Source: Nitrospirota bacterium
GTDB lineage: Bacteria > Nitrospirota > Nitrospiria > SBBL01 > JAADHI01
Assembly: GCA_029261195.1 (NCBI GenBank)
Contig: JAJDBU010000059.1
Span: forward strand, 62,001 to 126,000
DNA length: 64,000 bases
Reading direction: 5' to 3'
Both the position numbers and the translations under genes were made by a program. The stretch's first letter is position 1. Every line of letters begins with the position of its first letter. Of the stretch, positions 1 through 64,000 are shown one piece after another. The notes under the pieces are model-generated. The model searched no databases and had not been told where the DNA came from. It was given only the letters and a program-made list of their open reading frames with translations.

Positions 1-861
1 GCCCCAATTCAGAGTGGGGATATAGCGCCAGGCGGCAATAATTTTTTCCTTGCGATAGTCAATGGAGAGTCCAGCCCCTTTTCGACCGAGTACAGCTTCC
101 TGAATCGGGAAGGCACTGTGACTGCCAATCGCCACCTTTCTCTTGAAAGAGGCATCCTCATCGTGGCGAAGTGGATTTAAAAACAATACAGCTCCATCCA
201 CTTTTGTGGCAATCAGCGTTTCTCCGGTCTGCCCAAGACCTGTTGTATCCTGAATAAATTGATAGATTGCCGCCATATCGACTTCAAGAGCAATGACACC
301 GGAAAATCGGCCTTGCAAATCAATGAGGGGTGCGGTGACAAGCATTCCGTAAGAGATATCCGCAACATCGTTCACAAATATTTTACTGAAATAAATTCCC
401 TTTCGCCCTTCTTCAAAAGCTCTGCCATCATGATCAGGCAGAGTGTGATCTAAATCAAATTTCGCATGTTCGTCATTCGTCACATAGACAATATCGCCTT
501 CCGGATTCACCAGCATCACGTCGATATATCCACTAATCAGAGTAAAGGGTTTCAACTGTCTATCCAGGCTTTTTTTCGCTTCAATGTAATCAGGGTGACT
601 CCGATCATTTGCAAGCCGAGTCAGGGTCGGGAGGTGGGTCTTGATATTAAAATAGTGCTGCGCCGCTTTAATATCAGCCTCACGCTCAATAAAAAAGGTT
701 TCAATCTTATCCACTTTCAGATCAGCAATTGTTTCTAATCCAGCAATTCGAGCCACCTCTAAGGCCTTCTCAGATTGATAAATAGTCCATGATTCGACAA
801 GCAGTACGGGAACGATTGCAATCGTCAGAAAACTGAGAATCAGCTTGCTTTTGATCGTCAT
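1..861 (-). CDS. Cache-domain sensor protein, N-terminal part (runs off the window)
   Basis: The reading frame is open from an ATG at 861 to base 1, 287 codons, so the gene continues beyond the window. An AGAGGAT ribosome site lies just upstream of the ATG. The N-terminus has a hydrophobic segment (about residues 5-25, starting MTIKSKLILS). An extracytoplasmic region follows with hallmarks of a double Cache domain: VNPEGDIVYVTN near residue 130, the YGMLVTAPL segment, and IALEVDM followed by a TGLGQTGET strand. Cache domains sense small ligands outside the cell and are usually joined to chemotaxis, histidine-kinase or diguanylate-cyclase outputs. The output domain is outside the window, so the class of signalling protein cannot be told. 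It is divergent from the flavoprotein gene at 1059. Confidence 0.8.
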   Translation of the reverse strand, partial: MTIKSKLILSFLTIAIVPVLLVESWTIYQSEKALEVARIAGLETIADLKVDKIETFFIEREADIKAAQHYFNIKTHLPTLTRLANDRSHPDYIEAKKSLDRQLKPFTLISGYIDVMLVNPEGDIVYVTNDEHAKFDLDHTLPDHDGRAFEEGRKGIYFSKIFVNDVADISYGMLVTAPLIDLQGRFSGVIALEVDMAAIYQFIQDTTGLGQTGETLIATKVDGAVLFLNPLRHDEDASFKRKVAIGSHSAFPIQEAVLGRKGAGLSIDYRKEKIIAAWRYIPTLNWG

Positions 862-1058
862 GACGATATCCTCTACGTTTGAATTGACCGATATGTCCAT
901 TCATAGGTTCATTCAAGTGATATAGAAAAAGGCTACCACAAAACAGAAAAACGTCAATGATAGTTGTCGCTGGTCACTTAGGTGGAGACCTGGGGAAGCG
1001 CTGCATCGCTTTATTATTCCGGTATTAAGCCTTAAGCACTTATGCTAAAATCCCGTTC

Positions 1059-2432
1059 ATGAACGATTTTGATGTCATGGTCATCGGGGCGGGAAGCGCC
1101 GGACGGTACGGGGCAAAAGTCGCAGCGAAAGAAGGCGCAAAGGTGGCGCTGATTGAGGCCGGCCCCTTTGGTGGCCTCTGCATTCTTAATGGCTGTATGC
1201 CCACGAAGACCTACCTCCGATCCGCTGAATTGATCGGTCTGATCAAGAAAGGCCCCGAACTCGGCATTACAGTGGACGGAAAAGTCAGGATCGACTTTGA
1301 GCACATCAAAATCCGGAAAGACCGCCTGATCAAGGAAATGGCAGAAGATGCGGAGTCCGGCGTCACTGACAAAGAAAACATCACCCGCCTCAATGGACAG
1401 GCTCACTTTCTCTCAGCCCACCGCCTGCAAGTCGGGAATCAGCGCTACAACTTTGATCAGGCCCTCATCGCCACAGGTTCCAGAGTGTCTGTTCCCCCCA
1501 TTCCCGGCCTTGTCGAAAGTGGATTTTTAACAAGTGATGATGTCCTGGCGCTCGACAGTCTTCCGAAGTCGATGATTGTGTTGGGTGGCGGGGCTGAAGC
1601 ACTTGAGTTCGGACAGTTCTTCAATCGCATGGGCGTCACGACCACGATCATTCAGAGAAGCCCGCATATTCTCAGCGCTGAAGATCCCGATATTGGCGAT
1701 GCACTTGCGGAATATCTTCGGGAGGACGGCATTGAACTCTGGGCCGGAACACGTATTGAAGGCGTTATGAATCAGGGTTCACACAGGCAGGTTAAATTTA
1801 CCCACAAAGGCAGCACTGAATGTCTTGAGGCTGAGGCGCTTTTATTAACCACAGGTCGAACAGGCAATAGTGAGCGACTTCATCTGGAAGCAGCAGGGAT
1901 TGCGAGCGAGTACGGCAATATCAAGGTTAATGACTATCTCCAGACGAGCTGCCCAAATATCTATGCTGCAGGGGATGTGAACGGTATTGACCAGATTGTT
2001 AATGTAGCCACTTATCAAGGTAAGATCGCAGGGCTAAACATGGTGAAAGGGCCAATACGCAAGGCCGATTACCGTGTTATTCCAAGAGCCATCTTCACAG
2101 AACCGCAATATGCGCGGGTCGGCATAACAGAATGGGAGGCGAAAGAGAAAGGCATTGCAGTAAGCGTCGGGAAATTTCCCTTCGATGATCTCGGCAAGGC
2201 CATTGTCACCGATCAGACGGAAGGCTTTATCAAGGTCCTGGCTGATTCAACACGCGGGGAAATTTTAGGGGTTCAGATCCTTGGAACAGAGGCCTCAGAC
2301 CTCATCCATCAAGCGACAGTTGCAATGCACTACCGCGCAACACTTGAAGACTACGCAAAGATTTCGCACATCCACCCCTCTTTTGGTGAAATTATGCTCT
2401 ACCTGATTGAAGACATGATCGATGCGGTTTAA
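1059..2432 (+). CDS. Dihydrolipoamide dehydrogenase-type pyridine nucleotide-disulfide oxidoreductase
   Basis: 457 residues, the usual length for the Lpd/mercuric reductase/glutathione reductase family of FAD-dependent, NAD(P)H-linked disulfide reductases. An N-terminal FAD Rossmann motif GAGSAG (residues 10-15) is followed by the redox pair C41-ILNG-C46 and a second nucleotide-binding motif LGGGAEALEFG near residue 173. A third FAD motif, IYAAGDVN, lies near residue 305. The C-terminal dimerisation domain ends with HPSFGE (H439-E444), the His-Glu pair that serves as the active-site base. No MerR, lipoyl-protein or 2-oxoacid dehydrogenase genes are nearby, so the physiological substrate is unknown; Lpd, an MerA-like enzyme lacking the HMA domain, or a soluble transhydrogenase-like enzyme are options. 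No ribosome site precedes the ATG, and a TATGCT/TAAAAT box lies only a few bases upstream, so the message may be leaderless. Confidence 0.9.
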   Translation: MNDFDVMVIGAGSAGRYGAKVAAKEGAKVALIEAGPFGGLCILNGCMPTKTYLRSAELIGLIKKGPELGITVDGKVRIDFEHIKIRKDRLIKEMAEDAESGVTDKENITRLNGQAHFLSAHRLQVGNQRYNFDQALIATGSRVSVPPIPGLVESGFLTSDDVLALDSLPKSMIVLGGGAEALEFGQFFNRMGVTTTIIQRSPHILSAEDPDIGDALAEYLREDGIELWAGTRIEGVMNQGSHRQVKFTHKGSTECLEAEALLLTTGRTGNSERLHLEAAGIASEYGNIKVNDYLQTSCPNIYAAGDVNGIDQIVNVATYQGKIAGLNMVKGPIRKADYRVIPRAIFTEPQYARVGITEWEAKEKGIAVSVGKFPFDDLGKAIVTDQTEGFIKVLADSTRGEILGVQILGTEASDLIHQATVAMHYRATLEDYAKISHIHPSFGEIMLYLIEDMIDAV

Positions 2433-2601
2433 CTTATAAAAATGAGCTGAATGATTGTAAGCGGTCGTTGGCACATTTCTCTGTTTTGCCAATGAGATAG
2501 ATCGTTTTTGCCGCTTCGCTCTGGGAGTGTTTGAATGTTTCTCTGATCTCCGGCCTGTCACTTATTGAGAGGATCGGTCTGAGCAGATTCGATTCAAAGA
2601 A

Positions 2602-3387
2602 TCATTCATTGGAAGACGGTTCTTTTGAAAATGACCTCAGCATTTCACTTGTGACCGTTGTCGTTGCGGGCAGATCACCTACTGCTGGAAATTCGATCGA
2701 CTCAATCCCCTTGACCATGCCGACGCCAAGCGCAAGCCAAGTCGTGGTCCGATCAATGATTTCGACCCGCTTTGACACTTTACTGCCGCTAAGCCTTAAG
2801 CTGATCACCATTGTTCCTCTTAATTTAAGGGCATTATGATAAACACCGTTGGGGACTGAAACCGTTTCATAAGCCTCCGCGACAACTGAAGCGCTCACAT
2901 CGGCAAGTTCATCAATGCCATCATGGTCAAAGTCACGCCCAAAGGGTACACCCTTTTTCTCAAACTGAATGAATTTTTTGTTGAACTGCATCGGAAAAGG
3001 GATCACAGCGTAAGGAATGAGACGGCCTTCAAAATCGCTCGTCGGCTCCCCGCCATGATAAACAAGCCCCAAATCTCCTGTCGAAAAATAGCTGAGCGAT
3101 GGCCCCTTATTCCCCTGATTGGTCTCGGAAAAAATGAGAGCAGGCACTCCGTCAACCTGTATTATCCCTTTGATCGTGGCAATATTGGTATAGGCGCTGA
3201 TTTTCATCACCTCATCGGCGACCGATCCTTCATAAGTCCAGGTCATGCCGACTTTTTCTTTAAAGTAGTCCTCAATCCGCTCCACCCACTTTGCCTCCCC
3301 CGCTATCACAAACGATGGGATCGCCGATAAAAAGAAGACCGATACTATGAGAACGACGAGAGAGATTGGGGTATTTTTTTTTGTCAT
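2602..3387 (-). CDS. Secreted hypothetical protein of TapB/DUF3108-like type
   Basis: 261 residues with a clear signal peptide (MTKKNTPIS then a hydrophobic run ending SFVIAG). The mature part opens with YFKEKVGMTWTYEG, resembling the start of small periplasmic or surface proteins with a yFPl-kvGn-W-Y motif. A DHDGIDE loop near residue 155 looks like a calcium-binding acidic loop. No catalytic motif was recognised. It is the last gene of a short minus-strand run (FGE-fold protein, 83-residue protein, this gene) downstream of the 12-heme cytochrome. In the same frame beyond its TGA stop, translation stays open for 54 more codons to about 2435, which could be chance or a recently acquired stop. 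Confidence 0.75.
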   Translation of the reverse strand: MTKKNTPISLVVLIVSVFFLSAIPSFVIAGEAKWVERIEDYFKEKVGMTWTYEGSVADEVMKISAYTNIATIKGIIQVDGVPALIFSETNQGNKGPSLSYFSTGDLGLVYHGGEPTSDFEGRLIPYAVIPFPMQFNKKFIQFEKKGVPFGRDFDHDGIDELADVSASVVAEAYETVSVPNGVYHNALKLRGTMVISLRLSGSKVSKRVEIIDRTTTWLALGVGMVKGIESIEFPAVGDLPATTTVTSEMLRSFSKEPSSNE

Positions 3388-3413
3388 AAAAAGCTTTAGT
3401 CTGAAGAGGAATG

Positions 3414-3665
3414 CTAAAAGGGCGAATTCGGCAAGGCCTTCAGGGCTTTGATATAGTTTTCTTTATTATAGGGACGACCTTTTTCGAGCACTTCGAAGAT
3501 CTCTGTGGCAACGACACTTCCCAGGTATTTCATTGTTTCTTCTTCGGAATATCCTTCTGCCCGGAGTCGGTCGTAGCTCTCCCGGGTCTCCGGTGGACTT
3601 TCCTCTCTCATTTGATTTTTCACCACTTCAAAAATTGCGGCGCGTAACCTTTCGGGCTTATCCAT
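3414..3665 (-). CDS. Small conserved hypothetical protein (83 residues)
   Basis: Charged soluble protein beginning MDKPERLRAAIFEVVKNQM, with no signal peptide or membrane segment. The pattern of a helix, then PPETRESYDRLRAEGYSEEE, then a helix, resembles small DUF1841-like proteins common in anaerobes, but the match is from memory and weak. An AGGAT-type ribosome site precedes the ATG. The gene lies 26 bases upstream of the secreted protein at 3387 and 17 bases downstream of the FGE-fold gene, so all three are probably co-transcribed. Function unknown. Confidence 0.7.
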   Translation of the reverse strand: MDKPERLRAAIFEVVKNQMREESPPETRESYDRLRAEGYSEEETMKYLGSVVATEIFEVLEKGRPYNKENYIKALKALPNSPF

Positions 3666-3682
3666 ATCCTATACAATCCTTA

Positions 3683-4504
3683 TCATGCATCCATAGCACA
3701 ACGAAATCCGAGAAACGCCAATCGCTCCTCAGGGTAGACATTTTGACGGTAGGTCAAGCGGGAAAAGATTTCCATCGCATAATGACCCGATTCACCAAAG
3801 GCATCCCCTCTGGCGACTTTATATTGCTCTCCGAAATCTTCACTTTCGTAATCACCTCCGGGGTAGGGCCTGTACCAGCTTTCCGTCCATTCCATCACAT
3901 TCCCGGTCATATCGAAGAGGCCATAGTGACTTCGGTCGGTCGCAAAGCGTCCGATCATCATAATGCCCCCATGTGAACCGGCACTGACGTTCCCCTTTGT
4001 TCCATCAAAGGTATTGCCCCAGGCATAGAGGTTTCCAGTGGGTCCTCGTGCAGACTTTTCCCACTCTGCCTCCGTTGGCAAGCGCTTACCTAGCGACTGG
4101 CAATAATCCCTCGCATCGTACCAGTTGACTTCAACAACCGGGAGAAGACCCAGGCCCTTTGGATAAGCGCTGTCTCCCCAGTAAGGAGGCGGATTACGTT
4201 TACTCCCGGCAATGAAACGGGCGTAATCCCGGTTGGCGACTTCAAATCGATCAATAAAAAATGCGGGGATGGAAAGTCGCCGCTCAGGATGTTCATCCAG
4301 ATAAAAGGGTTTTTTATTTCCGAGTTCCCCTTGCAGTCCTTTTTCATCGACCGTATTGCTCCCCATGATGAAGGGGCCTTTTGGAATCAGAATCATTTCA
4401 GGAGGCTCAGCTTCCTGAAATCGGGAGAGGAAAAAAAAGAGAACGCTCAGGGGAAACACGATCAGCGACGCAATAAGAAGCGACTTTTTTAAGGAGATTG
4501 CCAT
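3683..4504 (-). CDS. FGE-sulfatase-fold (SUMF1-like) membrane-anchored protein
   Basis: 273 residues. One N-terminal membrane anchor or signal segment (residues 8-28) is followed by a formylglycine-generating-enzyme fold: MILIPKGPFIMGS near residue 37, EVNWYDARDYCQSLGKRLPTEAEWE, YAWGN, GLFDMTGNVMEWTESWY, and a C-terminal GFRCAMDA. True aerobic FGE enzymes bind copper through two cysteines just before the GFR motif. Here that segment (RLTYRQNVYP) has none, so sulfatase activation is unlikely. Such catalytically altered relatives often act as binding or accessory domains. It follows the 12-heme cytochrome by about 60 bases and may help in its export or assembly; that is inference. Confidence 0.85.
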   Translation of the reverse strand: MAISLKKSLLIASLIVFPLSVLFFFLSRFQEAEPPEMILIPKGPFIMGSNTVDEKGLQGELGNKKPFYLDEHPERRLSIPAFFIDRFEVANRDYARFIAGSKRNPPPYWGDSAYPKGLGLLPVVEVNWYDARDYCQSLGKRLPTEAEWEKSARGPTGNLYAWGNTFDGTKGNVSAGSHGGIMMIGRFATDRSHYGLFDMTGNVMEWTESWYRPYPGGDYESEDFGEQYKVARGDAFGESGHYAMEIFSRLTYRQNVYPEERLAFLGFRCAMDA

Positions 4505-4568
4505 CGGCAGTCCCCGATTAAGCGCGTTGGCTGACTGCCAAGCGTAAATTCTTAGGTGGAAACGGCAT

Positions 4569-7500
4569 CTACTTCTGTCCGTCTAAGACCGTGTGGGCAT
4601 CGGTATTGTGACTCATGTCAATGCCGTGACAGCGGAGATTGCAGCCAGGCCCTTTATGGTCCGATGGTCCGGAAGGAACTCCCACAGTGCCATAATCATT
4701 AATAGGGGAACCCGGTCCGTTGACCATGTGTCCTGCACCCCACATTGGTTTGGTCGCTTCACGATTTCCCCTGATATTCGGCTGAAAATTAATCAGATGG
4801 GAACTCATTTCGTGGCCGGGGTTATCTGCCTTGAATTGAGCGCTGTTCATGCCGACATAGATTGTATTACCTGCTTCAACATTACTGTGAACATTGTTAT
4901 GGCACTCGTGACAGCGTGCATTAGTCCGTCCGATCAGATGAAGCATATGCAAGTTGCCTCCCTGTTGCCCGGTACCGTCTACATTTGCAGTGTTGCCACG
5001 GTAAAAATTGGTTAAACGGGTCTTGGGCGCAATCGCCCCGGGGCTCTCCCACCAGGGCGTAATGAACGCAGATTCATTATGACAATTGAAACAAAGCGCA
5101 AAATTCTGGGGATTGTATTGTCCCGGTACGGTGCCGGGTGGCTTAGTCTCTGCAGTACCGACCGTCGTGTCATAGTTCGCCCGCAAGATACGTTTATAGT
5201 TTGATCCGTGCGGGCCCTGGGCTGTTTTTGGATCGTTGAGTGAGGATGTCCGCACGCCAGTCGGCTCCCTTGGAATACTGGGTGAGCGATCACTCAATCG
5301 CCTGTAGGCTGGACCGCGTGTATCATCGAAGGTAATGGGTCCCGGATAATCCGGGAAGTTAATTCCAAGTGGAAAACCGCCTCCGTTGAAACCTAAAAAG
5401 TTTGGAATTGAGCCGACAAAGGTGCCGAAGAGATCGGTGTTATGGCAGTCCGGACAATGGATTGTCGCCTGGCGTGAGAGTCCGCCGGAGCCATCATGTC
5501 CGCTCACACGACCACTTATTCCATCAAAAGTGGCATCGTGCCCGAAGCCTCCCATCAACTGTCCCTGCTGTGTGGGAATATCCACATTAAGATTGAAGTT
5601 GTTTAATACGCCTGACTGGTTTCTGCCGGGCTGGAAAACCGGGTGAAAAGAGGTGTTCGTCAGTGGCGGGTTTGAGTCTTGAACCAAGGGCCCGCCGAAT
5701 TGACCGGGTGGATTCTCAACGATAGTCATAAAGTTTTGTGTGTAAAACGGCGCGGAGTCAGGGTCAAACTCTTTTCGTTTATTGCTGCCGTGGGCATTAA
5801 CGCCCATCGCGGCATCGATTGGGCTATTGCCCCTCGCCTGGACGAGCAATCCCGTACCAAGAGCGGAAAAAAGGGCCTCACGAACATGATTGTTGAAGGT
5901 ATTGCCATGACATCGCAAACAGACTTCAAATATATAGGGTTCCCGTCTTTCATCCACCCTTTTAAGGGTCGCCGCGACGATACCACTTTTGATCGTGATG
6001 CCCGGCATGCCCTTAAAGCGGTTCCGGCGGGTAACACGGTGCATGTTGTGACAATCGACACATTCCACATGGGAAGTATCGGGAGTCAGGGCCTCGGGTA
6101 CAATCCCGTCGCTGGGTTTATTATTAGCCGGTTCCTGAAATGCAGGTCCGCCAAAAAAAGAGGGAACACGGTTATCGCTTCCAAGCTGCACACCCTCTTT
6201 TGGAAGGTCAACAAAAACAGGTTGGTGGCCCAGGCCTAAAGTCAGGTCCATTGCACTCCCGGTCGGGGAAGTCCCGTGGTTACCGTTTCCTTCCCGATCT
6301 CTAAAAAACTGTGATCGGATATCCGGGGCCTTAGTCGGTGCCTGGAGAATAGAGCTAGGCTGTGGTTGATGGCATTGGAAGCAGGTTGTTTCAATGGAGA
6401 CATTTCCGACCGCATCTACCCCTTCGCGCAAGATTCGAATTGCCCCTTGGCGAGTATGCGGGTCATGGCAAACGAGGCAGGCCCGTTCAGCGACCATTGG
6501 AGATTCATTGTTATGGAGGTTTGTTGCGCCGGGTTTCAGTCGGGAGTCATCAAAACCCGGGCTTCCTCCCTTATCTCCCCTATTGCCGAAATGTGAATTG
6601 AGTTCATCAGGATTATAAGGCCAGCCCGGCTTGTCGTGACAGAAGAGGCAGAGGATGGCCCCTCCCTCGCTCGGTGGTCCTCCCCGGCTTGCCGCGCCCA
6701 CCTGTTTTTCAGATTGTGTACGGGCATGGGTTTGCGATTGCAGCCGATTGGCCCTTAGGAATTTTGGAAAATCGACCTGATGGGGATTGTGGCATGAGGT
6801 ACATTGAACCGAGTCAAATACACTGTTATTACTGCCGGTTGCCCGCCGCAGAGGAGAAAGCGGAGTCGGAGTACTCTGTGAAAAAGGACGATGAAGTGGT
6901 GGGCCGGGGTTCACAAATTCGATGTCTTTTGAAAGCAATTCACTATCGAAGACCATTGAAATAGGGTGGTCATTACGAAGATCCCGCCCCAGCGCCCGTG
7001 TGTTCTGAGAGGTCGCGCCTTCTCCAACGGGGATGCTGCCGAAGGGACCGGCCGGTGACTGACCAGTTGGATATTCCATTGGTTCTTCACCGTTTCTCCC
7101 GCCACTGCCCGCTTTATTTAGAACCGAACCTAATGCAATCGTCCCATCATGGCAGGAAAGGCAGAGCCTTGAGTAACCGGTAGGTCGGCCCGGGTCATTC
7201 GGCGTCGCCTCAAAGGACTTGCTCCAGACCTGATCATACATTTGATATTGATCTTTCGGCAGCCTTCGATTCCAGATTGGAGCCTGGATCGCAATCCCTT
7301 CGCGGTTTGCTCCGTGCGGGGTATGGCAGAAGACACAGACCTCTGTTGTCCCGCCACGTGAAAGGTCCGCCTTGACGTTCCGTTGTTTATCTGGGCTGAA
7401 AAGCTCCTCAAATACCTGCTGATCTTCAGGCAGCAGCGGAAGAGCGGAAAGGTTGTGCTTCGTCGCGCTGACATTTTCATCGAAGGGGCTGGAGGTGGGT

Positions 7501-7646
7501 TGTGCCCAGGAAGAGCGATCGAAAAAATAGGCCCCTGTGCCGCCTATCACAAGCATAAATACGACAAGGCTGAGGCGGGAAAACGACATTATTCCAAGCT
7601 GGAACTTTTTCCCGATCTGTACTTTTTTGCCTTCCTGTTTTTTCAC
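4569..7646 (-). CDS. Dodecaheme c-type cytochrome, doubled-CXXCH family
   Basis: 1025 residues with an N-terminal signal or anchor segment (about residues 18-48). There are eleven CxxCH haem-binding motifs (CVFCH, CLSCH, CTSCH, CLFCH, CLVCH, CFQCH, CVDCH, CLRCH, CPDCH, CFNCH, CHECH) plus one CxxxCH motif (CNLRCH) near the C-terminus, giving twelve predicted haems. The first motifs sit in the block FCHTPHG, APIWNRRLP, LSCHDG, DLRNDHP, which is shared with the two smaller cytochromes at 11461 and 13813. The start is GTG with an AAAGGA ribosome site 10 bases upstream, and a strong promoter lies at 7683-7711. The large size and neighbouring outer-membrane barrel suggest a long periplasmic or outer-surface electron wire. 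Localisation is not proven by sequence. Confidence 0.93.
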   Translation of the reverse strand: MKKQEGKKVQIGKKFQLGIMSFSRLSLVVFMLVIGGTGAYFFDRSSWAQPTSSPFDENVSATKHNLSALPLLPEDQQVFEELFSPDKQRNVKADLSRGGTTEVCVFCHTPHGANREGIAIQAPIWNRRLPKDQYQMYDQVWSKSFEATPNDPGRPTGYSRLCLSCHDGTIALGSVLNKAGSGGRNGEEPMEYPTGQSPAGPFGSIPVGEGATSQNTRALGRDLRNDHPISMVFDSELLSKDIEFVNPGPPLHRPFSQSTPTPLSPLRRATGSNNSVFDSVQCTSCHNPHQVDFPKFLRANRLQSQTHARTQSEKQVGAASRGGPPSEGGAILCLFCHDKPGWPYNPDELNSHFGNRGDKGGSPGFDDSRLKPGATNLHNNESPMVAERACLVCHDPHTRQGAIRILREGVDAVGNVSIETTCFQCHQPQPSSILQAPTKAPDIRSQFFRDREGNGNHGTSPTGSAMDLTLGLGHQPVFVDLPKEGVQLGSDNRVPSFFGGPAFQEPANNKPSDGIVPEALTPDTSHVECVDCHNMHRVTRRNRFKGMPGITIKSGIVAATLKRVDERREPYIFEVCLRCHGNTFNNHVREALFSALGTGLLVQARGNSPIDAAMGVNAHGSNKRKEFDPDSAPFYTQNFMTIVENPPGQFGGPLVQDSNPPLTNTSFHPVFQPGRNQSGVLNNFNLNVDIPTQQGQLMGGFGHDATFDGISGRVSGHDGSGGLSRQATIHCPDCHNTDLFGTFVGSIPNFLGFNGGGFPLGINFPDYPGPITFDDTRGPAYRRLSDRSPSIPREPTGVRTSSLNDPKTAQGPHGSNYKRILRANYDTTVGTAETKPPGTVPGQYNPQNFALCFNCHNESAFITPWWESPGAIAPKTRLTNFYRGNTANVDGTGQQGGNLHMLHLIGRTNARCHECHNNVHSNVEAGNTIYVGMNSAQFKADNPGHEMSSHLINFQPNIRGNREATKPMWGAGHMVNGPGSPINDYGTVGVPSGPSDHKGPGCNLRCHGIDMSHNTDAHTVLDGQK

Positions 7647-7682
7647 AATCTATCAGTCCTTTAGTGACCTTACAGCCCAGTG

Positions 7683-7711
7683 AATATAAATATCAGGCTA
7701 TCTATTGTCAA
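7683..7711 (-). promoter_or_regulatory. Sigma70-type promoter for the 12-heme cytochrome
   Basis: Read on the minus strand, TTGACA (7706-7711) is separated by exactly 17 bases from TATATT (7683-7688). Transcription would start near 7676, giving a 30-base leader before the GTG start at 7646. The element lies just past the stop of the upstream NHL gene, so the large cytochrome can be expressed independently of the genes above it. Confidence 0.75.
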
Positions 7712-7714
7712 CAA

Positions 7715-8836
7715 CTAACCCGAGGGTTTTTGACCTTCCGCCAAGTTTTTTTTCAGGTTTTTTTCTTTGTCCAATAGCTGAAAAACCTGTATGCGTTTAT
7801 TGTAGGCATCCGCCACAAAGATTCGACCGTTTTCATTGATTGCGATACCTGCGGGCAGCCAGAAATTTCCGGCTTTGACACCCGATTTCCCAAAGTTGAG
7901 CAAGAGTTCACCTGCTTCATTAAAGACCTGAATTGTATCAAAGAGGGTATCAACAACATAGACATTAAGCTTGCTGTCAACTGCAACGCCTTTCGGACGG
8001 GAAAATTCTCCGAGATTGCTTCCAATTTCCCCAAACTGAGAAAGTGGATTCCCTTCGGGGTCGAAAACCTGGATGCGAAAATTAAGGGAATCGGAGACAT
8101 AAAGCTTCCCCGCAGCATCAACCGTTGCGTAGGTCGGAAAATTGAAGGTTCCCGCTGCCACTCCCCGTTTTCCGATGGTCCCCTCTTTTATTCCAAGCAG
8201 GGAATAGATGACGACCTGATGCCCCATCGTATCCACTGCATAGAGTTTTTTTCGCACCGGATCAAGTGCAATTCCGGAGACCCGCTTCATTTCATTGTCA
8301 TTCCCGATGGTTCGAAGCCACTTCCCGTCCTTGTCGAAAACAAAGATTCTGTTCAGGTCGGTGTCCGACACATAGAGCTGTTGCGCATCGTCGATGGCCA
8401 CTCCGATGGGGCCTTGCAATCGACCCGCTCGACCAATTTTAAAAAACTGACGATATTTTTTCTGCTTCGTGTCAAAATGGTGGACAACCTGTAAACCGGT
8501 ATCGGCAACATAAACTCCGCCATCGCGGTCAACAGCGACTCCGGCGGGCCGGATAACATAGGGCGTATCCCCTTCTCCGAAAACAAAGCGGACAACCTTT
8601 TGAAACCAAGTAGGTTTGATGCCGATATCAGCAGGTTTTATCCAGGACTGCACATAGGAAATACGAGGCACATCCGGCGGCTTTGGCCAGAAGATTGAAG
8701 GACTTTCTTCTTTGACAGGAGTTCCGGCGCAAGCCGATAAGACGGCCAGAAGGGAAAACACGATAAGCGGAAGGCCGTAGAAGGAAGGCTGACGCTTGTT
8801 CCTTTTTTCTCTGTTTTTCAGCGTCCGAGCCCTCAT
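7715..8836 (-). CDS. NHL-repeat beta-propeller lipoprotein
   Basis: From the ATG at 8836 the product is about 373 residues: a basic N-terminus, a hydrophobic segment and the lipobox LLAVLSAC, so probably a lipoprotein. After SIFWPKPPDVPRISYVQ it carries successive NHL repeats of the type GVAVDRDGGVYVADTG, GVAIDDAQQLYVSDTD, GVAVDSKLNVYVVDTL and GIAINENGRIFVADAYNKRIQVF, forming a six-bladed propeller. The frame is open further upstream to a GTG at 8878 that overlaps the stop of the barrel gene (TAGTG), but this would put 14 extra residues before the signal peptide; 8836 is preferred. A paralogue is at 12558. NHL lipoproteins recur beside multiheme cytochromes and probably act as protein-binding scaffolds. 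Confidence 0.88.
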   Translation of the reverse strand: MRARTLKNREKRNKRQPSFYGLPLIVFSLLAVLSACAGTPVKEESPSIFWPKPPDVPRISYVQSWIKPADIGIKPTWFQKVVRFVFGEGDTPYVIRPAGVAVDRDGGVYVADTGLQVVHHFDTKQKKYRQFFKIGRAGRLQGPIGVAIDDAQQLYVSDTDLNRIFVFDKDGKWLRTIGNDNEMKRVSGIALDPVRKKLYAVDTMGHQVVIYSLLGIKEGTIGKRGVAAGTFNFPTYATVDAAGKLYVSDSLNFRIQVFDPEGNPLSQFGEIGSNLGEFSRPKGVAVDSKLNVYVVDTLFDTIQVFNEAGELLLNFGKSGVKAGNFWLPAGIAINENGRIFVADAYNKRIQVFQLLDKEKNLKKNLAEGQKPSG

Positions 8837-8877
8837 GACTATGCGATAGCGCTCACAAATACAAGTAACTCCAAACA

Positions 8878-10776
8878 CTAAAAAGAACGACTCATCCTGG
8901 CAAAGATGGATTGGTTTTTAAAATTAACGTCTGATTGTTTGCTTTTCGACAAATCTTCGCTCCAGCGTCCATCCAGACTCCAGGAAAACTTTCCGATCCG
9001 GTAAGCCATTGTGCCAGTCCCTTCAATTGTATTTCTATCAAGCCCGACCAGGCCATCTGTCCGCTCCTGGTTGGCACGCAGCCCGAAGGTCATACGAGTG
9101 CTTCCAAGATAGGTGGTATAGCGAAATTCTTCATAGAAGTGCTGGGAATCGAGGAAGACATTACTCGGATAGTCCTGGTAGGTCCATCCCCCGGAGAAAA
9201 CCCCTCCCTGCATAAAATAATAGGTTCCGCGAATATCGGCGACACGGATTTCGTTGGCCGGCCCGAAGCCCTCTATTTTTGTCCAACTTAATGTCGATTG
9301 CAGAAGAAGACTGTCATCTTCCCGCAAAATCCCCCGGAAATAACTGGTATCGGCATTGAGCTGAATGCGGTGTGAACGCTGGTCATCGAGTTCCTGATTT
9401 GCAGGTGTCGGTGCGAGCTTGCCGGCTTCGGGGACACCGAGACTCCGGTTAATGTCATTAAAGGTATAACCCAGAACAAGGTGGACAAGCCGGATGCGGG
9501 TGTTTTCGACATTGAGCGCAATCGTATTCATCAGGTCCGTTGAGTCGCCCTGTCCATCGGTGTCCGAAGAGCCGTAAGCGACGGAGTAGCTGGTGGTATA
9601 TCGCAGGATCTCGATTGCACGTGTGTAGTTCATAAAACCTCGATAGCGCTGAAAGCCGGTTTTTACGCTCGCACCGGCTCCCTTGGTATCGGTTTCACCG
9701 TAAGAGGCCCCGACACCGGATGAAAAACCGAAGAATGGCCGGTAATTAAGACTGTAGTCAATAAAGGGGGAGGAAGTTGTGATATTGCTGATGTCAAAGC
9801 GAAAATAGCGAGCGTTGACGACCATATCAAGTTGTTCTGTCGGGCGGTAGGAAGCGCCCCAGTTGACGTTAGACCGCTTCAAATCGACTCCACCCCCGGA
9901 GCCTCCGGGGGTTTCTGAATAATCGATGCGTGCGTGAGTATCCCATGTTGTCGCCGGTGTATAAAAAAGAGAGGCACCGAAGCCTCTTTCCTGTGAAAAT
10001 GATGTCCCGCTACTGTTACCGCCTTTGTCCGCGATCCGCGAAAAGGTGCTGACGATCAGAGCCGGAGCAAGACGGGTCTCCGTTGTCAGGTTCAAGGCGT
10101 TCCCCGTTACCTTGCTGACTGATCCGTCATTCAACTGAGCAACCGAGGCTTCATTGAACTGGTATCTCCCAATCAAAGTGGTTTCGCCCATGCGACCGTT
10201 TGACTCCAGATTCAAAAACCGGTTGATCGAATTTGGAAGTCGATTTGCGTCATCCACGGCCTCAAGTTCCGACTGATTATATGAAAGGGCGATGCGAGGA
10301 AGCCTTGGTGTAGAAAGAGACCAGTTGGCGCCAATTGTCGTAAGACGGTCCCTGTTCTTTTCGGCGTTTTCGTCAAATGTGTTGCTCCGGTTCACACGCT
10401 GGTAATAGAGACTGAGCGGTGAGATATAGGGCAGTAGGTTTGCGGCAACTGAATAATCGTAAAACTTAAAATCCTGCTCACCTCGAGTGTTCGTTTTAGT
10501 CTCCTGGCTCAGAAAGGTGCCGCTTAAAAGAAGGGTCCCAATTCGGGGATTAAAGATCTCTCCAAAATTTCGGAGGTTGTAACGCTGCTGGAAGGTTTTT
10601 GTTGTATTTATAATAGAATTGCCGCTTGTACTGCTTTGTTCTGTCCTTGTTGCCCCGTAACTCAGATCCAGTGAACCGCCCAAATTGATAAAACGGGCCT
10701 CCGCCCATGAGGGCGTAAGAAGAAAAAGGGAGAGAGCCCCAATCAAAAAATATTTCTTCTCCCTCAAGTGCAACAA
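8878..10776 (-). CDS. Outer-membrane beta-barrel protein of a cytochrome gene cluster
   Basis: 632 residues. The signal peptide ends near TPSWAEA, and the mature chain is dominated by alternating amphipathic strands rich in Tyr, Gly, Ser and Thr (for example LTTIGANWSLS, GASYRPTEQLDMVVNARYFRF, TFGLRANQERTDG). It finishes with a terminal Phe (FARMSRSF), the usual outer-membrane barrel signature recognised by the BAM machinery. There are no haem motifs. Length and context (periplasmic multiheme cytochromes plus a SurA-like chaperone immediately upstream) match the barrel partner of porin-cytochrome conduits such as the MtrB/PioB and Geobacter Omb types. Direct homology to those families cannot be claimed from inspection. 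It could also be an unrelated large porin. Confidence 0.85.
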   Translation of the reverse strand: MLHLREKKYFLIGALSLFLLTPSWAEARFINLGGSLDLSYGATRTEQSSTSGNSIINTTKTFQQRYNLRNFGEIFNPRIGTLLLSGTFLSQETKTNTRGEQDFKFYDYSVAANLLPYISPLSLYYQRVNRSNTFDENAEKNRDRLTTIGANWSLSTPRLPRIALSYNQSELEAVDDANRLPNSINRFLNLESNGRMGETTLIGRYQFNEASVAQLNDGSVSKVTGNALNLTTETRLAPALIVSTFSRIADKGGNSSGTSFSQERGFGASLFYTPATTWDTHARIDYSETPGGSGGGVDLKRSNVNWGASYRPTEQLDMVVNARYFRFDISNITTSSPFIDYSLNYRPFFGFSSGVGASYGETDTKGAGASVKTGFQRYRGFMNYTRAIEILRYTTSYSVAYGSSDTDGQGDSTDLMNTIALNVENTRIRLVHLVLGYTFNDINRSLGVPEAGKLAPTPANQELDDQRSHRIQLNADTSYFRGILREDDSLLLQSTLSWTKIEGFGPANEIRVADIRGTYYFMQGGVFSGGWTYQDYPSNVFLDSQHFYEEFRYTTYLGSTRMTFGLRANQERTDGLVGLDRNTIEGTGTMAYRIGKFSWSLDGRWSEDLSKSKQSDVNFKNQSIFARMSRSF

Positions 10777-10840
10777 CTCCCCTCCTTACAAAAACCGAAA
10801 CCCAAGCCCAAGCCTTTAGAGCATTACAGTTGTAGCGGAC

Positions 10841-11464
10841 CTATTCTCCCGAAACGGTCCTATCGTGCCCTGATATGCGCTCATTAAGATTGATCTGAAT
10901 ATCCGCACTCTCACTGATTGCCTTGAGTCTCATTATTTTCTCCGCTTGAGTCAAAGTCGATAAATGAGACCAGGTTTTATTGATGAGAATCGAACGTTTG
11001 ACTCCGGAACGGATATCTTTCCGTTGAAGCGCCTCTTTTTGAACAGCAAGCTCATAAGAGTGATCAGACTGAAACCTGCCCCGGATAAGGGCGACACCGG
11101 TATCAATTTCATTTTCCGTAACAGGCAGGCCCTCTTTTAAGCCTTCCTGATAAAGCAGCTCTTCCTCAATCAGCCGTTTTAATATCTCCTCACGTAAACT
11201 TTGCATTCTCGAAGCCGGAAGTTCCCGATGACCGATTCGACTGAGATAGGCTTGGAGCGCTCCATTGACGGCGAGACTGGAAATCGGCGTCTGATTGACC
11301 GCAGCGACAGTCGCAGCAAGAACCGGAGCCACAGGAAAGCCGACGATAGCTGTGGCGATTGCGATAAATATGCTCAGAACAGAGCTGAGCGATGCGGACA
11401 TGAATCGCTTTACCCGCGGACACGTTTTTGGTGTTAGAGCATATTTTTTGTCGGCCGGCTTCAT
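10841..11464 (-). CDS. SurA-N-domain periplasmic chaperone-like protein
   Basis: 207 residues. After a long basic N-terminus, a hydrophobic export segment ends at VLAATVAAVNQTPIS, which is the SurA/PpiD-type entry strand. The SurA N-terminal helices follow: LREEILKRLIEEELLYQEGLKEGLPVTENEID and a long helical tail. No parvulin peptidyl-prolyl isomerase domain is present, so this is only the chaperone part. The gene overlaps the stop of the 4-heme cytochrome by 4 bases (ATGA) and precedes the barrel gene by 64 bases. A role in escorting the barrel or the cytochromes across the periplasm is inferred from the position. Confidence 0.82.
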   Translation of the reverse strand: MKPADKKYALTPKTCPRVKRFMSASLSSVLSIFIAIATAIVGFPVAPVLAATVAAVNQTPISSLAVNGALQAYLSRIGHRELPASRMQSLREEILKRLIEEELLYQEGLKEGLPVTENEIDTGVALIRGRFQSDHSYELAVQKEALQRKDIRSGVKRSILINKTWSHLSTLTQAEKIMRLKAISESADIQINLNERISGHDRTVSGE

Positions 11465-12561
11465 TTTTTGTGACAGCTCAAACAGATAAGACTGCGTTCA
11501 TTTCGGTCTTGTGAATTTGCACCGGGACGAGAGGCCAGTCTAAGAAAAAGGGAATTGTTGATTGTCTGGGCATCGACCGGCGCTGAAAGTGCGGGTTGAC
11601 CGCCGGGTCGGCTCGCCTCGTGCGGATTATGGCATGAGGCACATTCAATATAGGGGGCATCAGGCCGACTCGGATCGGAGGCATAGGCCCGAATACGGTC
11701 TCGTTTATCAAGGGGGAGATTTGCACCGCTCGGATGGCGATCGATCCACATCACCCCGCCACTTCCCGGGACTCGCCCTCCTTTTGTCGTGATATTGGTT
11801 AATATCTCTCTAAACTGAGGATCAACACGGGGAATCTCCATACTGATGGGGTGGTCATCCCGCAAATCAAGACCCAGGTTCGGAAAGGGTTCTGAGCCGA
11901 AGGAGGCATTCGGGCCGGCACCGAACTGGTCAAAATAAATGAAACCGCCCGCTTCACTATCCCGCAGTCCTTCTTTAAAGCTGTTTGATGCATCGACGGC
12001 CGGGCCGGAAAAACTCATTCCGATACTTCCACCCTGGCCGTCCATTGTTTTGTTGTTCTGAAAAAAGCCTCCCGATCCGGAGCTGTTAATCAAAGCGTCA
12101 AAGGCAACAGCGCCATCGTGGCAGGACAGACAGGCGAGCGACACACCTTTTGGACGTCCGGGGACACCCATGAGGTCCTGAGCGTCAAAGTGAGGGCTGT
12201 TGTAAGGGGTGAAGGCCATTGAATTGGGGAGACGCCGATTCCAAAGGGGGGCAATTCCCTGGACACCGCCAACATTACTGCGACCGCCATGCGGTGTATG
12301 GCAGAAGATACAGACCTCTTCATTGAGGCGAACATCTCCTTCGGTTCCGCGCACTTCAGGATTCCGGGCGCCACGAAGAGAGGTCAAATCACCCGGTTTA
12401 AAGTCATTACCTTCCCCGGCCAGAATATCAGGGTTGACAGCGAGGTTGTGCTTTGTGTGCCGAATATCTTCAGACCCACTCACAAATCCGACCGAAATAT
12501 GGATTCCAGCCAGAATCAGCAGCGAAAAAAACACGAGAAATCGGGACAATCCAGCCTTCAT
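11461..12561 (-). CDS. Tetraheme c-type cytochrome, doubled-CXXCH family
   Basis: 366 residues with a signal peptide (FFSLLILAGIHISVGFVSG). Four CxxCH motifs are seen: CIFCH, CLSCH, CASCH and a C-terminal CLSCHKK. Shared blocks with the 12-heme and 5-heme proteins are TKHNLAV at the mature N-terminus, FCHTPHG, APLWNRRLP, LACLSCHDG, DLRDDHPISM and SCHNPHE. Start and stop overlap the neighbouring genes by 4 bases on both sides, so it is translationally coupled to the NHL lipoprotein upstream and the SurA-N protein downstream. Predicted periplasmic electron carrier. Confidence 0.92.
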   Translation of the reverse strand: MKAGLSRFLVFFSLLILAGIHISVGFVSGSEDIRHTKHNLAVNPDILAGEGNDFKPGDLTSLRGARNPEVRGTEGDVRLNEEVCIFCHTPHGGRSNVGGVQGIAPLWNRRLPNSMAFTPYNSPHFDAQDLMGVPGRPKGVSLACLSCHDGAVAFDALINSSGSGGFFQNNKTMDGQGGSIGMSFSGPAVDASNSFKEGLRDSEAGGFIYFDQFGAGPNASFGSEPFPNLGLDLRDDHPISMEIPRVDPQFREILTNITTKGGRVPGSGGVMWIDRHPSGANLPLDKRDRIRAYASDPSRPDAPYIECASCHNPHEASRPGGQPALSAPVDAQTINNSLFLRLASRPGANSQDRNERSLICLSCHKK

Positions 12562-13802
12562 TGGGTCGAGGATTCTCCTTCTTCAAGGCTGGAGCTTCCT
12601 GCTTCAGGGTTAGAGGCTCCTGCAGGGAGGGTTTCAGTTTCCTGGGCGGGCGGTTCAGATGGCGTCACCGGCGTTTTTCCTCCAAAAAACTGAAATTTTG
12701 CAGGTGCTTCATCTGGAACAAGCGGAGTGACTGCTGAACCCGGGGCTTCTGATTCTGAAGCTTGGAGATACTGAAAGACATTGATGCGGTGATTGTATTG
12801 GTCTGCCACATAAATCCGGTCTTGATTGTCAATCGACAAACCCGCCGGAAGCCAGAATTGACCTTTGCGTCCCCCGAACTCCCCAAAGAAAAGAAGAAGT
12901 CGGCCTGAGGGCTCAAAGATCTGAACATTATTGAATCGGGCATCAACAACATAGATGTGTCCCTCCGAATCAACACCGACGCCCTTTGGAAGAGAAAATT
13001 GTCCAAAACCGGTTCCGACACTACCGAACTTTGAAATAAACTTCCCATCGGCATCAAAAATCTGAACTCTGAAATTCATATCGGTGACATAAATGTGTCC
13101 CGCCCCGTCGATAAAAAGATTGGCCGGAAAGTTAAAAGCGCCATCCCCGCTGCCACGTTCGCCAAATTCAAAAAGGAATTTTCCTGAAAAATCGAAAACG
13201 AAGGCCTTGTGTTTCCGGGTATCAACGATATAGACCCGCTTCAATTCGTTGTTGAGTGCGATGCCCACAGGCCGCTCCAGCAGGTTCATATCGCCCATGT
13301 CGAAAAGGTGTTTTCCCTGGGCATCGTAGACCAGGGCTTTTCGGAGGACGGTATCCGTGACGTAAACACGGCCCTCGTTATCGACTGCGACGCCAAGCGG
13401 CCCGGCAAGGGCGCCCGGCCCGTCAACACCGATCATAGAAAACTGTTTTCCGGCTTCGTCAAATACCAGAACTTTGCGCCATCCGGAGTCTGCCACATAA
13501 ATTCGGCCGTTTGGGGCAGCAAAAACGGCATAGGGTTTGACCAGTCTCGCGACTGAAGACTCATCGAAGAGGAAGGCCTTAAAGCGATCCCAAAAACCCT
13601 TTTCTTCGACGTCATCGGAAGAAGAAATTGTTTTAAGAAATTTTATCCGTGCTTGTTCCGGTGGCTGAGGCCAGAATAGCTCTGGCTCTGAACGGATGGC
13701 CCTCTTGCCGCAAGCCGTCAATATCCCCCCAAAAGCACAAAAAACAAGGAACAGGCAAAGGATGCGGAACGTCTGCTTTGAGTTCGTGTAGCGCTTCACC
13801 AA
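12558..13802 (-). CDS. NHL-repeat beta-propeller lipoprotein (second copy)
   Basis: 414 residues with the lipobox GGILTAC after a hydrophobic stretch, then SEPELFWPQPPEQARIKFL, matching the paralogue at 7715 (SIFWPKPPDVPRISYVQ). At least five NHL repeats follow, for example GVAVDNEGRVYVTDT, GIALNNELKRVYIVDT, GVGVDSEGHIYVVDARFNNVQIFEPSG and GLSIDNQDRIYVADQYNHRINVF. A low-complexity C-terminal tail of about 70 residues rich in Pro, Glu and Ser is absent from the other copy. It starts 10 bases after the 5-heme cytochrome gene. Confidence 0.88.
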   Translation of the reverse strand: MVKRYTNSKQTFRILCLFLVFCAFGGILTACGKRAIRSEPELFWPQPPEQARIKFLKTISSSDDVEEKGFWDRFKAFLFDESSVARLVKPYAVFAAPNGRIYVADSGWRKVLVFDEAGKQFSMIGVDGPGALAGPLGVAVDNEGRVYVTDTVLRKALVYDAQGKHLFDMGDMNLLERPVGIALNNELKRVYIVDTRKHKAFVFDFSGKFLFEFGERGSGDGAFNFPANLFIDGAGHIYVTDMNFRVQIFDADGKFISKFGSVGTGFGQFSLPKGVGVDSEGHIYVVDARFNNVQIFEPSGRLLLFFGEFGGRKGQFWLPAGLSIDNQDRIYVADQYNHRINVFQYLQASESEAPGSAVTPLVPDEAPAKFQFFGGKTPVTPSEPPAQETETLPAGASNPEAGSSSLEEGESSTQ

Positions 13803-13812
13803 GAGTAGGCTC

Positions 13813-14619
13813 CTATTTTTGGTGACAGGTCAGGCAAAGGGCGCTTCCCCTGTTAGAGGTTCGGAGGAAAGGATCGCGACCTTCCAGATTTTTTTCGTCC
13901 GGACTATGGATGTCATGGCATGAGGCGCACTGAACCTTATCGCCTTCAAAAGTCTGAATTCCGTTCGCAAACATCCGGCCACCGTCTGTTTTCAAAATCG
14001 TCGGCTGGTTGAATTGCGGATCAAGATCAATCGTCGGATAGGCCATTGAAAAGGCATGATCATCCCGTAAGTCTTTCGTAAAATAACGGATTGTCGCATC
14101 ATGGGCTCCGGATATGCCACCGTAAGCGCCTTCGTTTCGATTATGGCACTTGGAGCAGGCGTCACTGCCCGGTTCTCCTTCAAGCGTCATACGATGTTTC
14201 ACGCCACTCTCGCTGATGCTATGGAAACGAGGCGGCTTCAAAACGGAGTCTACGGCCACGGAACCGTCATGGCAGGAAAGGCAGGCCAGCGAAATGCCGT
14301 CGGGCGCTTTACGTGGACTCGAATCAAAGTTGGGACTCGAATACATTTGGTAGGCCGTTTCTTTGGGGAGTTCTCGATTCCATAGGGGCGCATAGCTGCT
14401 ACTGTTGTGGGGGGTGTGGCAATAGACGCAGGTTTCACGATAGTCGCTGAAGGTTCCCCCTTGCATCGGACCCGATTCTGCCTGGTATCCGCGCCAGTTC
14501 AGGGCGGAAAGGTCATGCCGTGAGCGAACAATGGACCCTCCTTTTGCAGAGGCGGATATCAATAAGAGGAGCGCCATGGCGACAGAACCGACGGCGATAT
14601 GAATCTGCACCCACTTCAA
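13813..14619 (-). CDS. Pentaheme c-type cytochrome, doubled-CXXCH family
   Basis: 268 residues with an N-terminal signal peptide (MALLLLISASAKG). Five CxxCH motifs: CVYCH, CLSCH, CSKCH, CASCH and CLTCH close to the C-terminus. The order RHDLSALNWRG, YCHTPHN, APLWNRELPKE, LACLSCHDG, DLRDDHAFSMAYP repeats the module found in the 4-heme and 12-heme proteins, so the three are paralogues of different haem number. It is the first gene of the minus-strand operon; a promoter-like element lies at 14708-14734. Confidence 0.92.
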   Translation of the reverse strand: MKWVQIHIAVGSVAMALLLLISASAKGGSIVRSRHDLSALNWRGYQAESGPMQGGTFSDYRETCVYCHTPHNSSSYAPLWNRELPKETAYQMYSSPNFDSSPRKAPDGISLACLSCHDGSVAVDSVLKPPRFHSISESGVKHRMTLEGEPGSDACSKCHNRNEGAYGGISGAHDATIRYFTKDLRDDHAFSMAYPTIDLDPQFNQPTILKTDGGRMFANGIQTFEGDKVQCASCHDIHSPDEKNLEGRDPFLRTSNRGSALCLTCHQK

Positions 14620-14707
14620 CAGGAAACACGGCCTCCGCTACGGACTCGCTCGAAAGTAAAAAAACGAGAAAAAAAACAGATATAAAAACCCAAAATTATC
14701 AGGGTTA

Positions 14708-14734
14708 ACTATAATTTTTTCTCGCTTTTGTCAA
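14708..14734 (-). promoter_or_regulatory. Promoter-like element for the minus-strand cytochrome operon
   Basis: On the minus strand TTGACA (14729-14734) is followed after 15 bases by TATAGT (14708-14713). The hexamers are near consensus, but the spacer is two bases short, so the exact -10 register is uncertain. It faces away from the triheme gene at 14854. Confidence 0.5.
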
Positions 14735-14792
14735 GGAAAAAAGAGGCCAAAGCCGAATCAAATTGAACCGAAGCCTGTTTGCTAAAATTTTA

Positions 14793-14820
14793 TTGACAAA
14801 GATTAAAAAGGTATGATAGT
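14793..14820 (+). promoter_or_regulatory. Promoter-like element for the triheme cytochrome pair
   Basis: TTGACA (14793-14798), a 16-base spacer and GATAGT (14815-14820), 33 bases ahead of the ATG at 14854. The -35 is perfect and the -10 weak. Together with 14708-14734 it makes the AT-rich intergenic segment a divergent control region. Confidence 0.45.
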
Positions 14821-14853
14821 TCTCCTTCAACTTTTCATATTTGCCAGGGAGGA

Positions 14854-15228
14854 ATGATGAAAAAAGTACGGATCGGCATCGTGTTGGGTATGGCCCTGCT
14901 CTTTTCGTTCTTGTTCGTCGGAGATCATGTCTCAGGTTATTTTGGTGACATGATTCTAAACAGCAAGGCAGAAAAACGAGGGATGCCGCCTGTCGTCTTC
15001 CCTCATTGGTACCACAGGGCGGAATTTAAATGTAAGGTCTGCCATCCGGCCATCTTTGAGATGCGCTCGGGTGCAAATGACATTGATATGAAGAAGATTA
15101 TCATTGACGGGCAATTCTGTGGGAAATGCCATAACGGCACCATCTCATGGAAACCGATTGACTGTGCACGGTGTCACTCAGGCGTTCCCGGAATGAAGAC
15201 GGGTGTACTCGAAGGGTTCCCAAAATAG
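14854..15228 (+). CDS. Triheme c7-like periplasmic cytochrome
   Basis: 124 residues with a signal peptide or anchor (LGMALLFSFLFVG). The mature region has PPVVFPHWYHRAEFKCKVCH followed by CGKCH and CARCH: three haem motifs in the spacing of the cytochrome c7/c3 superfamily, with the conserved VFPH-xxHR histidines supplying distal ligands. A GGGAGGAATG ribosome site gives the start; the second Met (14857) is equally possible. The next gene encodes a longer triheme protein with the same haem domain. Likely a small periplasmic electron shuttle linked to the divergent multiheme operon. Confidence 0.92.
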   Translation: MMKKVRIGIVLGMALLFSFLFVGDHVSGYFGDMILNSKAEKRGMPPVVFPHWYHRAEFKCKVCHPAIFEMRSGANDIDMKKIIIDGQFCGKCHNGTISWKPIDCARCHSGVPGMKTGVLEGFPK

Positions 15229-15238
15229 GAGGGGTAAT

Positions 15239-15943
15239 ATGACCTGGGCAACAAAAGGACGAAAGAAATCTTTTTATTCTGTGCTCGTGCTGGTAGTCTT
15301 TTCCCTCTCTTCTATTTATGCCTGTGTACGACAGGCAAAGAGTGAACCGGTTGCAGCAGCCGAGACAGCGACAGTTGAAAGTAAAGGGGCGCCCGTAGTG
15401 GTCGCTCAAGCAACGGCACCCGTTCAAGTGAATGAAGAGGACTTGAAGGGCTCGGGAGACGCTCCGAAGGTACGGTCTCTGGTTGCGCCGCCCCCAGTGG
15501 AAGGCTTACCTCAGTTTGAAGATCCGACTAAGCTGCCAACACCCGGACCTCCGTACAACAGGGAGAACTCAAACCCGCATGTTGCGATGGAGAGTATTCC
15601 GAAGGAAGCCACCGGTGTTGAAGACTGGGTCAAGGCCTTCAAGGAAGAGAAGATCCATCCGCATGAATCACTTGATCTGTCAAAACCTCCGGTTCCACCA
15701 TTTAACTTTGATGTCGAAATTCCCGCAGTCGGCTCGATGCCGAATGTCGTTTTCCCACATTTTCCGCATACCTTCTGGCTGGATTGTACGAACTGCCATC
15801 CCGGAATCTTTATGATGAAAAAGGGGGGGAATCCAATCTCAATGGTCAAGATTGTCAACGGTGAGTTTTGCGGGCGCTGTCACGGGCGAGTGGCCTTCCC
15901 CATCGCAAACTGCACCCGTTGCCATGTGAAACCGAAGGAATAA
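15239..15943 (+). CDS. Triheme c7-like cytochrome with long proline-rich linker
   Basis: The ATG at 15239 follows AGGAGGGG and is preferred over an upstream in-frame start at 15203 that overlaps the previous gene. The product is 234 residues: an N-terminal hydrophobic segment ending SSIYAC (possible lipobox), then about 100 residues rich in Pro, Glu, Ala and Val that look disordered. The C-terminal domain MPNVVFPHFPHTFWLDCTNCH carries the CGRCH and CTRCH motifs. The haem domain is paralogous to the 124-residue protein just upstream. The linker could let a membrane-tethered haem domain reach across the periplasm. A terminator follows at 15972. Confidence 0.9.
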   Translation: MTWATKGRKKSFYSVLVLVVFSLSSIYACVRQAKSEPVAAAETATVESKGAPVVVAQATAPVQVNEEDLKGSGDAPKVRSLVAPPPVEGLPQFEDPTKLPTPGPPYNRENSNPHVAMESIPKEATGVEDWVKAFKEEKIHPHESLDLSKPPVPPFNFDVEIPAVGSMPNVVFPHFPHTFWLDCTNCHPGIFMMKKGGNPISMVKIVNGEFCGRCHGRVAFPIANCTRCHVKPKE

Positions 15944-15971
15944 GGACTTAGAACCTTATTGCGCAAGCTGT

Positions 15972-16014
15972 AAAAAAACCGGTCACTGCCACTTAGCGGG
16001 TGATCGGTTTTTTT
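15972..16014 (+). terminator. Rho-independent terminator after the triheme genes
   Basis: A-rich left arm AAAAAACCGGTCAC pairs with GTGATCGGTTTTTT (one G-U pair) around a 15-base loop, ending in a run of seven T. The A-run on the other side would make it work in both directions. It lies 28 bases past the stop at 15943. Confidence 0.85.
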
Positions 16015-16048
16015 ATGTGTAGTAGGTTGATTTCCCCGTATAGATCCA

Positions 16049-16891
16049 ATGAAAAATGCTTTCCTAATCGTGCTCATTTTACTTTCTTTCCACGCTTCTG
16101 TGCTCAGCGCACAAGAGAATCTGGCGCAAGCAATTACAGTTAAGGCGGAGCGCATTCAAGAACAACTCATTGGCCCGGTCAAAACAGTATTAGTCGAGTT
16201 TTCAAAAATAAAAAAGGTTGGCGGAAAATGGATACCGGAAGATTTGAGGACCCCTTGGCTCTTAACAACCTATAATCGCAAAGGTTATCGGATGCAGGAA
16301 GATCAACTCTACTTAGATAGATTGCTCGACTTTAAATCTATTTTCACCTACGACTCACTGGGACAGCTCTCCAAAGGGACTGAGTACGACCACAAAGAAA
16401 AGGTCACGTTTCAGTGGACTTACAAACACCATGTGTCGGAAAACAGAATTGAAGAAAATCGGAGTTTTCCAAACGGAACAAGCTTTTCGACAATCAATTA
16501 TCTCTACGACCCAATGGGAAACTTGATTGAAGAAAAACATAAGTTGGAGCAGACCCAAAACTATTTTAGATGGGTTTACCAATATGATGCCGGGGGAAGA
16601 AAAACCGAAGAATCCTATTATCTTTCACGCCCTGAGGCTCAGGAAGGCAAGATGAAGTCATTGCTTAATTTCAGGGTCGTCTTTTTGTATGATAGCCAAG
16701 ACAATCTTATCAAAGAGACACGATTTAATGCTGCTGGTCAAGCAATCTCGAATAAGCATTTTCAGTACACCTACGACAAAACCGGAAACTGGATTTCTCA
16801 AACCGCAGAAGAAGCAGTGGTAACATCCGGCGAAGCAGTGCTTGAGCCAACTGAAATCACCTACCGAACAATCACCTACTACCAACCATGA
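16049..16891 (+). CDS. Secreted YD-repeat (RHS-like) protein
   Basis: 280 residues with a signal peptide (MKNAFLIVLILLSFHASVLSA). The chain carries short YD repeats: YDSLGQLSKGTEYD, YLYDPMGNLIEEKHKL, YQYDAGGRKTEES, FLYDSQDNLIKETRFNAAGQ and YTYDKTGNWISQ. These resemble the strand-turn units of RHS/YD proteins but without a toxin or core-shell domain. Such small secreted copies have no known function. The next gene starts inside its stop codon (ATGA overlap), so the two are coupled. Confidence 0.8.
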   Translation: MKNAFLIVLILLSFHASVLSAQENLAQAITVKAERIQEQLIGPVKTVLVEFSKIKKVGGKWIPEDLRTPWLLTTYNRKGYRMQEDQLYLDRLLDFKSIFTYDSLGQLSKGTEYDHKEKVTFQWTYKHHVSENRIEENRSFPNGTSFSTINYLYDPMGNLIEEKHKLEQTQNYFRWVYQYDAGGRKTEESYYLSRPEAQEGKMKSLLNFRVVFLYDSQDNLIKETRFNAAGQAISNKHFQYTYDKTGNWISQTAEEAVVTSGEAVLEPTEITYRTITYYQP

Positions 16892-18018
16892 CTCTACAGA
16901 ATCTTAAACATCAACTGCATAACACTGCCCTCACAGGCGTCATTTTCTTCGCACTTTTTCTTTTTATGCCTATCTCAGCATCAGCGGCACCAAGCTCTCC
17001 AGCAAAAAAACCAGGATTGTGGGAACATTATTCACTCTTCTCCATAGTGAAAGCTCTGGCCTTCGACGGAGATGTGCTGTGGATCGGTACAACCAATGGC
17101 CTTTTAAAGTATGACCTTCGGAAAGAGACGCAAAAGGTCTACACAACAAAGGACGGGCTTCTCTCCAATATGATCCATACCATCACCGTCAGTCCAAAAG
17201 GAGAACCCTGGATTGGCACCTATGGCGGAGGACTCAGTCACTTTGACGGGAAACGATGGACAGCTTACACACCCTACGGTGTCGGTTCTTCACTGACTTA
17301 TTCCAATAACTGGACGAACTATAAACGCGGGCGTGGACTGGGTGATCTTTGGGTTTACGGCATCCATTTTGATCCAAAGGGTACCATGTGGGTTGCGACT
17401 TGGAAGGGCGTCAGTCGCTTTGACGGAAGCGGGTTTCTTACGTTTACAACTGACGACGGCCTGATTGACAAGTGGGTCTACACCTTAAGCCAGGACAAAA
17501 AAGGGGTCTTCTGGTTCGGTACCGAAGGCGGCGTGACCCGATATGACGGCAAAACTTGGAAAAGCTACACGAACAAAGACGGCGTCGGGGCAAAAATAAA
17601 CAGCGTCAAGCCCCCCGAAACTCAGTCCCTCCCTTACACCCCGAGGCACCATGAAAGGGGAGGAGGCAAACCCTTGGACTACAACCCGAACTACATATCT
17701 GCATCAGTGGTGGATGACAAAAACACGCTCTGGATCGGTACCTTAGGCGGTGGACTTTCTCGTTTCGACGGACAATCCTGGAAAAGTTTTACAACAAAAG
17801 AAGGTTTATCGGGTAATTTAATCCACGCAATCACCATTGACGCACAAGGCACCCTCTGGATCGGCACCGATGGAGGCGTGAGCCGATTTGATGGCAAACA
17901 ATTTCTTAACCTGACAGATAAAGACGGAATCGGTGCAGTCTTTTCTATTGCCATCGACCGCCGGGGGAATAAATGGTTCGGCACCTTTGGCGGCGTCAGC
18001 CAATATCGCGGAAAGTAA
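16888..18018 (+). CDS. Secreted two-component-regulator propeller protein
   Basis: 376 residues with an export signal (FFALFLFMPISASA). It is built of Reg_prop-type repeats: LWIGTTNGLLKYD, PWIGTYGGGLSHFDGKRWTAY, MWVATWKGVSRFDGSGFLTF, FWFGTEGGVTRYDGKTWKSY, LWIGTLGGGLSRFDGQSWKSF, LWIGTDGGVSRFDGKQFL and KWFGTFGGVSQYRGK. This is the sensor propeller usually fused to hybrid histidine kinases, here free-standing with no kinase. It may sense or bind polymers or act as a structural partner of the co-translated YD-repeat protein. Confidence 0.85.
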   Translation: MTLQNLKHQLHNTALTGVIFFALFLFMPISASAAPSSPAKKPGLWEHYSLFSIVKALAFDGDVLWIGTTNGLLKYDLRKETQKVYTTKDGLLSNMIHTITVSPKGEPWIGTYGGGLSHFDGKRWTAYTPYGVGSSLTYSNNWTNYKRGRGLGDLWVYGIHFDPKGTMWVATWKGVSRFDGSGFLTFTTDDGLIDKWVYTLSQDKKGVFWFGTEGGVTRYDGKTWKSYTNKDGVGAKINSVKPPETQSLPYTPRHHERGGGKPLDYNPNYISASVVDDKNTLWIGTLGGGLSRFDGQSWKSFTTKEGLSGNLIHAITIDAQGTLWIGTDGGVSRFDGKQFLNLTDKDGIGAVFSIAIDRRGNKWFGTFGGVSQYRGK

Positions 18019-18272
18019 AAATACATCTATCACCGTATTCACCCAGTGCATAGGTAAATGAAACATTATTTCACGGTTTAATCATAAGAACCAATCATTT
18101 TTATCTCCCGGAACGGTCCAAAATATTTCTCTCTTGTGATTCGCAAGCTAATATGGGGATTCTTCTATAGCGCCGTATCGACATGCCATGGAAACAACTT
18201 TCGACTAAGCGGGCTTGCCACTTTTTTATTCACAAATTCTGAACCCTTATTGGAAAAAAGCACCTAGTCGAC
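18019..18272. other. Intergenic region without recognisable gene
   Basis: About 250 AT-rich bases between the propeller gene and the promoter at 18273. No open frame with plausible coding content, RNA gene or terminator was recognised on either strand. Confidence 0.5.
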
Positions 18273-18315
18273 TTGACAGGTCTATCTTTTGGGAATATAA
18301 TCCCAAAAGATAGAC
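18273..18315 (+). promoter_or_regulatory. Perfect consensus promoter embedded in a 36-base palindrome
   Basis: TTGACA (18273-18278), exactly 17 bases, then TATAAT (18296-18301): a complete sigma70 consensus. Overlaid is a perfect inverted repeat: arm GTCTATCTTTTGGGA (18280-18294), six-base centre, arm TCCCAAAAGATAGAC (18301-18315). The dyad covers the spacer, -10 and start region, as expected for an operator bound by a dimeric repressor. It is located about 50 bases before the truncated glycosyltransferase gene at 18365. Confidence 0.8.
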
Positions 18316-18364
18316 GAATTGATACGGATTATTGGCAAACACCATCAGCGGAACGGAGAAACTT

Positions 18365-18847
18365 ATGCGAATTCTTCATTACTCACATGACCATTGCGGT
18401 TTGAACAATTTACAGCGGATGATCGCTGCTGCAGAGCGAATGGCCGTAGAATTTCCCGAAGTCACTCAACTTTTGATAACGGAATCACTTCAAGCTCATT
18501 GCCTTAAATTACCCAGGAATACCGATTACAGCAAACTTATGGGCCGGAGGGAACCCTCCAGAGGAGGAAACCAGGCATCTTCCATTCCATTTCCCTACCG
18601 AGTCATCAAATCTTTCTGCAAAAACTTCATTTTTGATGCGATACGATCTTTTAAAGCGGATATTGTTTTGGTGCAGGCCTCACAGGATGTCGAAGAAAAG
18701 TTTTTTCTCGGCATGAATGATCTCCAACAAAAACAAATTAAAACAAAGCTTGTGTTTGGAAATGGTGACCTTGAAAATACTGCGATGGTGATCCGGCATA
18801 CACTTGCCAGGCCATATTTAGATCAAACTCCCTCTTGTACTATGTAG
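18365..18847 (+). pseudogene. Truncated COG4671-like glycosyltransferase, N-terminal domain only
   Basis: From MRILHYSHDHCG the 160-residue product matches the N-terminal domain of predicted glycosyltransferases of the GT-B/MurG-like COG4671 type. In that family a GLGHLRR-like motif follows the first strand, then a segment ending in LxITGSxQAHxFxLP. Here these read GLNNLQR and LLITESLQAHCLKLP. The family is usually about 400 residues; this frame stops after the first domain (LVFGNGDLENTAMVIRH), and no C-terminal nucleotide-sugar domain is found downstream. The changed glycine-rich motif and the loss of half the protein point to a relic, or to a small domain retained for another purpose. An in-frame start at 18332 would add 11 residues. 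Confidence 0.6.
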
Positions 18848-18912
18848 CTTATTAAGAAGCTCTGATCGTAATCGTTCCTATGATCTGACACTACCTTTTA
18901 GAAATACGCCTA

Positions 18913-21789
18913 CTATTCTCCTTTCGCAAATGGATCAATATCTAGATTATCTTTCATCCACATCCAGAAGGGGGAAAGCTGCGGGCGTGTGAGGGCGCGT
19001 TGCGGGTCTTCTTTTAGAAACTTCGTCATTTTTTCCGCTGCAAGCGTCTGGGCGTCTTTATTCCGTCCCGCCATAGAGAGGGCATACACCCGGTAACTAA
19101 AGGCATCCCCCGCAAGTTTTGGATCGACCTCTGCCTTGGTGAGGGAGTGTGCTGCTGCTTCATAATCGCGTTCGGCCATCTGTTTCATGCTGAGATGCAC
19201 CTGCATCATTGGATCATCTGATATTTCAGACTTCTTCTCAAGTTCATCAAGAATTCCCTGATGATCTGCATCGCTTCCCATGAGCCAGAGCGGCAAAGTT
19301 GTTAAATTTGACTTGCTCAAGACCTCGTGTAAATCAGCAATCACAGGCTCGTCCTGCTTCCTCATGCCGGACCAGTGGCGGTTGAGAATGTTCTGAAATC
19401 CGAAATAGGCAAAGGAGTCCCTGCGTATTTTCTCGGGCCACAGCTTTGAAATTAAAGGACTTTTAATGAAACGGGCTTGTGCGGCAGCGGCGTTGTTCCA
19501 TTGATCGATCATGCGCACCAAGTCGATTCTCATGCCGAAGGCACGGTAGGCCCGCTTGGGGAAGTCATCAATTAGCGGTAGGCTGTTTTCAGTGAGTTTA
19601 TTCAGATAGTCGGCATCTCCGATAAAAAGCGGACCAAGCTGTTCCGGCAACTCAAAGCCCAGCCGCTTCATTTCTGCGGAAACATGGGGGTCCTGCCATT
19701 GGCGCTTGAACTGTGCTTCTGAAACCGGCCCGTTTGCATCACCCGCATTGCGTGTACCCACCATCATCATGTCGAGCCATTGACCCTGCCAAAGCGAGCA
19801 ATCCTTAAAAACATCGCAAAAAGCACGGAGGATGCCCTTGATGCTGTCTGCGCTCATGGCGTGCAGGGGCAGCCAATAAGTGACCATGCCGCCTTCATTC
19901 AAGCGCTCGTAAAGCAGCTCAAAATATTCCCGCGTGTAGAGATTAACCACCCCCGCAATCTCCGGTGGCGGCGGTTCTCCTGTGATCAGGTCGAAGTGGC
20001 GATCCGTGGTTTGAAGAAAGTAGCGCCCGTCTTCGATGTGAACATGAACACGCGGATCATTCAGGGGATGTTCTGCCGGATCTTTGAAGATGTTGTCATT
20101 CATTTCAAGAATGTCGCGGGAGATGTCAACGACATCAATGCGTTTAAGAATGCGGCTATCCTTCAGGGCCTTCGCTGTGCTGCCCACACCATAGGAAATC
20201 AGCAGGGCATCTTTGGGCTCGGGATGAAGGGCAAGCGGCCAATAGACAAAGAGCTTCATGTAGCGGCGTGAACGAAAGTCGGAACTCGACATGGAATAGG
20301 AATTGGTGATGAGGCGATGGAACAGCGGCTTACCCTGCCATTGTTGCTCCAGGTAGCTGACCGTTTCGATTTGTCCTTCCCGGATTTCTGTGATTTTTCC
20401 TTCTCCGTCAGCAGGAATTAGCCTCCGAATAGGCGCAGTGAGGAAATCGCTTTCCATCGTACCTTGAGGAAAGAGCAGGATGCAAGTGGCGAAAAGTGCG
20501 GCACCGACATAGGCCGTTCGAAATCCCTGTTTCTGCGACATCATGAGTAATAATGCGATGACGCCGTAAACGACTGCGATCAGGAATAGCGATTTTTCCA
20601 TGCCGATGGTGGGCAAAAGGAAAAAACCGGCGGCAAAGGCACCCAGGGCCGCGCCGGTCGTATTGGCGAGGGTCAGTGATCCTGTGGTGGCGGTCTCGGA
20701 TTGGAGATGGGCCCGAAGGGCCGTCCCGATCACCGTAAAAAAGAGTCCGGAGAAGAAGGAAACGGGAAACATCAAGGGGATTCCCACTGCCAGGATACCG
20801 CCGGGATTGGAGATGACGGTTTGCAAATAGGGCCGGATCACGGCAGGAAAAAAGGCATATGACATGATGCAGCTGATGCCGAGCATGAACGCGAGTGTCG
20901 CCCCCTGTTGTGCAAAGGCGGGCCGTCTTTTCAGAATGCGGGAGGCGGAAAAACCGCCGAAGGCGATGCCGGCAAGGATAATGGCAAGCATGAGCGAAAA
21001 GGATTCCGACAGACCGGAGACGAAGAGCATCAAAAAACGGAACCAGATGATTTCAAGCGCCAGAAGGGCAAAACCGGAAAGAAAGGCCGCCAGCAAAAAC
21101 TGCAGAGGGAAGGGCCTTTTTTCGACTTGAGCGAATATTTCCTGAGTGACCTTTTCTTTCTGAGGCTTTGCCTCCTCGGCAAGCCGTCCTCCGATCCGCC
21201 AGGCAATCGCAGCCACAGCAAGGTTCAGGAAACCGGCAAACCAGGCCGTTGCCCGAATCCCGACGATGCCGACCAGAATAAATTCGGTCAAAAGCACCCC
21301 AATTAGGGCGCCCAGGGTATTCCATCCGTACAGTCTACCCAGTACTCGCCCGAACACGGGATCGCCAGCCGAGAGCGCCTTTGTGAGTAGAGGCAGTGTT
21401 AAGCCCATTGCCGTGGAGGGCACAAGCAGGAGTAGAAAGGCCAACAGGAGGCGGAGGGGATTAAGAAGCCAGGGTTCATCCAGAATCGGTCGAAACCAGG
21501 GAGCGAAAATGCGTCCGAAGGCCGGCAACACATAAACCAGGAGAATGCCGCTGATTCCGATGAGCAATTCGAGGACGGCATAAGCGCGAACGGGATTTTG
21601 AGTCCGTCCGCGTTCCAGCACGGCCAGACCATTTCCCAGAGCAAGACCGGCCATAAATCCCGAAAGGACGAGTGCGGAGGCCCAGATGCTGTTGCCGAAG
21701 GCAAGACCCGCCTGCCGAAACCAGAGGGTTTCAAACATCAGGGCCGAGGCACCGGAAATCAAAAAAATCGTACAGAGCAGTCGCGACAT
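18913..21789 (-). CDS. MFS-like membrane domain fused to spermidine synthase-like domain with TPR-like tail
   Basis: 958 residues. Residues 1-440 form about fourteen membrane helices (start [26 protein letters not shown], second half [21 protein letters not shown]). Residues about 470-720 form an aminopropyltransferase-like Rossmann domain: [31 protein letters not shown] and [11 protein letters not shown]. In true spermidine synthase the last motif carries a catalytic Asp in a DSxDP-type sequence; here it is GEPPPP, as in other MFS fusions of unknown substrate. The C-terminal 200 residues are helical and end in a TPR-like stretch. Proteins of this design are common in environmental bacteria and their reaction is not established. 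Confidence 0.88.
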
Positions 21790-22173
21790 CAGCTAGGTTT
21801 GTATACAGAGAGAAAGAAGAACTTAAACAAAATCGAACACTCGCATTACGGGCATACACTCATCAAGAGAGAGGAAGAAAGCGGAGAATAGTAAAATAAA
21901 GCCCACAGAAATATCAATTTTTTTGTCTTATTTTTGTTGTCTTTACAGAAGGGAGCAATCTTAGGCAACTGAAGGTATTTTTAAAAAGAACCCAAGCTTG
22001 ATTATTAATCAATAATAATGGGATACAAAATGACAAGCCACTTTTTCTGAACTATGATATCATATGTGTATAGAAGCTTTAGCTGATCAGGTAACAATAT
22101 TGTATTTACCTGCCGTCGTAAGTAACTGATTTAAAATAGCTTAAATTAATTGTAAAAGGACAGCCTGGCACGA
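21790..22173. other. AT-rich intergenic region with dyad symmetries
   Basis: 384 bases between the divergent fusion gene and cytochrome gene, with no coding frame. It contains two perfect palindromes: TTGATTATTAATCAA at 21998-22012 and TATGATATCATA at 22053-22064. The first resembles FNR half-sites but has a 5-base centre rather than 4, so no regulator is assigned. The region probably holds promoters for both neighbours. Confidence 0.4.
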
Positions 22174-22518
22174 ATGAATGTAAAAAAATGGATCATGCTT
22201 GCGGTCATATCCGCCCCCTTGCTATTTGTTTTATCTGGATGTAAAAAAAAAGAAAATCCCTTTCCTGATCATATTGGCGGGAAAATTTTCCAAGGGCTAA
22301 AAACTATAAATGTTAAGTGTGCGGGATGTCACGGAACTTTAGGCGAGGGCGGGATGCGGGCGCCCTCACTGACAAAAGGGGTCAATAATATAACGACAGA
22401 GCAATTTGTGGCGATTGTGAGGGATGGCCGGGGTGGCATGCCTGCATTTGGGAGTATGCTGAAAGAGGAAGAAATACGCCAGATTGTCGACTGGATAAAG
22501 AAGCTTTCCAACAGTTGA
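22174..22518 (+). CDS. Monoheme class I cytochrome c lipoprotein
   Basis: 114 residues. Lipobox FVLSGC after a hydrophobic segment; haem motif CAGCHG at about residue 50 within GLKTINVKCAGCHGTLGEGG. The distal methionine is expected in the GGMPAFG segment, and the C-terminal helix EEEIRQIVDWIKKLS is typical of cytochrome c-551/c6-type folds. Membrane-anchored periplasmic electron carrier. It lies immediately upstream of a small reading frame and the PilZ glycosyltransferase, with no clear functional tie to them. Confidence 0.9.
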   Translation: MNVKKWIMLAVISAPLLFVLSGCKKKENPFPDHIGGKIFQGLKTINVKCAGCHGTLGEGGMRAPSLTKGVNNITTEQFVAIVRDGRGGMPAFGSMLKEEEIRQIVDWIKKLSNS

Positions 22519-22540
22519 CGGCTGTCAGGCAGGAAGCTGG

Positions 22541-22720
22541 ATGCCAAAACAACACAATAAGCTTGAGTTTAGGACTAAATTTAAGATAAGCATTGTGATC
22601 GAATACCCTATCGACCTTCTCTTGCTTTTGGAAAAAGAGGCGGATCTTTTTTTGAGTGAATCCTTAAATACCTTTCAGAAAAACAAAATCGCTAAAATGT
22701 TTCCCATAGGTGTTCGCTAA
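22541..22720 (+). CDS. Small hypothetical protein (59 residues)
   Basis: ATG at 22541 preceded by AGGAAG, open to TAA at 22720. The product begins MPKQHNKLEFRTKFKISI and contains IVIEYPIDLLLLLEKEADLF, with a charged C-terminus. It overlaps the proposed GTG start of the following glycosyltransferase, suggesting translational coupling, and fills what would otherwise be a 190-base gap. No family recognised; it may be a short regulator or may not be expressed. Confidence 0.4.
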   Translation: MPKQHNKLEFRTKFKISIVIEYPIDLLLLLEKEADLFLSESLNTFQKNKIAKMFPIGVR

Positions 22721-25079
22721 AGTGCCGCAGACGATTCCTACAATGGTGCTTTATTTCTTATTTGGTGTCCCCTCCGTAATCCTGCTTTGGCTGTTTATAC
22801 TTTTTTATCTACGACGCCACACCCGGAAACACCCGGAAATCCATAAGGCACGGGAAACCTTTTTTTGCCACGTAGTAGTCTGTATCGCCATTCCTACCGC
22901 CTTTTATTATATATTTTGGCGCGCGACGAGCACCATCAACTGGGTTGGCTGGTGGAGCGGGGTGCCCCTTTTTCTGGCGGAGCTCTATGGCGTTATCGTG
23001 ACTTCGATCCATTTTTTCACGGTCTGGCGGCCGACAGAGCACAAAGCGCTTCCCCCCCTCATCGGGAGGAGTATCGATGTTTTTATCACCACCTACAATG
23101 AACCTCTGGCGGTTATTCGCAAAACGGCACGCGCCTGCGTTGCTTTAAACCTCCCTCATAACACCTACATCCTCGATGACGGCAACCGTCCTGAGATTGC
23201 TGAATTGGCGGAAATATTGGGTTGTAACTATATCGCCAGAACTGAAAATACAAATGCCAAGGCGGGGAACATCAACAATGCCTTACGGCAAACAAACGGC
23301 GAATTCATTGCGGTCTTTGATGCCGATCATGTGCCGCAGCACCACTTTTTGGAAACCCTGATCGGTTACTTCATCGACGAAAAACTTGCCTTTGTTCAGA
23401 CACCGCAAGATTTTTACAATATTGATTCCTATCAGCACCGCTTTGACGGTAAGACTAAAGATATCTGGGAGGAACAGTCCCTCTTTTTTTCCGTGATTCA
23501 ACCGGGAAAAGACTATTGGAATGCTGCCTTTTGGTGCGGTAGCTGCGCGATATTGCGGCGAAGTGCGCTTGATGAAATCGGGGGCATCGCAATCGGTACA
23601 GTCACTGAGGATCTGCATACCTCAATCCGACTTCACGCCAAAGGCTATCGATCCCTCTACCACAATGAAAGCCTTGCTTACGGACTTGCACCTGAAACCT
23701 TTATTCCATTCTCCGTCCAGCGCTTGAGGTGGGGAAAAGGGTCGATGCAACTCTTATTGCACCGCGACAATCCTTACTGGATCAAGGGCTTAAGTTTGAA
23801 ACAACGACTTGCCTACTCTGCATCCATGACCACTTATTTCGACGGTTTTCAAAAGCTCGTCTATTACACCATCCCCATGATTTATTTTTTAACCGGCGTG
23901 CTTCCGATTATTTCTATAAATCTGATCTTTTTTGCCCATTTCCTTCCATATTTCGGATTTTTTCTCCTTGGGCATTTCTTGATGGACCGTGGCAAAAACT
24001 CGCTCTTAGTAGACGAGCAGTACACTGTTGCAAAAATGTTTATCTATATCCGGGCGACTGCTGCCCTGCTTAAGAGAAAAGGATTGCGCTTCAATGTGAC
24101 GCCGAAGTCGAGCGGAGAGAATGATGCCTTTCATGTCCTGTTGCCGCAATTAATTATATTTTTTATGAACGCGGGTGGAGCAAGCGTCGGAATCTATCGT
24201 TATTTTTTTGTGGGAGACCTTGACCCTGCGCCCTTTTATGTCACGCTCTTCTGGGCGCTTTGCATTTCAGGCTATGCCTTGAAGATGCTGCGCTTCAGCC
24301 AAAATAAAGTGCAGCGTCGGAGAACCTTCCGGTTCTGGTATTTTGTTCCCTGCCGAATCGCAAGCGTGATCTCCGATTCCTCAGACACAGCCCTGGAATA
24401 TCCGAAAAACTCTCGTGTAGGTCTGGTACGGGATTGCCACGAATATGGGGCGTCCCTGCTATCGCCGGTTCGAGTCGAGAAAGGAGAGGCCCTTGAAGTC
24501 GTCATGTTTCTTGAAAAAGAGCCAATCAAGGTGAAGGCGCTTGTGATCGGCCCCAAACATTTGGAGGAGACCGCTTCCGGATTCTATTGTCTGAATACAA
24601 AGTTTATCGAGCTTGAAAGAAAGACTCGCCACGCCATATTAAAATACAGTTTCGACTTTTACGTTCCGAACTTCATGGCGCAACTCAACCGGGGTGAGAC
24701 GATCTTTGATCATTCCGAAAATTATTTTGTAGCGAACAAGCGCCGTAAAAAACGCTGGGCCATCCACCTTCCTATTGCATATCGATATTCAACTCCAAGC
24801 GGCCCCTGCGAGATTTTAGGAGTGAGTGAGGATATCAGCGAGTCGGGACAATCAGCGGTGCTCTGTAGCGATTCACTGCCCCTAAGGGAACCACTTGAGT
24901 TTACAATTGATCTCGCAGGGCAACGCATTGAAGGCCTGGCAGTGGCTTTACGGGAAAAAAATGTCCAGTTCGGAGGAATAGAACAATGGCACTACGCATT
25001 GAAAATTGAGAAGGTCTATTCCGGCGACCTGAGCGTCCTAAAATCGCTCAGCACAACAGACCACCTGCTACGAGTATAA
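22710..25079 (+). CDS. Cellulose synthase-like GT2 glycosyltransferase with C-terminal PilZ domain
   Basis: 789 residues. Two N-terminal membrane helices are followed by a family-2 processive glycosyltransferase domain: FITTYNEP, ILDDGNRPE, FDADHVPQ (DxD), QTPQDFYN, TEDLHTS and QRLRWGKG (QxxRW). Further membrane helices lie at about residues 380-560. The C-terminal part holds a PilZ c-di-GMP site: RRKKR (RxxxR) and DISESG (D/NxSxxG). This is the BcsA architecture, so it probably makes a beta-linked glucan or related exopolysaccharide activated by c-di-GMP. No bcsB, bcsC or bcsZ is adjacent. The GTG at 22710 overlaps the small gene before it; a GTG at 22722 with an AGGTG ribosome site is an alternative. 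Confidence 0.92.
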   Translation: MFAKVPQTIPTMVLYFLFGVPSVILLWLFILFYLRRHTRKHPEIHKARETFFCHVVVCIAIPTAFYYIFWRATSTINWVGWWSGVPLFLAELYGVIVTSIHFFTVWRPTEHKALPPLIGRSIDVFITTYNEPLAVIRKTARACVALNLPHNTYILDDGNRPEIAELAEILGCNYIARTENTNAKAGNINNALRQTNGEFIAVFDADHVPQHHFLETLIGYFIDEKLAFVQTPQDFYNIDSYQHRFDGKTKDIWEEQSLFFSVIQPGKDYWNAAFWCGSCAILRRSALDEIGGIAIGTVTEDLHTSIRLHAKGYRSLYHNESLAYGLAPETFIPFSVQRLRWGKGSMQLLLHRDNPYWIKGLSLKQRLAYSASMTTYFDGFQKLVYYTIPMIYFLTGVLPIISINLIFFAHFLPYFGFFLLGHFLMDRGKNSLLVDEQYTVAKMFIYIRATAALLKRKGLRFNVTPKSSGENDAFHVLLPQLIIFFMNAGGASVGIYRYFFVGDLDPAPFYVTLFWALCISGYALKMLRFSQNKVQRRRTFRFWYFVPCRIASVISDSSDTALEYPKNSRVGLVRDCHEYGASLLSPVRVEKGEALEVVMFLEKEPIKVKALVIGPKHLEETASGFYCLNTKFIELERKTRHAILKYSFDFYVPNFMAQLNRGETIFDHSENYFVANKRRKKRWAIHLPIAYRYSTPSGPCEILGVSEDISESGQSAVLCSDSLPLREPLEFTIDLAGQRIEGLAVALREKNVQFGGIEQWHYALKIEKVYSGDLSVLKSLSTTDHLLRV

Positions 25080-25094
25080 AACAGGAGACCTTTG

Positions 25095-25499
25095 ATGAAG
25101 CGTTTAAAATATCTGTTTATTGCATTAATCTTGCTCATACCACAATCTTCCTTCGCCTTTGAAGGCCTCTCCGGCTCAATATGGGGGAGCCTTCGCTATG
25201 ATGCGCTTCAGCAAAATCAAAAAGCGCTCGGCTTCATTCGTCAGGGCATTGATTGGCTCTATTTTTACGACGCAAGGGTTTCCACCTATGGGGAATTTCG
25301 ATACCGCTATGCCGAGTTAGACTCTCAGTTTTTTAACGCCTACGCTCCTGTTCTCGGCCTTTCTTTGAAAAAAGACCCGTTTATCATGGGATGGGAATAT
25401 TCCTGGGAGACCTTACCCGACAGTGATCAAAACGTGCAGCGATCTGAATTTTACATCGAATGGTATTCCGACTGGGACCTGAAACCCATGTTACGCTAG
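25095..25499 (+). CDS. Small secreted hypothetical protein downstream of the glycosyltransferase
   Basis: About 134 residues with a signal peptide (YLFIALILLIPQSSFAF). The mature part is aromatic-rich (YDALQQNQ, WLYFYDARVSTYGEFRYRYAELD, GWEYSWETLPDSD, FYIEWYSDWDLKP) with alternating hydrophobic residues, as in a small beta structure. The ribosome site CAGGAG precedes the start. It begins 15 bases after the PilZ glycosyltransferase and is probably co-transcribed, suggesting a role in polymer export or attachment. The chain may be shortened compared with an ancestral outer-membrane barrel. No named family recognised. Confidence 0.7.
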   Translation: MKRLKYLFIALILLIPQSSFAFEGLSGSIWGSLRYDALQQNQKALGFIRQGIDWLYFYDARVSTYGEFRYRYAELDSQFFNAYAPVLGLSLKKDPFIMGWEYSWETLPDSDQNVQRSEFYIEWYSDWDLKPMLR

Positions 25500-25526
25500 G
25501 GATTTATCCAAGGACTTTATCTGTCG

Positions 25527-25940
25527 ATGAAGCATAGCGCCGTAAGAAGCATTGGGATATTTTTTTTAACAGTCGGACTTTTGATATTGATACTCTGTAC
25601 TCCCTCAGCAAACTTCGCAAAAGAATTGCCGATACTTGTCAATCTTTCCGAAATCGACGCGTCCTTCGACGGGCTTAGAGTCACGATCTTCGGATGGGCC
25701 AGATCGGCTGAGGTCAAAACAGGTCGGCGGGGAAGCCTTCACCTTCAGGTCATAGTCGGAGATGGCAAACATAAAATCATGGTTTTTAGCATTCACCCGG
25801 TTCATAACATCATTGATCGAGAGGTGATTGTTCAGGGCATTTATCATGAGCATGGACGTTTTGCGGGTTTTGAGCAAAATCGTTTTATTGTCGCTGAGGC
25901 GATTGAGAGAAACTGGGAAAAGGAGGAGGAAAATCGATGA
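25527..25940 (+). CDS. Secreted OB-fold-like hypothetical protein
   Basis: 137 residues with an export segment (SIGIFFLTVGLLILILCTPSANFA). The mature region, about 85 residues, has strand pattern LRVTIFGWARSAEV, GSLHLQVIVGDGKHKIMVFS, REVIVQGIYHEHGRFAGFEQNRFIVAEAI. This resembles a small periplasmic OB-fold of the kind that binds metal, haem or oligosaccharide. It overlaps the hspQ gene start by 4 bases. Function unknown; likely part of the same transcript as the glycosyltransferase. Confidence 0.7.
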   Translation: MKHSAVRSIGIFFLTVGLLILILCTPSANFAKELPILVNLSEIDASFDGLRVTIFGWARSAEVKTGRRGSLHLQVIVGDGKHKIMVFSIHPVHNIIDREVIVQGIYHEHGRFAGFEQNRFIVAEAIERNWEKEEENR

Positions 25941-26254
25941 GTCTGGCTCATGACAGCTGCAAGTTTTTTATCGGACAGGTGATCCACCATCGGCTTTTTG
26001 ATTATCGCGGGGTGATCGTTGATGTCGATCCGGAGTTTCAAGGAACGGATGAATGGTACGAACAGGTTGCCGGCTCACGTCCGCCTAGAAATAAACCGTG
26101 GTACCATGTGCTTGTCCATCAGGGGGAGCACATGACTTACGTTGCAGAAAGAAACCTGGAAGCAGATCATTCAGAAACAGCAATCCATCACCCGATGCTG
26201 ACTCACTTCTTTACCCGCTTTGAGGATGGAAAATACATTTGTTTGATGAGTTAA
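25937..26254 (+). CDS. hspQ: HspQ/YccV-like heat-shock protein
   Basis: 105 residues matching the HspQ (YccV) family: FFIGQVIHHRLFDYRGVIVDVDPEFQGTDEWYEQV, then PWYHVLVHQGEHMTYVAERNLE, then HPMLTHFFTRFEDGKYI. HspQ is a small heat-induced protein, first described as binding hemimethylated DNA, and acts as a specificity factor for Lon protease in enterobacteria. The length equals the family norm. The ATGA overlap with the secreted OB-fold gene upstream shows co-translation; a cysteine synthase gene follows. Confidence 0.9.
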   Translation: MSLAHDSCKFFIGQVIHHRLFDYRGVIVDVDPEFQGTDEWYEQVAGSRPPRNKPWYHVLVHQGEHMTYVAERNLEADHSETAIHHPMLTHFFTRFEDGKYICLMS

Positions 26255-26281
26255 GGACAGCCCCTTTAAGGAGATGGTTTG

Positions 26282-27283
26282 ATGAACATTTGCAGTAACG
26301 CGCTCGATTTGATTGGTAACACCCCTTTGATTCGCTTAAACGCGGTATCGGAGGCGACCGGCTGTGAGATCCTGGGCAAGGCTGAATTTTTGAACCCTGG
26401 AGGGTCGATCAAAGACCGAACGGCCCTGGGCATTATTCGTGACGCAGAAAAGAAAGGCCTACTCAAAAAAGGTGGAACCATTGTTGAGGGCACCGCTGGA
26501 AATACCGGGATCGGCCTTTCCCTCATCGCAAAAATCCTGGGCTATCGTACAATCATCGTCATTCCGGAGACCCAAAGCCCTGAAAAAATCGACGCACTGC
26601 AACTTTACGGAGCAGAAGTCAAGCAGGTACCGGAGGCCGCTTATTCAACACCGGATCACTTTGTCCACATTGCCGGGCGGATTGCAGCCGATATCAATGA
26701 AAAAGAACCGGGTTCGGCCCTCTGGGCCAGACAGTTTGACAATGTCGCCAATCGAGATTTTCATACTGAAACAACCGGCGCCGAAATCTGGGAGCAGACG
26801 AAGGGAAAAGTCGACGCCTTCAACTGCGCTGTCGGAACCGGCGGAACACTTGCCGGTGTTGGCGCGGCGCTCAAAAAAAAGAATCCGGAGGTCATCATCG
26901 CTCTTTCCGATCCAATGGGGGCGGCACTTTACCATTATTATAAAGATGGGGAATTACGCGCTGAAGGCGATTCGATTGCAGAAGGCATCGGTCAGAGTCG
27001 TGTGACAGAAAACTTAGTCGAGGCATCCATTGACGAGGCCTATCAAATCCCGGACGATGAAGCGCTTCCTTTTCTTTTTGATTTATTGAAATATGAAGGG
27101 CTCTGTTTAGGCGGTTCATCCGGCATGAATATCGCGGGCGCTGTTCGACTGGCCAAACGCTTAGGCCCTGGCCATACCATTGTCACGATATTGGCGGATC
27201 ATGGCGCACGCTACCAGAGTAAACTCTATAATCCGGCGTTTTTACGCGAAGAAGGCCTGCCCCTTCCCGATTGGCTTGAATAG
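26282..27283 (+). CDS. cysK: Cysteine synthase A-type PLP enzyme
   Basis: 333 residues from the ATG at 26282, which follows AAGGAG by 8 bases; an in-frame TTG three bases earlier is less likely. Beta-family PLP fold: NTPLIRL, the PLP lysine in NPGGSIKDRTA, the substrate loop EGTAGNTGIG, the phosphate-binding GTGGTLAG, and GSSGMN near the C-terminus. O-acetylserine (or O-phosphoserine) sulfhydrylase making cysteine from sulfide is the likely role; cystathionine beta-synthase is less likely because no CBS domains are present. Sulfide supply could also matter to the Thi4 enzyme further downstream. Confidence 0.9.
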   Translation: MNICSNALDLIGNTPLIRLNAVSEATGCEILGKAEFLNPGGSIKDRTALGIIRDAEKKGLLKKGGTIVEGTAGNTGIGLSLIAKILGYRTIIVIPETQSPEKIDALQLYGAEVKQVPEAAYSTPDHFVHIAGRIAADINEKEPGSALWARQFDNVANRDFHTETTGAEIWEQTKGKVDAFNCAVGTGGTLAGVGAALKKKNPEVIIALSDPMGAALYHYYKDGELRAEGDSIAEGIGQSRVTENLVEASIDEAYQIPDDEALPFLFDLLKYEGLCLGGSSGMNIAGAVRLAKRLGPGHTIVTILADHGARYQSKLYNPAFLREEGLPLPDWLE

Positions 27284-27381
27284 GGATTTAGCAGACGAAA
27301 CCATCTTGCATTCGTTTCCAAGTCTGGTATTGTTAGTCCTGAGAATTATAAATGTAGAAGGCATCATTGATGGAGGAAAAT

Positions 27382-27627
27382 ATGGGAGACAAGTCGACAC
27401 TCAGAGGAGATGATCTTGACAAAAATAAACTCCTTGCTGCAATATTGACCAACGCACTTTTTACGGCCAAACTCGTTCACCTTCAAAAAGGCTCTACAAC
27501 GGATTCAAAAGGAATTATGGAAGATGTCTTCCACACCTGGACTGCCATCAGTCAACATTTTCACAATGAAACCACGTCGCAGCGAAATGAAAAAAATCAA
27601 CGCAAATCCGACCTTAAAAAACTGTAA
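27382..27627 (+). CDS. Small hypothetical protein (81 residues)
   Basis: The ATG at 27382 is preceded by GGAGG five bases upstream, making it preferable to in-frame starts at 27367 and 27370. The product is hydrophilic and helical: MGDKSTLRGDDLDKNKLLAAILTNALFTAKLVHLQKG and a Lys/Asn/Gln-rich tail. No membrane segment or recognised family. It precedes the glutathionyl-hydroquinone reductase gene by 33 bases. Confidence 0.55.
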   Translation: MGDKSTLRGDDLDKNKLLAAILTNALFTAKLVHLQKGSTTDSKGIMEDVFHTWTAISQHFHNETTSQRNEKNQRKSDLKKL

Positions 27628-27660
27628 TTCCTGATATCTACGAGTGGATAATAGCAAATT

Positions 27661-28572
27661 ATGAGCGATTTTGAGGATGAAATGAACGAAGTAGGGGAAT
27701 TCGAGCGGCAGGAAGACCAGTTTCGACAGTGGGTGTCATCAGACCCCGCTTCGAATTTTCCGGCAGAGGCGGATCGTTACCACCTCTATGTTTCCCTTGC
27801 CTGTCCCTGGGCACATCGGACAATCCTCTTCCGTAAACTCAAAAAACTTGAATCGGTCATCGGCATGACGGTGGTCGATCCGATTCGAGATGATCGAGGC
27901 TGGGCCTTTCGCGAAGGGCCGGGACATTCTCTTGATCTGATCAATGGGTTTCACTTTTTAAGTGAAGCCTATCTGGCAAGCGATCCCGGTTTTGCTGATC
28001 GTGTAACCATTCCGGTACTCTGGGATAAAAAGACAAAACAGATCGTCAATAATTCCGAAGATGACATCCTGCGCATGTTCAATAGCGCCTTCGATCACTA
28101 CACCGGGAATGATCTCGACTTCTATCCATTGTCACTGCGGTCTGAAATCGACACAATGAATGATTTGATTTATCCGAATATCAATAACGGGGTTTATCAG
28201 GCAGGTTTTGCAACAACACAGTCTGCTTATGAATCTGCCGTGCTCAAGCTCTTTTCAGCCCTTGATCACCTGGAGCAGCATCTTGCCTCACAGGCTTACC
28301 TGGTTGGCGATCAAATCACTGAGGCCGACTGGAAACTCTTCCCGACCCTCATTCGTTTTGATCCCGTTTACCACGGCCATTTCAAATGTAATATCCGCCG
28401 CATCATCGATTATCCTAATCTCTACAGCTACTTACAAACACTTTATCAAGTTGAAGGCGTTGCTGAAACCGTCAATTTTGACCATATCAAACGTCACTAT
28501 TACATGACACACAACGACATCAATCCGACTCAGATTGTTCCAGTGGGGCCAGAAATCAAGCTTTCGGCTTGA
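27661..28572 (+). CDS. Glutathionyl-hydroquinone reductase (Xi-class GST, YqjG/EcsM-type)
   Basis: 303 residues. Family hallmarks are RYHLYVSLACPWAHRT with catalytic Cys48 in CPWAHR, VVDPIRDDRGWAF, TIPVLWDKKTKQIVNNSEDDILRMFN, YPNINNGVYQAGFA, and the C-terminal all-helical domain with LFPTLIRFDPVYHGHFKCN. These enzymes reduce glutathionyl-hydroquinones, removing glutathione from quinone conjugates. Whether this organism makes glutathione cannot be judged from the window. Confidence 0.93.
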   Translation: MSDFEDEMNEVGEFERQEDQFRQWVSSDPASNFPAEADRYHLYVSLACPWAHRTILFRKLKKLESVIGMTVVDPIRDDRGWAFREGPGHSLDLINGFHFLSEAYLASDPGFADRVTIPVLWDKKTKQIVNNSEDDILRMFNSAFDHYTGNDLDFYPLSLRSEIDTMNDLIYPNINNGVYQAGFATTQSAYESAVLKLFSALDHLEQHLASQAYLVGDQITEADWKLFPTLIRFDPVYHGHFKCNIRRIIDYPNLYSYLQTLYQVEGVAETVNFDHIKRHYYMTHNDINPTQIVPVGPEIKLSA

Positions 28573-28612
28573 AACCACGCTGCTTGAGCTTCTAGTATTA
28601 GGAGAAGCCAGA

Positions 28613-28861
28613 ATGAACGCCTTTGATCCATACTTTGTCTCCCGTCTCATATTGGCCCTCCTTTTTTCCGGATTTATCTTGTATGATTTGATTGGCGCTG
28701 TTGTTTGGTACCGCCAACTTCCAACATTTGCACAAAAGTTAATCCTCTTAAAACTCCTTCAGCTTCGTTCTCCGGCAATAAAAAGGGCATGTGTACTGAT
28801 CTTCAGTCTTCTATCGATTCAGGGCGTTTTGACGGTCGTCCTGTTGCGCGGGGAAAATTGA
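28613..28861 (+). CDS. Small membrane protein with two transmembrane helices
   Basis: The ATG at 28613 follows AGGAG by 8 bases; the longer frame from 28535 overlaps the reductase gene and is rejected. The 82-residue product has helices at about residues 10-32 (LILALLFSGFILYDLIGAVVWY) and 56-77 (VLIFSLLSIQGVLTVVLL), joined by a basic loop. No family recognised. The next gene starts one base after its stop. Confidence 0.6.
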   Translation: MNAFDPYFVSRLILALLFSGFILYDLIGAVVWYRQLPTFAQKLILLKLLQLRSPAIKRACVLIFSLLSIQGVLTVVLLRGEN

Positions 28862-28862
28862 G

Positions 28863-29225
28863 ATGAGCTTACCTGGTTTTATTGCAAAACTTGCGGCAGC
28901 CTTTAGTCCCTTGGTCGCAACGAAGGCCGTCGATGAAGCAAAGAAAACGGTTCAAAGAAAAACCGACGAATATATCGATAAAAAACAGGAAGAATTTGTT
29001 TCCAAAGCACGGACAGAAGCCGAGCATTTTATGGCCGAGCAAATGGTCTTGCTAGAGGCTAAAGTCGATCATAAGCTCCTTGAAATTGAAAAAGTCATTG
29101 ATGAACAGATCGAAAAAGAGGTCCGAAACAAGCTGCGCGTCCTCATCTATACCCTCATCACCGTCATTCTCATGAGCCTCATCTCGCTTCTATATTTATT
29201 TTTAAAACAAAAATTTGGTCTCTGA
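28863..29225 (+). CDS. Tail-anchored coiled-coil protein
   Basis: 120 residues. The N-terminal half is a charged helix (VDEAKKTVQRKTDEYIDKKQEEFVSKAR, then KVDHKLLEIEKVIDEQIEKEV), predicted coiled coil. A C-terminal transmembrane helix VLIYTLITVILMSLISLLYLFL is followed by KQKFGL. A C-tail-anchored helix bundle facing the cytoplasm is likely. It appears co-transcribed with the preceding two-helix membrane protein. Function unknown. Confidence 0.65.
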   Translation: MSLPGFIAKLAAAFSPLVATKAVDEAKKTVQRKTDEYIDKKQEEFVSKARTEAEHFMAEQMVLLEAKVDHKLLEIEKVIDEQIEKEVRNKLRVLIYTLITVILMSLISLLYLFLKQKFGL

Positions 29226-29380
29226 AAATACCTGATTTTGTGCACAACGAAAAAGCGGCTCGTGTCGAGACTAAGCATGAAGTATCGCTTAGATCAAGGC
29301 GATAAGAGGCCATCTGCCGCCTTGCATTTACTTCAAATCCGGCATCGCCCAGCTATTCAGGTCTCACCCTCTTACCTCAA

Positions 29381-29410
29381 TTGACGAGGTCTGAAAGCCT
29401 ATGCCATACT
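29381..29410 (+). promoter_or_regulatory. Promoter-like element upstream of the TPP riboswitch
   Basis: TTGACG (29381-29386), an 18-base spacer and CATACT (29405-29410), placing a start just before the riboswitch. The -10 is weak. Confidence 0.4.
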
Positions 29411-29422
29411 CGCCTCTATTTT

Positions 29423-29512
29423 CAGGGGTGCCAGCCAGGCTGAGAGTTCCATTGTCTGTTGACTTCGGAGCAACCCTTTGCACCTGATCTGGGTAATGCC
29501 AGCGAAGGGACT
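29423..29512 (+). promoter_or_regulatory. TPP (thi-box) riboswitch
   Basis: Canonical conserved strings in order: CAGGGGTGCC, GGCTGAGAG, ACCCTTTGCACCTGATCTGG, GTAATGCCAGCGAAGGGA. This aptamer binds thiamine pyrophosphate. It lies in the leader of thiC and is followed by a rho-independent terminator (29533-29559), so control is by transcription termination: with ligand bound, the terminator forms and thiC/thi4 are switched off. Confidence 0.95.
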
Positions 29513-29515
29513 TAG

Positions 29516-31510
<1,995 letters not shown>

Positions 31511-31559
31511 ACCCGACAGGTTCACAGCTTACGAAAAAAAACTGGGAGAATAAATTAAA

Positions 31560-32366
31560 ATGGAACAAAGAGAAATTGCCCCCTTACAAGAGGTTGAAAT
31601 TACCCGAAACATTGCGAGGGAGGCTTACGCCGCATTCGATCAAGTCATCTCTTCAGATGTCTTAATCATCGGCTCCGGCCCTGCAGGACTCGTTTGCGGC
31701 GCTGAGCTGGCGTCTTCCGGTTTAAATGTCGTCATCGTGGAGCAGATGAACCACCTCGGCGGCGGCTTCTGGAACGGGGGCTATCTCATGAATAAGGCGG
31801 CCATCGCCCATCCGGCACAGGAGATTCTGGAAAAGATCGGCGTGCCCTGCAAAAAAATTTCGGACGAGATGAGCATTGTCGATCCGCCTCACGCCACAGG
31901 CAAACTCGTCGGCGCCGCATTTGATGCCGGGGTCAAGGTGATGAACATGACGAAGGTGGTTGACCTGATGATTCGGGGAGAAGAAAACCGCCTCGAAGGG
32001 GTTGTTGTAAATTGGTATCCGCTTGAGATGATGGGTCACGATGCCGCCCATGTTGATCCGATTGCCCTGGAAACAAAGATATTGGTTGATGCCACGGGAC
32101 ACGATGCCGTCGCCCTTCAGATATTGTCAAACAGAGGGTTCTATAAAAAAGTCCCTGGAAACGGCGCGATGTGGGTTGAAGAGTCGGAAGAGATGGTGAT
32201 GAAAAATACGGGAGAGGCCTATCCGAACCTCTTCATGGTCGGTCTTTCCGTTGCAGCGGCATACGGGAGCCCTCGTATGGGGCCATCCTTCGGAGCGATG
32301 CTCCTTTCCGGGGTCAAGGGAGCGGCTTTGATCAAGAAAAAGTTGTCGGTTCTCTCTCAAACATAA
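31560..32366 (+). CDS. thi4: Thi4-family thiazole synthase, sulfide-dependent type
   Basis: 268 residues. Dinucleotide-binding GSGPAGLVCG near residue 38, LGGGFWNGGYLMNK, NWYPLEMMGHDAAHVDP, LVDATGHDA and the C-terminal GSPRMGPSFGAMLLSG are Thi4/archaeal Rib-thiazole synthase signatures. Eukaryotic Thi4 sacrifices an active-site Cys as sulfur donor. The corresponding position in the xVDP segment here is His164, as in catalytic, sulfide-using archaeal enzymes, so this one probably turns over with free sulfide and iron under low oxygen. It is 49 bases after thiC and shares its riboswitch. Confidence 0.92.
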   Translation: MEQREIAPLQEVEITRNIAREAYAAFDQVISSDVLIIGSGPAGLVCGAELASSGLNVVIVEQMNHLGGGFWNGGYLMNKAAIAHPAQEILEKIGVPCKKISDEMSIVDPPHATGKLVGAAFDAGVKVMNMTKVVDLMIRGEENRLEGVVVNWYPLEMMGHDAAHVDPIALETKILVDATGHDAVALQILSNRGFYKKVPGNGAMWVEESEEMVMKNTGEAYPNLFMVGLSVAAAYGSPRMGPSFGAMLLSGVKGAALIKKKLSVLSQT

Positions 32367-32416
32367 TGAGTGTCTGAATCCTCCGTCCAACTTTGATGTC
32401 AGGAATTCACTTGTTT

Positions 32417-33613
32417 TCACTCAGCGCCCTCTAATATGGACAACAATCGCGCACATTCCGCCCTCACATCGCTTGAGCCAATTTCGATCTCAAAATAGTC
32501 CGCCAGATGCTCCCTGTATTTTTTTGCAAGCTTTAAAGACTTGGCATCCACTTCGTATCGACTTGCTGCAAATTGTTGCAGGGTGCTAATCTCAGCTAAA
32601 AGAATCTCTTTTTTAGTGTCGGCCGTCACACTGTCTTGATGTAGACGGTGGTTGTTGAGTGCCTGACTGGTGAAGCTAAGCCATCCATTTTTAAGCAACA
32701 ATAGATAAACAAGCCAGTCCCCGCAAATTCGAAGCCCGCAAATACGTTCCAGATTTTTCTCCAGGACCATGAAAAGATCTTCCCGCCTAAAAACAACCGC
32801 ACTTACATTCAGAATTGTATTTTTTACCGCCAGCGATGAGCTGATTTCCTCCTGTCCGGGGCTTTGGTAATTCCAGAGCCATTTAGAGACACTAATATCA
32901 TTAGTATAATCCAAGTAATGATCAGCCGAGATCCGGCTATCTACAGTCATCTTCCTCGACTGGCTGTAACTTATGGTCACCTTTTTATTGGAAAAAGACT
33001 GCATCAGTGTCGATAAGAAGGCTTGATCTGCCAGGTCATCCGCCTCCGCAATCCATACATAATTTCCACTCGCTTCTTTGATGCCACGATACCACTGACG
33101 AAAAACAGAGCCGCTGTTCTCTTCATTAAAGATTAACTTTACAGACAGTTTTAGCTCTTTCACTGCGCAATTGATAACCTCTTTGCTTTCGTCGGTCGAG
33201 GCATCGTCAAGGATAATCAGTTCATAGATCGGGAAATCTTGATTGCAAATATTTTTGATGCGTTCTCCAAGAAACCTTCCATAATTGTAATTTGGAAGCA
33301 CAACGGAAACCTTCGGCAAGTTCAAACCGGAAAGACGGAAGCCATTATCAGGCAAGACTGAAGTAACAGCAGGAAAATTTGAATGGCTCTCAAGCGCCTG
33401 CCAATCACGGTAGGCCTTTGAATTTTTAAACAGTTTAGGAAATAACCGATAGAACAGACCTTGCAAGGACCTCAACGGCTTTGTTACCCGCCAGGAATAG
33501 CTGTTCAGGATACGATCCAAAGCCTCTGTACGACGCTGAAGTTCTGCTTCAAGGACATCCCGCTGAGCAATAGTAGCATCACGTTCATCCACGGAAATCT
33601 TCACATCATCCAT
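32417..33613 (-). CDS. Family-2 glycosyltransferase with N-terminal coiled-coil linker
   Basis: 398 residues. Residues 1-70 form a short coiled coil and the linker LNSYSWRVTKPLRSL, a phrase typical of the region between domains in large multi-domain glycosyltransferases. The GT-A domain follows: KVSVVLPNYNYGRFLGERI near residue 105, LIILDDASTDES, and the DxD-like YVWIAEADD. The C-terminus is helical. Transfers a sugar from a nucleotide sugar, probably in surface polysaccharide. It stands alone, convergent to thi4, so it may be the surviving 3' part of a longer gene; the upstream region (33614-34022) looks degraded. Confidence 0.8.
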   Translation of the reverse strand: MDDVKISVDERDATIAQRDVLEAELQRRTEALDRILNSYSWRVTKPLRSLQGLFYRLFPKLFKNSKAYRDWQALESHSNFPAVTSVLPDNGFRLSGLNLPKVSVVLPNYNYGRFLGERIKNICNQDFPIYELIILDDASTDESKEVINCAVKELKLSVKLIFNEENSGSVFRQWYRGIKEASGNYVWIAEADDLADQAFLSTLMQSFSNKKVTISYSQSRKMTVDSRISADHYLDYTNDISVSKWLWNYQSPGQEEISSSLAVKNTILNVSAVVFRREDLFMVLEKNLERICGLRICGDWLVYLLLLKNGWLSFTSQALNNHRLHQDSVTADTKKEILLAEISTLQQFAASRYEVDAKSLKLAKKYREHLADYFEIEIGSSDVRAECARLLSILEGAE

Positions 33614-33683
33614 TTTCTATTTATGAAACTTCTATAAGTAGGACCTTCCGGAATCGAATGCCTCTTATCATCCCGATTTTTAC

Positions 33684-33740
33684 AGCTTGAGAGGACCAAA
33701 ATATGACTCATCAAGAGGCAATCGGTCAAGCCCTGATGAA
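33684..33740 (-). repeat. Degenerate repeat, copy 1 (other copy near 49092)
   Basis: On the minus strand this reads SGLDRLPLDESYFGPLKL; the other copy reads HGLDRLIPDEAYFKRLNS. The DNA shares AAAATATG, CTCATCA and CGGTCAAG in the same order. Probably relics of one coding element. Confidence 0.45.
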
Positions 33741-33830
33741 TCACCAACAGCAAGGGCAGGAAACGCGCAGCCCGGACCCACCTACCTGTTCATTTCATCA
33801 AGAGTACCATCGAAGTTTTCCGGGATGCTG

Positions 33831-33865
33831 TTCCCATTTCCGGAAGTAAATTCCGGAAATGGGAA
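33831..33865. repeat. Perfect 15-bp inverted repeat (hairpin)
   Basis: Arm TTCCCATTTCCGGAA (33831-33845), loop GTAAA, arm TTCCGGAAATGGGAA (33851-33865). No T-run follows, so it is not a classical terminator; an operator, recombination site or mobile-element end is possible. Confidence 0.75.
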
Positions 33866-34022
33866 GAACCTGAACATCGTCGTTTTCTTAATCAATGCCC
33901 TGACTCGCATTTTGAGCAAGCTTTGCATGCCAGATAATCAGGCACGTTCCTTGCGTAGGTTAGGGATGTCATCTAATAAGGCAAGATCATCATAGAAATG
34001 ATTGCTGTACAAGGAGGGTAAA

Positions 34023-34493
34023 ATGAAAGCGAGTGGTTCTGGTCAAGTGGTCAAGGGTGTCCGTTACAATTTCGAAAACCTTTCATCCTTACTTGGAAGT
34101 CAGGGGCAAGGGACACAAAACAATAACAGCTATGAGAGGAACATGCTCAATGAACTCTACGATAGTAAATTGAGGCTGTTACGAAGGATCAGAAACTGGA
34201 AAGATTGTCCCGAGTCGTACAGGAATAAACTTCACAAAAGATTACAGGCTATTGATGTCTCAAAAAAAATAGCCATTTCTAAGCTGGATGAAATTATCCG
34301 AGAAATCGGAATCCTGGAATTCAACTTACAACTGAACCCGGCATGGATCCGTGGTCTATTTAAGCTGGTTGATGAGATTCTTGATCAGACCAAACGAACG
34401 CAAAGAGACCAGCTTATCACAGAATTCAGCCATCTCAAGGAACAATTTGCTTTACTCAAAAATGACTGCAATTGTTACTACATCGCAATGTAA
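34023..34493 (+). CDS. Hypothetical basic helical protein (156 residues)
   Basis: ATG at 34023 with a GGAGGG ribosome site 4 bases upstream; the longer frame at 34002 is rejected. The product starts MKASGSGQVVKGVRYNFENLSSLLGSQGQ, a low-complexity segment. Long charged helices follow (NELYDSKLRLLRRIRNWKD, KKIAISKLDEIIREIGILEFNLQLNP, QTKRTQRDQLITEFSHLKEQFALL), suggestive of coiled coil. No family recognised. Isolated, flanked by degraded sequence and a convergent oxoprolinase gene, so it may belong to the accessory island. Confidence 0.6.
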   Translation: MKASGSGQVVKGVRYNFENLSSLLGSQGQGTQNNNSYERNMLNELYDSKLRLLRRIRNWKDCPESYRNKLHKRLQAIDVSKKIAISKLDEIIREIGILEFNLQLNPAWIRGLFKLVDEILDQTKRTQRDQLITEFSHLKEQFALLKNDCNCYYIAM

Positions 34494-34578
34494 GGCAACC
34501 CGTTTCTCTTGGACACACTCATAAAAGGGGGAATGGGGTTCCCAGTGGACGAGAAGCGCTTGGATCCTTGCGCTTATA

Positions 34579-37500
34579 CTATTCTCCTCCAAAGCCACCC
34601 CCGCCAGGTGTTTCAATCACAAAAATATCACCCTGATCCACTTCGATTTTGTCTGCTCCCCAAAGGGGAACCATCGACCCGTCCGGTCTTTCAATCCAAT
34701 GTTGGCCGACTGCGCCGGACTCCCCTCCCTTCAAACCAAAGGGCGGTACTTCTCGCCGATTGGAAAGAAGCGACAGGGTCATCGCTTCTAAAAATTCAAT
34801 TTCCCGACGGACGCCGTCTCCTCCTTTGTATTGTCCCGCACCGCCACTGTTTTCTCTGATTTCAAAGCGATTGAGTACGATCGGAAAGCGCAGTTCCAGA
34901 ACTTCCGGATCGGTCAGGCGGCTATTCGTCATGTGGCTGTGTACGGCGGATGCGCCGTTAAAATCAGGTCCTGCACCTGTGCCGCCGCATAGGGTTTCGT
35001 AATATTGATAATCGGCATTGCCGAAAGTCAGGTTGTTCATCGTGCCCTGCGCTGCGGCCATGACACCTAATGCACCGAAAAGGGCATCGGTGATCACCTG
35101 TGAGGTCTCGACATTCCCCGCGACGACTGCCGCCGGAGCAAGCGGGTCCAGCATTGACCCTTCCGGAATGCGAATTTCGATCGGTTTGAGACAGCCTTCG
35201 TTTAAAGGAATGTCGTCATCCACGAGGCAGCGAAAAACATACAATACGGCGGCGCGAGTGACAGACTTCGGGGCATTAAAATTATTTGTCTGCTGGGGAC
35301 TCGTCCCGCTAAAGTCGATCAGCGCCCCTCTCTTTTCATTGTCGATAGTGATGCTCACTTTGATCACACTGCCGTTATCCAGGGCATAGCTGAAGTTTCC
35401 GTTTTTGAGGACGCCGATGACCCGACGAACCGCCTCCTCTGCGTTTGCCTGGACATGTTGCATATAGGCCCGAACGGTTTCGAGACCGAAGGTATCGACC
35501 ATTTTTTTAAGCTCATGAACCCCTTTTTGATTGGCAGCGATCTGTGCGCGTAAGTCGGCGATATTTTGATCCGGATTGCGTGCGGGATGGTGTGCCTGTG
35601 TCAGCAGAGAACGAATGCCGTTTTCATCAAAATTTCCCCCGTTTACCAGTTTAAAATTTTTCAAAAGCACGCCTTCTTCTTCGAGATTCCGGCTGTTCGA
35701 TGGCATGGAGCCCGGCGTAGCGCCACCGATATCGGCATGGTGTCCACGACTCCCGATGAAAAAGAGGATCTGATTTTTATCAAACACAGGTGTAATGACC
35801 GTGACATCGGGCAAATGGGTGCCGCCATTGTAGGGATCGTTTAAGGCATAGACATCGCCGGGACGGATTTTACCTTGATTATTTTTGATCACGGCCCGGA
35901 CGGATTCGCTCATCGAACCCAGATGCACCGGCATGTGGGGGGCGTTCGCAACGAGTCCGCCCTCCTGATCAAAGAGCGCACATGAAAAATCGCGTCGCTC
36001 TTTGATGTTGACTGAAGAAGCAGTCAACCGAAGGGTGTGGCCCATCTGTTCCGCAATCGACATGAAGAGATTATTAAAGACCTCCAGCATGACCGGATCA
36101 CATGCGGTCCCAATGGCGTAATGTTTGGGCAAAGGGCGGATGCGTTCCAGAATCAGGCCTCCTTCCTGTGTGGCCTGGGCGGACCAATCCGCTTCTACAA
36201 TCGTCGTCGAATTCGGGTCGCAAATAATGGCCGGGCCGATGACGGGATGTGAGGGCCTTAAAAGCGCACGCTTATAAACCGGGGTATGACTATACTTGCC
36301 ATCGAAATAGGCCTTCACAATCCGCTGCGGTCTTTGGAAGCTTTGTGCTTGTTCTTCATCAGAGGTGAGGGGCCCATCACTTAGCGAGGGCCTAAGGACT
36401 TTTGTTTGTTCTATAGCTGCCACCTGTCCAAGCACTTCAACCTGCCCAATCACTTCGAGGGACAGGGTTTCAACAATCAGTGCCAGTGAGGGCATCGTGA
36501 AACCGAAACGCTTGTGGTAGCGCATTTCAAATGCCCTGGACATCTCCGGAATAGATGCAAAATCGACACTGAGTGCGGTGTCTGTTCCTTGTGCTTTCAG
36601 AGCGATTTTTTTGGTGAAGGTGATGCGATCCGGGTCTATGCCTTGCTGTGCCATTTCAGCACGCCCCTCCTGCGCCAATTCAGAAAATGTTTCAGATAAC
36701 CTGGGCATCAAGTCTTCATGGAGTGCTTGTTCAATAGAAATGGAGCGGAGCAGGCGCTGGTCGGCCTGCCCGATGCCGTAGGCTGAGAGGAGTCCGGCGA
36801 AGCGATGGATGAAGACGGTTTTCATGCCGAGCAAGTCGGCGACCTTGCAGGCAAGCTGTCCACCGGCCCCGCCGAATGCGCAGAGGGTGTAGCTCGTGAC
36901 ATCGTGGCCTTGCTGTACGGAGATTTTTTTGATTGCATTGGCCATGTTTTGAGTGGCGATGTTTAAAAAACCTTCCGCAATCTCAATGAGCGAATAATCG
37001 AAAAGGCCTTCACTTTTTATGCGTTCCGAAAGGGATGCGAATGCTTCCCGGACAATATCGGCATCCAAGGACTGATCCTGCTTCGGGCCAAAGAGCCTGG
37101 GAAAAAAATCGGCTTGCAGACGCCCGAGCATCAAATGACAATCGGTGATGGTGAGTGGGCCGCCACGCCGATAGCAGGCCGGTCCGGGCAGGGCTCCAGC
37201 GGAGTCTGGGCCAACCCTGAAACGGCTGCCGTCAAAGCTGCAAATCGATCCCCCTCCTGCGGCAACCGTATGGATCTTCATCATCGGCGCACGCATCTGG
37301 ATACCGGCCACCTGCGTTTCGGATGTGCGTTCGTATTCACCTGCATAGTGGGCGACATCGGTCGAAGTGCCGCCCATGTCGAAGGTAATGATCTGATCAA
37401 AACCCGCCTCTTTTGCCCCTAGCGCCGCCCCGACGACCCCGCCTGCCGGGCCGGACAGGATAGCGTCTTTTCCGCAAAACTGTTCAGCCGCTGTGAGTCC

Positions 37501-38244
37501 GCCATTGGACTGCATGAACAACACGCGGCTGTCTCCGAGGGCCGCCGAAATCCGTTCAACATAACGACGGAGGATGGGGGATAGGTAGGCATCGACGACG
37601 GTGGTATCGCCCCGCCCGATGAGTTTTATCAATGGCGTCGTTTCATGACTTGTTGAAATCTGGGTGAAACCGATTTCCCGTGCCAACGCTGCAACACCTT
37701 GTTCATGCGCCGGATAGCGGTAGGCATGAAGACAGACGATGGCAATGGCACGAATGCCTGAATTAAAAACCGACTGGAGCTTTGGCCTGAGTGAATCCAG
37801 CACAAGCGGTTTCAGGACTTCACCGCTTGCGCTCACCCGTTCATCGATTTCAATGACTTGTTCGTAGAGCAATTCCGGCAGGATGATTTCTCTGTCAAAG
37901 AGACGGGGTCGCGTCTGATTTCCAATTCGGAGGGCGTCTCTGAAACCCTCTGTAATGGCCAAAAGGGTTCGTTCACCTTTTCTCTCCAAAAGGGCATTTG
38001 TGGCAACGGTCGTGCCCATGCGAACGGTAAGGATAACGCCGGGAGGAATGGCCTCGCCTGCCTTGATTTCAATCAGATCCCGAATGCCCTGAATGGCGGC
38101 GTCGTTATATAGCTCCGGGTTTTCGGAAAGGAGCTTGTGACTGAGGAGCTTGCCGTTTGGATGACGCGCGATGAGATCGGTAAAGGTCCCGCCCCGGTCA
38201 ATCCAGAATTCCCAGTCTTTGTTTTTTGTAGAAGTGCGCTTCAT
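34579..38244 (-). CDS. 5-oxoprolinase / hydantoinase A-B fusion
   Basis: 1221 residues, full length for the fused OplAH type. The N-terminal HyuA-like ATPase half has [40 protein letters not shown] and [14 protein letters not shown]. The C-terminal HyuB-like half (from about residue 735) has [82 protein letters not shown], and ends [13 protein letters not shown]. It hydrolyses 5-oxoproline (or a hydantoin) to glutamate using ATP. The ATG overlaps the stop of the MNT gene by 4 bases, so it is the last gene of the island operon. A relic of a similar 3' end is at about 42212-42290. Confidence 0.93.
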
Positions 38245-38561
38245 GAACTATTTTGAATTCCAGCTTCATAAAAAATAATGCCGACGCGCTTAATATGGTC
38301 GATGAGATCGGTATTGTCGATGTGTTTAAAAATCGAGAGATCGAAGGTATAGGGCAACAGCAGGTCGTCCAGGTCGTTGTCGATTTTGTGGAGCATGGAA
38401 AGGGTTAATCCTTCCCCCTCAAAAGTCAGGTCAATGTCCGAGCCGTTTTTATAGTTGCCCTTGGCACGAGAGCCGTAGAGGGTGACTTTTTCCACTTCCG
38501 GATAGCGTGAAAAAACAGAAATGATTTGTTCGATGGTCTGTTCTTTCAGGCCGAATTTCAT
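38241..38561 (-). CDS. MNT-type minimal nucleotidyltransferase
   Basis: 106 residues. Pol-beta-like core [18 protein letters not shown]30-S31, then D42-I-D44, with a third carboxylate at D74 in FDLSIF. This is the minimal nucleotidyltransferase of MNT-HEPN (HI0073/HI0074-type) toxin-antitoxin pairs, where the MNT partner AMPylates or otherwise neutralises the HEPN protein. It overlaps the HEPN gene upstream and the oxoprolinase gene downstream by 4 bases each. Confidence 0.9.
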
Positions 38562-38977
38562 GACGCTTCTTCTTTTGTTTTCAGGAGGTCCAGTTTCTTT
38601 TGTAAGTTTAAAAAGGCTTTAAAGTAGTGGGCGAAGATGGCCGTGCTGATTTTCTTTGTGGTCTCTTCGTTGTAAGTGTGGGAAGTTTCGTTCCGACTTT
38701 TGATCATGTCCATCCATGTTTCGCCCTCGGAAATTATATCGAGCTTGAAGGCGGCCCGTGTCGCATCCTTTGAACCGTAAATGTCTTTATTGCCGCGATG
38801 TTCTAAAAAATCTTTGAGCGTAAGCCAAGCCAGTTCATGCGTGTATTCAAATGACTGAATCAGGCCTTGCTCTTCCAGCTCATTCAGTTCCCCTTTTTCT
38901 ATAAATTTTGTGAGCTGCTTGAGCGCTTTTGAAAAATTGTTAAATCGTTGAATCCATCGGATGTCCGGGTTTGTCAT
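38558..38977 (-). CDS. HI0074-family HEPN protein, partner of MNT
   Basis: 139 residues, all helical, with the HI0074/nucleotidyltransferase substrate-binding family pattern: FNNFSKALKQLTKFI, IQSFEYTHELAWLTLKDFLEHRG, DATRAAFKLDII and WMDMIKSRNETSHTYNEE. The R95-N-x3-H100 motif is the HEPN RNase motif, so the protein could act as a ribonuclease toxin controlled by the adjoining MNT. It starts immediately after the zinc-ribbon gene, without a gap. Confidence 0.9.
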   Translation of the reverse strand: MTNPDIRWIQRFNNFSKALKQLTKFIEKGELNELEEQGLIQSFEYTHELAWLTLKDFLEHRGNKDIYGSKDATRAAFKLDIISEGETWMDMIKSRNETSHTYNEETTKKISTAIFAHYFKAFLNLQKKLDLLKTKEEAS

Positions 38978-39619
38978 CTATCCATCCTTTTTCTTCAGTA
39001 GAAAATCGGGGACTTTCGGCATTTCTGCCCAGGGACCGATTTTATTGTAGAGTGCAGCGAGGTCCTGGGCGTAGCCTAAGCCGTCTTCGAGGGCGTCAAT
39101 CGCCTTGCCTGCTGTGGTGGTACCGTCTTGCAGCTTTTCAACAAATTTTTTAATGCGGGAGAGTGCGCCTGTTTTTGTTTTGGCTTCTTTCGGCGTTGAA
39201 ACCGCGTCAATTTCAGAAACGGCTTTTTCTACTTTTCCTATCTCTTTTTCCAGTTTGGATTTTGATTTTTGATCATCGATTTCATCCAGCAGATCTTCTT
39301 TGAGGGTTTCAAGTAAACCCGTGAATTCCAGGATCGTTTCATTTTTAATGTCAATGTTGATGTCAATCTTGGTTTCTTGTTTCACATTGTTGTAGACATT
39401 GATGATGTGATCCCCTTCGCGTTTCGTTGAATCAGGGGCTTGACGGTCTTTCTGTGGATCAATCACCCCTTCCAACATTTGTCGAATGGAAATCTCTTCG
39501 TTGCAGATGGTGCAATAGATTATTGAGCGCCCGTTATTCACCGTGTCTTCCACCTCTTGAAACTTGAACAGTTTGGGTTCCACCTTTTTAGAGCACACTT
39601 GACCGGAACAGGGGATCAA
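38978..39619 (-). CDS. Zinc-ribbon and coiled-coil protein, likely C-terminal part of the Roco protein
   Basis: 213 residues starting at a TTG that overlaps the Roco stop (TTGA). The N-terminal part carries C4 (IPCSGQVC) and a later CTIC, probably a zinc ribbon; the middle is coiled coil (ETLKEDLLDEIDDQKSKSKLEKEIGKVEKAV). The C-terminus ends in AALYNKIGPWAEMPKVPDFLLKKKDG. Bacterial Roco proteins often have a cysteine ribbon and coiled coil directly after COR, joined by a segment like LIPC. Reading upstream in this frame gives RFSELIPCSG, which fits such a junction, so one ancestral gene may have been split by a frameshift or turned into two coupled genes. Confidence 0.65.
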   Translation of the reverse strand: MIPCSGQVCSKKVEPKLFKFQEVEDTVNNGRSIIYCTICNEEISIRQMLEGVIDPQKDRQAPDSTKREGDHIINVYNNVKQETKIDINIDIKNETILEFTGLLETLKEDLLDEIDDQKSKSKLEKEIGKVEKAVSEIDAVSTPKEAKTKTGALSRIKKFVEKLQDGTTTAGKAIDALEDGLGYAQDLAALYNKIGPWAEMPKVPDFLLKKKDG

Positions 39620-41682
39620 TTCGCTGAACCTATGTTTTGGAATGAGCGCTGATGCATATGCCTGAGTTCAGACCGAACGACGGTTAATAAGTCCCTCTTT
39701 GCCCGAGCTTCACCCCGCACACGAATGTTAATGGACTCAACGCCTGTTTCGGGGTCGTCAAGAACTGTCACCTCCGCCCGTGTCTTTCCCTCTTCAAAAA
39801 CAGCACCGCGTTTCCAAATCAAAGGCTCGTCCGCATTTTGCGCCACTTGTTCGCTCATTCTCACAATCAAGCGTGCTATGATGCCCTTGGGCATAAAAGG
39901 GTAGGCAAAGCGAAAATGAAGGTTATGACTGTCTTCCCATTCATAAGCCGGTTCTTTAGAGGGAAGCAGTTGCGGGGCGATGTAGGTGGATACTTCGTGG
40001 TTCTTGAGTTCGTAGCAGATTTCGAAGCTGTCTTTTTTAATCAGGCTGATTAACTTGCAGCACTCGTCGTGTTTGTAGCCTTTTTGCTTCCAGAGGTCGA
40101 AGATCCAATCTTGCGTAAACCGGCCTTTATTTTCTTCCAGGGTTTTATCTTCCAATACGGCATAAACCGCTTTAACAAGCCACTTGGGATCGACGATGAC
40201 AAAGTCGTGCAAATTAGGGTCATCCTTAAAATGCACGATGAGACCGAGGGCATCCAGATATCCGCTGATAAAGAGTGCCGATTGCTCGTCTGCAACTTTA
40301 TTTTCATTGCAGATCGCAACAAAGTCTTTGTAGCAAATGTGGTGTTCTGCTTCTCTGGCTGCCAGTGCCTCCCGTATCGGGACCCATTGTTTCGGGATTT
40401 CATCCCCGACATGTTTCAGTTTGGAGCTGAATGTTTGCACCTGCTTTGTCAGTTTGAGAATACGTTCTTTATCTTCTCCCAGATCGACGCTGAATTGATG
40501 GATCTCAAGCTCCGGGTAGAGCTTCTTGTAATAGTTGAGGTCGAAATTTGTGACCGATTTATAATTACGTTCGTTGAGTACAACCAGAACAGGGCTGCCT
40601 TTTCCGAAAAGATGAATGGCTTTAAACCAGTAGTCGAAATCGGCATCCTGTCGTCGGTCGTCGGCGACGAGGATGTAGAGCGATCGGTCTCGCAGAAAAA
40701 ACTGGTGGGTCATGTATTGAATTTCCTGCCCGCCGAAATCCCAGAGATGGGCGGTGAATGTAATCTCGATATCCTCGGTGAAAGGGAAAGACCAATTATT
40801 TTCCACTTCTATGCCGAGGGTGGAGTCCTCCCCCTTTTCGGGTAGTTGATAATCGGGATTAATCAGTTTTTTCTTTAATGTCGTTTTGCCTGCACCCGCT
40901 TCACCGACGATGAGAATACGTGCTTCATAAAGCGGGATGGTGCCCTGTAAGCTTGCCTGACGGAAGTAATCTTCAATGGCAAGAATACCTTTTTCAATGA
41001 CCTCCTGCGGAGGAGATGTAAAGGGGATATTGCTCAAATCGAGGGCAGTGAGATTTGTGAGCTTAGTGATGCTCTCCGGCAGCGTGCTCAGTTGGTTACT
41101 GCTCAAATTGAGGGAAGTGAGATTTGTGAGTTTAGTGATGCTCTCCGGCAGCGTGCTCAGTTGGTTACTGTACAAATAGAGGGAAGAGAGATTTGTGAGC
41201 TTTGTAATGCTCTCCGGCAGCGTTTGCAATAAGTTATTGCTGAGGTCAAGCCATTCAATATGTTGAAATGCCCCTTGGCTGGGAGAGAACCAATGCTCAA
41301 GCCTTTTGAGACCACTTCTTCTAAAACGAATCCCGATCACATTTTGTGGTGTGACCGTCTTTTCCACTTCGACAAACTGAAACACTTGGTCCGAATCAAG
41401 GATCAAGCCGGGTCGGTCCGGGATTTCATCAAGGGGGTTGAGAGCGATATTAATCTGTTTTAATTTTTTAAGTCGCTTAAGCTCCAGCGGCAAGGCCCGC
41501 AAAAGATTATTACTGAGGTCGAGTGACTTTAATTCACTCAGTTCAAAAACCGCTTCAGGAATGGCGAAAAGAATATTCCGGCTATAAAGATCGCCTTTGT
41601 CGCCCCGCAAAGACAAATGTGTTGATTGATCTTTTTTTGCTTTTTTAATCGCCATCTGAAAATCGTGTGGTACCGGATACAT
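39616..41682 (-). CDS. LRR-Roc-COR (Roco) GTPase
   Basis: 688 residues. Leucine-rich repeats occupy about residues 45-225 (LDLSNNLLRALPLELKRL, then LTNLSSLYLYSNQLSTLPESITK repeated almost exactly). The Roc GTPase follows with P-loop VGEAGAGKTTLKKKL, switch motif LWDFGGQE, and LVVLNERN in place of the usual NKxD. The COR domain begins near WVPIREALAAREAEHH and continues through DFVIVDPKWLVKAVYAVLED. Roco proteins are large regulatory GTPases; bacterial roles are mostly unknown, with polarity and defence proposed. It sits 15 bases after a lipoprotein gene and is coupled to the zinc-ribbon/HEPN/MNT genes. Confidence 0.92.
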   Translation of the reverse strand: MYPVPHDFQMAIKKAKKDQSTHLSLRGDKGDLYSRNILFAIPEAVFELSELKSLDLSNNLLRALPLELKRLKKLKQINIALNPLDEIPDRPGLILDSDQVFQFVEVEKTVTPQNVIGIRFRRSGLKRLEHWFSPSQGAFQHIEWLDLSNNLLQTLPESITKLTNLSSLYLYSNQLSTLPESITKLTNLTSLNLSSNQLSTLPESITKLTNLTALDLSNIPFTSPPQEVIEKGILAIEDYFRQASLQGTIPLYEARILIVGEAGAGKTTLKKKLINPDYQLPEKGEDSTLGIEVENNWSFPFTEDIEITFTAHLWDFGGQEIQYMTHQFFLRDRSLYILVADDRRQDADFDYWFKAIHLFGKGSPVLVVLNERNYKSVTNFDLNYYKKLYPELEIHQFSVDLGEDKERILKLTKQVQTFSSKLKHVGDEIPKQWVPIREALAAREAEHHICYKDFVAICNENKVADEQSALFISGYLDALGLIVHFKDDPNLHDFVIVDPKWLVKAVYAVLEDKTLEENKGRFTQDWIFDLWKQKGYKHDECCKLISLIKKDSFEICYELKNHEVSTYIAPQLLPSKEPAYEWEDSHNLHFRFAYPFMPKGIIARLIVRMSEQVAQNADEPLIWKRGAVFEEGKTRAEVTVLDDPETGVESINIRVRGEARAKRDLLTVVRSELRHMHQRSFQNIGSAN
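41051..41257. repeat. 69-base tandem repeats encoding LRR units
   Basis: The string AGATTTGTGAG recurs at 41051, 41120 and 41189, each 69 bases (23 codons) apart, with the intervening sequence almost identical between the first two copies. The repeats encode the SNQLSTLPESITKLTNL units of the Roco protein. Confidence 0.85.
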
Positions 41683-41697
41683 GCTGTGCTCCCTTCC

Positions 41698-42162
41698 TTA
41701 AATCTGTTTCAACCAAAGGGCCAATTCTTTTCCAGAATGGATGACCTTTCCGCCGAGGGATTTCGTTGTTTTCATCAAGAGCCTGAGCGCTTTTTTCGTT
41801 GCACTGTCTTCACATTTCCCCTGCTGTTCGATCCAGTGCAGGGTATTTCCAACAACAACAATACTGCCGGAAACCGTGAAGGAGGTGACAGGCACTGCCA
41901 CAAGTCCAATGGGGACGATATATAAACATTCAGGTTCATTACAGCCCCTAAGCATGTGCAGCATACCCTGGGCGGTTTCTTGACTTCCCTCATCTGAAAA
42001 TTCAAGCGTCAGTTTTTTTGTTGTAAGCTTACATTGTCGGTCATTGTCCATCACTGTTTTAGGATAAAAACACCCTGTGAAAGCGATTAATAACAGGGCA
42101 AACAAAAGCACAGATTGATAAGTTTTGAATCTAAACTGATTTAGAAAACGACAATAGGACAT
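41698..42162 (-). CDS. Hypothetical lipoprotein heading the Roco operon
   Basis: 154 residues. Hydrophobic segment SVLLFALLLIAFTGC with lipobox FTGC, so an inner- or outer-membrane lipoprotein. The mature part contains RGCNEPECLYIVPIGLVAVPVTSFTVSGSIVVVGNTLHWIEQQGKC, including a second hydrophobic stretch and four further cysteines. No family recognised. It is 15 bases upstream of the Roco gene in the same orientation and is therefore the first gene of the operon. Confidence 0.7.
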   Translation of the reverse strand: MSYCRFLNQFRFKTYQSVLLFALLLIAFTGCFYPKTVMDNDRQCKLTTKKLTLEFSDEGSQETAQGMLHMLRGCNEPECLYIVPIGLVAVPVTSFTVSGSIVVVGNTLHWIEQQGKCEDSATKKALRLLMKTTKSLGGKVIHSGKELALWLKQI

Positions 42163-42199
42163 GTTAGGAAAAATCCCCGAAAAACAAAAGATCTTTTTT

Positions 42200-42300
42200 C
42201 AATAAGAGCTTCTCTTTCCAAAGCCACTCAAGGCAGGTGTTTCTACCACACTAAGATCACCGCGACCAAGTTCTAAGCCACGTCCAATGTGCGCGTTGAC
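42200..42300 (-). pseudogene. Relic of an oxoprolinase 3' end
   Basis: On the minus strand the frame reads LGRGDLSVVETPALSGFG and then a stop, matching the last residues of the oxoprolinase at 34579 ([18 protein letters not shown]). At the DNA level the segment starting CCAAAGCCAC at about 42217 is roughly 80 percent identical over 44 bases to the sequence starting at about 34592. Nothing further upstream matches, and the toxin-antitoxin promoter begins where it ends. Confidence 0.6.
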
Positions 42301-42324
42301 AATGCGTAGCCATAGGGATACAGT
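42296..42324 (+). promoter_or_regulatory. Promoter of the toxin-antitoxin pair
   Basis: TTGACA (42296-42301), 17-base spacer, TACAGT (42319-42324). Only 6 bases separate the -10 from the ATG at 42331, so the message would be leaderless. Confidence 0.75.
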
Positions 42325-42330
42325 TTACCT

Positions 42331-42621
42331 ATGATTAAAATGCGCAAAACTGAGACCTTCGCTAGATGGCTCAATGGTTTACAAGACCTTCGGGCACGTG
42401 TGCGTATCTTGGTTCGGATTGAACGACTCGCGGCTGGAAACCCCGGAGATGTCAAACCGGTTGGGGAAGGCGTTTCAGAGTTGAGAATCGATTATGGCCC
42501 CGGTTATCGGGTTTATTACAAACAATGCGGACATTCCCTGGTGATTTTGTTAGCCGCTGGAGACAAGCGTTCTCAGGCCAAAGACATTAAAACCGCTTTA
42601 CGTCTCGCACAAAATTTATAG
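42331..42621 (+). CDS. RelE/HigB-superfamily addiction-module toxin
   Basis: 96 residues matching the addiction module killer family TIGR02683: KTETFARWLNGLQDLRARVRILVRIERLAAGNPGDVKPVGEGVSELRIDYGPGYRVYYKQCG and a C-terminal LLAAGDKRSQAKDIKTALRLA. RelE-fold toxins cleave mRNA on the ribosome. The gene precedes its antitoxin (HigBA order). No ribosome site is found before either the ATG at 42331 or the next Met at 42340; the promoter position supports a leaderless start at 42331. Confidence 0.93.
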   Translation: MIKMRKTETFARWLNGLQDLRARVRILVRIERLAAGNPGDVKPVGEGVSELRIDYGPGYRVYYKQCGHSLVILLAAGDKRSQAKDIKTALRLAQNL

Positions 42622-42630
42622 GAGCGTACC

Positions 42631-42927
42631 ATGGCTAAAACACTGACAACGCAATACGATGTCGCTGATCATCTTCGTAACCCGGAGGAAATGGCGGCCT
42701 ACCTTGAGGCTTGTTTTGAAGAGTCGGATGGTGATGCTGCATTTATTGCTAAAGCACTAGGGGATATTGCTCGCGCCAAGGGCATGACTCAGGTGGCGCG
42801 TGATGCGGGTTTGTCTCGTGAAAGTCTGTACAAGGCACTTTCCGGGGAGCGCAGCCCGGGGTTCGACACCATTCTCAAGGTGATGAACGCATTGGGTTTA
42901 AAATTACACGCAGAGGCCCGTAGTTAA
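42631..42927 (+). CDS. HTH-type addiction-module antitoxin
   Basis: 98 residues of the TIGR02684 antidote family: AKTLTTQYDVADHLRNPEEMAAYLEACFEE, then the helix-turn-helix GMTQVARDAGLSRESLYKALSGERSPGFDTILKVMNALG. It neutralises the RelE-like toxin and represses the operon. AGGAG ribosome site 8 bases before the ATG; 9 bases separate it from the toxin stop. Confidence 0.93.
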   Translation: MAKTLTTQYDVADHLRNPEEMAAYLEACFEESDGDAAFIAKALGDIARAKGMTQVARDAGLSRESLYKALSGERSPGFDTILKVMNALGLKLHAEARS

Positions 42928-43037
42928 ATACGCTGCAAAAGTGCCGGAAGGTCTCCGAGAATGCATTGCTTTGGGGAAAGTCCTTCCCGTAAGATGCTTT
43001 CCGATTTGTCCTCTTGGTGTTATTGTAGAACGTATAA

Positions 43038-44408
43038 ATGAGTGGTTTGCTGAACATGTCTGAAAAAAAATTGATTATTATCGGAGGCGGCCCGGCGGGT
43101 TCGGAAGCCGCATGGCAGGCGGCGGAACGAGGCGTGGATGTCGTCCTGTATGAAATGCGCCCTAACAAACTCACCCCCGCACACAAGACCGGCGGACTCG
43201 CAGAACTGGTTTGCAGCAATTCATTAGGCTCGCACAATCCCGCCTCTGCTCCCGGACTTTTAAAAGAAGAAATGCGACAATTCGGATCTCTGATGATACA
43301 GGTTGCCGAAAAAGTTTCTGTTCCGGCAGGGGGAGCGCTTGCCGTTGATCGAGACCTTTTTTCAGAAAAAATCTCGGAGGCCATCAGCAGTCATCCCCGT
43401 ATTACCGTGCTTCGCGAAGAGGTGAAAGCCATCCCGGAAGAGGGGGTGGTGATTCTGGCCTCCGGTCCCCTCACCTCTGATCCCCTGGCTGAAGCGCTTA
43501 AACAGATTACACGCGCTGACCAGCTTTCCTTCTACGATGCGATTTCCCCGATTGTGGATGCGGAAGACATCAATATGGATATTGCTTTTCGTGCCTCCCG
43601 TTATGATAAGGGCGGGGCGGATTACCTCAACTGCCCGATGGATGAAGCGCAATACAATGCCTTTTATACGGCCCTGATGGACGGCGAGCGTGTTCCAGCC
43701 AAGCCTTTTGAAAAGGTGAGTTATTTTGAAGGTTGTCTGCCAATTGAGGTGCTGGCCGAACGGGGCAGGCAAACCCCGCTTTTCGGCCCGATGAAACCCG
43801 TGGGTTTGATCGATCCCCGCACCGGAAAACAGGCTTTTGGGGTTGTACAGTTACGGGCCGAGAACCGATTCGGCACGGCCTACAGCCTGGTCGGTTTCCA
43901 GACCAAACTCACCTGGCCTGAGCAGCGGCGTATTTTTAAGATGATTCCCGGACTCGAAAACGTCAGCTTCCTGCGCTTGGGCAGCCTGCATCGAAATACC
44001 TTCATCAACTCTCCCCGTCTATTAAGCAAGTCTCTACAGTTTAAAAACCGACCCTTGCTCTTCGGAGCAGGTCAAATGGTCGGCGTAGAAGGTTATGTCG
44101 AGTCGGCGGCCATGGGCGGGCTTGCAGGTATCAATGCAACGCGGTGTTTGGCTGGGGAAACGACGGTGACGCCGCCCCTCACAACAGCGCACGGCGCACT
44201 GATCAATCACATCACGGAAGGCAACCCCGCTCATTTTCAGCCCATGAATACCAACTTCGGCCTCTTTCCCCCGCTTGAAGAAAAAAGGGAAAAAGGATCT
44301 CGAAAGGTAAAGAAGGCCATCCGCCACCAAAAAATCGTCGATCGTGCCTTGAAGGATCTATCGGAATGGATGACGCAATACAAAGTTTTGCAAGACATCT
44401 CGAAATAG
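43038..44408 (+). CDS. trmFO: Methylenetetrahydrofolate-tRNA (uracil-5-)-methyltransferase TrmFO
   Basis: 456 residues. FAD site [21 protein letters not shown], then [67 protein letters not shown] and [13 protein letters not shown] are signatures. It makes m5U54 in tRNA using methylene-THF and FADH2. A second Met at 43056 is an equally good start. Its 3' end overlaps the xerC start by 43 bases, beginning a conserved housekeeping run (trmFO-xerC-hslV-hslU-argB). Confidence 0.96.
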
Positions 44409-45301
44409 AGCGCAACGTCTCTCCGCACACCCTCCGGAATTATCTCTCCGACCTCGCCCTCTTCCGAAGCCATCTCGTCGAAAAAGATAAAAAACGAGCA
44501 GGAAAAACGGAAACGGAGACCGAAGTTCCCAAGACCTTGGACGCTTCTGTTTTGAAGGCCATTGATTATCTGAGCATACGGGGGTTTCTCGCCACCCTCC
44601 ACAAAAAACGCTGCGCCAAGTCAACCATTGCCCGGAAACTCGCAGTGCTTCGTGCATTTTTCACCTACTGTGTGCGTGCCGACCTCATTGAGATGAACCC
44701 GGCGAAGCTGGTTAAAAGTCCGAAGCAGGAAAAGCATCTGCCCGACACCTTGACGATTGACCAGGCCATCAATGTCGTTGTTTCTCCAAAAGGCAAGGGC
44801 TGGAAGGGTCTGCGTGATAGGGCCATCATGGAAACCCTCTATGGGACGGGCATCCGGGTTTCAGAACTGGTCGGTCTTGATCTTGGCGACCTCTATTTCC
44901 CTTCTGAGGTCATTCGAGTCTTCGGGAAGGGTCGAAAAGAACGGATCGTCCCCATTGGCTCAAAGGCCCTTGAGGCATTAAATGCCTATCTCAAACTTCG
45001 CCCTAAAACAGGAGAAGGGCTTTTTTGTAATCATCGAGGCGGCCGTTTAACGAGTCGCAGTGTCGGGAGAATTGTTAAAAAATATATGCGGCAGATTGAT
45101 CATCCCGGCTCAAGCCCGCACACCCTTCGCCACACCTTTGCAACCCATCTACTTGAAGGCGGCGCGGACCTGAGGGCGGTGCAGGAATTATTAGGCCATG
45201 CCTCCCTCTCAACAACCCAGCGTTACACCCACCTTCAGATGGATCATTTAATGGCCGTCTACGACCTTAGCCATCCGCGTCGATCGCGAAAAGACAATTA
45301 G
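44366..45301 (+). CDS. xerC: Tyrosine recombinase XerC
   Basis: 311 residues. The N-terminal SAM-like core-binding domain ([23 protein letters not shown]) carries an insertion of charged residues near 40-55. The catalytic domain has [15 protein letters not shown] (Arg), [12 protein letters not shown] (Lys), [15 protein letters not shown] (His-x-x-Arg), [15 protein letters not shown] (His and nucleophile Tyr). Resolves chromosome dimers at dif with XerD. Genomic position beside hslVU supports the housekeeping XerC assignment rather than a phage integrase. Confidence 0.95.
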
Positions 45302-45322
45302 GCATCCCACAACAGGAGAAAG

Positions 45323-45874
45323 ATGAACACAACGATGAATGAAAAGATCCGCTCAACCACGATTCTTTCGGTACGGCGTAACGGACGGGTCGCCATGGGC
45401 GGCGATGGACAGGTGACTTTTGGTAATACTGTGTTGAAACACAATGCACGAAAAATCAGAAAGACCTTTAATGATTCGATTCTGACCGGATTTGCAGGGG
45501 CGACAGCCGATGCCTTCACCCTCTTTGAAAAATTTGAAGAGAAGCTCGAACAGTACAGCGGCAACCTGACCCGTGCAGCGGTCGAGCTGGCAAAGGATTG
45601 GCGGACGGATCGTATTCTTCGGCGTTTGGAAGCCCTCTTGGCAGTCGCCGACAAGGATCACTCCTTGCTGATCACGGGCACCGGAGATGTCATTGAGCCT
45701 GAACACGGCATTTTGGCGATTGGATCGGGCGGCAACTATGCCCTGGCGGCGGCCCAGGCCATGATGGATAACACCGACCTTGAGGCTAAAGAAATCGTCA
45801 AGGCCTCAATGAAGATCGCCGCCGACATCTGCATCTACACCAACTCAGAGATCCTCATTGAGGAATTAGAATAG
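45323..45874 (+). CDS. hslV: ATP-dependent protease subunit HslV (ClpQ)
   Basis: 183 residues with a CAGGAGAAAG ribosome site. After an 11-residue propeptide the N-terminal threonine pair T12-T13 ([27 protein letters not shown]) is exposed on processing and provides the catalytic nucleophile of this proteasome-like peptidase. [17 protein letters not shown] and [16 protein letters not shown] are family blocks. Forms a double hexamer with HslU, encoded next. Confidence 0.96.
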
Positions 45875-45941
45875 ACGAATTGGAATCGTCCCCTTAGAGC
45901 AAGCCTTTAAAATAGTTCATCTGAATGGAGAAAAGCAGCTT

Positions 45942-48210
<2,269 letters not shown>

Positions 48211-48222
48211 AAAGGTGCCCGC

Positions 48223-48987
48223 TTAACCCGTCCTAAAACCGAGTATAAACTGAATATCAAGTGTTTCGGTGTATTGGCAAAAGTCGGTATTTCGCTGGTC
48301 GATCCCGAAAATAGACATGCGGTCAGCCAGTTCGTTGCCTTCAATGCCGATATGAGCCTTTACATGCGAAACAAGCGCCCCGGTTCTTATCTTCACATAT
48401 AAAGCATGGGCTTCCTGGATCAATTCAAGGTTTTTGATATCTCCCGCCGTTTTTCTCTTCCAACCTTTTTTCTTCCAGGAAAACGCCCAAACCGTGACGC
48501 AATTGATCGCGTATTGTGAATCGCAAAAAATTTGAACCGTCTGACCTTGAGCAATCGCTTCTTTCGCGAGGAGCAGGGATTGATGTAAGGCGTTCAGTTC
48601 TGCGGTGTTGTTGGTGCCTTTTGGGTTGTAAAGCCCATACCAGAGTTCGCTCAAACAGCCTCCACGGTAAACGGCGACACCAGAGCCTGCTTTGCCGGGA
48701 TTTGGATCGCAGCCTCCGTCACAATAAATAACCACATCAAAATTTTGCTTTGAAGAAGTACCTCGCTCAGGCTGTTTCTTTACTGTAGTTGTTGGTCTTG
48801 ACTGAGTCTTCCTTCCCGGAAGCCTTGTCCCCCGACCTGCTGCATAAGCAGCCTCCGCCTCTTCCCGGGTCATGAAGGACTTGTATGAGGCTTGAGGAAA
48901 TCGATCCACCTGCTTTTTTGCATCAGTCCAGTTTGTAAAAACCCCTGTTTCCCGACCGACCCAGACCACATAAAACTTAAGCGCCAT
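48223..48987 (-). CDS. rnhA: Ribonuclease HI with N-terminal viroplasmin domain
   Basis: 254 residues. Residues 1-50 form the caulimovirus-viroplasmin/RNase H N-terminal domain that binds RNA-DNA hybrids (KFYVVWVGRETGVFTNWTDAKKQVDRF, SYKSFMTREEAEAAY). A low-complexity linker precedes the RNase H fold: VVIYCDGGCDPNPGKAG (first Asp), NTAELNALHQSLLLA (Glu), IFCDSQYAINCVT (Asp), HVKAHIGIEGNELADRMS (His and Asp). Removes RNA from RNA-DNA hybrids. Convergent with argB. Confidence 0.93.
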   Translation of the reverse strand: MALKFYVVWVGRETGVFTNWTDAKKQVDRFPQASYKSFMTREEAEAAYAAGRGTRLPGRKTQSRPTTTVKKQPERGTSSKQNFDVVIYCDGGCDPNPGKAGSGVAVYRGGCLSELWYGLYNPKGTNNTAELNALHQSLLLAKEAIAQGQTVQIFCDSQYAINCVTVWAFSWKKKGWKRKTAGDIKNLELIQEAHALYVKIRTGALVSHVKAHIGIEGNELADRMSIFGIDQRNTDFCQYTETLDIQFILGFRTG

Positions 48988-49091
48988 TTGTTTTCCTTTA
49001 CTTGAATACTTTCTTTATAGAAGAAGTCGGTTCCTGAAATTAGGCAGAGTCTTAAGTATAATCTGCTGGGTTTGAATTGCCGTTTTTTACG

Positions 49092-49150
49092 AGTTGAGGC
49101 GCTTAAAATATGCCTCATCAGGTATCAAGCGGTCAAGTCCATGATATCGC
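49092..49150 (-). repeat. Degenerate repeat, copy 2 (other copy near 33684)
   Basis: Minus-strand frame between two stops reads VNQIMRLIMGRYHGLDRLIP then DEAYFKRLNS. It shares GLDRL, DE and YF with the copy at 33684-33740. Confidence 0.45.
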
Positions 49151-49174
49151 CCCATAATCAGCCGCATAATCTGG

Positions 49175-49201
49175 TTGACAGTCTATTCAGGATAATATTA
49201 A
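49175..49201 (+). promoter_or_regulatory. Promoter-like element of the tRNA-Lys gene
   Basis: TTGACA (49175-49180), 15 bases, TATTAA (49196-49201), followed after 16 bases by the mature tRNA 5' end. The -10 register is uncertain. Confidence 0.5.
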
Positions 49202-49217
49202 ACTCAGCGCCGTTTTA

Positions 49218-49290
49218 GAGCCGCTAGCTCAGTTGGTAGAGCATCGCCCTTTTAAGGCGGTTGTCCTCGGTTCGATCCCGAGGCGGCTCA
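49218..49290 (+). tRNA. tRNA-Lys (anticodon TTT)
   Basis: 73 bases. Acceptor GAGCCGC pairs with GCGGCTC; D arm GCTC-AGTTGGTA-GAGC; anticodon stem TCGCC/GGCGG with loop CTTTTAA (anticodon TTT); T arm CTCGG-TTCGATC-CCGAG; discriminator A. CCA is not encoded. It stands between rnhA and valS. Confidence 0.96.
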
Positions 49291-49378
49291 CTTATTTTGA
49301 GGCGCGGTTCATCTTATTTTCGAGGCCATCTCCGGTCGATTCTCAATCTCAGACAGATAAAAACACAGGTTAAACTTC

Positions 49379-52168
49379 ATGTCAGGTCAGCCTTTAGAAA
49401 AGGTTTACTCACCGGAGACGGTTGAGGAAAAATGGATGGCGCGCTGGGAAAAAGATGCCATTTCCCATGCCGACCCTGAATCGAATCGCCCTTCATTCTC
49501 TATGGTCATCCCGCCGCCGAACGTCACCGGTTCACTTCACTTAGGCCATGCCCTGAACAACACCCTCCAGGATATTCTGGCACGCTGGAAGCGCATGTCC
49601 GGTTTTAATGTGCTTTGGCTTCCGGGACTTGACCATGCCGGCATTGCGACACAAAACGTGGTCGAGCGACAACTCGCGGCCGAAGGCAGCGACCGCCATC
49701 AGCTTGGCCGTCAGGCCTTTATCGATCGTGTCTGGGACTGGAAAAAGAGTTCCGGTGGCACCATACTCAAACAACTGAAACGCCTCGGTGCCTCCTGTGA
49801 CTGGGAACGAGAACGCTTTACGCTTGATGAGGGACTTTCCCGAGCTGTCACCGAGGTCTTCACCCGACTTTTTGAAGAAGGCCTGATCTATCGAGCAGAA
49901 CGCCTGATCAATTGGTGTCCTCGATGCCGAACGGCCCTTTCTGATATTGAAGTGGAACACGAAGATCTGCCCGGCAAGATGTATCACATCCGTTATCCCA
50001 TTGCCGGACAAACAGATCAAAGTTTAACCGTCGCGACGACCCGTCCCGAAACAATGCTCGGCGATACTGCCGTCGCGATTCACCCCGAAGATGCACGCTA
50101 CAATCACTTGCTCACAGCCAAAGTCGCCCTGCCCCTCACTCAGCGCTCTATCCCCATCGTCGCCGACGGTATCCTTGTGGATCGGGAACTCGGAACCGGT
50201 GCCGTAAAAGTGACTCCGGGTCACGACTTCAATGACGAAAAAGTCGGGAAGCGGCACAAGTTACCGAAGATTTCTTTGATTGATCGACGCGCAGTGATGA
50301 AAGCCGACGCACTAAAAGAGGCTGAAGTTGATGAGAATCTGATTGATCGACTTTCGGGACAAACGGTTTCTGCAGCAAGAAAGATCGTCGTGGCCGCTCT
50401 GGAAAACGCAGGTCTTTTACTAAAAATTGAAGAACATCAACATGCCGTTGGCAAGTGTTATCGCTGCAAGACGGTCGTCGAACCTTTTGATTCCCCGCAA
50501 TGGTTTGTAAAAGTGAACGACCCTGAAAATTCATTGGTGCAACCCGCGATTGATGCAGTCCGCACAAAAGAGATCCGAATTATCCCGGAAAGCTGGGAGC
50601 CGAACTATTTCGGGTGGATGGAAAACATTGAAGACTGGTGCATTTCCCGTCAGATCTGGTGGGGCCATCAGATTCCGGTTTGGTACTGCACGCATTGTGA
50701 CAAAGACCACATCCATCAAAGCCCCGATACAAAGGAGTGGACGATTGCAACCGGGGCGACTCCGATTGTCAGTACAAATCCAGCCGAAAGCGCCTGCCCC
50801 CGTTGCGGGTCTATTGGATTACTTCAAGACCCGGATGTGCTGGATACCTGGTTTTCTTCAGCCCTCTGGCCTTTTTCGACCTCCGGTTGGCCGGCGAATT
50901 TGCAAATAGATGAAACCGGACAAATAGAAGCTGAAGCTCTGCTTGCCCGCTTCTACCCGACTTCTACTTTGGTCAGCGCCTTTGACATCCTTTTTTTCTG
51001 GATTGCCCGGATGATCATGATGGGCCTGCATTTCATGAAGGAAGTGCCCTTCAAGGACGTTTACATCCATGCCCTTGTTCTGGATGCTGAAGGCAATAAG
51101 ATGAGCAAGTCGAAGGGAAATGTCATTGATCCGCTTGAGATTATGGGGCGTTACGGCACCGATGCCCTCCGCTTCACCCTAGCCGCAATGGCCTCTCCGG
51201 GACGAAACATCAAGCTGTCCGAAGATCGCATTGAAGGCCATCGAAACTTCTGCAACAAGATCTGGAATGCCGCCCGCTTTATCCAGATAAATCGCCCGGA
51301 AGCAGATGCAATGCCGGGTAGCGATAGCGCAAACATCACCCACCGCTGGATTCAAAGCCGCCTGAATGGGACGGTTGAAATCGTCATCACCGCACTTACA
51401 AACTACCGCTATGATGAAGCCGCCCGTGCAGCCTATCAATTTATCTGGCATACCTTCTGCGACTGGTACCTCGAATTGCTCAAGGTCGATTTCCAGGAGG
51501 AAGGTCGATCTGCTGACACCTATGCAATGCTGGTTAAGACCTTTGAAGAAAGCCTGCGGCTACTCCATCCTTTCATGCCTTTTTTAACGGAAGAACTTTG
51601 GACGCATTTTGGAGAAGGTAAGCATTGCCTTGCCCTTGCCGCTTATCCGAAACCGGATGCTAAACGAGATGACCCTTTGGCGGAAGAAATGGTCGGGGAG
51701 CTGATTAACGGCAGTGTCATGGCCATTCGGAACTTAAGAGGCGAAATGAATATTCCCCCTGCTGAAACCCTCCCTCTCCTGATTAAGCCGAAGGATGAAA
51801 CGCGGCGTGAACAATTTACTGCCTACCTGCCATATATCAAACGCTTGGCTCGATTAGGCGAAGTGACAATTGATTGTCATCTGGCTCGGCCGAAGATGGC
51901 CGCTTCAGCCACGAATGCTTTTTGCGAGATCTATCTACCACTGGATGAAGCGCGTGTCCGGGATGAAATCGGACGGCTTGAAAAACGTCTCGGCAAGCTT
52001 GAAAAAACCCTGAAAGCAATCAATGGAAAGCTGAACAATACCCAGTTCGTTGAGAATGCCCCGGCGATCATCGTAGAAAAAAATAAGCAGGAAGCAACCG
52101 ACTTATATAAAAAGAAAGATAAGTTTGAGGCCGATATTCAAGCCCTGCACAAGCTGCTTTCAAACTGA
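49379..52168 (+). CDS. valS: Valyl-tRNA synthetase
   Basis: 929 residues. Class I synthetase: PPPNVTGSLHLGHALN (HIGH-type), WLPGLDHAGIATQ, editing (CP1) domain with TTRPETMLGDTAVAIHP, ISRQIWWGHQIPVWYC, DVLDTWFSSALWPFS, and KMSKSKGNVIDP. The anticodon-binding domain and a C-terminal coiled coil follow (LEKRLGKLEKTLKAINGKLNN). The length is normal. Charges tRNA-Val. The next gene, nadC, starts 11 bases later. Confidence 0.97.
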   Translation: MSGQPLEKVYSPETVEEKWMARWEKDAISHADPESNRPSFSMVIPPPNVTGSLHLGHALNNTLQDILARWKRMSGFNVLWLPGLDHAGIATQNVVERQLAAEGSDRHQLGRQAFIDRVWDWKKSSGGTILKQLKRLGASCDWERERFTLDEGLSRAVTEVFTRLFEEGLIYRAERLINWCPRCRTALSDIEVEHEDLPGKMYHIRYPIAGQTDQSLTVATTRPETMLGDTAVAIHPEDARYNHLLTAKVALPLTQRSIPIVADGILVDRELGTGAVKVTPGHDFNDEKVGKRHKLPKISLIDRRAVMKADALKEAEVDENLIDRLSGQTVSAARKIVVAALENAGLLLKIEEHQHAVGKCYRCKTVVEPFDSPQWFVKVNDPENSLVQPAIDAVRTKEIRIIPESWEPNYFGWMENIEDWCISRQIWWGHQIPVWYCTHCDKDHIHQSPDTKEWTIATGATPIVSTNPAESACPRCGSIGLLQDPDVLDTWFSSALWPFSTSGWPANLQIDETGQIEAEALLARFYPTSTLVSAFDILFFWIARMIMMGLHFMKEVPFKDVYIHALVLDAEGNKMSKSKGNVIDPLEIMGRYGTDALRFTLAAMASPGRNIKLSEDRIEGHRNFCNKIWNAARFIQINRPEADAMPGSDSANITHRWIQSRLNGTVEIVITALTNYRYDEAARAAYQFIWHTFCDWYLELLKVDFQEEGRSADTYAMLVKTFEESLRLLHPFMPFLTEELWTHFGEGKHCLALAAYPKPDAKRDDPLAEEMVGELINGSVMAIRNLRGEMNIPPAETLPLLIKPKDETRREQFTAYLPYIKRLARLGEVTIDCHLARPKMAASATNAFCEIYLPLDEARVRDEIGRLEKRLGKLEKTLKAINGKLNNTQFVENAPAIIVEKNKQEATDLYKKKDKFEADIQALHKLLSN

Positions 52169-52179
52169 CAGAACCCCCG

Positions 52180-53049
52180 ATGATCGAAACATTTTTTATC
52201 AGAGACCTCGTCGAATGCGCGCTTGCCGAAGACCTGCTTTCCGGTGACCAGACCACTGAAGCCCTCTTTCCCGAGTTCCTCCCTGCCGTCGCTGAATTGG
52301 GTGCGAAGGAAGCGCTTGTTGTTGCAGGGACCGAGCTTTTTCAAGCCGCCTTCCACATTCTTGACCCGACGCTTAAAATCGAATTCAATCGCCTCCCCGG
52401 AGCTTTGGCGGCAGCAGGAGACCTGATTGCGACCGTTACGGGCGACGGCCGGAGTATTCTCAAGGGGGAGCGGGTCGCGCTGAATTTCATGCAGCGTCTT
52501 TCAGGCATCGCCACATTGACGCAGCGCTTTGTCAAAGCCCTTTCCGGGACTTCGGCAAAAATTGTTGACACACGCAAGACGACACCGGGATTCCGACAAT
52601 TCGAGCGGGAAGCGGTCCGACTTGGGGGTGGACAGAATCACCGCTTCAATTTAGGGGATCTCATTTTGATTAAGGACAACCATATTGCCCTGGCAGGTGG
52701 TATTAAAAACGCTATCACTCGGGCTCGCGCCGGCTGCGCTCACCCCCTGAAGATTGAAGTCGAAGTCAGAAATGACGCGGAATTAAAGGTGGCAATTTCC
52801 TCAGAGGTCGATATTATTATGCTTGACAACATGTCTCTCAAAGAGATCAAGGCGGCAGTTACCTTGATTCGTCAAAATAAGCCGTCAGTGTTAATTGAGG
52901 TCTCCGGTGGCGTCACGCTTGACCGGGCGGGTGAAATCGCACAGTGCGGTGTCGATTTGATTTCAGTCGGCGCCTTGACCCACTCGGCACAAGCGGTGGA
53001 CCTTTCTTTGAATTTTAGAAGTGAAGCCGATTGGAACCGGACGGCATGA
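52180..53049 (+). CDS. nadC: Nicotinate-nucleotide pyrophosphorylase (carboxylating)
   Basis: 289 residues. Quinolinate phosphoribosyltransferase blocks: ALAEDLLSGDQTTEAL, ERVALNFMQRLSGIATLT, IVDTRKTTPGFRQFEREAVRLGGG, LILIKDNHIALAGG, IEVEVRNDAEL, MLDNMSLKEIK and the C-terminal EVSGGVTLD. Converts quinolinate and PRPP to nicotinate mononucleotide in NAD synthesis. The 3' end overlaps the birA start by 4 bases. Confidence 0.97.
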   Translation: MIETFFIRDLVECALAEDLLSGDQTTEALFPEFLPAVAELGAKEALVVAGTELFQAAFHILDPTLKIEFNRLPGALAAAGDLIATVTGDGRSILKGERVALNFMQRLSGIATLTQRFVKALSGTSAKIVDTRKTTPGFRQFEREAVRLGGGQNHRFNLGDLILIKDNHIALAGGIKNAITRARAGCAHPLKIEVEVRNDAELKVAISSEVDIIMLDNMSLKEIKAAVTLIRQNKPSVLIEVSGGVTLDRAGEIAQCGVDLISVGALTHSAQAVDLSLNFRSEADWNRTA

Positions 53050-53882
53050 CAAGTTCAACAATGGATGCGGGTAAAATCAGAGATTTCTGTCGAGGAAATA
53101 TCCGCCTGAGAGAGCTTGTTCAAGAAGTCCTCCTCTTTGATCAAGTCAATTCAACAAACCGCGTCGCTCTTAAAATGGGAGCTGACGGACATCCCGGCGG
53201 CCTCGTGCTGCTGGCCGAAAAACAGACGGGCGGAAAGGGGCGGCAGAACCGGCCCTGGTTTTCTCCCTCCGGGCAAAACATCCATCTTTCTCTCTTGCTG
53301 CGCCCCTGCCTTCCGATGCGGGACTATCCGATTTTTTCCCCCGCAGCAGCAGTCGGCGTCGTGAAAGGCATCGCAAAAATGACCGGGCTTACAGTCGGCA
53401 TCAAGTGGCCCAACGATGTAATGATTGATGCCGGAAAGCTCGGGACTCGAAAGCTCGGCGGCATTTTACTTGAGTCGAAAACAACTGGCGACCAAGCGGT
53501 TCCGCTGGTCATCGGGATCGGCTTGAATGTGAATCTTGATCGGGAAGACTTCCCGTCCGAGCTTCAGTCCTCGGCCACTTCACTTAAAATTGAGACCGGG
53601 AAAATCATCGACCGAAGCGCATTGGTCTGTATGCTCCTTGAAGAAATTGCGGAACAGGTGCTTGCATTACAAGAGGGCAACAGCCAGGCCGTTCTGCAAG
53701 AAGTCCGGGCCAACTGTTTCACCCTCGGAAAGCCGGTTCGCGTCACAACAGCCCGACAGGTATTTGAAGGCCGGGCTGAAACCATCGATGAAGAGGGCGC
53801 ACTCATGATCCGCATGGGAGATCAACTTGTAAGAAGAATCGTCATTGGAGAGATCACCCACCTTCGGGAATGTTCAAACTGA
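53046..53882 (+). CDS. birA: Biotin-[acetyl-CoA-carboxylase] ligase
   Basis: 278 residues from the ATG at 53046 that overlaps the nadC stop (ATGA). The biotin-ligase catalytic domain has FDQVNSTNRVALKM, the ATP/biotin loop TGGKGRQNRPWFSPSGQN, IKWPNDVMID and GIGLNVN, plus the short SH3-like C-terminal domain (GKPVRVTTARQVFEGRAETIDEEGALMIRM). No N-terminal helix-turn-helix is present, so it lacks repressor function. nadC-birA coupling is common. Confidence 0.95.
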   Translation: MTSSTMDAGKIRDFCRGNIRLRELVQEVLLFDQVNSTNRVALKMGADGHPGGLVLLAEKQTGGKGRQNRPWFSPSGQNIHLSLLLRPCLPMRDYPIFSPAAAVGVVKGIAKMTGLTVGIKWPNDVMIDAGKLGTRKLGGILLESKTTGDQAVPLVIGIGLNVNLDREDFPSELQSSATSLKIETGKIIDRSALVCMLLEEIAEQVLALQEGNSQAVLQEVRANCFTLGKPVRVTTARQVFEGRAETIDEEGALMIRMGDQLVRRIVIGEITHLRECSN

Positions 53883-53910
53883 AGCCCCCGACAACTGAAG
53901 CTCCCTTCAC

Positions 53911-53940
53911 TTGACATCCGGAGCGCCGTTCCAATAGGAT
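53911..53940 (+). promoter_or_regulatory. Promoter-like element for the TPR membrane protein gene
   Basis: TTGACA (53911-53916), 18-base spacer, TAGGAT (53935-53940), about 55 bases before the ATG at 53996. Confidence 0.45.
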
Positions 53941-53995
53941 GCCCCGTTTTTAGTGCGTCATTCTACCTCATCATTTATAGGAAAAATCAGATCCA

Positions 53996-54829
53996 ATGGC
54001 TTATAAGATTCGTATCCAAAAAAAGAAAGAAATTGCCCCGGCCCAAATTGCAAGCCGGTCGGAAGAGATTATCGGCCACCTCCTGGACAACCCCAAGTTC
54101 ATTTGGGGAAGCGTTGCGCTGGCGCTTTTGATCGGCGGCGGTGTTTACTTTAAACAGTTTTCTGACCAACAGGCCGATGAAGCCGCGTGGCTGATTGAAA
54201 GCGAAGCCTCTAAACTGTTTCATGATCCGCCTCCCTTGCCGGAACCCGTAGAAGAAGGGGAAGAAGAGATTGCAGAAGAATTGCTGGCACCGGAAGGACG
54301 ATTCAAGAAGGCCTCAGAACTCTATGATGAGATTATCGAAAAATATCCCGCCAATAATGTTGCAGCAATTGCACTTTTTGAAAGCGGAAATGCTTTTTAT
54401 AAATTAAAAGATTACGACAAGGCTGAAGAACGGCTGAAATCTTTTATTGAAAAATACCCCAGGCAAGAAGGCCTCGTGGCGATCTCTCACCTGAAATTGG
54501 CCTATCTCTACCAGGTCAAGCTAAACGACAACGCCGCTTTAAGTCACTTCAGAGCAGTTTATGAAATGCCCGATTCAAACAGTCGGGATCAGGCAGGTTT
54601 TGAATTAGCGCGTGTACTCGAAGCTTCAGGAAAGAACGACGAAGCCAATGCAATCTACACAGACATTTCAGAAGGGTCTTCCGAATCTCCCTGGGGAGCA
54701 GAAGCAAAAGCACGCCTGCTCTTGCTTAATCCGCCATCTGAGTCGCCTGAGTCAGAGGAGGGTGGCGATGCCGCTTCGGCAGAAGAAGGCGCGGCTAGCA
54801 AAGAGACCTCAGAGGAATCTACGGAATAA
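53996..54829 (+). CDS. Tetratricopeptide-repeat membrane-anchored protein (YfgM-like)
   Basis: 277 residues. A basic N-terminal cytoplasmic segment (MAYKIRIQKKKEIAPAQIA) and one transmembrane helix (FIWGSVALALLIGGGVYF) are followed by periplasmic TPR helices: KASELYDEIIEKYPANNVAAIALFESGNAFYKLKDYDKAEERLKSFIEKYP and further units. The C-terminal 30 residues are acidic and low-complexity (ESPESEEGGDAASAEEG). The layout matches YfgM-like ancillary Sec-translocon or chaperone-scaffold proteins. The last 11 bases overlap convergently with the mltD gene. Confidence 0.82.
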   Translation: MAYKIRIQKKKEIAPAQIASRSEEIIGHLLDNPKFIWGSVALALLIGGGVYFKQFSDQQADEAAWLIESEASKLFHDPPPLPEPVEEGEEEIAEELLAPEGRFKKASELYDEIIEKYPANNVAAIALFESGNAFYKLKDYDKAEERLKSFIEKYPRQEGLVAISHLKLAYLYQVKLNDNAALSHFRAVYEMPDSNSRDQAGFELARVLEASGKNDEANAIYTDISEGSSESPWGAEAKARLLLLNPPSESPESEEGGDAASAEEGAASKETSEESTE

Positions 54830-56345
54830 TCAGGGTTTCTCCCGACCGAATCACACTTCCCTTTTTCAGTCGATTGGTCTGTAAAAGATCTCCTCTCCGA
54901 ACCGCGTATTTTCTCGCAATCATCCCGATCGTCTCTCCATGCCGAATCCGATGTTTTCGGGTATCAGGAACAATCAAGGTGTCACCCGCTCGAATAATGC
55001 TCCTTTTGTGGAGTTGATTCGCCTCAAGAAGATGAGACATTGAGACATTGTATCTGACCGCAATGGCGCTGATGGTCTCTCCCCGCCGGATACGGTGTTT
55101 ATCCCCGTCTTGCCAGCCATCGGAGACCAAAAGGTGCTGCCCGGCACGGATAATGCTTTGTCGATGCAGGCGATTCGTTTCAAGTAAAAGATCAATGCTC
55201 ACACCGTACCTTCTGGCAATCGAAGTCATTGTTTCACCCCGACGTACACGATGTTTGAAGTCGCGTCCGACCACGACCTCTGCTTCCTGTTCTGGTGAAT
55301 AATTCGCCAGAAAGACCTTTTTTTTACCTAGGGGCAGTTTAATTCGATATCCAGGGGTCCGGGGAGGGGTGATGTCGCGTTTCAACTCCGGATTGTAGGA
55401 CTTCAGCTCTTTTAGTGAGACCCCGGCATTTTTCGCAATGGAACTCAGGTAGGTTGCTCTTTTAATTTCGACTTCATCGTATTGCCAGGGGGCCTCATAG
55501 CGCACATCAAAGCGATAGCGCTCAGGTTCTTTGGCGATCATCATCGCCGCCATAAATTTCGGGACGTAATTTTTTGTCTCCCGCCGGATGATGCGATACT
55601 TTCTTAGCTTCCAGAAATCTCTCGACTTGACCTGCCGAATTGCTCTGGAGACCCTCCCTTCCCCTGCATTGTAACCGGCAAAAGCCAGGGGCCAAGAGCC
55701 GAAGCGTTCATACAGATCCGTGAGATACTGCGCCGCCGCATGTGTCGCCTTGATGGGGTCGCGTCGTTCATCAATCCAGCGATCAATCCTCAAGCCATAT
55801 TTTTTTCCCGTTCCTTTAATGAATTGCCAAACCCCCGAAGCCCGAGACCGGGAAAAGGCCTTCGGATTAAATCCACTTTCAATCAAGGACAGGTAGACCA
55901 GGTCTTCAGGGAGCTGATATTCCCGAAGAATTTCCTGCATCAAAGGAATATAACGACCTGAGCGGGACAGCCATTTTTCAAAATCGGGGCGCAAGCGTGT
56001 CTGAAAAAGTTCGACATACTTGTCGACAGACTGGTGTTCTTCTAGGGGAATGCCGTACGTGACTACTTTTGAAGGTAAAACTGTCGGAGTCTCGAGCGGT
56101 GACACAGAAGACTCGAGCGCATCCGGCTCTGCAGATAGACCAATCGTTTTCTTTGAAAGGCTTTCATCTGGATCAATCTCGTCCAGAAGACCTGAGAGCG
56201 CTTGCTCTACTTCTGTTTTAGAGCTCAAAGGACCCTTTTCAAAATGCCAGGCTGAGTTAGAGGCCCTGCCTTCCGGAACAACAAGGAGGGAAATCGAAAA
56301 CAGGGAAATCAGTGAAAACAAAGAGAATTTCAAAGGCATATACAC
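54819..56345 (-). CDS. mltD: Membrane-bound lytic murein transglycosylase D with three LysM repeats
   Basis: 508 residues. Signal peptide (LFSLISLFSISLLVVPEG); SLT-type catalytic domain with the acid Glu in LSLIESGFNPKAFSRSRASGVWQF, RDPIKATHAAAQYL and LAFAGYNAGEGRV. A degenerate LysM-like unit (YLSSIAKNAGVSLKELKSYNPEL) is followed by three clear LysM domains (each beginning HRVRRGET, HRIRRGET or HRIRHGET). Cleaves peptidoglycan glycan strands in the periplasm. Convergent overlap of 11 bases with the TPR gene. Confidence 0.94.
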   Translation of the reverse strand: MYMPLKFSLFSLISLFSISLLVVPEGRASNSAWHFEKGPLSSKTEVEQALSGLLDEIDPDESLSKKTIGLSAEPDALESSVSPLETPTVLPSKVVTYGIPLEEHQSVDKYVELFQTRLRPDFEKWLSRSGRYIPLMQEILREYQLPEDLVYLSLIESGFNPKAFSRSRASGVWQFIKGTGKKYGLRIDRWIDERRDPIKATHAAAQYLTDLYERFGSWPLAFAGYNAGEGRVSRAIRQVKSRDFWKLRKYRIIRRETKNYVPKFMAAMMIAKEPERYRFDVRYEAPWQYDEVEIKRATYLSSIAKNAGVSLKELKSYNPELKRDITPPRTPGYRIKLPLGKKKVFLANYSPEQEAEVVVGRDFKHRVRRGETMTSIARRYGVSIDLLLETNRLHRQSIIRAGQHLLVSDGWQDGDKHRIRRGETISAIAVRYNVSMSHLLEANQLHKRSIIRAGDTLIVPDTRKHRIRHGETIGMIARKYAVRRGDLLQTNRLKKGSVIRSGETLIIP

Positions 56346-56629
56346 GTCCTTTTATTTTTGAATGCCATCGACTTGTCGCAGTGCAACACTCATTTTTATA
56401 GAGACCCGAAAGCGACAGATGGTAGGGAAAACAGCAACAGTCAAGACCAGAAAATTCAAGATTTCTTACAACAATCTTATCGAATTCTGCCCCGATGTCA
56501 ATAAAATAAATCAGTCAGCCTCTGTGGACAAACGCAATCTAGTTTTATAGGATGGCATCTTCATTGTTTTAAATTCTATACTGAGTATCTCACTCAGCAT
56601 GAGGGTCTAAATACGAGGGTCTAAATACA
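56346..56629. other. Intergenic region upstream of the PP2C gene
   Basis: About 280 bases separating divergent genes. A plus-strand frame at 56362-56550 has no ribosome site and is not supported. A short hairpin (CTGAGT / ACTCAG, 56581-56597) and a tandem repeat (56601-56628) lie at its right end. Confidence 0.5.
56601..56628 (+). repeat. 14-base tandem duplication at the PP2C ribosome site
   Basis: GAGGGTCTAAATAC occurs twice in direct succession (56601-56614 and 56615-56628), ending two bases before the ATG at 56630. Each unit carries a GAGGG Shine-Dalgarno-like core. Confidence 0.9.
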
Positions 56630-57394
56630 ATGTCTGTAATCGCTAAGGGGATAAGCGATGTCGGTTGCGTTCGTCGTTCCAATGAGGACAGCATCGGCCT
56701 GTTTCCGGAATTAAACCTCTATATTGTCGCGGATGGCATGGGCGGGCACGCTGCCGGAGAGGTCGCCAGCCAGTTGGCTGTCGGGCAAATCTCTCAGTTT
56801 TTTCAAAGGTCTGTCGGTGTCACAGACGAGGACGCTACCAGGCCAACCTCACAACACACTGAGTTCCAGCTCTCTCAGGCCGTCAGACATGCAAACCAGC
56901 AGATTTTTTCTGCAAGCACAAAAAACCCTGCCTTAGGCGGCATGGGAACAACTATCGTCGTTCTCTTGGCAACACCCTACGAAGTCAACATCGCATTTGT
57001 CGGCGATAGCCGCGTCTACCTTCATCAAAATGGGGGGATTCAGCAATTGACCGATGACCATTCCCTGGTCAACCAATATGTGAAAAAGGGCCTGATTACC
57101 CCTGAAGCCGCCGAAACCCACCCTCAGAAACATGTATTAAGCCGAGCGCTCGGGACCGCTCCAGAGGTTGAGGTCGAAACAATCAGTCGCATCCCCTCCC
57201 CCGGAGACATCTACCTGCTCTGTTCAGACGGATTAAGCAACAAACTCTCCGCCTCTGAACTGAATAGGCTTATGCTGGAAACAACAGGTGGACTGGATGC
57301 CGTCGGAAACAGAATGGTTCAGCTTGCAAAGGAGAATGGGGGGGAAGACAATATCTCAGTCGTCCTGGTAGCCTATCCCCTCTCAGAGATATAG
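56630..57394 (+). CDS. PP2C-family serine/threonine protein phosphatase
   Basis: 254 residues. Motifs for the PPM/PP2C metal site: SDVGCVRRSNEDSIG, YIVADGMGGHAAGE, GMGTTIVVLLA, FVGDSRVYLH, LTDDHSLVNQYVKKG, LCSDGLSNKL and a C-terminal GGEDNISVVLVAY. Bacterial relatives (Stp/PrpC) reverse serine/threonine phosphorylation by Hanks-type kinases; no kinase gene is in the window. The 3' end overlaps convergently with ribE by 22 bases. Confidence 0.94.
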   Translation: MSVIAKGISDVGCVRRSNEDSIGLFPELNLYIVADGMGGHAAGEVASQLAVGQISQFFQRSVGVTDEDATRPTSQHTEFQLSQAVRHANQQIFSASTKNPALGGMGTTIVVLLATPYEVNIAFVGDSRVYLHQNGGIQQLTDDHSLVNQYVKKGLITPEAAETHPQKHVLSRALGTAPEVEVETISRIPSPGDIYLLCSDGLSNKLSASELNRLMLETTGGLDAVGNRMVQLAKENGGEDNISVVLVAYPLSEI

Positions 57395-57996
57395 GGCGAG
57401 GAGACTTCTCCGCTCTCCATTAATCGCTCGACATATCGACCGATTAAATCGCTTTCCAAATTCAAAATGCCGCCAACCCCTTTGTAGCCCAAAGTCGTCA
57501 TCATGGCGGTATGGGGGATCACTGAAATGGTGATCCCTTTTTTATCAAGCCCATTGATCGTCATGCTCACCCCGTCCAGCGCGATGGAGCCCTTGGCGAT
57601 GCAGTATTTCAATAGATGCGAGGGGATTTCAATGGAGATGATGAGGGCGTTCTCTTCGGTCTTTTTCTTATAGATCCGCCCCATGCCTTCGATATGCCCC
57701 GAAACCATGTGACCGCTTAAGCGGTCGCTGAGTCGCATCGGTCGCTCCAGATTAACACGATCTCCGACATTCAAATGCCCGATGTTGGTCAGACGAGCCG
57801 TCTCGGGTGAGATGTCAAAAGAAAAGGTGGTCGGACTTAAATCGAGTGCAGTCACGCAAGTACCGTTGATCGCAATGCTCGCGCCGACTGCGATCTCTTC
57901 CATCACAGCTTTGGCCTGAACTGTCATGCGGGCTGCGGTCTGAGAGCGGATAACCCCTGACACAAGGCCCATTTCTTCAATGATTCCGGTAAACAT
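57373..57996 (-). CDS. ribE: Riboflavin synthase alpha chain
   Basis: 207 residues, starting MFTGIIEEMGLVSGV. Two lumazine-binding repeats: first with GASIAINGTCVTAL and SFDISPETARLTNIGHLNVGDRVNLERPM; second with GHMVSGHIEGMGRI, GSIALDGVSMTINGL, SVIPHTAMMTTLGYKGVGGILNLESDLIGRYVERL. Dismutes two lumazines to riboflavin. It is separated from ribD by an esterase gene in the same orientation. No FMN riboswitch was seen upstream. Confidence 0.97.
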   Translation of the reverse strand: MFTGIIEEMGLVSGVIRSQTAARMTVQAKAVMEEIAVGASIAINGTCVTALDLSPTTFSFDISPETARLTNIGHLNVGDRVNLERPMRLSDRLSGHMVSGHIEGMGRIYKKKTEENALIISIEIPSHLLKYCIAKGSIALDGVSMTINGLDKKGITISVIPHTAMMTTLGYKGVGGILNLESDLIGRYVERLMESGEVSSPYISERG

Positions 57997-58017
57997 TTTT
58001 TTACTCCTTGGATATTG

Positions 58018-59340
58018 TCATTGAATAAGATCAATCGTCACTGAGGCACTATAGAGCGAGGTCCGGTCTTTTCTCCTCTTGGCTTCCTTGAGCAAAAATT
58101 CAGCGCTCTCCGTCAATGTCACTTCCAAGCGTTGCTTATGGTTACTCGTGATGAATACCGGTTTGGAAAAATCGATAAGGCGCCTGTTAAAAAAAAGGGT
58201 GACTTTTTTTACGAGCTGAGTGCTCAGTGTAATCTCATTACCGTCGATGCTCGCATTAAGGCCGGGAAATGCACCTGAGCGAACCAGTTCGATATCCTTT
58301 TCTTCAAAGAGTGATCTTTGTAAATCGGCGACTTCACCTTCCGTCTCATTGATTTCCGTCCAGTAAAAGGGAAGCAGGTGACTTTCATCCCGAACCGAGA
58401 CCACTTCGGCCGGATCGGCAATGCGTCGTTGATTCTTAAACCAAGTGATGAGTGCAGGCAATTCCTCCTTCGGGAAAAAATGTCCGCCGGCTATCCGGTG
58501 TTCCCGCTGATGTTCCCGATAAACATGGGGAATGCCCTCTTTTTTCATATACTTGCTTGCCTTTCGGGAGAGTTCGACCGGCATCACTGAGTCTTTTGCG
58601 CCATGAATGATGTAGAGCGCCGTTGATGAAAAATTTTTCAAATAGGGAAAAATTTCGTCCGGGATGCCTCCGGCCATGGGCGAAATTGCGGAGAAGCGGT
58701 CGGCATGGAGCATCCCCAGCAGATAGGCCCCGATGCCGCCGTTAGACATGCCGGTCAGAAAAATCCGTTTTGCATCGACATGGTAGCGCGAAGTGACGGC
58801 TTCAAGCACGGCCAGCACCAGGGCTTCTCCCTCTGAAGACCACCAGGCCCCGCCCCTCATTGATGGACAGACCAGCAGGGATTTTTCTCCCAGGCGGGAC
58901 TGCCAGCGATCAATATAGGAATCGCCGTTAAATCCTGCCCCGTGCAGACAAACGATCAAGGGATAGGCCAGCGCAGGGTCATAGTCTTTCGGCACATAGA
59001 GGGCATAACTCATTTCCTGGCTCCCAACCTGAACTTCGTTGTGCAGAGAACCGACATAGGCATCAGGCGAATAGAGCTGTCCATGCTGAATCACCTGCTC
59101 CAGATGATCGATCGTCGCTTTCGGATCAGCAAGAATCTCTTTTAAAAGGGTTTTAGATTGTTTTTCATCTTTAGAGAGGAGGAACTGCTGAACCCTCAGG
59201 TTTAACTCGTCCTCTTGTGCTGCTTTATCGGCTGCACTTGCAAGCGTAATGATAGAGGGGAGACAAAAAAATAAAATCGACACCAGGAAGATCGCGGCAT
59301 GTTGCAGAGTTTTTTTCTGGTTTATCACAATTTCCCTCAT
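58018..59340 (-). CDS. Secreted alpha/beta-hydrolase (esterase/PHB-depolymerase-like)
   Basis: 440 residues from the ATG at 59340, 7 bases past the ribD stop; an upstream frame to 59385 overlaps ribD. Signal peptide (LVSILFFCLPSIITLASA). Alpha/beta hydrolase core: YPLIVCLHGAGFNGDSY (oxyanion), IFLTGMSNGGIGAYLLG (Ser in GMSNG), YIIHGAKDSVMPVELS (Asp) and a His in REHQREHRIAGGHFFP. The C-terminal 120 residues form a beta-rich domain (ASIDGNEITLSTQLVKKVTLFFN). Likely hydrolyses esters outside the cytoplasm. Why it lies between ribD and ribE is unexplained. Confidence 0.85.
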   Translation of the reverse strand: MREIVINQKKTLQHAAIFLVSILFFCLPSIITLASAADKAAQEDELNLRVQQFLLSKDEKQSKTLLKEILADPKATIDHLEQVIQHGQLYSPDAYVGSLHNEVQVGSQEMSYALYVPKDYDPALAYPLIVCLHGAGFNGDSYIDRWQSRLGEKSLLVCPSMRGGAWWSSEGEALVLAVLEAVTSRYHVDAKRIFLTGMSNGGIGAYLLGMLHADRFSAISPMAGGIPDEIFPYLKNFSSTALYIIHGAKDSVMPVELSRKASKYMKKEGIPHVYREHQREHRIAGGHFFPKEELPALITWFKNQRRIADPAEVVSVRDESHLLPFYWTEINETEGEVADLQRSLFEEKDIELVRSGAFPGLNASIDGNEITLSTQLVKKVTLFFNRRLIDFSKPVFITSNHKQRLEVTLTESAEFLLKEAKRRKDRTSLYSASVTIDLIQ

Positions 59341-59347
59341 AAGGTCT

Positions 59348-60451
59348 TTATTTCCGAATACGTCCTTCGATGCGGATATCTTCACCCAAACGTTTCACTT
59401 TAATATTTTCGAGTGCCAAGGCGGAGGAAAGCGCTTCAATCGCCTTGCCACCGACGACCGCTTTTGCATCTTCACCGCAAAGAAATTTTGGCGCGATATA
59501 AAAAATGACCCTATCTACCAGGCCGGAGCGAAGGGCAATGCCGTTAAGCCCTGCACCTCCCTCAATCAATAGGGAAGTCAGACCACGCTGACCGAGGCAG
59601 TTCAGGATGCTTTCAAAGGAGATCGTACCCGCTTCATTCGGCAAGGGCACTACTGTGATGCCCTTATCTCGAAGATCCTGCGTCTTTTCAGCAGAGGCCT
59701 CTGCTGTGCTTAATATCAGGGTTGAGGTCGATTCGAGATTTGAAATGAGATTGCAGGTCATTGGAACCCGGAGTTGTGGATCGATCACGATGCGAAGCGG
59801 GTTTTTCCCCCTCACCTTGCGAAGTTTCAACATCGGATTATCGGCCAATACCGTGCCAACACCAATGAGCACCGCGTCAACCTCGGCCCTGAGCCGGTCA
59901 ACTTCCGCACGCGCTTTTTCCCCACTGATCCAGCGAGACTCGCCTGAAGCCGTGGCAATGCGTCCGTCTAAAGTCATGGCCGCTTTCAAAGTGACAAAAG
60001 GTTTTCCGGTGACTTGATATTTGATAAAGGCCTCGTTGAGCGCTTCTGCCTCGGACAAAAGCAGTTCATCAACCACCTCAATGCCCGCGTCTCGTAGGCG
60101 CTCAAAACCTTTGCCGTAGACCATCGGGTTAGGATCTTTCATGGCCGAAACCACAGACTTAATACCGCTTTTGATGATGGCTTCAGTACAGGGAGATGTT
60201 CGTTTTCCGGTATGACAACAGGGTTCCAGATTGGTGTAAATCGTTGCACCGGCGGCCTGACTCCCCGCCTCCGCAAGGGCCAGTACCTCGGCATGTGCTT
60301 CCCCGGCGGCATGGTGATAGCCCTTACCGACCACCTTCCCCTCCCGGACAACAAGCGCGCCAACCATCGGGTTTGGAGAGGTCAAGCCACGGCCTTTCCG
60401 CGCAAGGCGAAGCACACGTTTCATATAGAGGACATCAGGACTCTGAGACAT
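59348..60451 (-). CDS. ribD: Bifunctional riboflavin deaminase/reductase RibD
   Basis: 367 residues from the Met at 60451 (MSQSPDVLYMKRVLRLA); an upstream frame to 60487 is less likely. N-terminal deaminase with zinc motif GEAHAEVLAL and LEPCCHTGKRTSPC, substrate block PNPMVGALVV; C-terminal reductase with TLKAAMTLDGRIATASGESRWIS, VGVGTVLADNP-type segment (IGVGTVLADNPML) and SLLIEGGAGLNG. Performs the second and third steps of riboflavin synthesis. Overlap-free but tight spacing with the esterase gene suggests a ribD-esterase-ribE transcript. Confidence 0.96.
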   Translation of the reverse strand: MSQSPDVLYMKRVLRLARKGRGLTSPNPMVGALVVREGKVVGKGYHHAAGEAHAEVLALAEAGSQAAGATIYTNLEPCCHTGKRTSPCTEAIIKSGIKSVVSAMKDPNPMVYGKGFERLRDAGIEVVDELLLSEAEALNEAFIKYQVTGKPFVTLKAAMTLDGRIATASGESRWISGEKARAEVDRLRAEVDAVLIGVGTVLADNPMLKLRKVRGKNPLRIVIDPQLRVPMTCNLISNLESTSTLILSTAEASAEKTQDLRDKGITVVPLPNEAGTISFESILNCLGQRGLTSLLIEGGAGLNGIALRSGLVDRVIFYIAPKFLCGEDAKAVVGGKAIEALSSALALENIKVKRLGEDIRIEGRIRK

Positions 60452-60503
60452 GGGGCGTACTATATAACCCTGTCTAAAAGCTGTCAATTTTGCAGATGAT
60501 CGC

Positions 60504-61010
60504 CTAGCTCTCTCTTAGGCCCAGTGACCGGGCAGCTGCGATATCCGCCATCTTATAGGCAGCGTGACCGATTTCTAGTCGCGTATCCATGTTCAACTCG
60601 ATGACACCATAGGGCTTGATATGAGCGTATATCAATGGTGTGAGCACTCTCAGGTTTTCCACCTTCTTTCTTGAGAGACAGTTTTCTTCCTTAAATCACC
60701 TGCTGAATCAGCAGTGTATTTACACTACAAGACAGATTTGTAACAGGTGAAGGGCCAACACAGATAATTCTTGATCTTCAAGTCGGTTTGTTGCCACTTC
60801 GCGACCTTTTCCGAAAAAGATAAAGGAATTCGCGCTATTCCAGTTTTCGACCACATTAAGCCCCGCATTAATTTCTTGGCGCAGGGCTTCAGAACCAATA
60901 ACGACATAGAAAATTGGGGTTCTGTGGCATGTCTTTATTCAATTTATCCAAGGCCGTTGCTAGTTCGCCTCGAAGAGCGTCGACAAAAACAGTCGCATCC
61001 TGTGACTGTC
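60504..61010 (-). pseudogene. Tn3-family transposase (TnpA) remnant, frameshifted and internally deleted
   Basis: Pieces of a Tn3-type TnpA are spread over more than one minus-strand frame. [17 protein letters not shown] (about 60910-61010) comes first. [20 protein letters not shown] followed by [20 protein letters not shown] ends in a stop near 60728. ENLRVLTPLIYAHIKPYGVI followed by LNMDTRLEI ends at the TAG at 60504. In intact TnpA the first and second blocks are hundreds of residues apart, so a large internal deletion has occurred. Non-functional. No terminal inverted repeats or resolvase were recognised. Confidence 0.75.
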
Positions 61011-61048
61011 CGAGGGGCCAAGAAAGACTCAAGGACCGCAAGCAAAGG

Positions 61049-61168
61049 CGCGTCAGCCTCTTACGTTTCATTAATTTTTATAATACCGTCAAACCGCATA
61101 AGGGGATCGACGGCATGACCCCATACGAAAAACTCTTTGAGTATTTCTATGGATTAACAAATCTGTAA
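61049..61168 (+). pseudogene. IS integrase-core transposase C-terminal remnant
   Basis: The plus-strand frame ending at the TAA at 61168 reads RFINFYNTVKPHKGIDGMTP and then YEKLFEYFYG, the typical tail of rve-domain transposases (IS481 or related). The rest of the gene is missing; upstream in this frame there is only sequence belonging to the antisense Tn3 remnant. Confidence 0.75.
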
Positions 61169-61191
61169 ACAACGCGACCATTTCTAACACT

Positions 61192-61629
61192 TCAATCATC
61201 CATCTCGGCTTCTCTGGCTTCAATGTCGCGGACGGTCCCCTCGATTTTCTCTAAGTCTTCCTCGAATGGGGCGGTAAGCCCTTCCAAAGCCTTTTCCGTG
61301 TGAAGCCGCCAGAGTTTTTCCCCTGTCTCCCTGTAAAGCTTCTCCAGATCGTGCCTCAGGTTGCGCACTTCCAGTTTCAGCTTGGCGAGATGGGCCGCCC
61401 TGGCGCTTAAGTCTCCTACTTTTTCGGCACTGGATTTCACCATTTCGCCGCTGGCTTCCGCGACTTTTACGGCCGCGCCGACAACCGTTTTCCAGACGCT
61501 TCCCGCTTTTCCGGCGTGGTCTGCTTCCGGCTTTGGGGGTGCTTCATCAGGCACCGGTTTGAGGGTTGTGATGCTTGCCTGCGCCGCCTCTTGTCCCTCG
61601 GCGTCTTCCTTTTTTTTCGTTTCAGTCAT
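61192..61629 (-). CDS. Hypothetical coiled-coil protein
   Basis: 145 residues. The Pro/Ala/Glu-rich N-terminus (about 45 residues) is followed by an amphipathic helix VWKTVVGAAVKVAEASGEMVKSSAEKVGDLSARAAHLAKLKLEVRNLRHDLEKLYRETGEKLW, resembling YtxH-like stress proteins. The C-terminus is acidic. A GGAGG ribosome site precedes the ATG. It lies downstream of the LapA-domain gene, possibly in the same ECF-controlled transcript. Confidence 0.65.
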   Translation of the reverse strand: MTETKKKEDAEGQEAAQASITTLKPVPDEAPPKPEADHAGKAGSVWKTVVGAAVKVAEASGEMVKSSAEKVGDLSARAAHLAKLKLEVRNLRHDLEKLYRETGEKLWRLHTEKALEGLTAPFEEDLEKIEGTVRDIEAREAEMDD

Positions 61630-61691
61630 GTGTCAATCCTCCTTATGCTGTGATCTTGTTAAATTAATGGGCGCTTACCCATAAAAAACCG

Positions 61692-61979
61692 TCAGCCCGT
61701 GGTGTGCACCGGCGGTTTTTCGAGGGCTTTTTCCCCTTTCCGTGAACTGCGCTTGGCGAAAAAAACGCCCAAAGCGGCGCCGGTCCCGAGCGCCAGGGTC
61801 AGCAAAAAGGCGTGTGGGAGCCAGAAGGAGAAAAAGAAGAGCCTTGTCTCCACAAGGTTTAAATTCTGCAAAATGAAGACAAGGATCAATGCGGCATAAA
61901 CCAGGTGGACAAGCCGCTTGAGGGAATACGGCGGCTTCGCAGTCAATCCGTCACTTTGTTTTTCAATTCCCTTATTCAC
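61692..61979 (-). CDS. LapA-domain (DUF1049) inner-membrane protein
   Basis: 95 residues, GTG start after GGGAGGAA. Two membrane helices: LVHLVYAALILVFILQNLNLVETRLFFFSFWLPHAFLLTLALGTGAALGVFF, with the NLNLVETRLFFFSFWLPHAFLL pattern of LapA/YciS proteins, which in enterobacteria take part in LPS assembly and envelope stress. An ECF-type promoter lies at 62001-62029. Confidence 0.8.
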   Translation of the reverse strand: MNKGIEKQSDGLTAKPPYSLKRLVHLVYAALILVFILQNLNLVETRLFFFSFWLPHAFLLTLALGTGAALGVFFAKRSSRKGEKALEKPPVHTTG

Positions 61980-62000
61980 GCTTGTTCCTCCCTCGTCGTA

Positions 62001-62029
62001 TTAGACAGGAAATTCCCCGAAAAGTCACA
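62001..62029 (-). promoter_or_regulatory. ECF-type promoter upstream of the LapA-domain gene
   Basis: On the minus strand TGTGACTTTT begins at 62029 and GTCTAA begins at 62006, 23 bases later. The same TGTGACTTTT...GTC arrangement with identical spacing precedes the ECF sigma gene. Confidence 0.6.
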
Positions 62030-62037
62030 AATGCCGT

Positions 62038-62865
62038 TTATTGCGGCGCTGTGTTACTTTCCGCCACCTCCTCAATGAGCATCTTGTTGGGCACATAGAT
62101 GACGGATTGGGCATTTTGGACCGTCGTGCTGACCGGACCGATCTGGAGAATTTCTCCATGCCGGTTCTGGAAAGTGATTTCCTGTCCGACATGGAATATT
62201 TTGCGCACATAAACACCTGAAATAATGTTCTGTGCGACACTCCGCATCCCCAGACCGAAGGTGAGGGCAAGCGCCAGCCCCACTGCGCCGATCGTGATGG
62301 CGAAGGTCAACTCCAAAGCGTTCGACTCAATCTCCAGTTGTTTAAAGGCAATGACCGCGATGAGGAGGATCACGACATTGCAGATCAGTTTCCCCAGTAT
62401 TTCAGCCGCTTCAATGCCCGCTTCTTCCGCTGTGCCCTGAACGAGTTGACCCACGAAGCGTCCGAACAGAGATCCGAAAAGGACGATGAAAACCACGGCG
62501 ATGAGGTTGGGAATGAATGCGACCAGTTTCTGGACCACCTCGGCAAAGAGGGTCAGGTGGAGGGCGTCCGCCGCGGATAAGAGGAAGATCAGCATTGTCA
62601 GCCAAAAAATCATGGTGCCGACCAGCATTGAGGGAAGGGGCTCAAACCCCGCCTTGCGCAGGAAGGTAGTGAATCCGGCTTTTTCGGCCAGGCGGTCAAA
62701 GCTCACCCGCTTTAAAAAGCGTACAGCCAGACGCTGAAGACCAAGGGCGGTAAACCAGCCTGCGAGCAACAGGGCCGCCGCTGCAAGGACGTTCGGCACA
62801 ATGGCGACGAAACGCTCATAAAGCGGTTGAAGTATTGGATAAAACCACGTTTCGAGAGATTTCAT
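62038..62865 (-). CDS. MscS-family mechanosensitive ion channel
   Basis: 275 residues from the ATG at 62865, preceded by AAGGAGG; the longer frame to 62922 is rejected. Helices include VPNVLAAAALLLAGWFTALGLQRL, MIFWLTMLIFLLSAADAL, VAFIPNLIAVVFIVLFGSLFGRFVG and VVILLIAVIAFKQL. The MscS pore-lining/beta-domain start is GLALALTFGLGMRSVAQNIISGVYVRKIFHVGQEITFQNRHGEILQIGPVSTTVQ. It lacks the large C-terminal cytoplasmic cage. Its start overlaps the stop of the small membrane protein gene by 3-4 bases. Confidence 0.88.
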   Translation of the reverse strand: MKSLETWFYPILQPLYERFVAIVPNVLAAAALLLAGWFTALGLQRLAVRFLKRVSFDRLAEKAGFTTFLRKAGFEPLPSMLVGTMIFWLTMLIFLLSAADALHLTLFAEVVQKLVAFIPNLIAVVFIVLFGSLFGRFVGQLVQGTAEEAGIEAAEILGKLICNVVILLIAVIAFKQLEIESNALELTFAITIGAVGLALALTFGLGMRSVAQNIISGVYVRKIFHVGQEITFQNRHGEILQIGPVSTTVQNAQSVIYVPNKMLIEEVAESNTAPQ

Positions 62866-63101
62866 GCGATTGTTCCTCCTTTTGTTTTTGGATGCCCGCC
62901 CCGCGGTACGGTTTGCGTCCAAAGCAATGCCCGGATCAGTACTGCGGCGCCCGCGAGGATCATGCCAAGACAGTCACGCATCAGGCGGTGTACAGATGCC
63001 TGTTTCAGTACCTTCCGGGTAAAATCGTCTCCTAATGTTAGGGCCTCCCCTCCTCTCTCCGGGGACCAGCCTTTCAGATGTTCAGACAAAGACTTCTCCA
63101 T
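62862..63101 (-). CDS. Small membrane protein downstream of the ECF sigma factor
   Basis: 79 residues: a charged N-terminal half (MEKSLSEHLKGWSPERGGEALTLGDDFTRKVLKQASVHRLMRD) and one membrane helix (CLGMILAGAAVLIRALLW), then a basic tail. Positioned 5 bases after the sigma gene and overlapping the MscS gene (ATGA), the usual place for a membrane anti-sigma factor. The short cytoplasmic part has no zinc-binding HxxxCxxC motif. An anti-sigma role is only inferred from position. Confidence 0.65.
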   Translation of the reverse strand: MEKSLSEHLKGWSPERGGEALTLGDDFTRKVLKQASVHRLMRDCLGMILAGAAVLIRALLWTQTVPRGGHPKTKGGTIA

Positions 63102-63106
63102 CTCGT

Positions 63107-63709
63107 TTATACCGTCTCTTCCCGCCGCTTCAGCGCCAGGTATTCCTTTTTGAATGTCTCCCGTGCCCGTTTTAAGCGCATCTTTGCTGCACTCTGTCCG
63201 ATGTCCAGTCGCTTTGCAAGCGTGCGATAGTCACACTCCTCAAAATATCGAAGGCGGATGATCTCGCGATGACGGAGATCCATGCCGTTCAATACCCGGG
63301 CGATGCGATCTTTTTGCCCGGTTTTTTCGATGGAAGCGCCGACAACATCAAACATTTCCTGCTCTTCCCGCAGGATCCTCCGGTTTTCATCCAGCTCTTC
63401 TGTCAGCCACCACCAGAATTTCCGGTCCGTCTTTTCGCGGAAATTGAGCGTTGTGTTCACGGTGACGGCATACAGCCAGGTTGAAAAACGGGCCTCTCCC
63501 TTAAACGAAGAGAGTCCGTGAAAGACCTTTAAAAAGACCTCCTGCGCGGCATCTTCCGCGTCTTCCCTGCTTTGAAGCATGCTGTAAATTTTCCGGAACA
63601 CCCGGTCCTTGTAGCGCTTGAGCAAGACTTCAAAATGCGCTGTTTCATTGGGAAGTTCCCGTTGGCAATGCCGAACCAGGACATCATCTGAAGGCGCCTC
63701 CTCATCCAT
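63107..63709 (-). CDS. ECF RNA polymerase sigma factor
   Basis: 200 residues from the ATG at 63709; an in-frame ATG at 63730 lies inside the promoter motif and is unlikely to be used. Region 2: FEVLLKRYKDRVFRKIYSMLQSREDAEDAAQEVFLKVFHGLSSFKGEARFSTWLYAVTVNTTLNFREK. Region 4: IARVLNGMDLRHREIIRLRYFEECDYRTLAKRLDIGQSAAKMRLKRARETFKKEYL. Binds core RNA polymerase and directs envelope-type stress promoters. The -10 of its own promoter is within about 10 bases of the ATG, so the mRNA may be leaderless. Confidence 0.92.
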   Translation of the reverse strand: MDEEAPSDDVLVRHCQRELPNETAHFEVLLKRYKDRVFRKIYSMLQSREDAEDAAQEVFLKVFHGLSSFKGEARFSTWLYAVTVNTTLNFREKTDRKFWWWLTEELDENRRILREEQEMFDVVGASIEKTGQKDRIARVLNGMDLRHREIIRLRYFEECDYRTLAKRLDIGQSAAKMRLKRARETFKKEYLALKRREETV

Positions 63710-63717
63710 CTGTCTTA

Positions 63718-63747
63718 TTATGACCGGCATTTTCAGAAAAAGTCACA
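63718..63747 (-). promoter_or_regulatory. ECF-type promoter in front of the sigma factor gene
   Basis: On the minus strand TGTGACTTTTT begins at 63747 and GTCATAA begins at 63724, 23 bases on, the same spacing as at 62001-62029. Suggests autoregulation. Confidence 0.6.
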
Positions 63748-63825
63748 TTCGTCGAATGGGACGGGTTCAGATGGATGTCCGAAGGCAGGAACAGAGAAGC
63801 ATGGGCCAGGACACGGAGCGGGAGG

Positions 63826-64000
63826 TCAGCGGCTTCCCTGTTCCGGGGCGCGGGCCGGGGTGGTGCGGGGACCCAGCGGGAAGGGCAGAGGGGAGCGGAA
63901 GTGCAGATCGCGTTGCGGGAAGGGGATATCGATCTTCTTTTCACGGAATTTCCGGACGATGGCGCAATTGATTTCGGAGCGGATTTCCCGGTTGTGCTGG
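63826..64000 (-). CDS. MscS-family mechanosensitive channel, C-terminal end (partial)
   Basis: The minus-strand frame runs in from beyond the window and stops at the TGA at 63826-63828, giving 57 residues. It reads REIRSEINCAIVRKFREKKI followed by DIPFPQRDLHFRS, the typical end of MscS channels, with a short Pro/Arg-rich tail. The membrane part is outside the window. Confidence 0.85.
   Translation of the reverse strand, partial: QHNREIRSEINCAIVRKFREKKIDIPFPQRDLHFRSPLPFPLGPRTTPARAPEQGSR

Follow-up and report, generated by a model that had tools for sequence, protein, structure and literature searches.

A probable Uet-like electron-transfer locus with predicted OmcE-type cytochromes in an uncultured Nitrospirota bacterium

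A multihaem cytochrome locus in the window analysed here, a 64,000-nucleotide stretch of a Nitrospirota contig, bears on the question of how electrons enter Mn(II)-oxidising Nitrospirota. A second question concerns the secretion and envelope attachment of cytochrome nanowires, which a recent review calls speculative (PMC12307469). The nearest named genomes are those of Ca. Manganitrophaceae and the Oslofjord-tunnel MAGs, reported to have no AMO/NXR and to possess homologues of Cyc2 and PCC. The locus very probably moves electrons across the outer membrane of its host, an uncultured bacterium related to the manganese-oxidising Nitrospirota. Our main reading, to which we assign a probability of roughly 0.6, is a Uet-like extracellular electron-transfer module combining a conduit with surface cytochromes of the OmcE type that may be polymeric.

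Domains were assigned with Pfam and NCBIfam, and haems by motif counting. The minus strand encodes a 12-haem cytochrome of the UetJ type (4569–7646; 11 CXXCH and one CX3CH motif, with a signal peptide and no lipobox), a predicted NHL-repeat beta-propeller lipoprotein of the UetI type (7715–8878; PF01436, 5.6e-34; lipobox LSAC), an outer-membrane beta-barrel of the UetC type (8878–10776), a UetB-type, SurA-N-only periplasmic chaperone (10841–11464; PF13624, 1e-11, no Rotamase match), a tetrahaem cytochrome of the OmcE and UetA type (11461–12561; 4 CXXCH), a second predicted NHL-repeat lipoprotein (12558–13802; PF01436, 3.6e-27; lipobox LTAC) and a pentahaem cytochrome of the OmcE type (13813–14619; 5 CXXCH, the extra haem motif at C155). 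Two trihaem c7-type cytochromes lie on the plus strand (14854–15228, UetD/E/G-like, TIGR04257 4.6e-17; and 15203–15943, TIGR04257 2.2e-16; both nanowire_3heme/Cytochrome_C7). Ahead of them, where the two operons diverge, is a promoter-like plus-strand site (TTGACA-16-GATAGT, 14793–14820; 10/12 matches); across the region, sites of this kind occur no more often than expected by chance. The initial annotation had listed these five cytochromes, the barrel, the SurA-N-only protein and the two lipoproteins, and an intact ORF is present at each place it claimed. Two of the 4-base gene overlaps it described lie at 12558–12561 and 11461–11464, and a third (16888–16891) falls just outside 4569–15943.

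A chance origin of the CXXCH motifs is excluded, because the three larger cytochromes, each shuffled 2,000 times, gave a mean of at most 0.02 CXXCH and a maximum of 2, and because the motifs are kept in nearly all relatives. The CX3CH motif of the 12-haem protein is invariant in 27 relatives, and its predicted twelfth haem is therefore conserved. Haem loading and localisation, here as throughout the locus, are predicted from sequence. The first trihaem protein has three CXXCH motifs in 12/12 relatives and is a probable periplasmic carrier. The second, whose true start is probably the ATG at 15239, has Cys41 (IYAC) in at least 93% of relatives and is probably a lipoprotein through this residue.

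The conserved neighbourhood reaches from ~3683 to 18018 and is thus wider than the 4569–15943 first annotated. It adds an FGE-sulfatase (SUMF1) domain protein with an N-terminal hydrophobic segment (3683–4504, minus strand; PF03781, 8.9e-50), whose gene adjoins the 12-haem gene downstream and stands beside it in most relatives; a secreted RHS-repeat protein kept within the order (16049–16891, plus strand; PF05593, 8.8e-10); and a third beta-propeller, of the Reg_prop type (16888–18018, plus strand; PF07494, 1.3e-24), which several further loci of Nitrospiria and of proteobacteria also keep as a neighbour. The locus was found in 8/8 genomes of the window's family and 5/6 of family f5. Its gene order is kept, as far as contigs reach, in each of the 13 same-order genomes that carry the barrel and recurs, diverged, in other Nitrospiria, in agreement with the proposal that relatives would share it. 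The propellers and the chaperone, earlier suggested to be integral parts, are constant members of the locus, and both the tetrahaem–chaperone–barrel triad and the pair of NHL protein and large cytochrome are seen again even where the locus encodes a 10-haem protein.

Much of this set has been published as Uet (undecahaem electron transfer, uetABCDEFGHIJ), described from Ca. Tenderia electrophaga and Tenderiales, Gallionella and the Leptothrix group (PMC10734462, PMC5371394, PMC12575090). Its published components are a tetrahaem protein, a PPIase, a barrel, trihaem proteins, two NHL proteins and an undecahaem protein (PMC10734462), and Uet of Ca. Tenderia is tied to electron uptake from a cathode (PMC10734462, PMC5371394, PMC12575090). 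A search with the 12-haem profile retrieved proteobacterial 11-haem proteins, in Gammaproteobacteria in the order 4-haem, PPIase, ~600 aa, 3-haem, 3-haem, ~540 aa, 3-haem, NHL, NHL, 11-haem, which is the reported uetA–J order. HMM matches to the locus proteins were obtained for the UetA, B, D, E, G, I and J positions; the barrel aligned with the proteobacterial UetC-position proteins by hhalign (97.7%, E 2.5e-12), and the two NHL proteins are the counterpart of UetH and UetI. No gene for UetF, a TPR protein, is among the ORFs of 3683–18018, and this absence, together with the lost isomerase domain described below, counts against a Uet-like module. The claim of a conduit with a different gene set therefore stands as regards a trans-envelope electron-transfer locus other than MtrCAB, while the newness of the set is not supported.

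The new point here is the relation of the smaller cytochromes to OmcE, which in Geobacter polymerises into conductive nanowires. The pentahaem protein matches OmcE (PDB 7tfs) over its full length at 1e-27 (4.8e-25 from the single sequence), and the tetrahaem protein, also at full length, does so at 4.3e-20. A UetA-type protein from proteobacteria matches OmcE as well (7e-24); the MtrA encoded elsewhere in the window's genome, used as a control, gave no OmcE match. Residues ~60–300 of the 12-haem protein form an OmcE-like module (7tfs, 3.9e-16; 9yuq, 2.7e-17), and a structure model of that protein from 27 sequences (pLDDT 33) had no usable shape. All four non-motif histidines common to 7tfs and 9yuq (KHDLS, CHTPH, DHP, CHxxH) are kept in the tetrahaem (38/91/237/314), pentahaem (35/71/188/238) and 12-haem proteins, the one that reaches into the neighbouring subunit of the OmcE nanowire being among them, whichever it is. 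Judged by these alignments, both the tetra- and the pentahaem protein are homologous to OmcE over their full length, which does not prove polymerisation. The pentahaem protein is also one of the two most conserved of the locus, with 67% identity to other Nitrospiria versus 25–54% for the remaining genes that have at least two relatives at class level (barrel 30%, 12-haem protein 40%). Such conservation suggests constraints from packing that a soluble carrier would not face. The initial annotation had missed this OmcE-type identity; with it, a role of barrel, chaperone and propeller in filament export competes with a plugged conduit.

The AF2 model of the barrel (pLDDT 84, pTM 0.60) is hollow, with 30 strands and no plug, and by simple geometry its backbone would span ~53–58 Å, wide enough for a cytochrome. 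The modelled barrel is large and unlike an ordinary small porin. Its best Foldseek match is MtrB (6r2q_B, E = 4e-9), at a TM-score of just 0.35, and the fold match is therefore generic. A PHROGs search found nothing, and the sequence matches in the PDB, lectins alone at E 0.06–0.2, were dismissed as noise. It is conceivable, if somewhat doubtful, that the tetra-, penta- and 12-haem proteins sit as monomers in or on this barrel, as MtrA and MtrC do in MtrB, and form no filaments. The MtrB match, the empty lumen and the fact that OmcE homologues need not polymerise are consistent with such an arrangement; the barrel, however, has no sequence relation to MtrB (hhalign 0.2%; no MtrB_PioB match), and the conservation of the pentahaem protein suggests tighter packing than a soluble carrier would need.

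The SurA-N domain of the chaperone is present and the PPIC isomerase domain absent in the window protein and in one same-genus relative. The proteins are 149–207 aa long in same-order relatives versus 280–403 aa outside the order, where relatives carry Rotamase; by domain content and length, the isomerase domain was lost in this order. This loss bears on a further reading, which we consider unlikely, that the locus is a nanowire assembly machine first and a conduit second, the barrel being an export channel for OmcE-type subunits, the SurA-type protein their chaperone and the NHL proteins filament guides, as in the osc cluster compared below. In Nitrospiria as in proteobacterial Uet, the chaperone and barrel genes immediately adjoin that of the tetrahaem protein, the tetra- and pentahaem proteins are OmcE homologues and the modelled barrel would admit a cytochrome, all of which fit export, but the chaperone has no isomerase domain and a 10–12-haem protein, superfluous in a machine for export alone, accompanies the set. 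Loci with barrel, chaperone and NHL protein but without a large cytochrome, which could have told export from conduit, were not found on contigs long enough to show one. A joint version is equally speculative: Uet-like loci might be export-and-wiring machines whose barrel, aided by the SurA-type chaperone, exports OmcE-type tetra- and pentahaem subunits that polymerise on the surface, while the OmcE-like module of the 12-haem protein, as base or cap, fastens the nanowire to the outer membrane. If true, a cytochrome nanowire would bring electrons in, in a Mn-oxidising Nitrospirota lineage.

In the preferred reading of a Uet-like module, the 30-strand barrel would be the outer-membrane opening, its folding aided by the SurA-type chaperone. 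The OmcE-type tetra- and pentahaem proteins would lie outside, probably as end-to-end haem chains, and would meet the 12-haem cytochrome, which has an OmcE-like N-terminal module of its own. The two NHL lipoproteins may anchor or organise the assembly at the outer membrane, and the trihaem cytochromes, one of them a putative lipoprotein, would ferry electrons across the periplasm. Electrons would flow into the cell, supplied by a reduced donor outside it, for example Mn(II) or Fe(II). Inward flow is more likely than outward in this lithoautotrophic lineage: Geobacter uses OmcE to reduce Fe(III) oxide and relatives of the locus occur in Nitrospirota outside Manganitrophaceae, as outward flow would predict, but the nearest named relatives are aerobic Mn/Fe-oxidising lineages and Uet is tied to uptake. 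That an ordinary porin lies by chance among unrelated cytochrome genes is very improbable, as loci across Nitrospiria, and in part those of Pseudomonadota and Myxococcota, show this set in this order.

One conserved neighbourhood thus unites cytochromes of the OmcE type with a very large barrel, a chaperone and a 12-haem protein whose head resembles OmcE, and it offers some ten defined proteins on which both questions raised at the outset can be tested. It also ties Uet, until now presented as a porin–cytochrome pathway, to the nanowire cytochrome family.

Among known systems, MtrCAB and MtoAB likewise combine a barrel with multihaem cytochromes across the outer membrane, but their three families are unmatched by this locus. 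Elsewhere in the window's genome lie a true MtrCAB, which served as a positive control, and a Cyc2-like protein; these two could carry the main electron transfer of the organism. Membership of MtrCAB was rejected: TIGR03509 and PF11854 (MtrB/PioB) gave no match to the barrel at E<10 and E<1, respectively (own MtrB, 470 and 514 bits), TIGR03508 (DmsE-family decahaem) scored 32.5 bits on the 12-haem protein versus a cut-off of 192.2 (own MtrA, 284.5), and TIGR03507 (OmcA/MtrC family) reached at best 22 bits, on the pentahaem protein, versus a cut-off of 209 (own MtrC, 552). Geobacter Pcc consists of an 8-haem periplasmic cytochrome, a porin and a 12-haem outer-membrane cytochrome (PMC4245776). 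OmbB-OmaB-OmcB shares the barrel and a 12-haem cytochrome with this locus, but identity was rejected because the locus has no 8-haem periplasmic partner; its 12-haem protein also has no lipobox. PCC_1, a porin with a 12-haem protein reported in freshwater and marine members of Ca. Manganitrophaceae and restricted to that family, is similar by description, the only basis of the comparison, and the distribution is compatible (8/8 and 5/6 genomes of the two families). Its arrangement, however, is reported to differ between freshwater and marine genera, which fits poorly with the near-constant order seen here.

The omcS-companion (osc) cluster of Geobacter, reportedly described by Shen et al. in 2025, is said to comprise a PPIase chaperone, channel-like proteins and a beta-propeller; by that description alone, propellers and barrel are present here and the isomerase is absent. 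The OmcE nanowire of Geobacter sulfurreducens (7TFS) shares with the tetra- and pentahaem proteins full-length homology, the four distal histidines and the terminal CxxCHxK end, whereas the pentahaem protein has a fifth motif and the tetrahaem protein is longer. Compared with Uet, the locus has an extra pentahaem gene and FGE and RHS genes and is without UetF, its trihaem genes are two and divergently transcribed rather than three (UetD, E and G), its chaperone is without the PPIase domain (short in all same-order relatives) and, in the tree, its 12-haem protein stands on a branch apart from all Pseudomonadota. The tetrahaem protein, SurA-type protein, barrel, trihaem proteins, two NHL proteins and 11(+1)-haem protein are nevertheless detectably homologous, and the tetrahaem–chaperone–barrel and NHL–undecahaem adjacencies are common to both. 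By its predicted proteins, the locus matches Uet part by part yet forms a separate branch.

All genes named in the initial annotation, which had described a porin-cytochrome-like electron-transfer locus, are present as intact ORFs, and their claimed domains were confirmed by ORF and domain searches. The minus strand carries, in 5'-to-3' order, a pentahaem cytochrome (13813–14619), a predicted NHL lipoprotein (12558–13802), a tetrahaem cytochrome (11461–12561), a SurA-N protein (10841–11464), a barrel (8878–10776), a second predicted NHL lipoprotein (7715–8878), a 12-haem cytochrome (4569–7646) and, last, an FGE-domain protein (3683–4504). The divergent plus-strand set comprises two trihaem c7 proteins (14854–15228 and 15203–15943, the latter more likely starting at ATG 15239), an RHS-repeat protein (16049–16891) and a Reg_prop propeller (16888–18018). 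The CXXCH counts of the cytochromes are far above those of shuffled sequences, and the count of 12 depends on one CX3CH, which is invariant in 27 relatives. A promoter-like TTGACA-17-TATATT (11/12 match; 7711–7683, minus strand) lies in the gap directly upstream of the 12-haem gene and may allow its expression separately from the rest of the operon. Directly downstream of the locus, a perfect sigma-70 consensus, TTGACA-17-TATAAT (18273–18301, plus strand), is aimed at a small ORF near 18332.

The pentahaem and tetrahaem cytochromes are related to OmcE of Geobacter. The pentahaem family profile matched the OmcE filament structure (PDB 7tfs; PMC11936953) at 1e-27 and the tetrahaem profile at 4e-20, with values of 2e-21 and 3e-17, respectively, for 9yuq, an entry of a multihaem cytochrome with 16 chains; used alone as query, the pentahaem sequence of the window reached 4.8e-25 against 7tfs. 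The 7tfs alignment includes each of the four haems of OmcE as well as the CxxCHxK end at the C-terminus, with C155 marking the additional haem motif of the pentahaem protein. In OmcE, one haem per subunit is bound by a His of the neighbouring subunit (PMC12307469). Since the four non-motif His shared by 7tfs and 9yuq are all kept in both families, the cross-subunit His is retained, whichever of the four it is. Both entries were also matched (about 1e-16) by residues 60–300 of the 12-haem protein, where these four His recur, and a proteobacterial UetA-type protein matched OmcE at 7e-24, while MtrA of the window's genome gave no match to OmcE. A literature search of incomplete coverage found no paper joining Uet (the undecahaem electron transfer cluster) or Manganitrophus with OmcE. 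Apart from the main locus, a second conserved mini-cluster encodes a full-length PPIase, a glmM-like protein and an OmcE-like tetrahaem cytochrome (L162, 9791–12878, on contig C43 of the same genome; L165, 6799–9913, in genome G014). Other Nitrospirota loci (L175, L168, L169, L170, L178) carry OmcE-like penta-/tetrahaem genes in tandem, with 10-haem cytochromes, 7-haem proteins or, in L168, a 24-haem ORF (5722–9342) encoded next to them.

AlphaFold2 modelled the barrel with 30 antiparallel strands (pLDDT 84, pTM 0.60) and no plug domain. Its best PDB match was MtrB (E 4e-9), a generic fold match given the TM of 0.35 and the LptD and TonB receptors ranking next. By simple geometry, the backbone of a 30-strand barrel would be about 53–58 Å in diameter (46–50 Å for 26 strands), and since an empty hole of such size is unlikely to be tolerated, it would presumably be filled by a cytochrome plug or passing cargo. 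Both the tetrahaem-chaperone-barrel and the NHL-large-cytochrome adjacencies are kept in Nitrospirota with a 10-haem protein in place of the 12-haem one; because both persist, we hypothesize that the tetrahaem protein would serve the barrel as partner or cargo, and that the NHL protein would organise the large cytochrome. Electrons would most likely pass from an extracellular donor through the OmcE-type cytochromes and the 12-haem protein to the barrel, the trihaem c7 proteins and the inner membrane, the inward direction being suggested by lineage and Uet rather than by sequence. The osc (omcS-companion) assembly cluster of Geobacter, reportedly described by Shen et al. in 2025, is said to have the same functional parts as the window locus, the isomerase apart, so the main rival, or complement, to this conduit is that the barrel would export OmcE-type subunits.

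An MtrCAB identity was ruled out by model scores: the barrel had no match to the MtrB/PioB models, the 12-haem protein scored 32 bits against the DmsE family (cut-off 192), and no locus protein reached the OmcA/MtrC model. These models work in this genome (3.04 Mb, 77 contigs), since a complete MtrB-MtrA-MtrC set on contig C70 (locus L160; 7304–9451, 9469–10473 and 10552–12756, all minus strand) scored 470 (TIGR03509), 284 (TIGR03508) and 552 bits (TIGR03507). The set lies near a bc-type complex. L160 also encodes a 395-aa protein (5175–6362, minus strand) with one CXXCH near its N-terminus; it resembles, by eye, a Cyc2-type fused cytochrome-porin and has no Pfam or NCBIfam match. Elsewhere in the window, 38978–41682 (minus strand) appears by eye to encode a Roco-type GTPase with leucine-rich repeats and, after it, a coiled-coil protein.

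The 12-haem protein has its nearest named relatives in Ca. Manganitrophaceae MAGs, Ca. Manganitrophus GAC4 and Oslofjord-tunnel Nitrospirota MAGs; such tunnel MAGs are reported to lack AMO and NXR and to contain Cyc2 and PCC (porin-cytochrome complex) homologues (PMC11442690). The barrel is present in 26/58 genomes searched, including 8/8 of the window's family f1 (its own genome counted) and 5/6 of family f5, and at 29–35% identity in other Nitrospiria; it was not found in f6, the dominant family among the 58. The gene order is the same in every f1/f5 genome whose contig reaches far enough and nearly identical in other Nitrospiria, where the trihaems are mostly missing. Among 148 Nitrospirota genomes, searched at differing E-value limits, 16 have the 12-haem family and 27 the pentahaem family. 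Identity to other Nitrospiria is 67% for the pentahaem, 52% for the tetrahaem, 46–54% for the NHL, 40% for the 12-haem, 30% for the barrel and 25% for the chaperone proteins, and 69% for the small trihaem (single relative compared). Uet-like loci often have a Reg_prop propeller gene and an FGE-domain gene beside them, and in other Nitrospiria the latter is present as several copies in a row. In a chromosome-level Ca. Manganitrophus assembly (G017, locus L037), the 12-haem gene is split between two frames, and short ORFs represent the tetrahaem protein and the chaperone, likely through sequencing error.

Searching with the 12-haem alignment brought up proteobacterial loci as well (e.g. L098, L104, L107), laid out as 4-haem, PPIase, ~600-aa protein, 3-haem, 3-haem, ~540-aa protein, 3-haem, NHL, NHL and 11-haem, which is the UetA-J order published for Tenderiales and Gallionella (PMC10734462, PMC5371394, PMC12575090). 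The ~600-aa protein matched the window's barrel family at 97.7% probability in a profile-profile alignment. The chaperone measures 149–207 aa in 13/13 barrel-bearing members of the window's order, compared to 280–403 aa in other Nitrospiria, where PPIC was present in 3/3 tested; since the nearest sister locus (L064) keeps a 360-aa chaperone, the domain was probably lost on the stem of the order. A tree built from 66 large cytochromes has a fully supported branch that parts Pseudomonadota from Nitrospirota, Myxococcota, Gemmatimonadota and Nitrospinota. The window locus, whose 12-haem protein falls on the side opposite the Pseudomonadota, is Uet-like rather than Uet proper, because it lacks a UetF gene, has a chaperone without PPIC (as in one same-genus relative, whereas 3/3 proteobacterial counterparts tested have the domain) and carries an added pentahaem gene.
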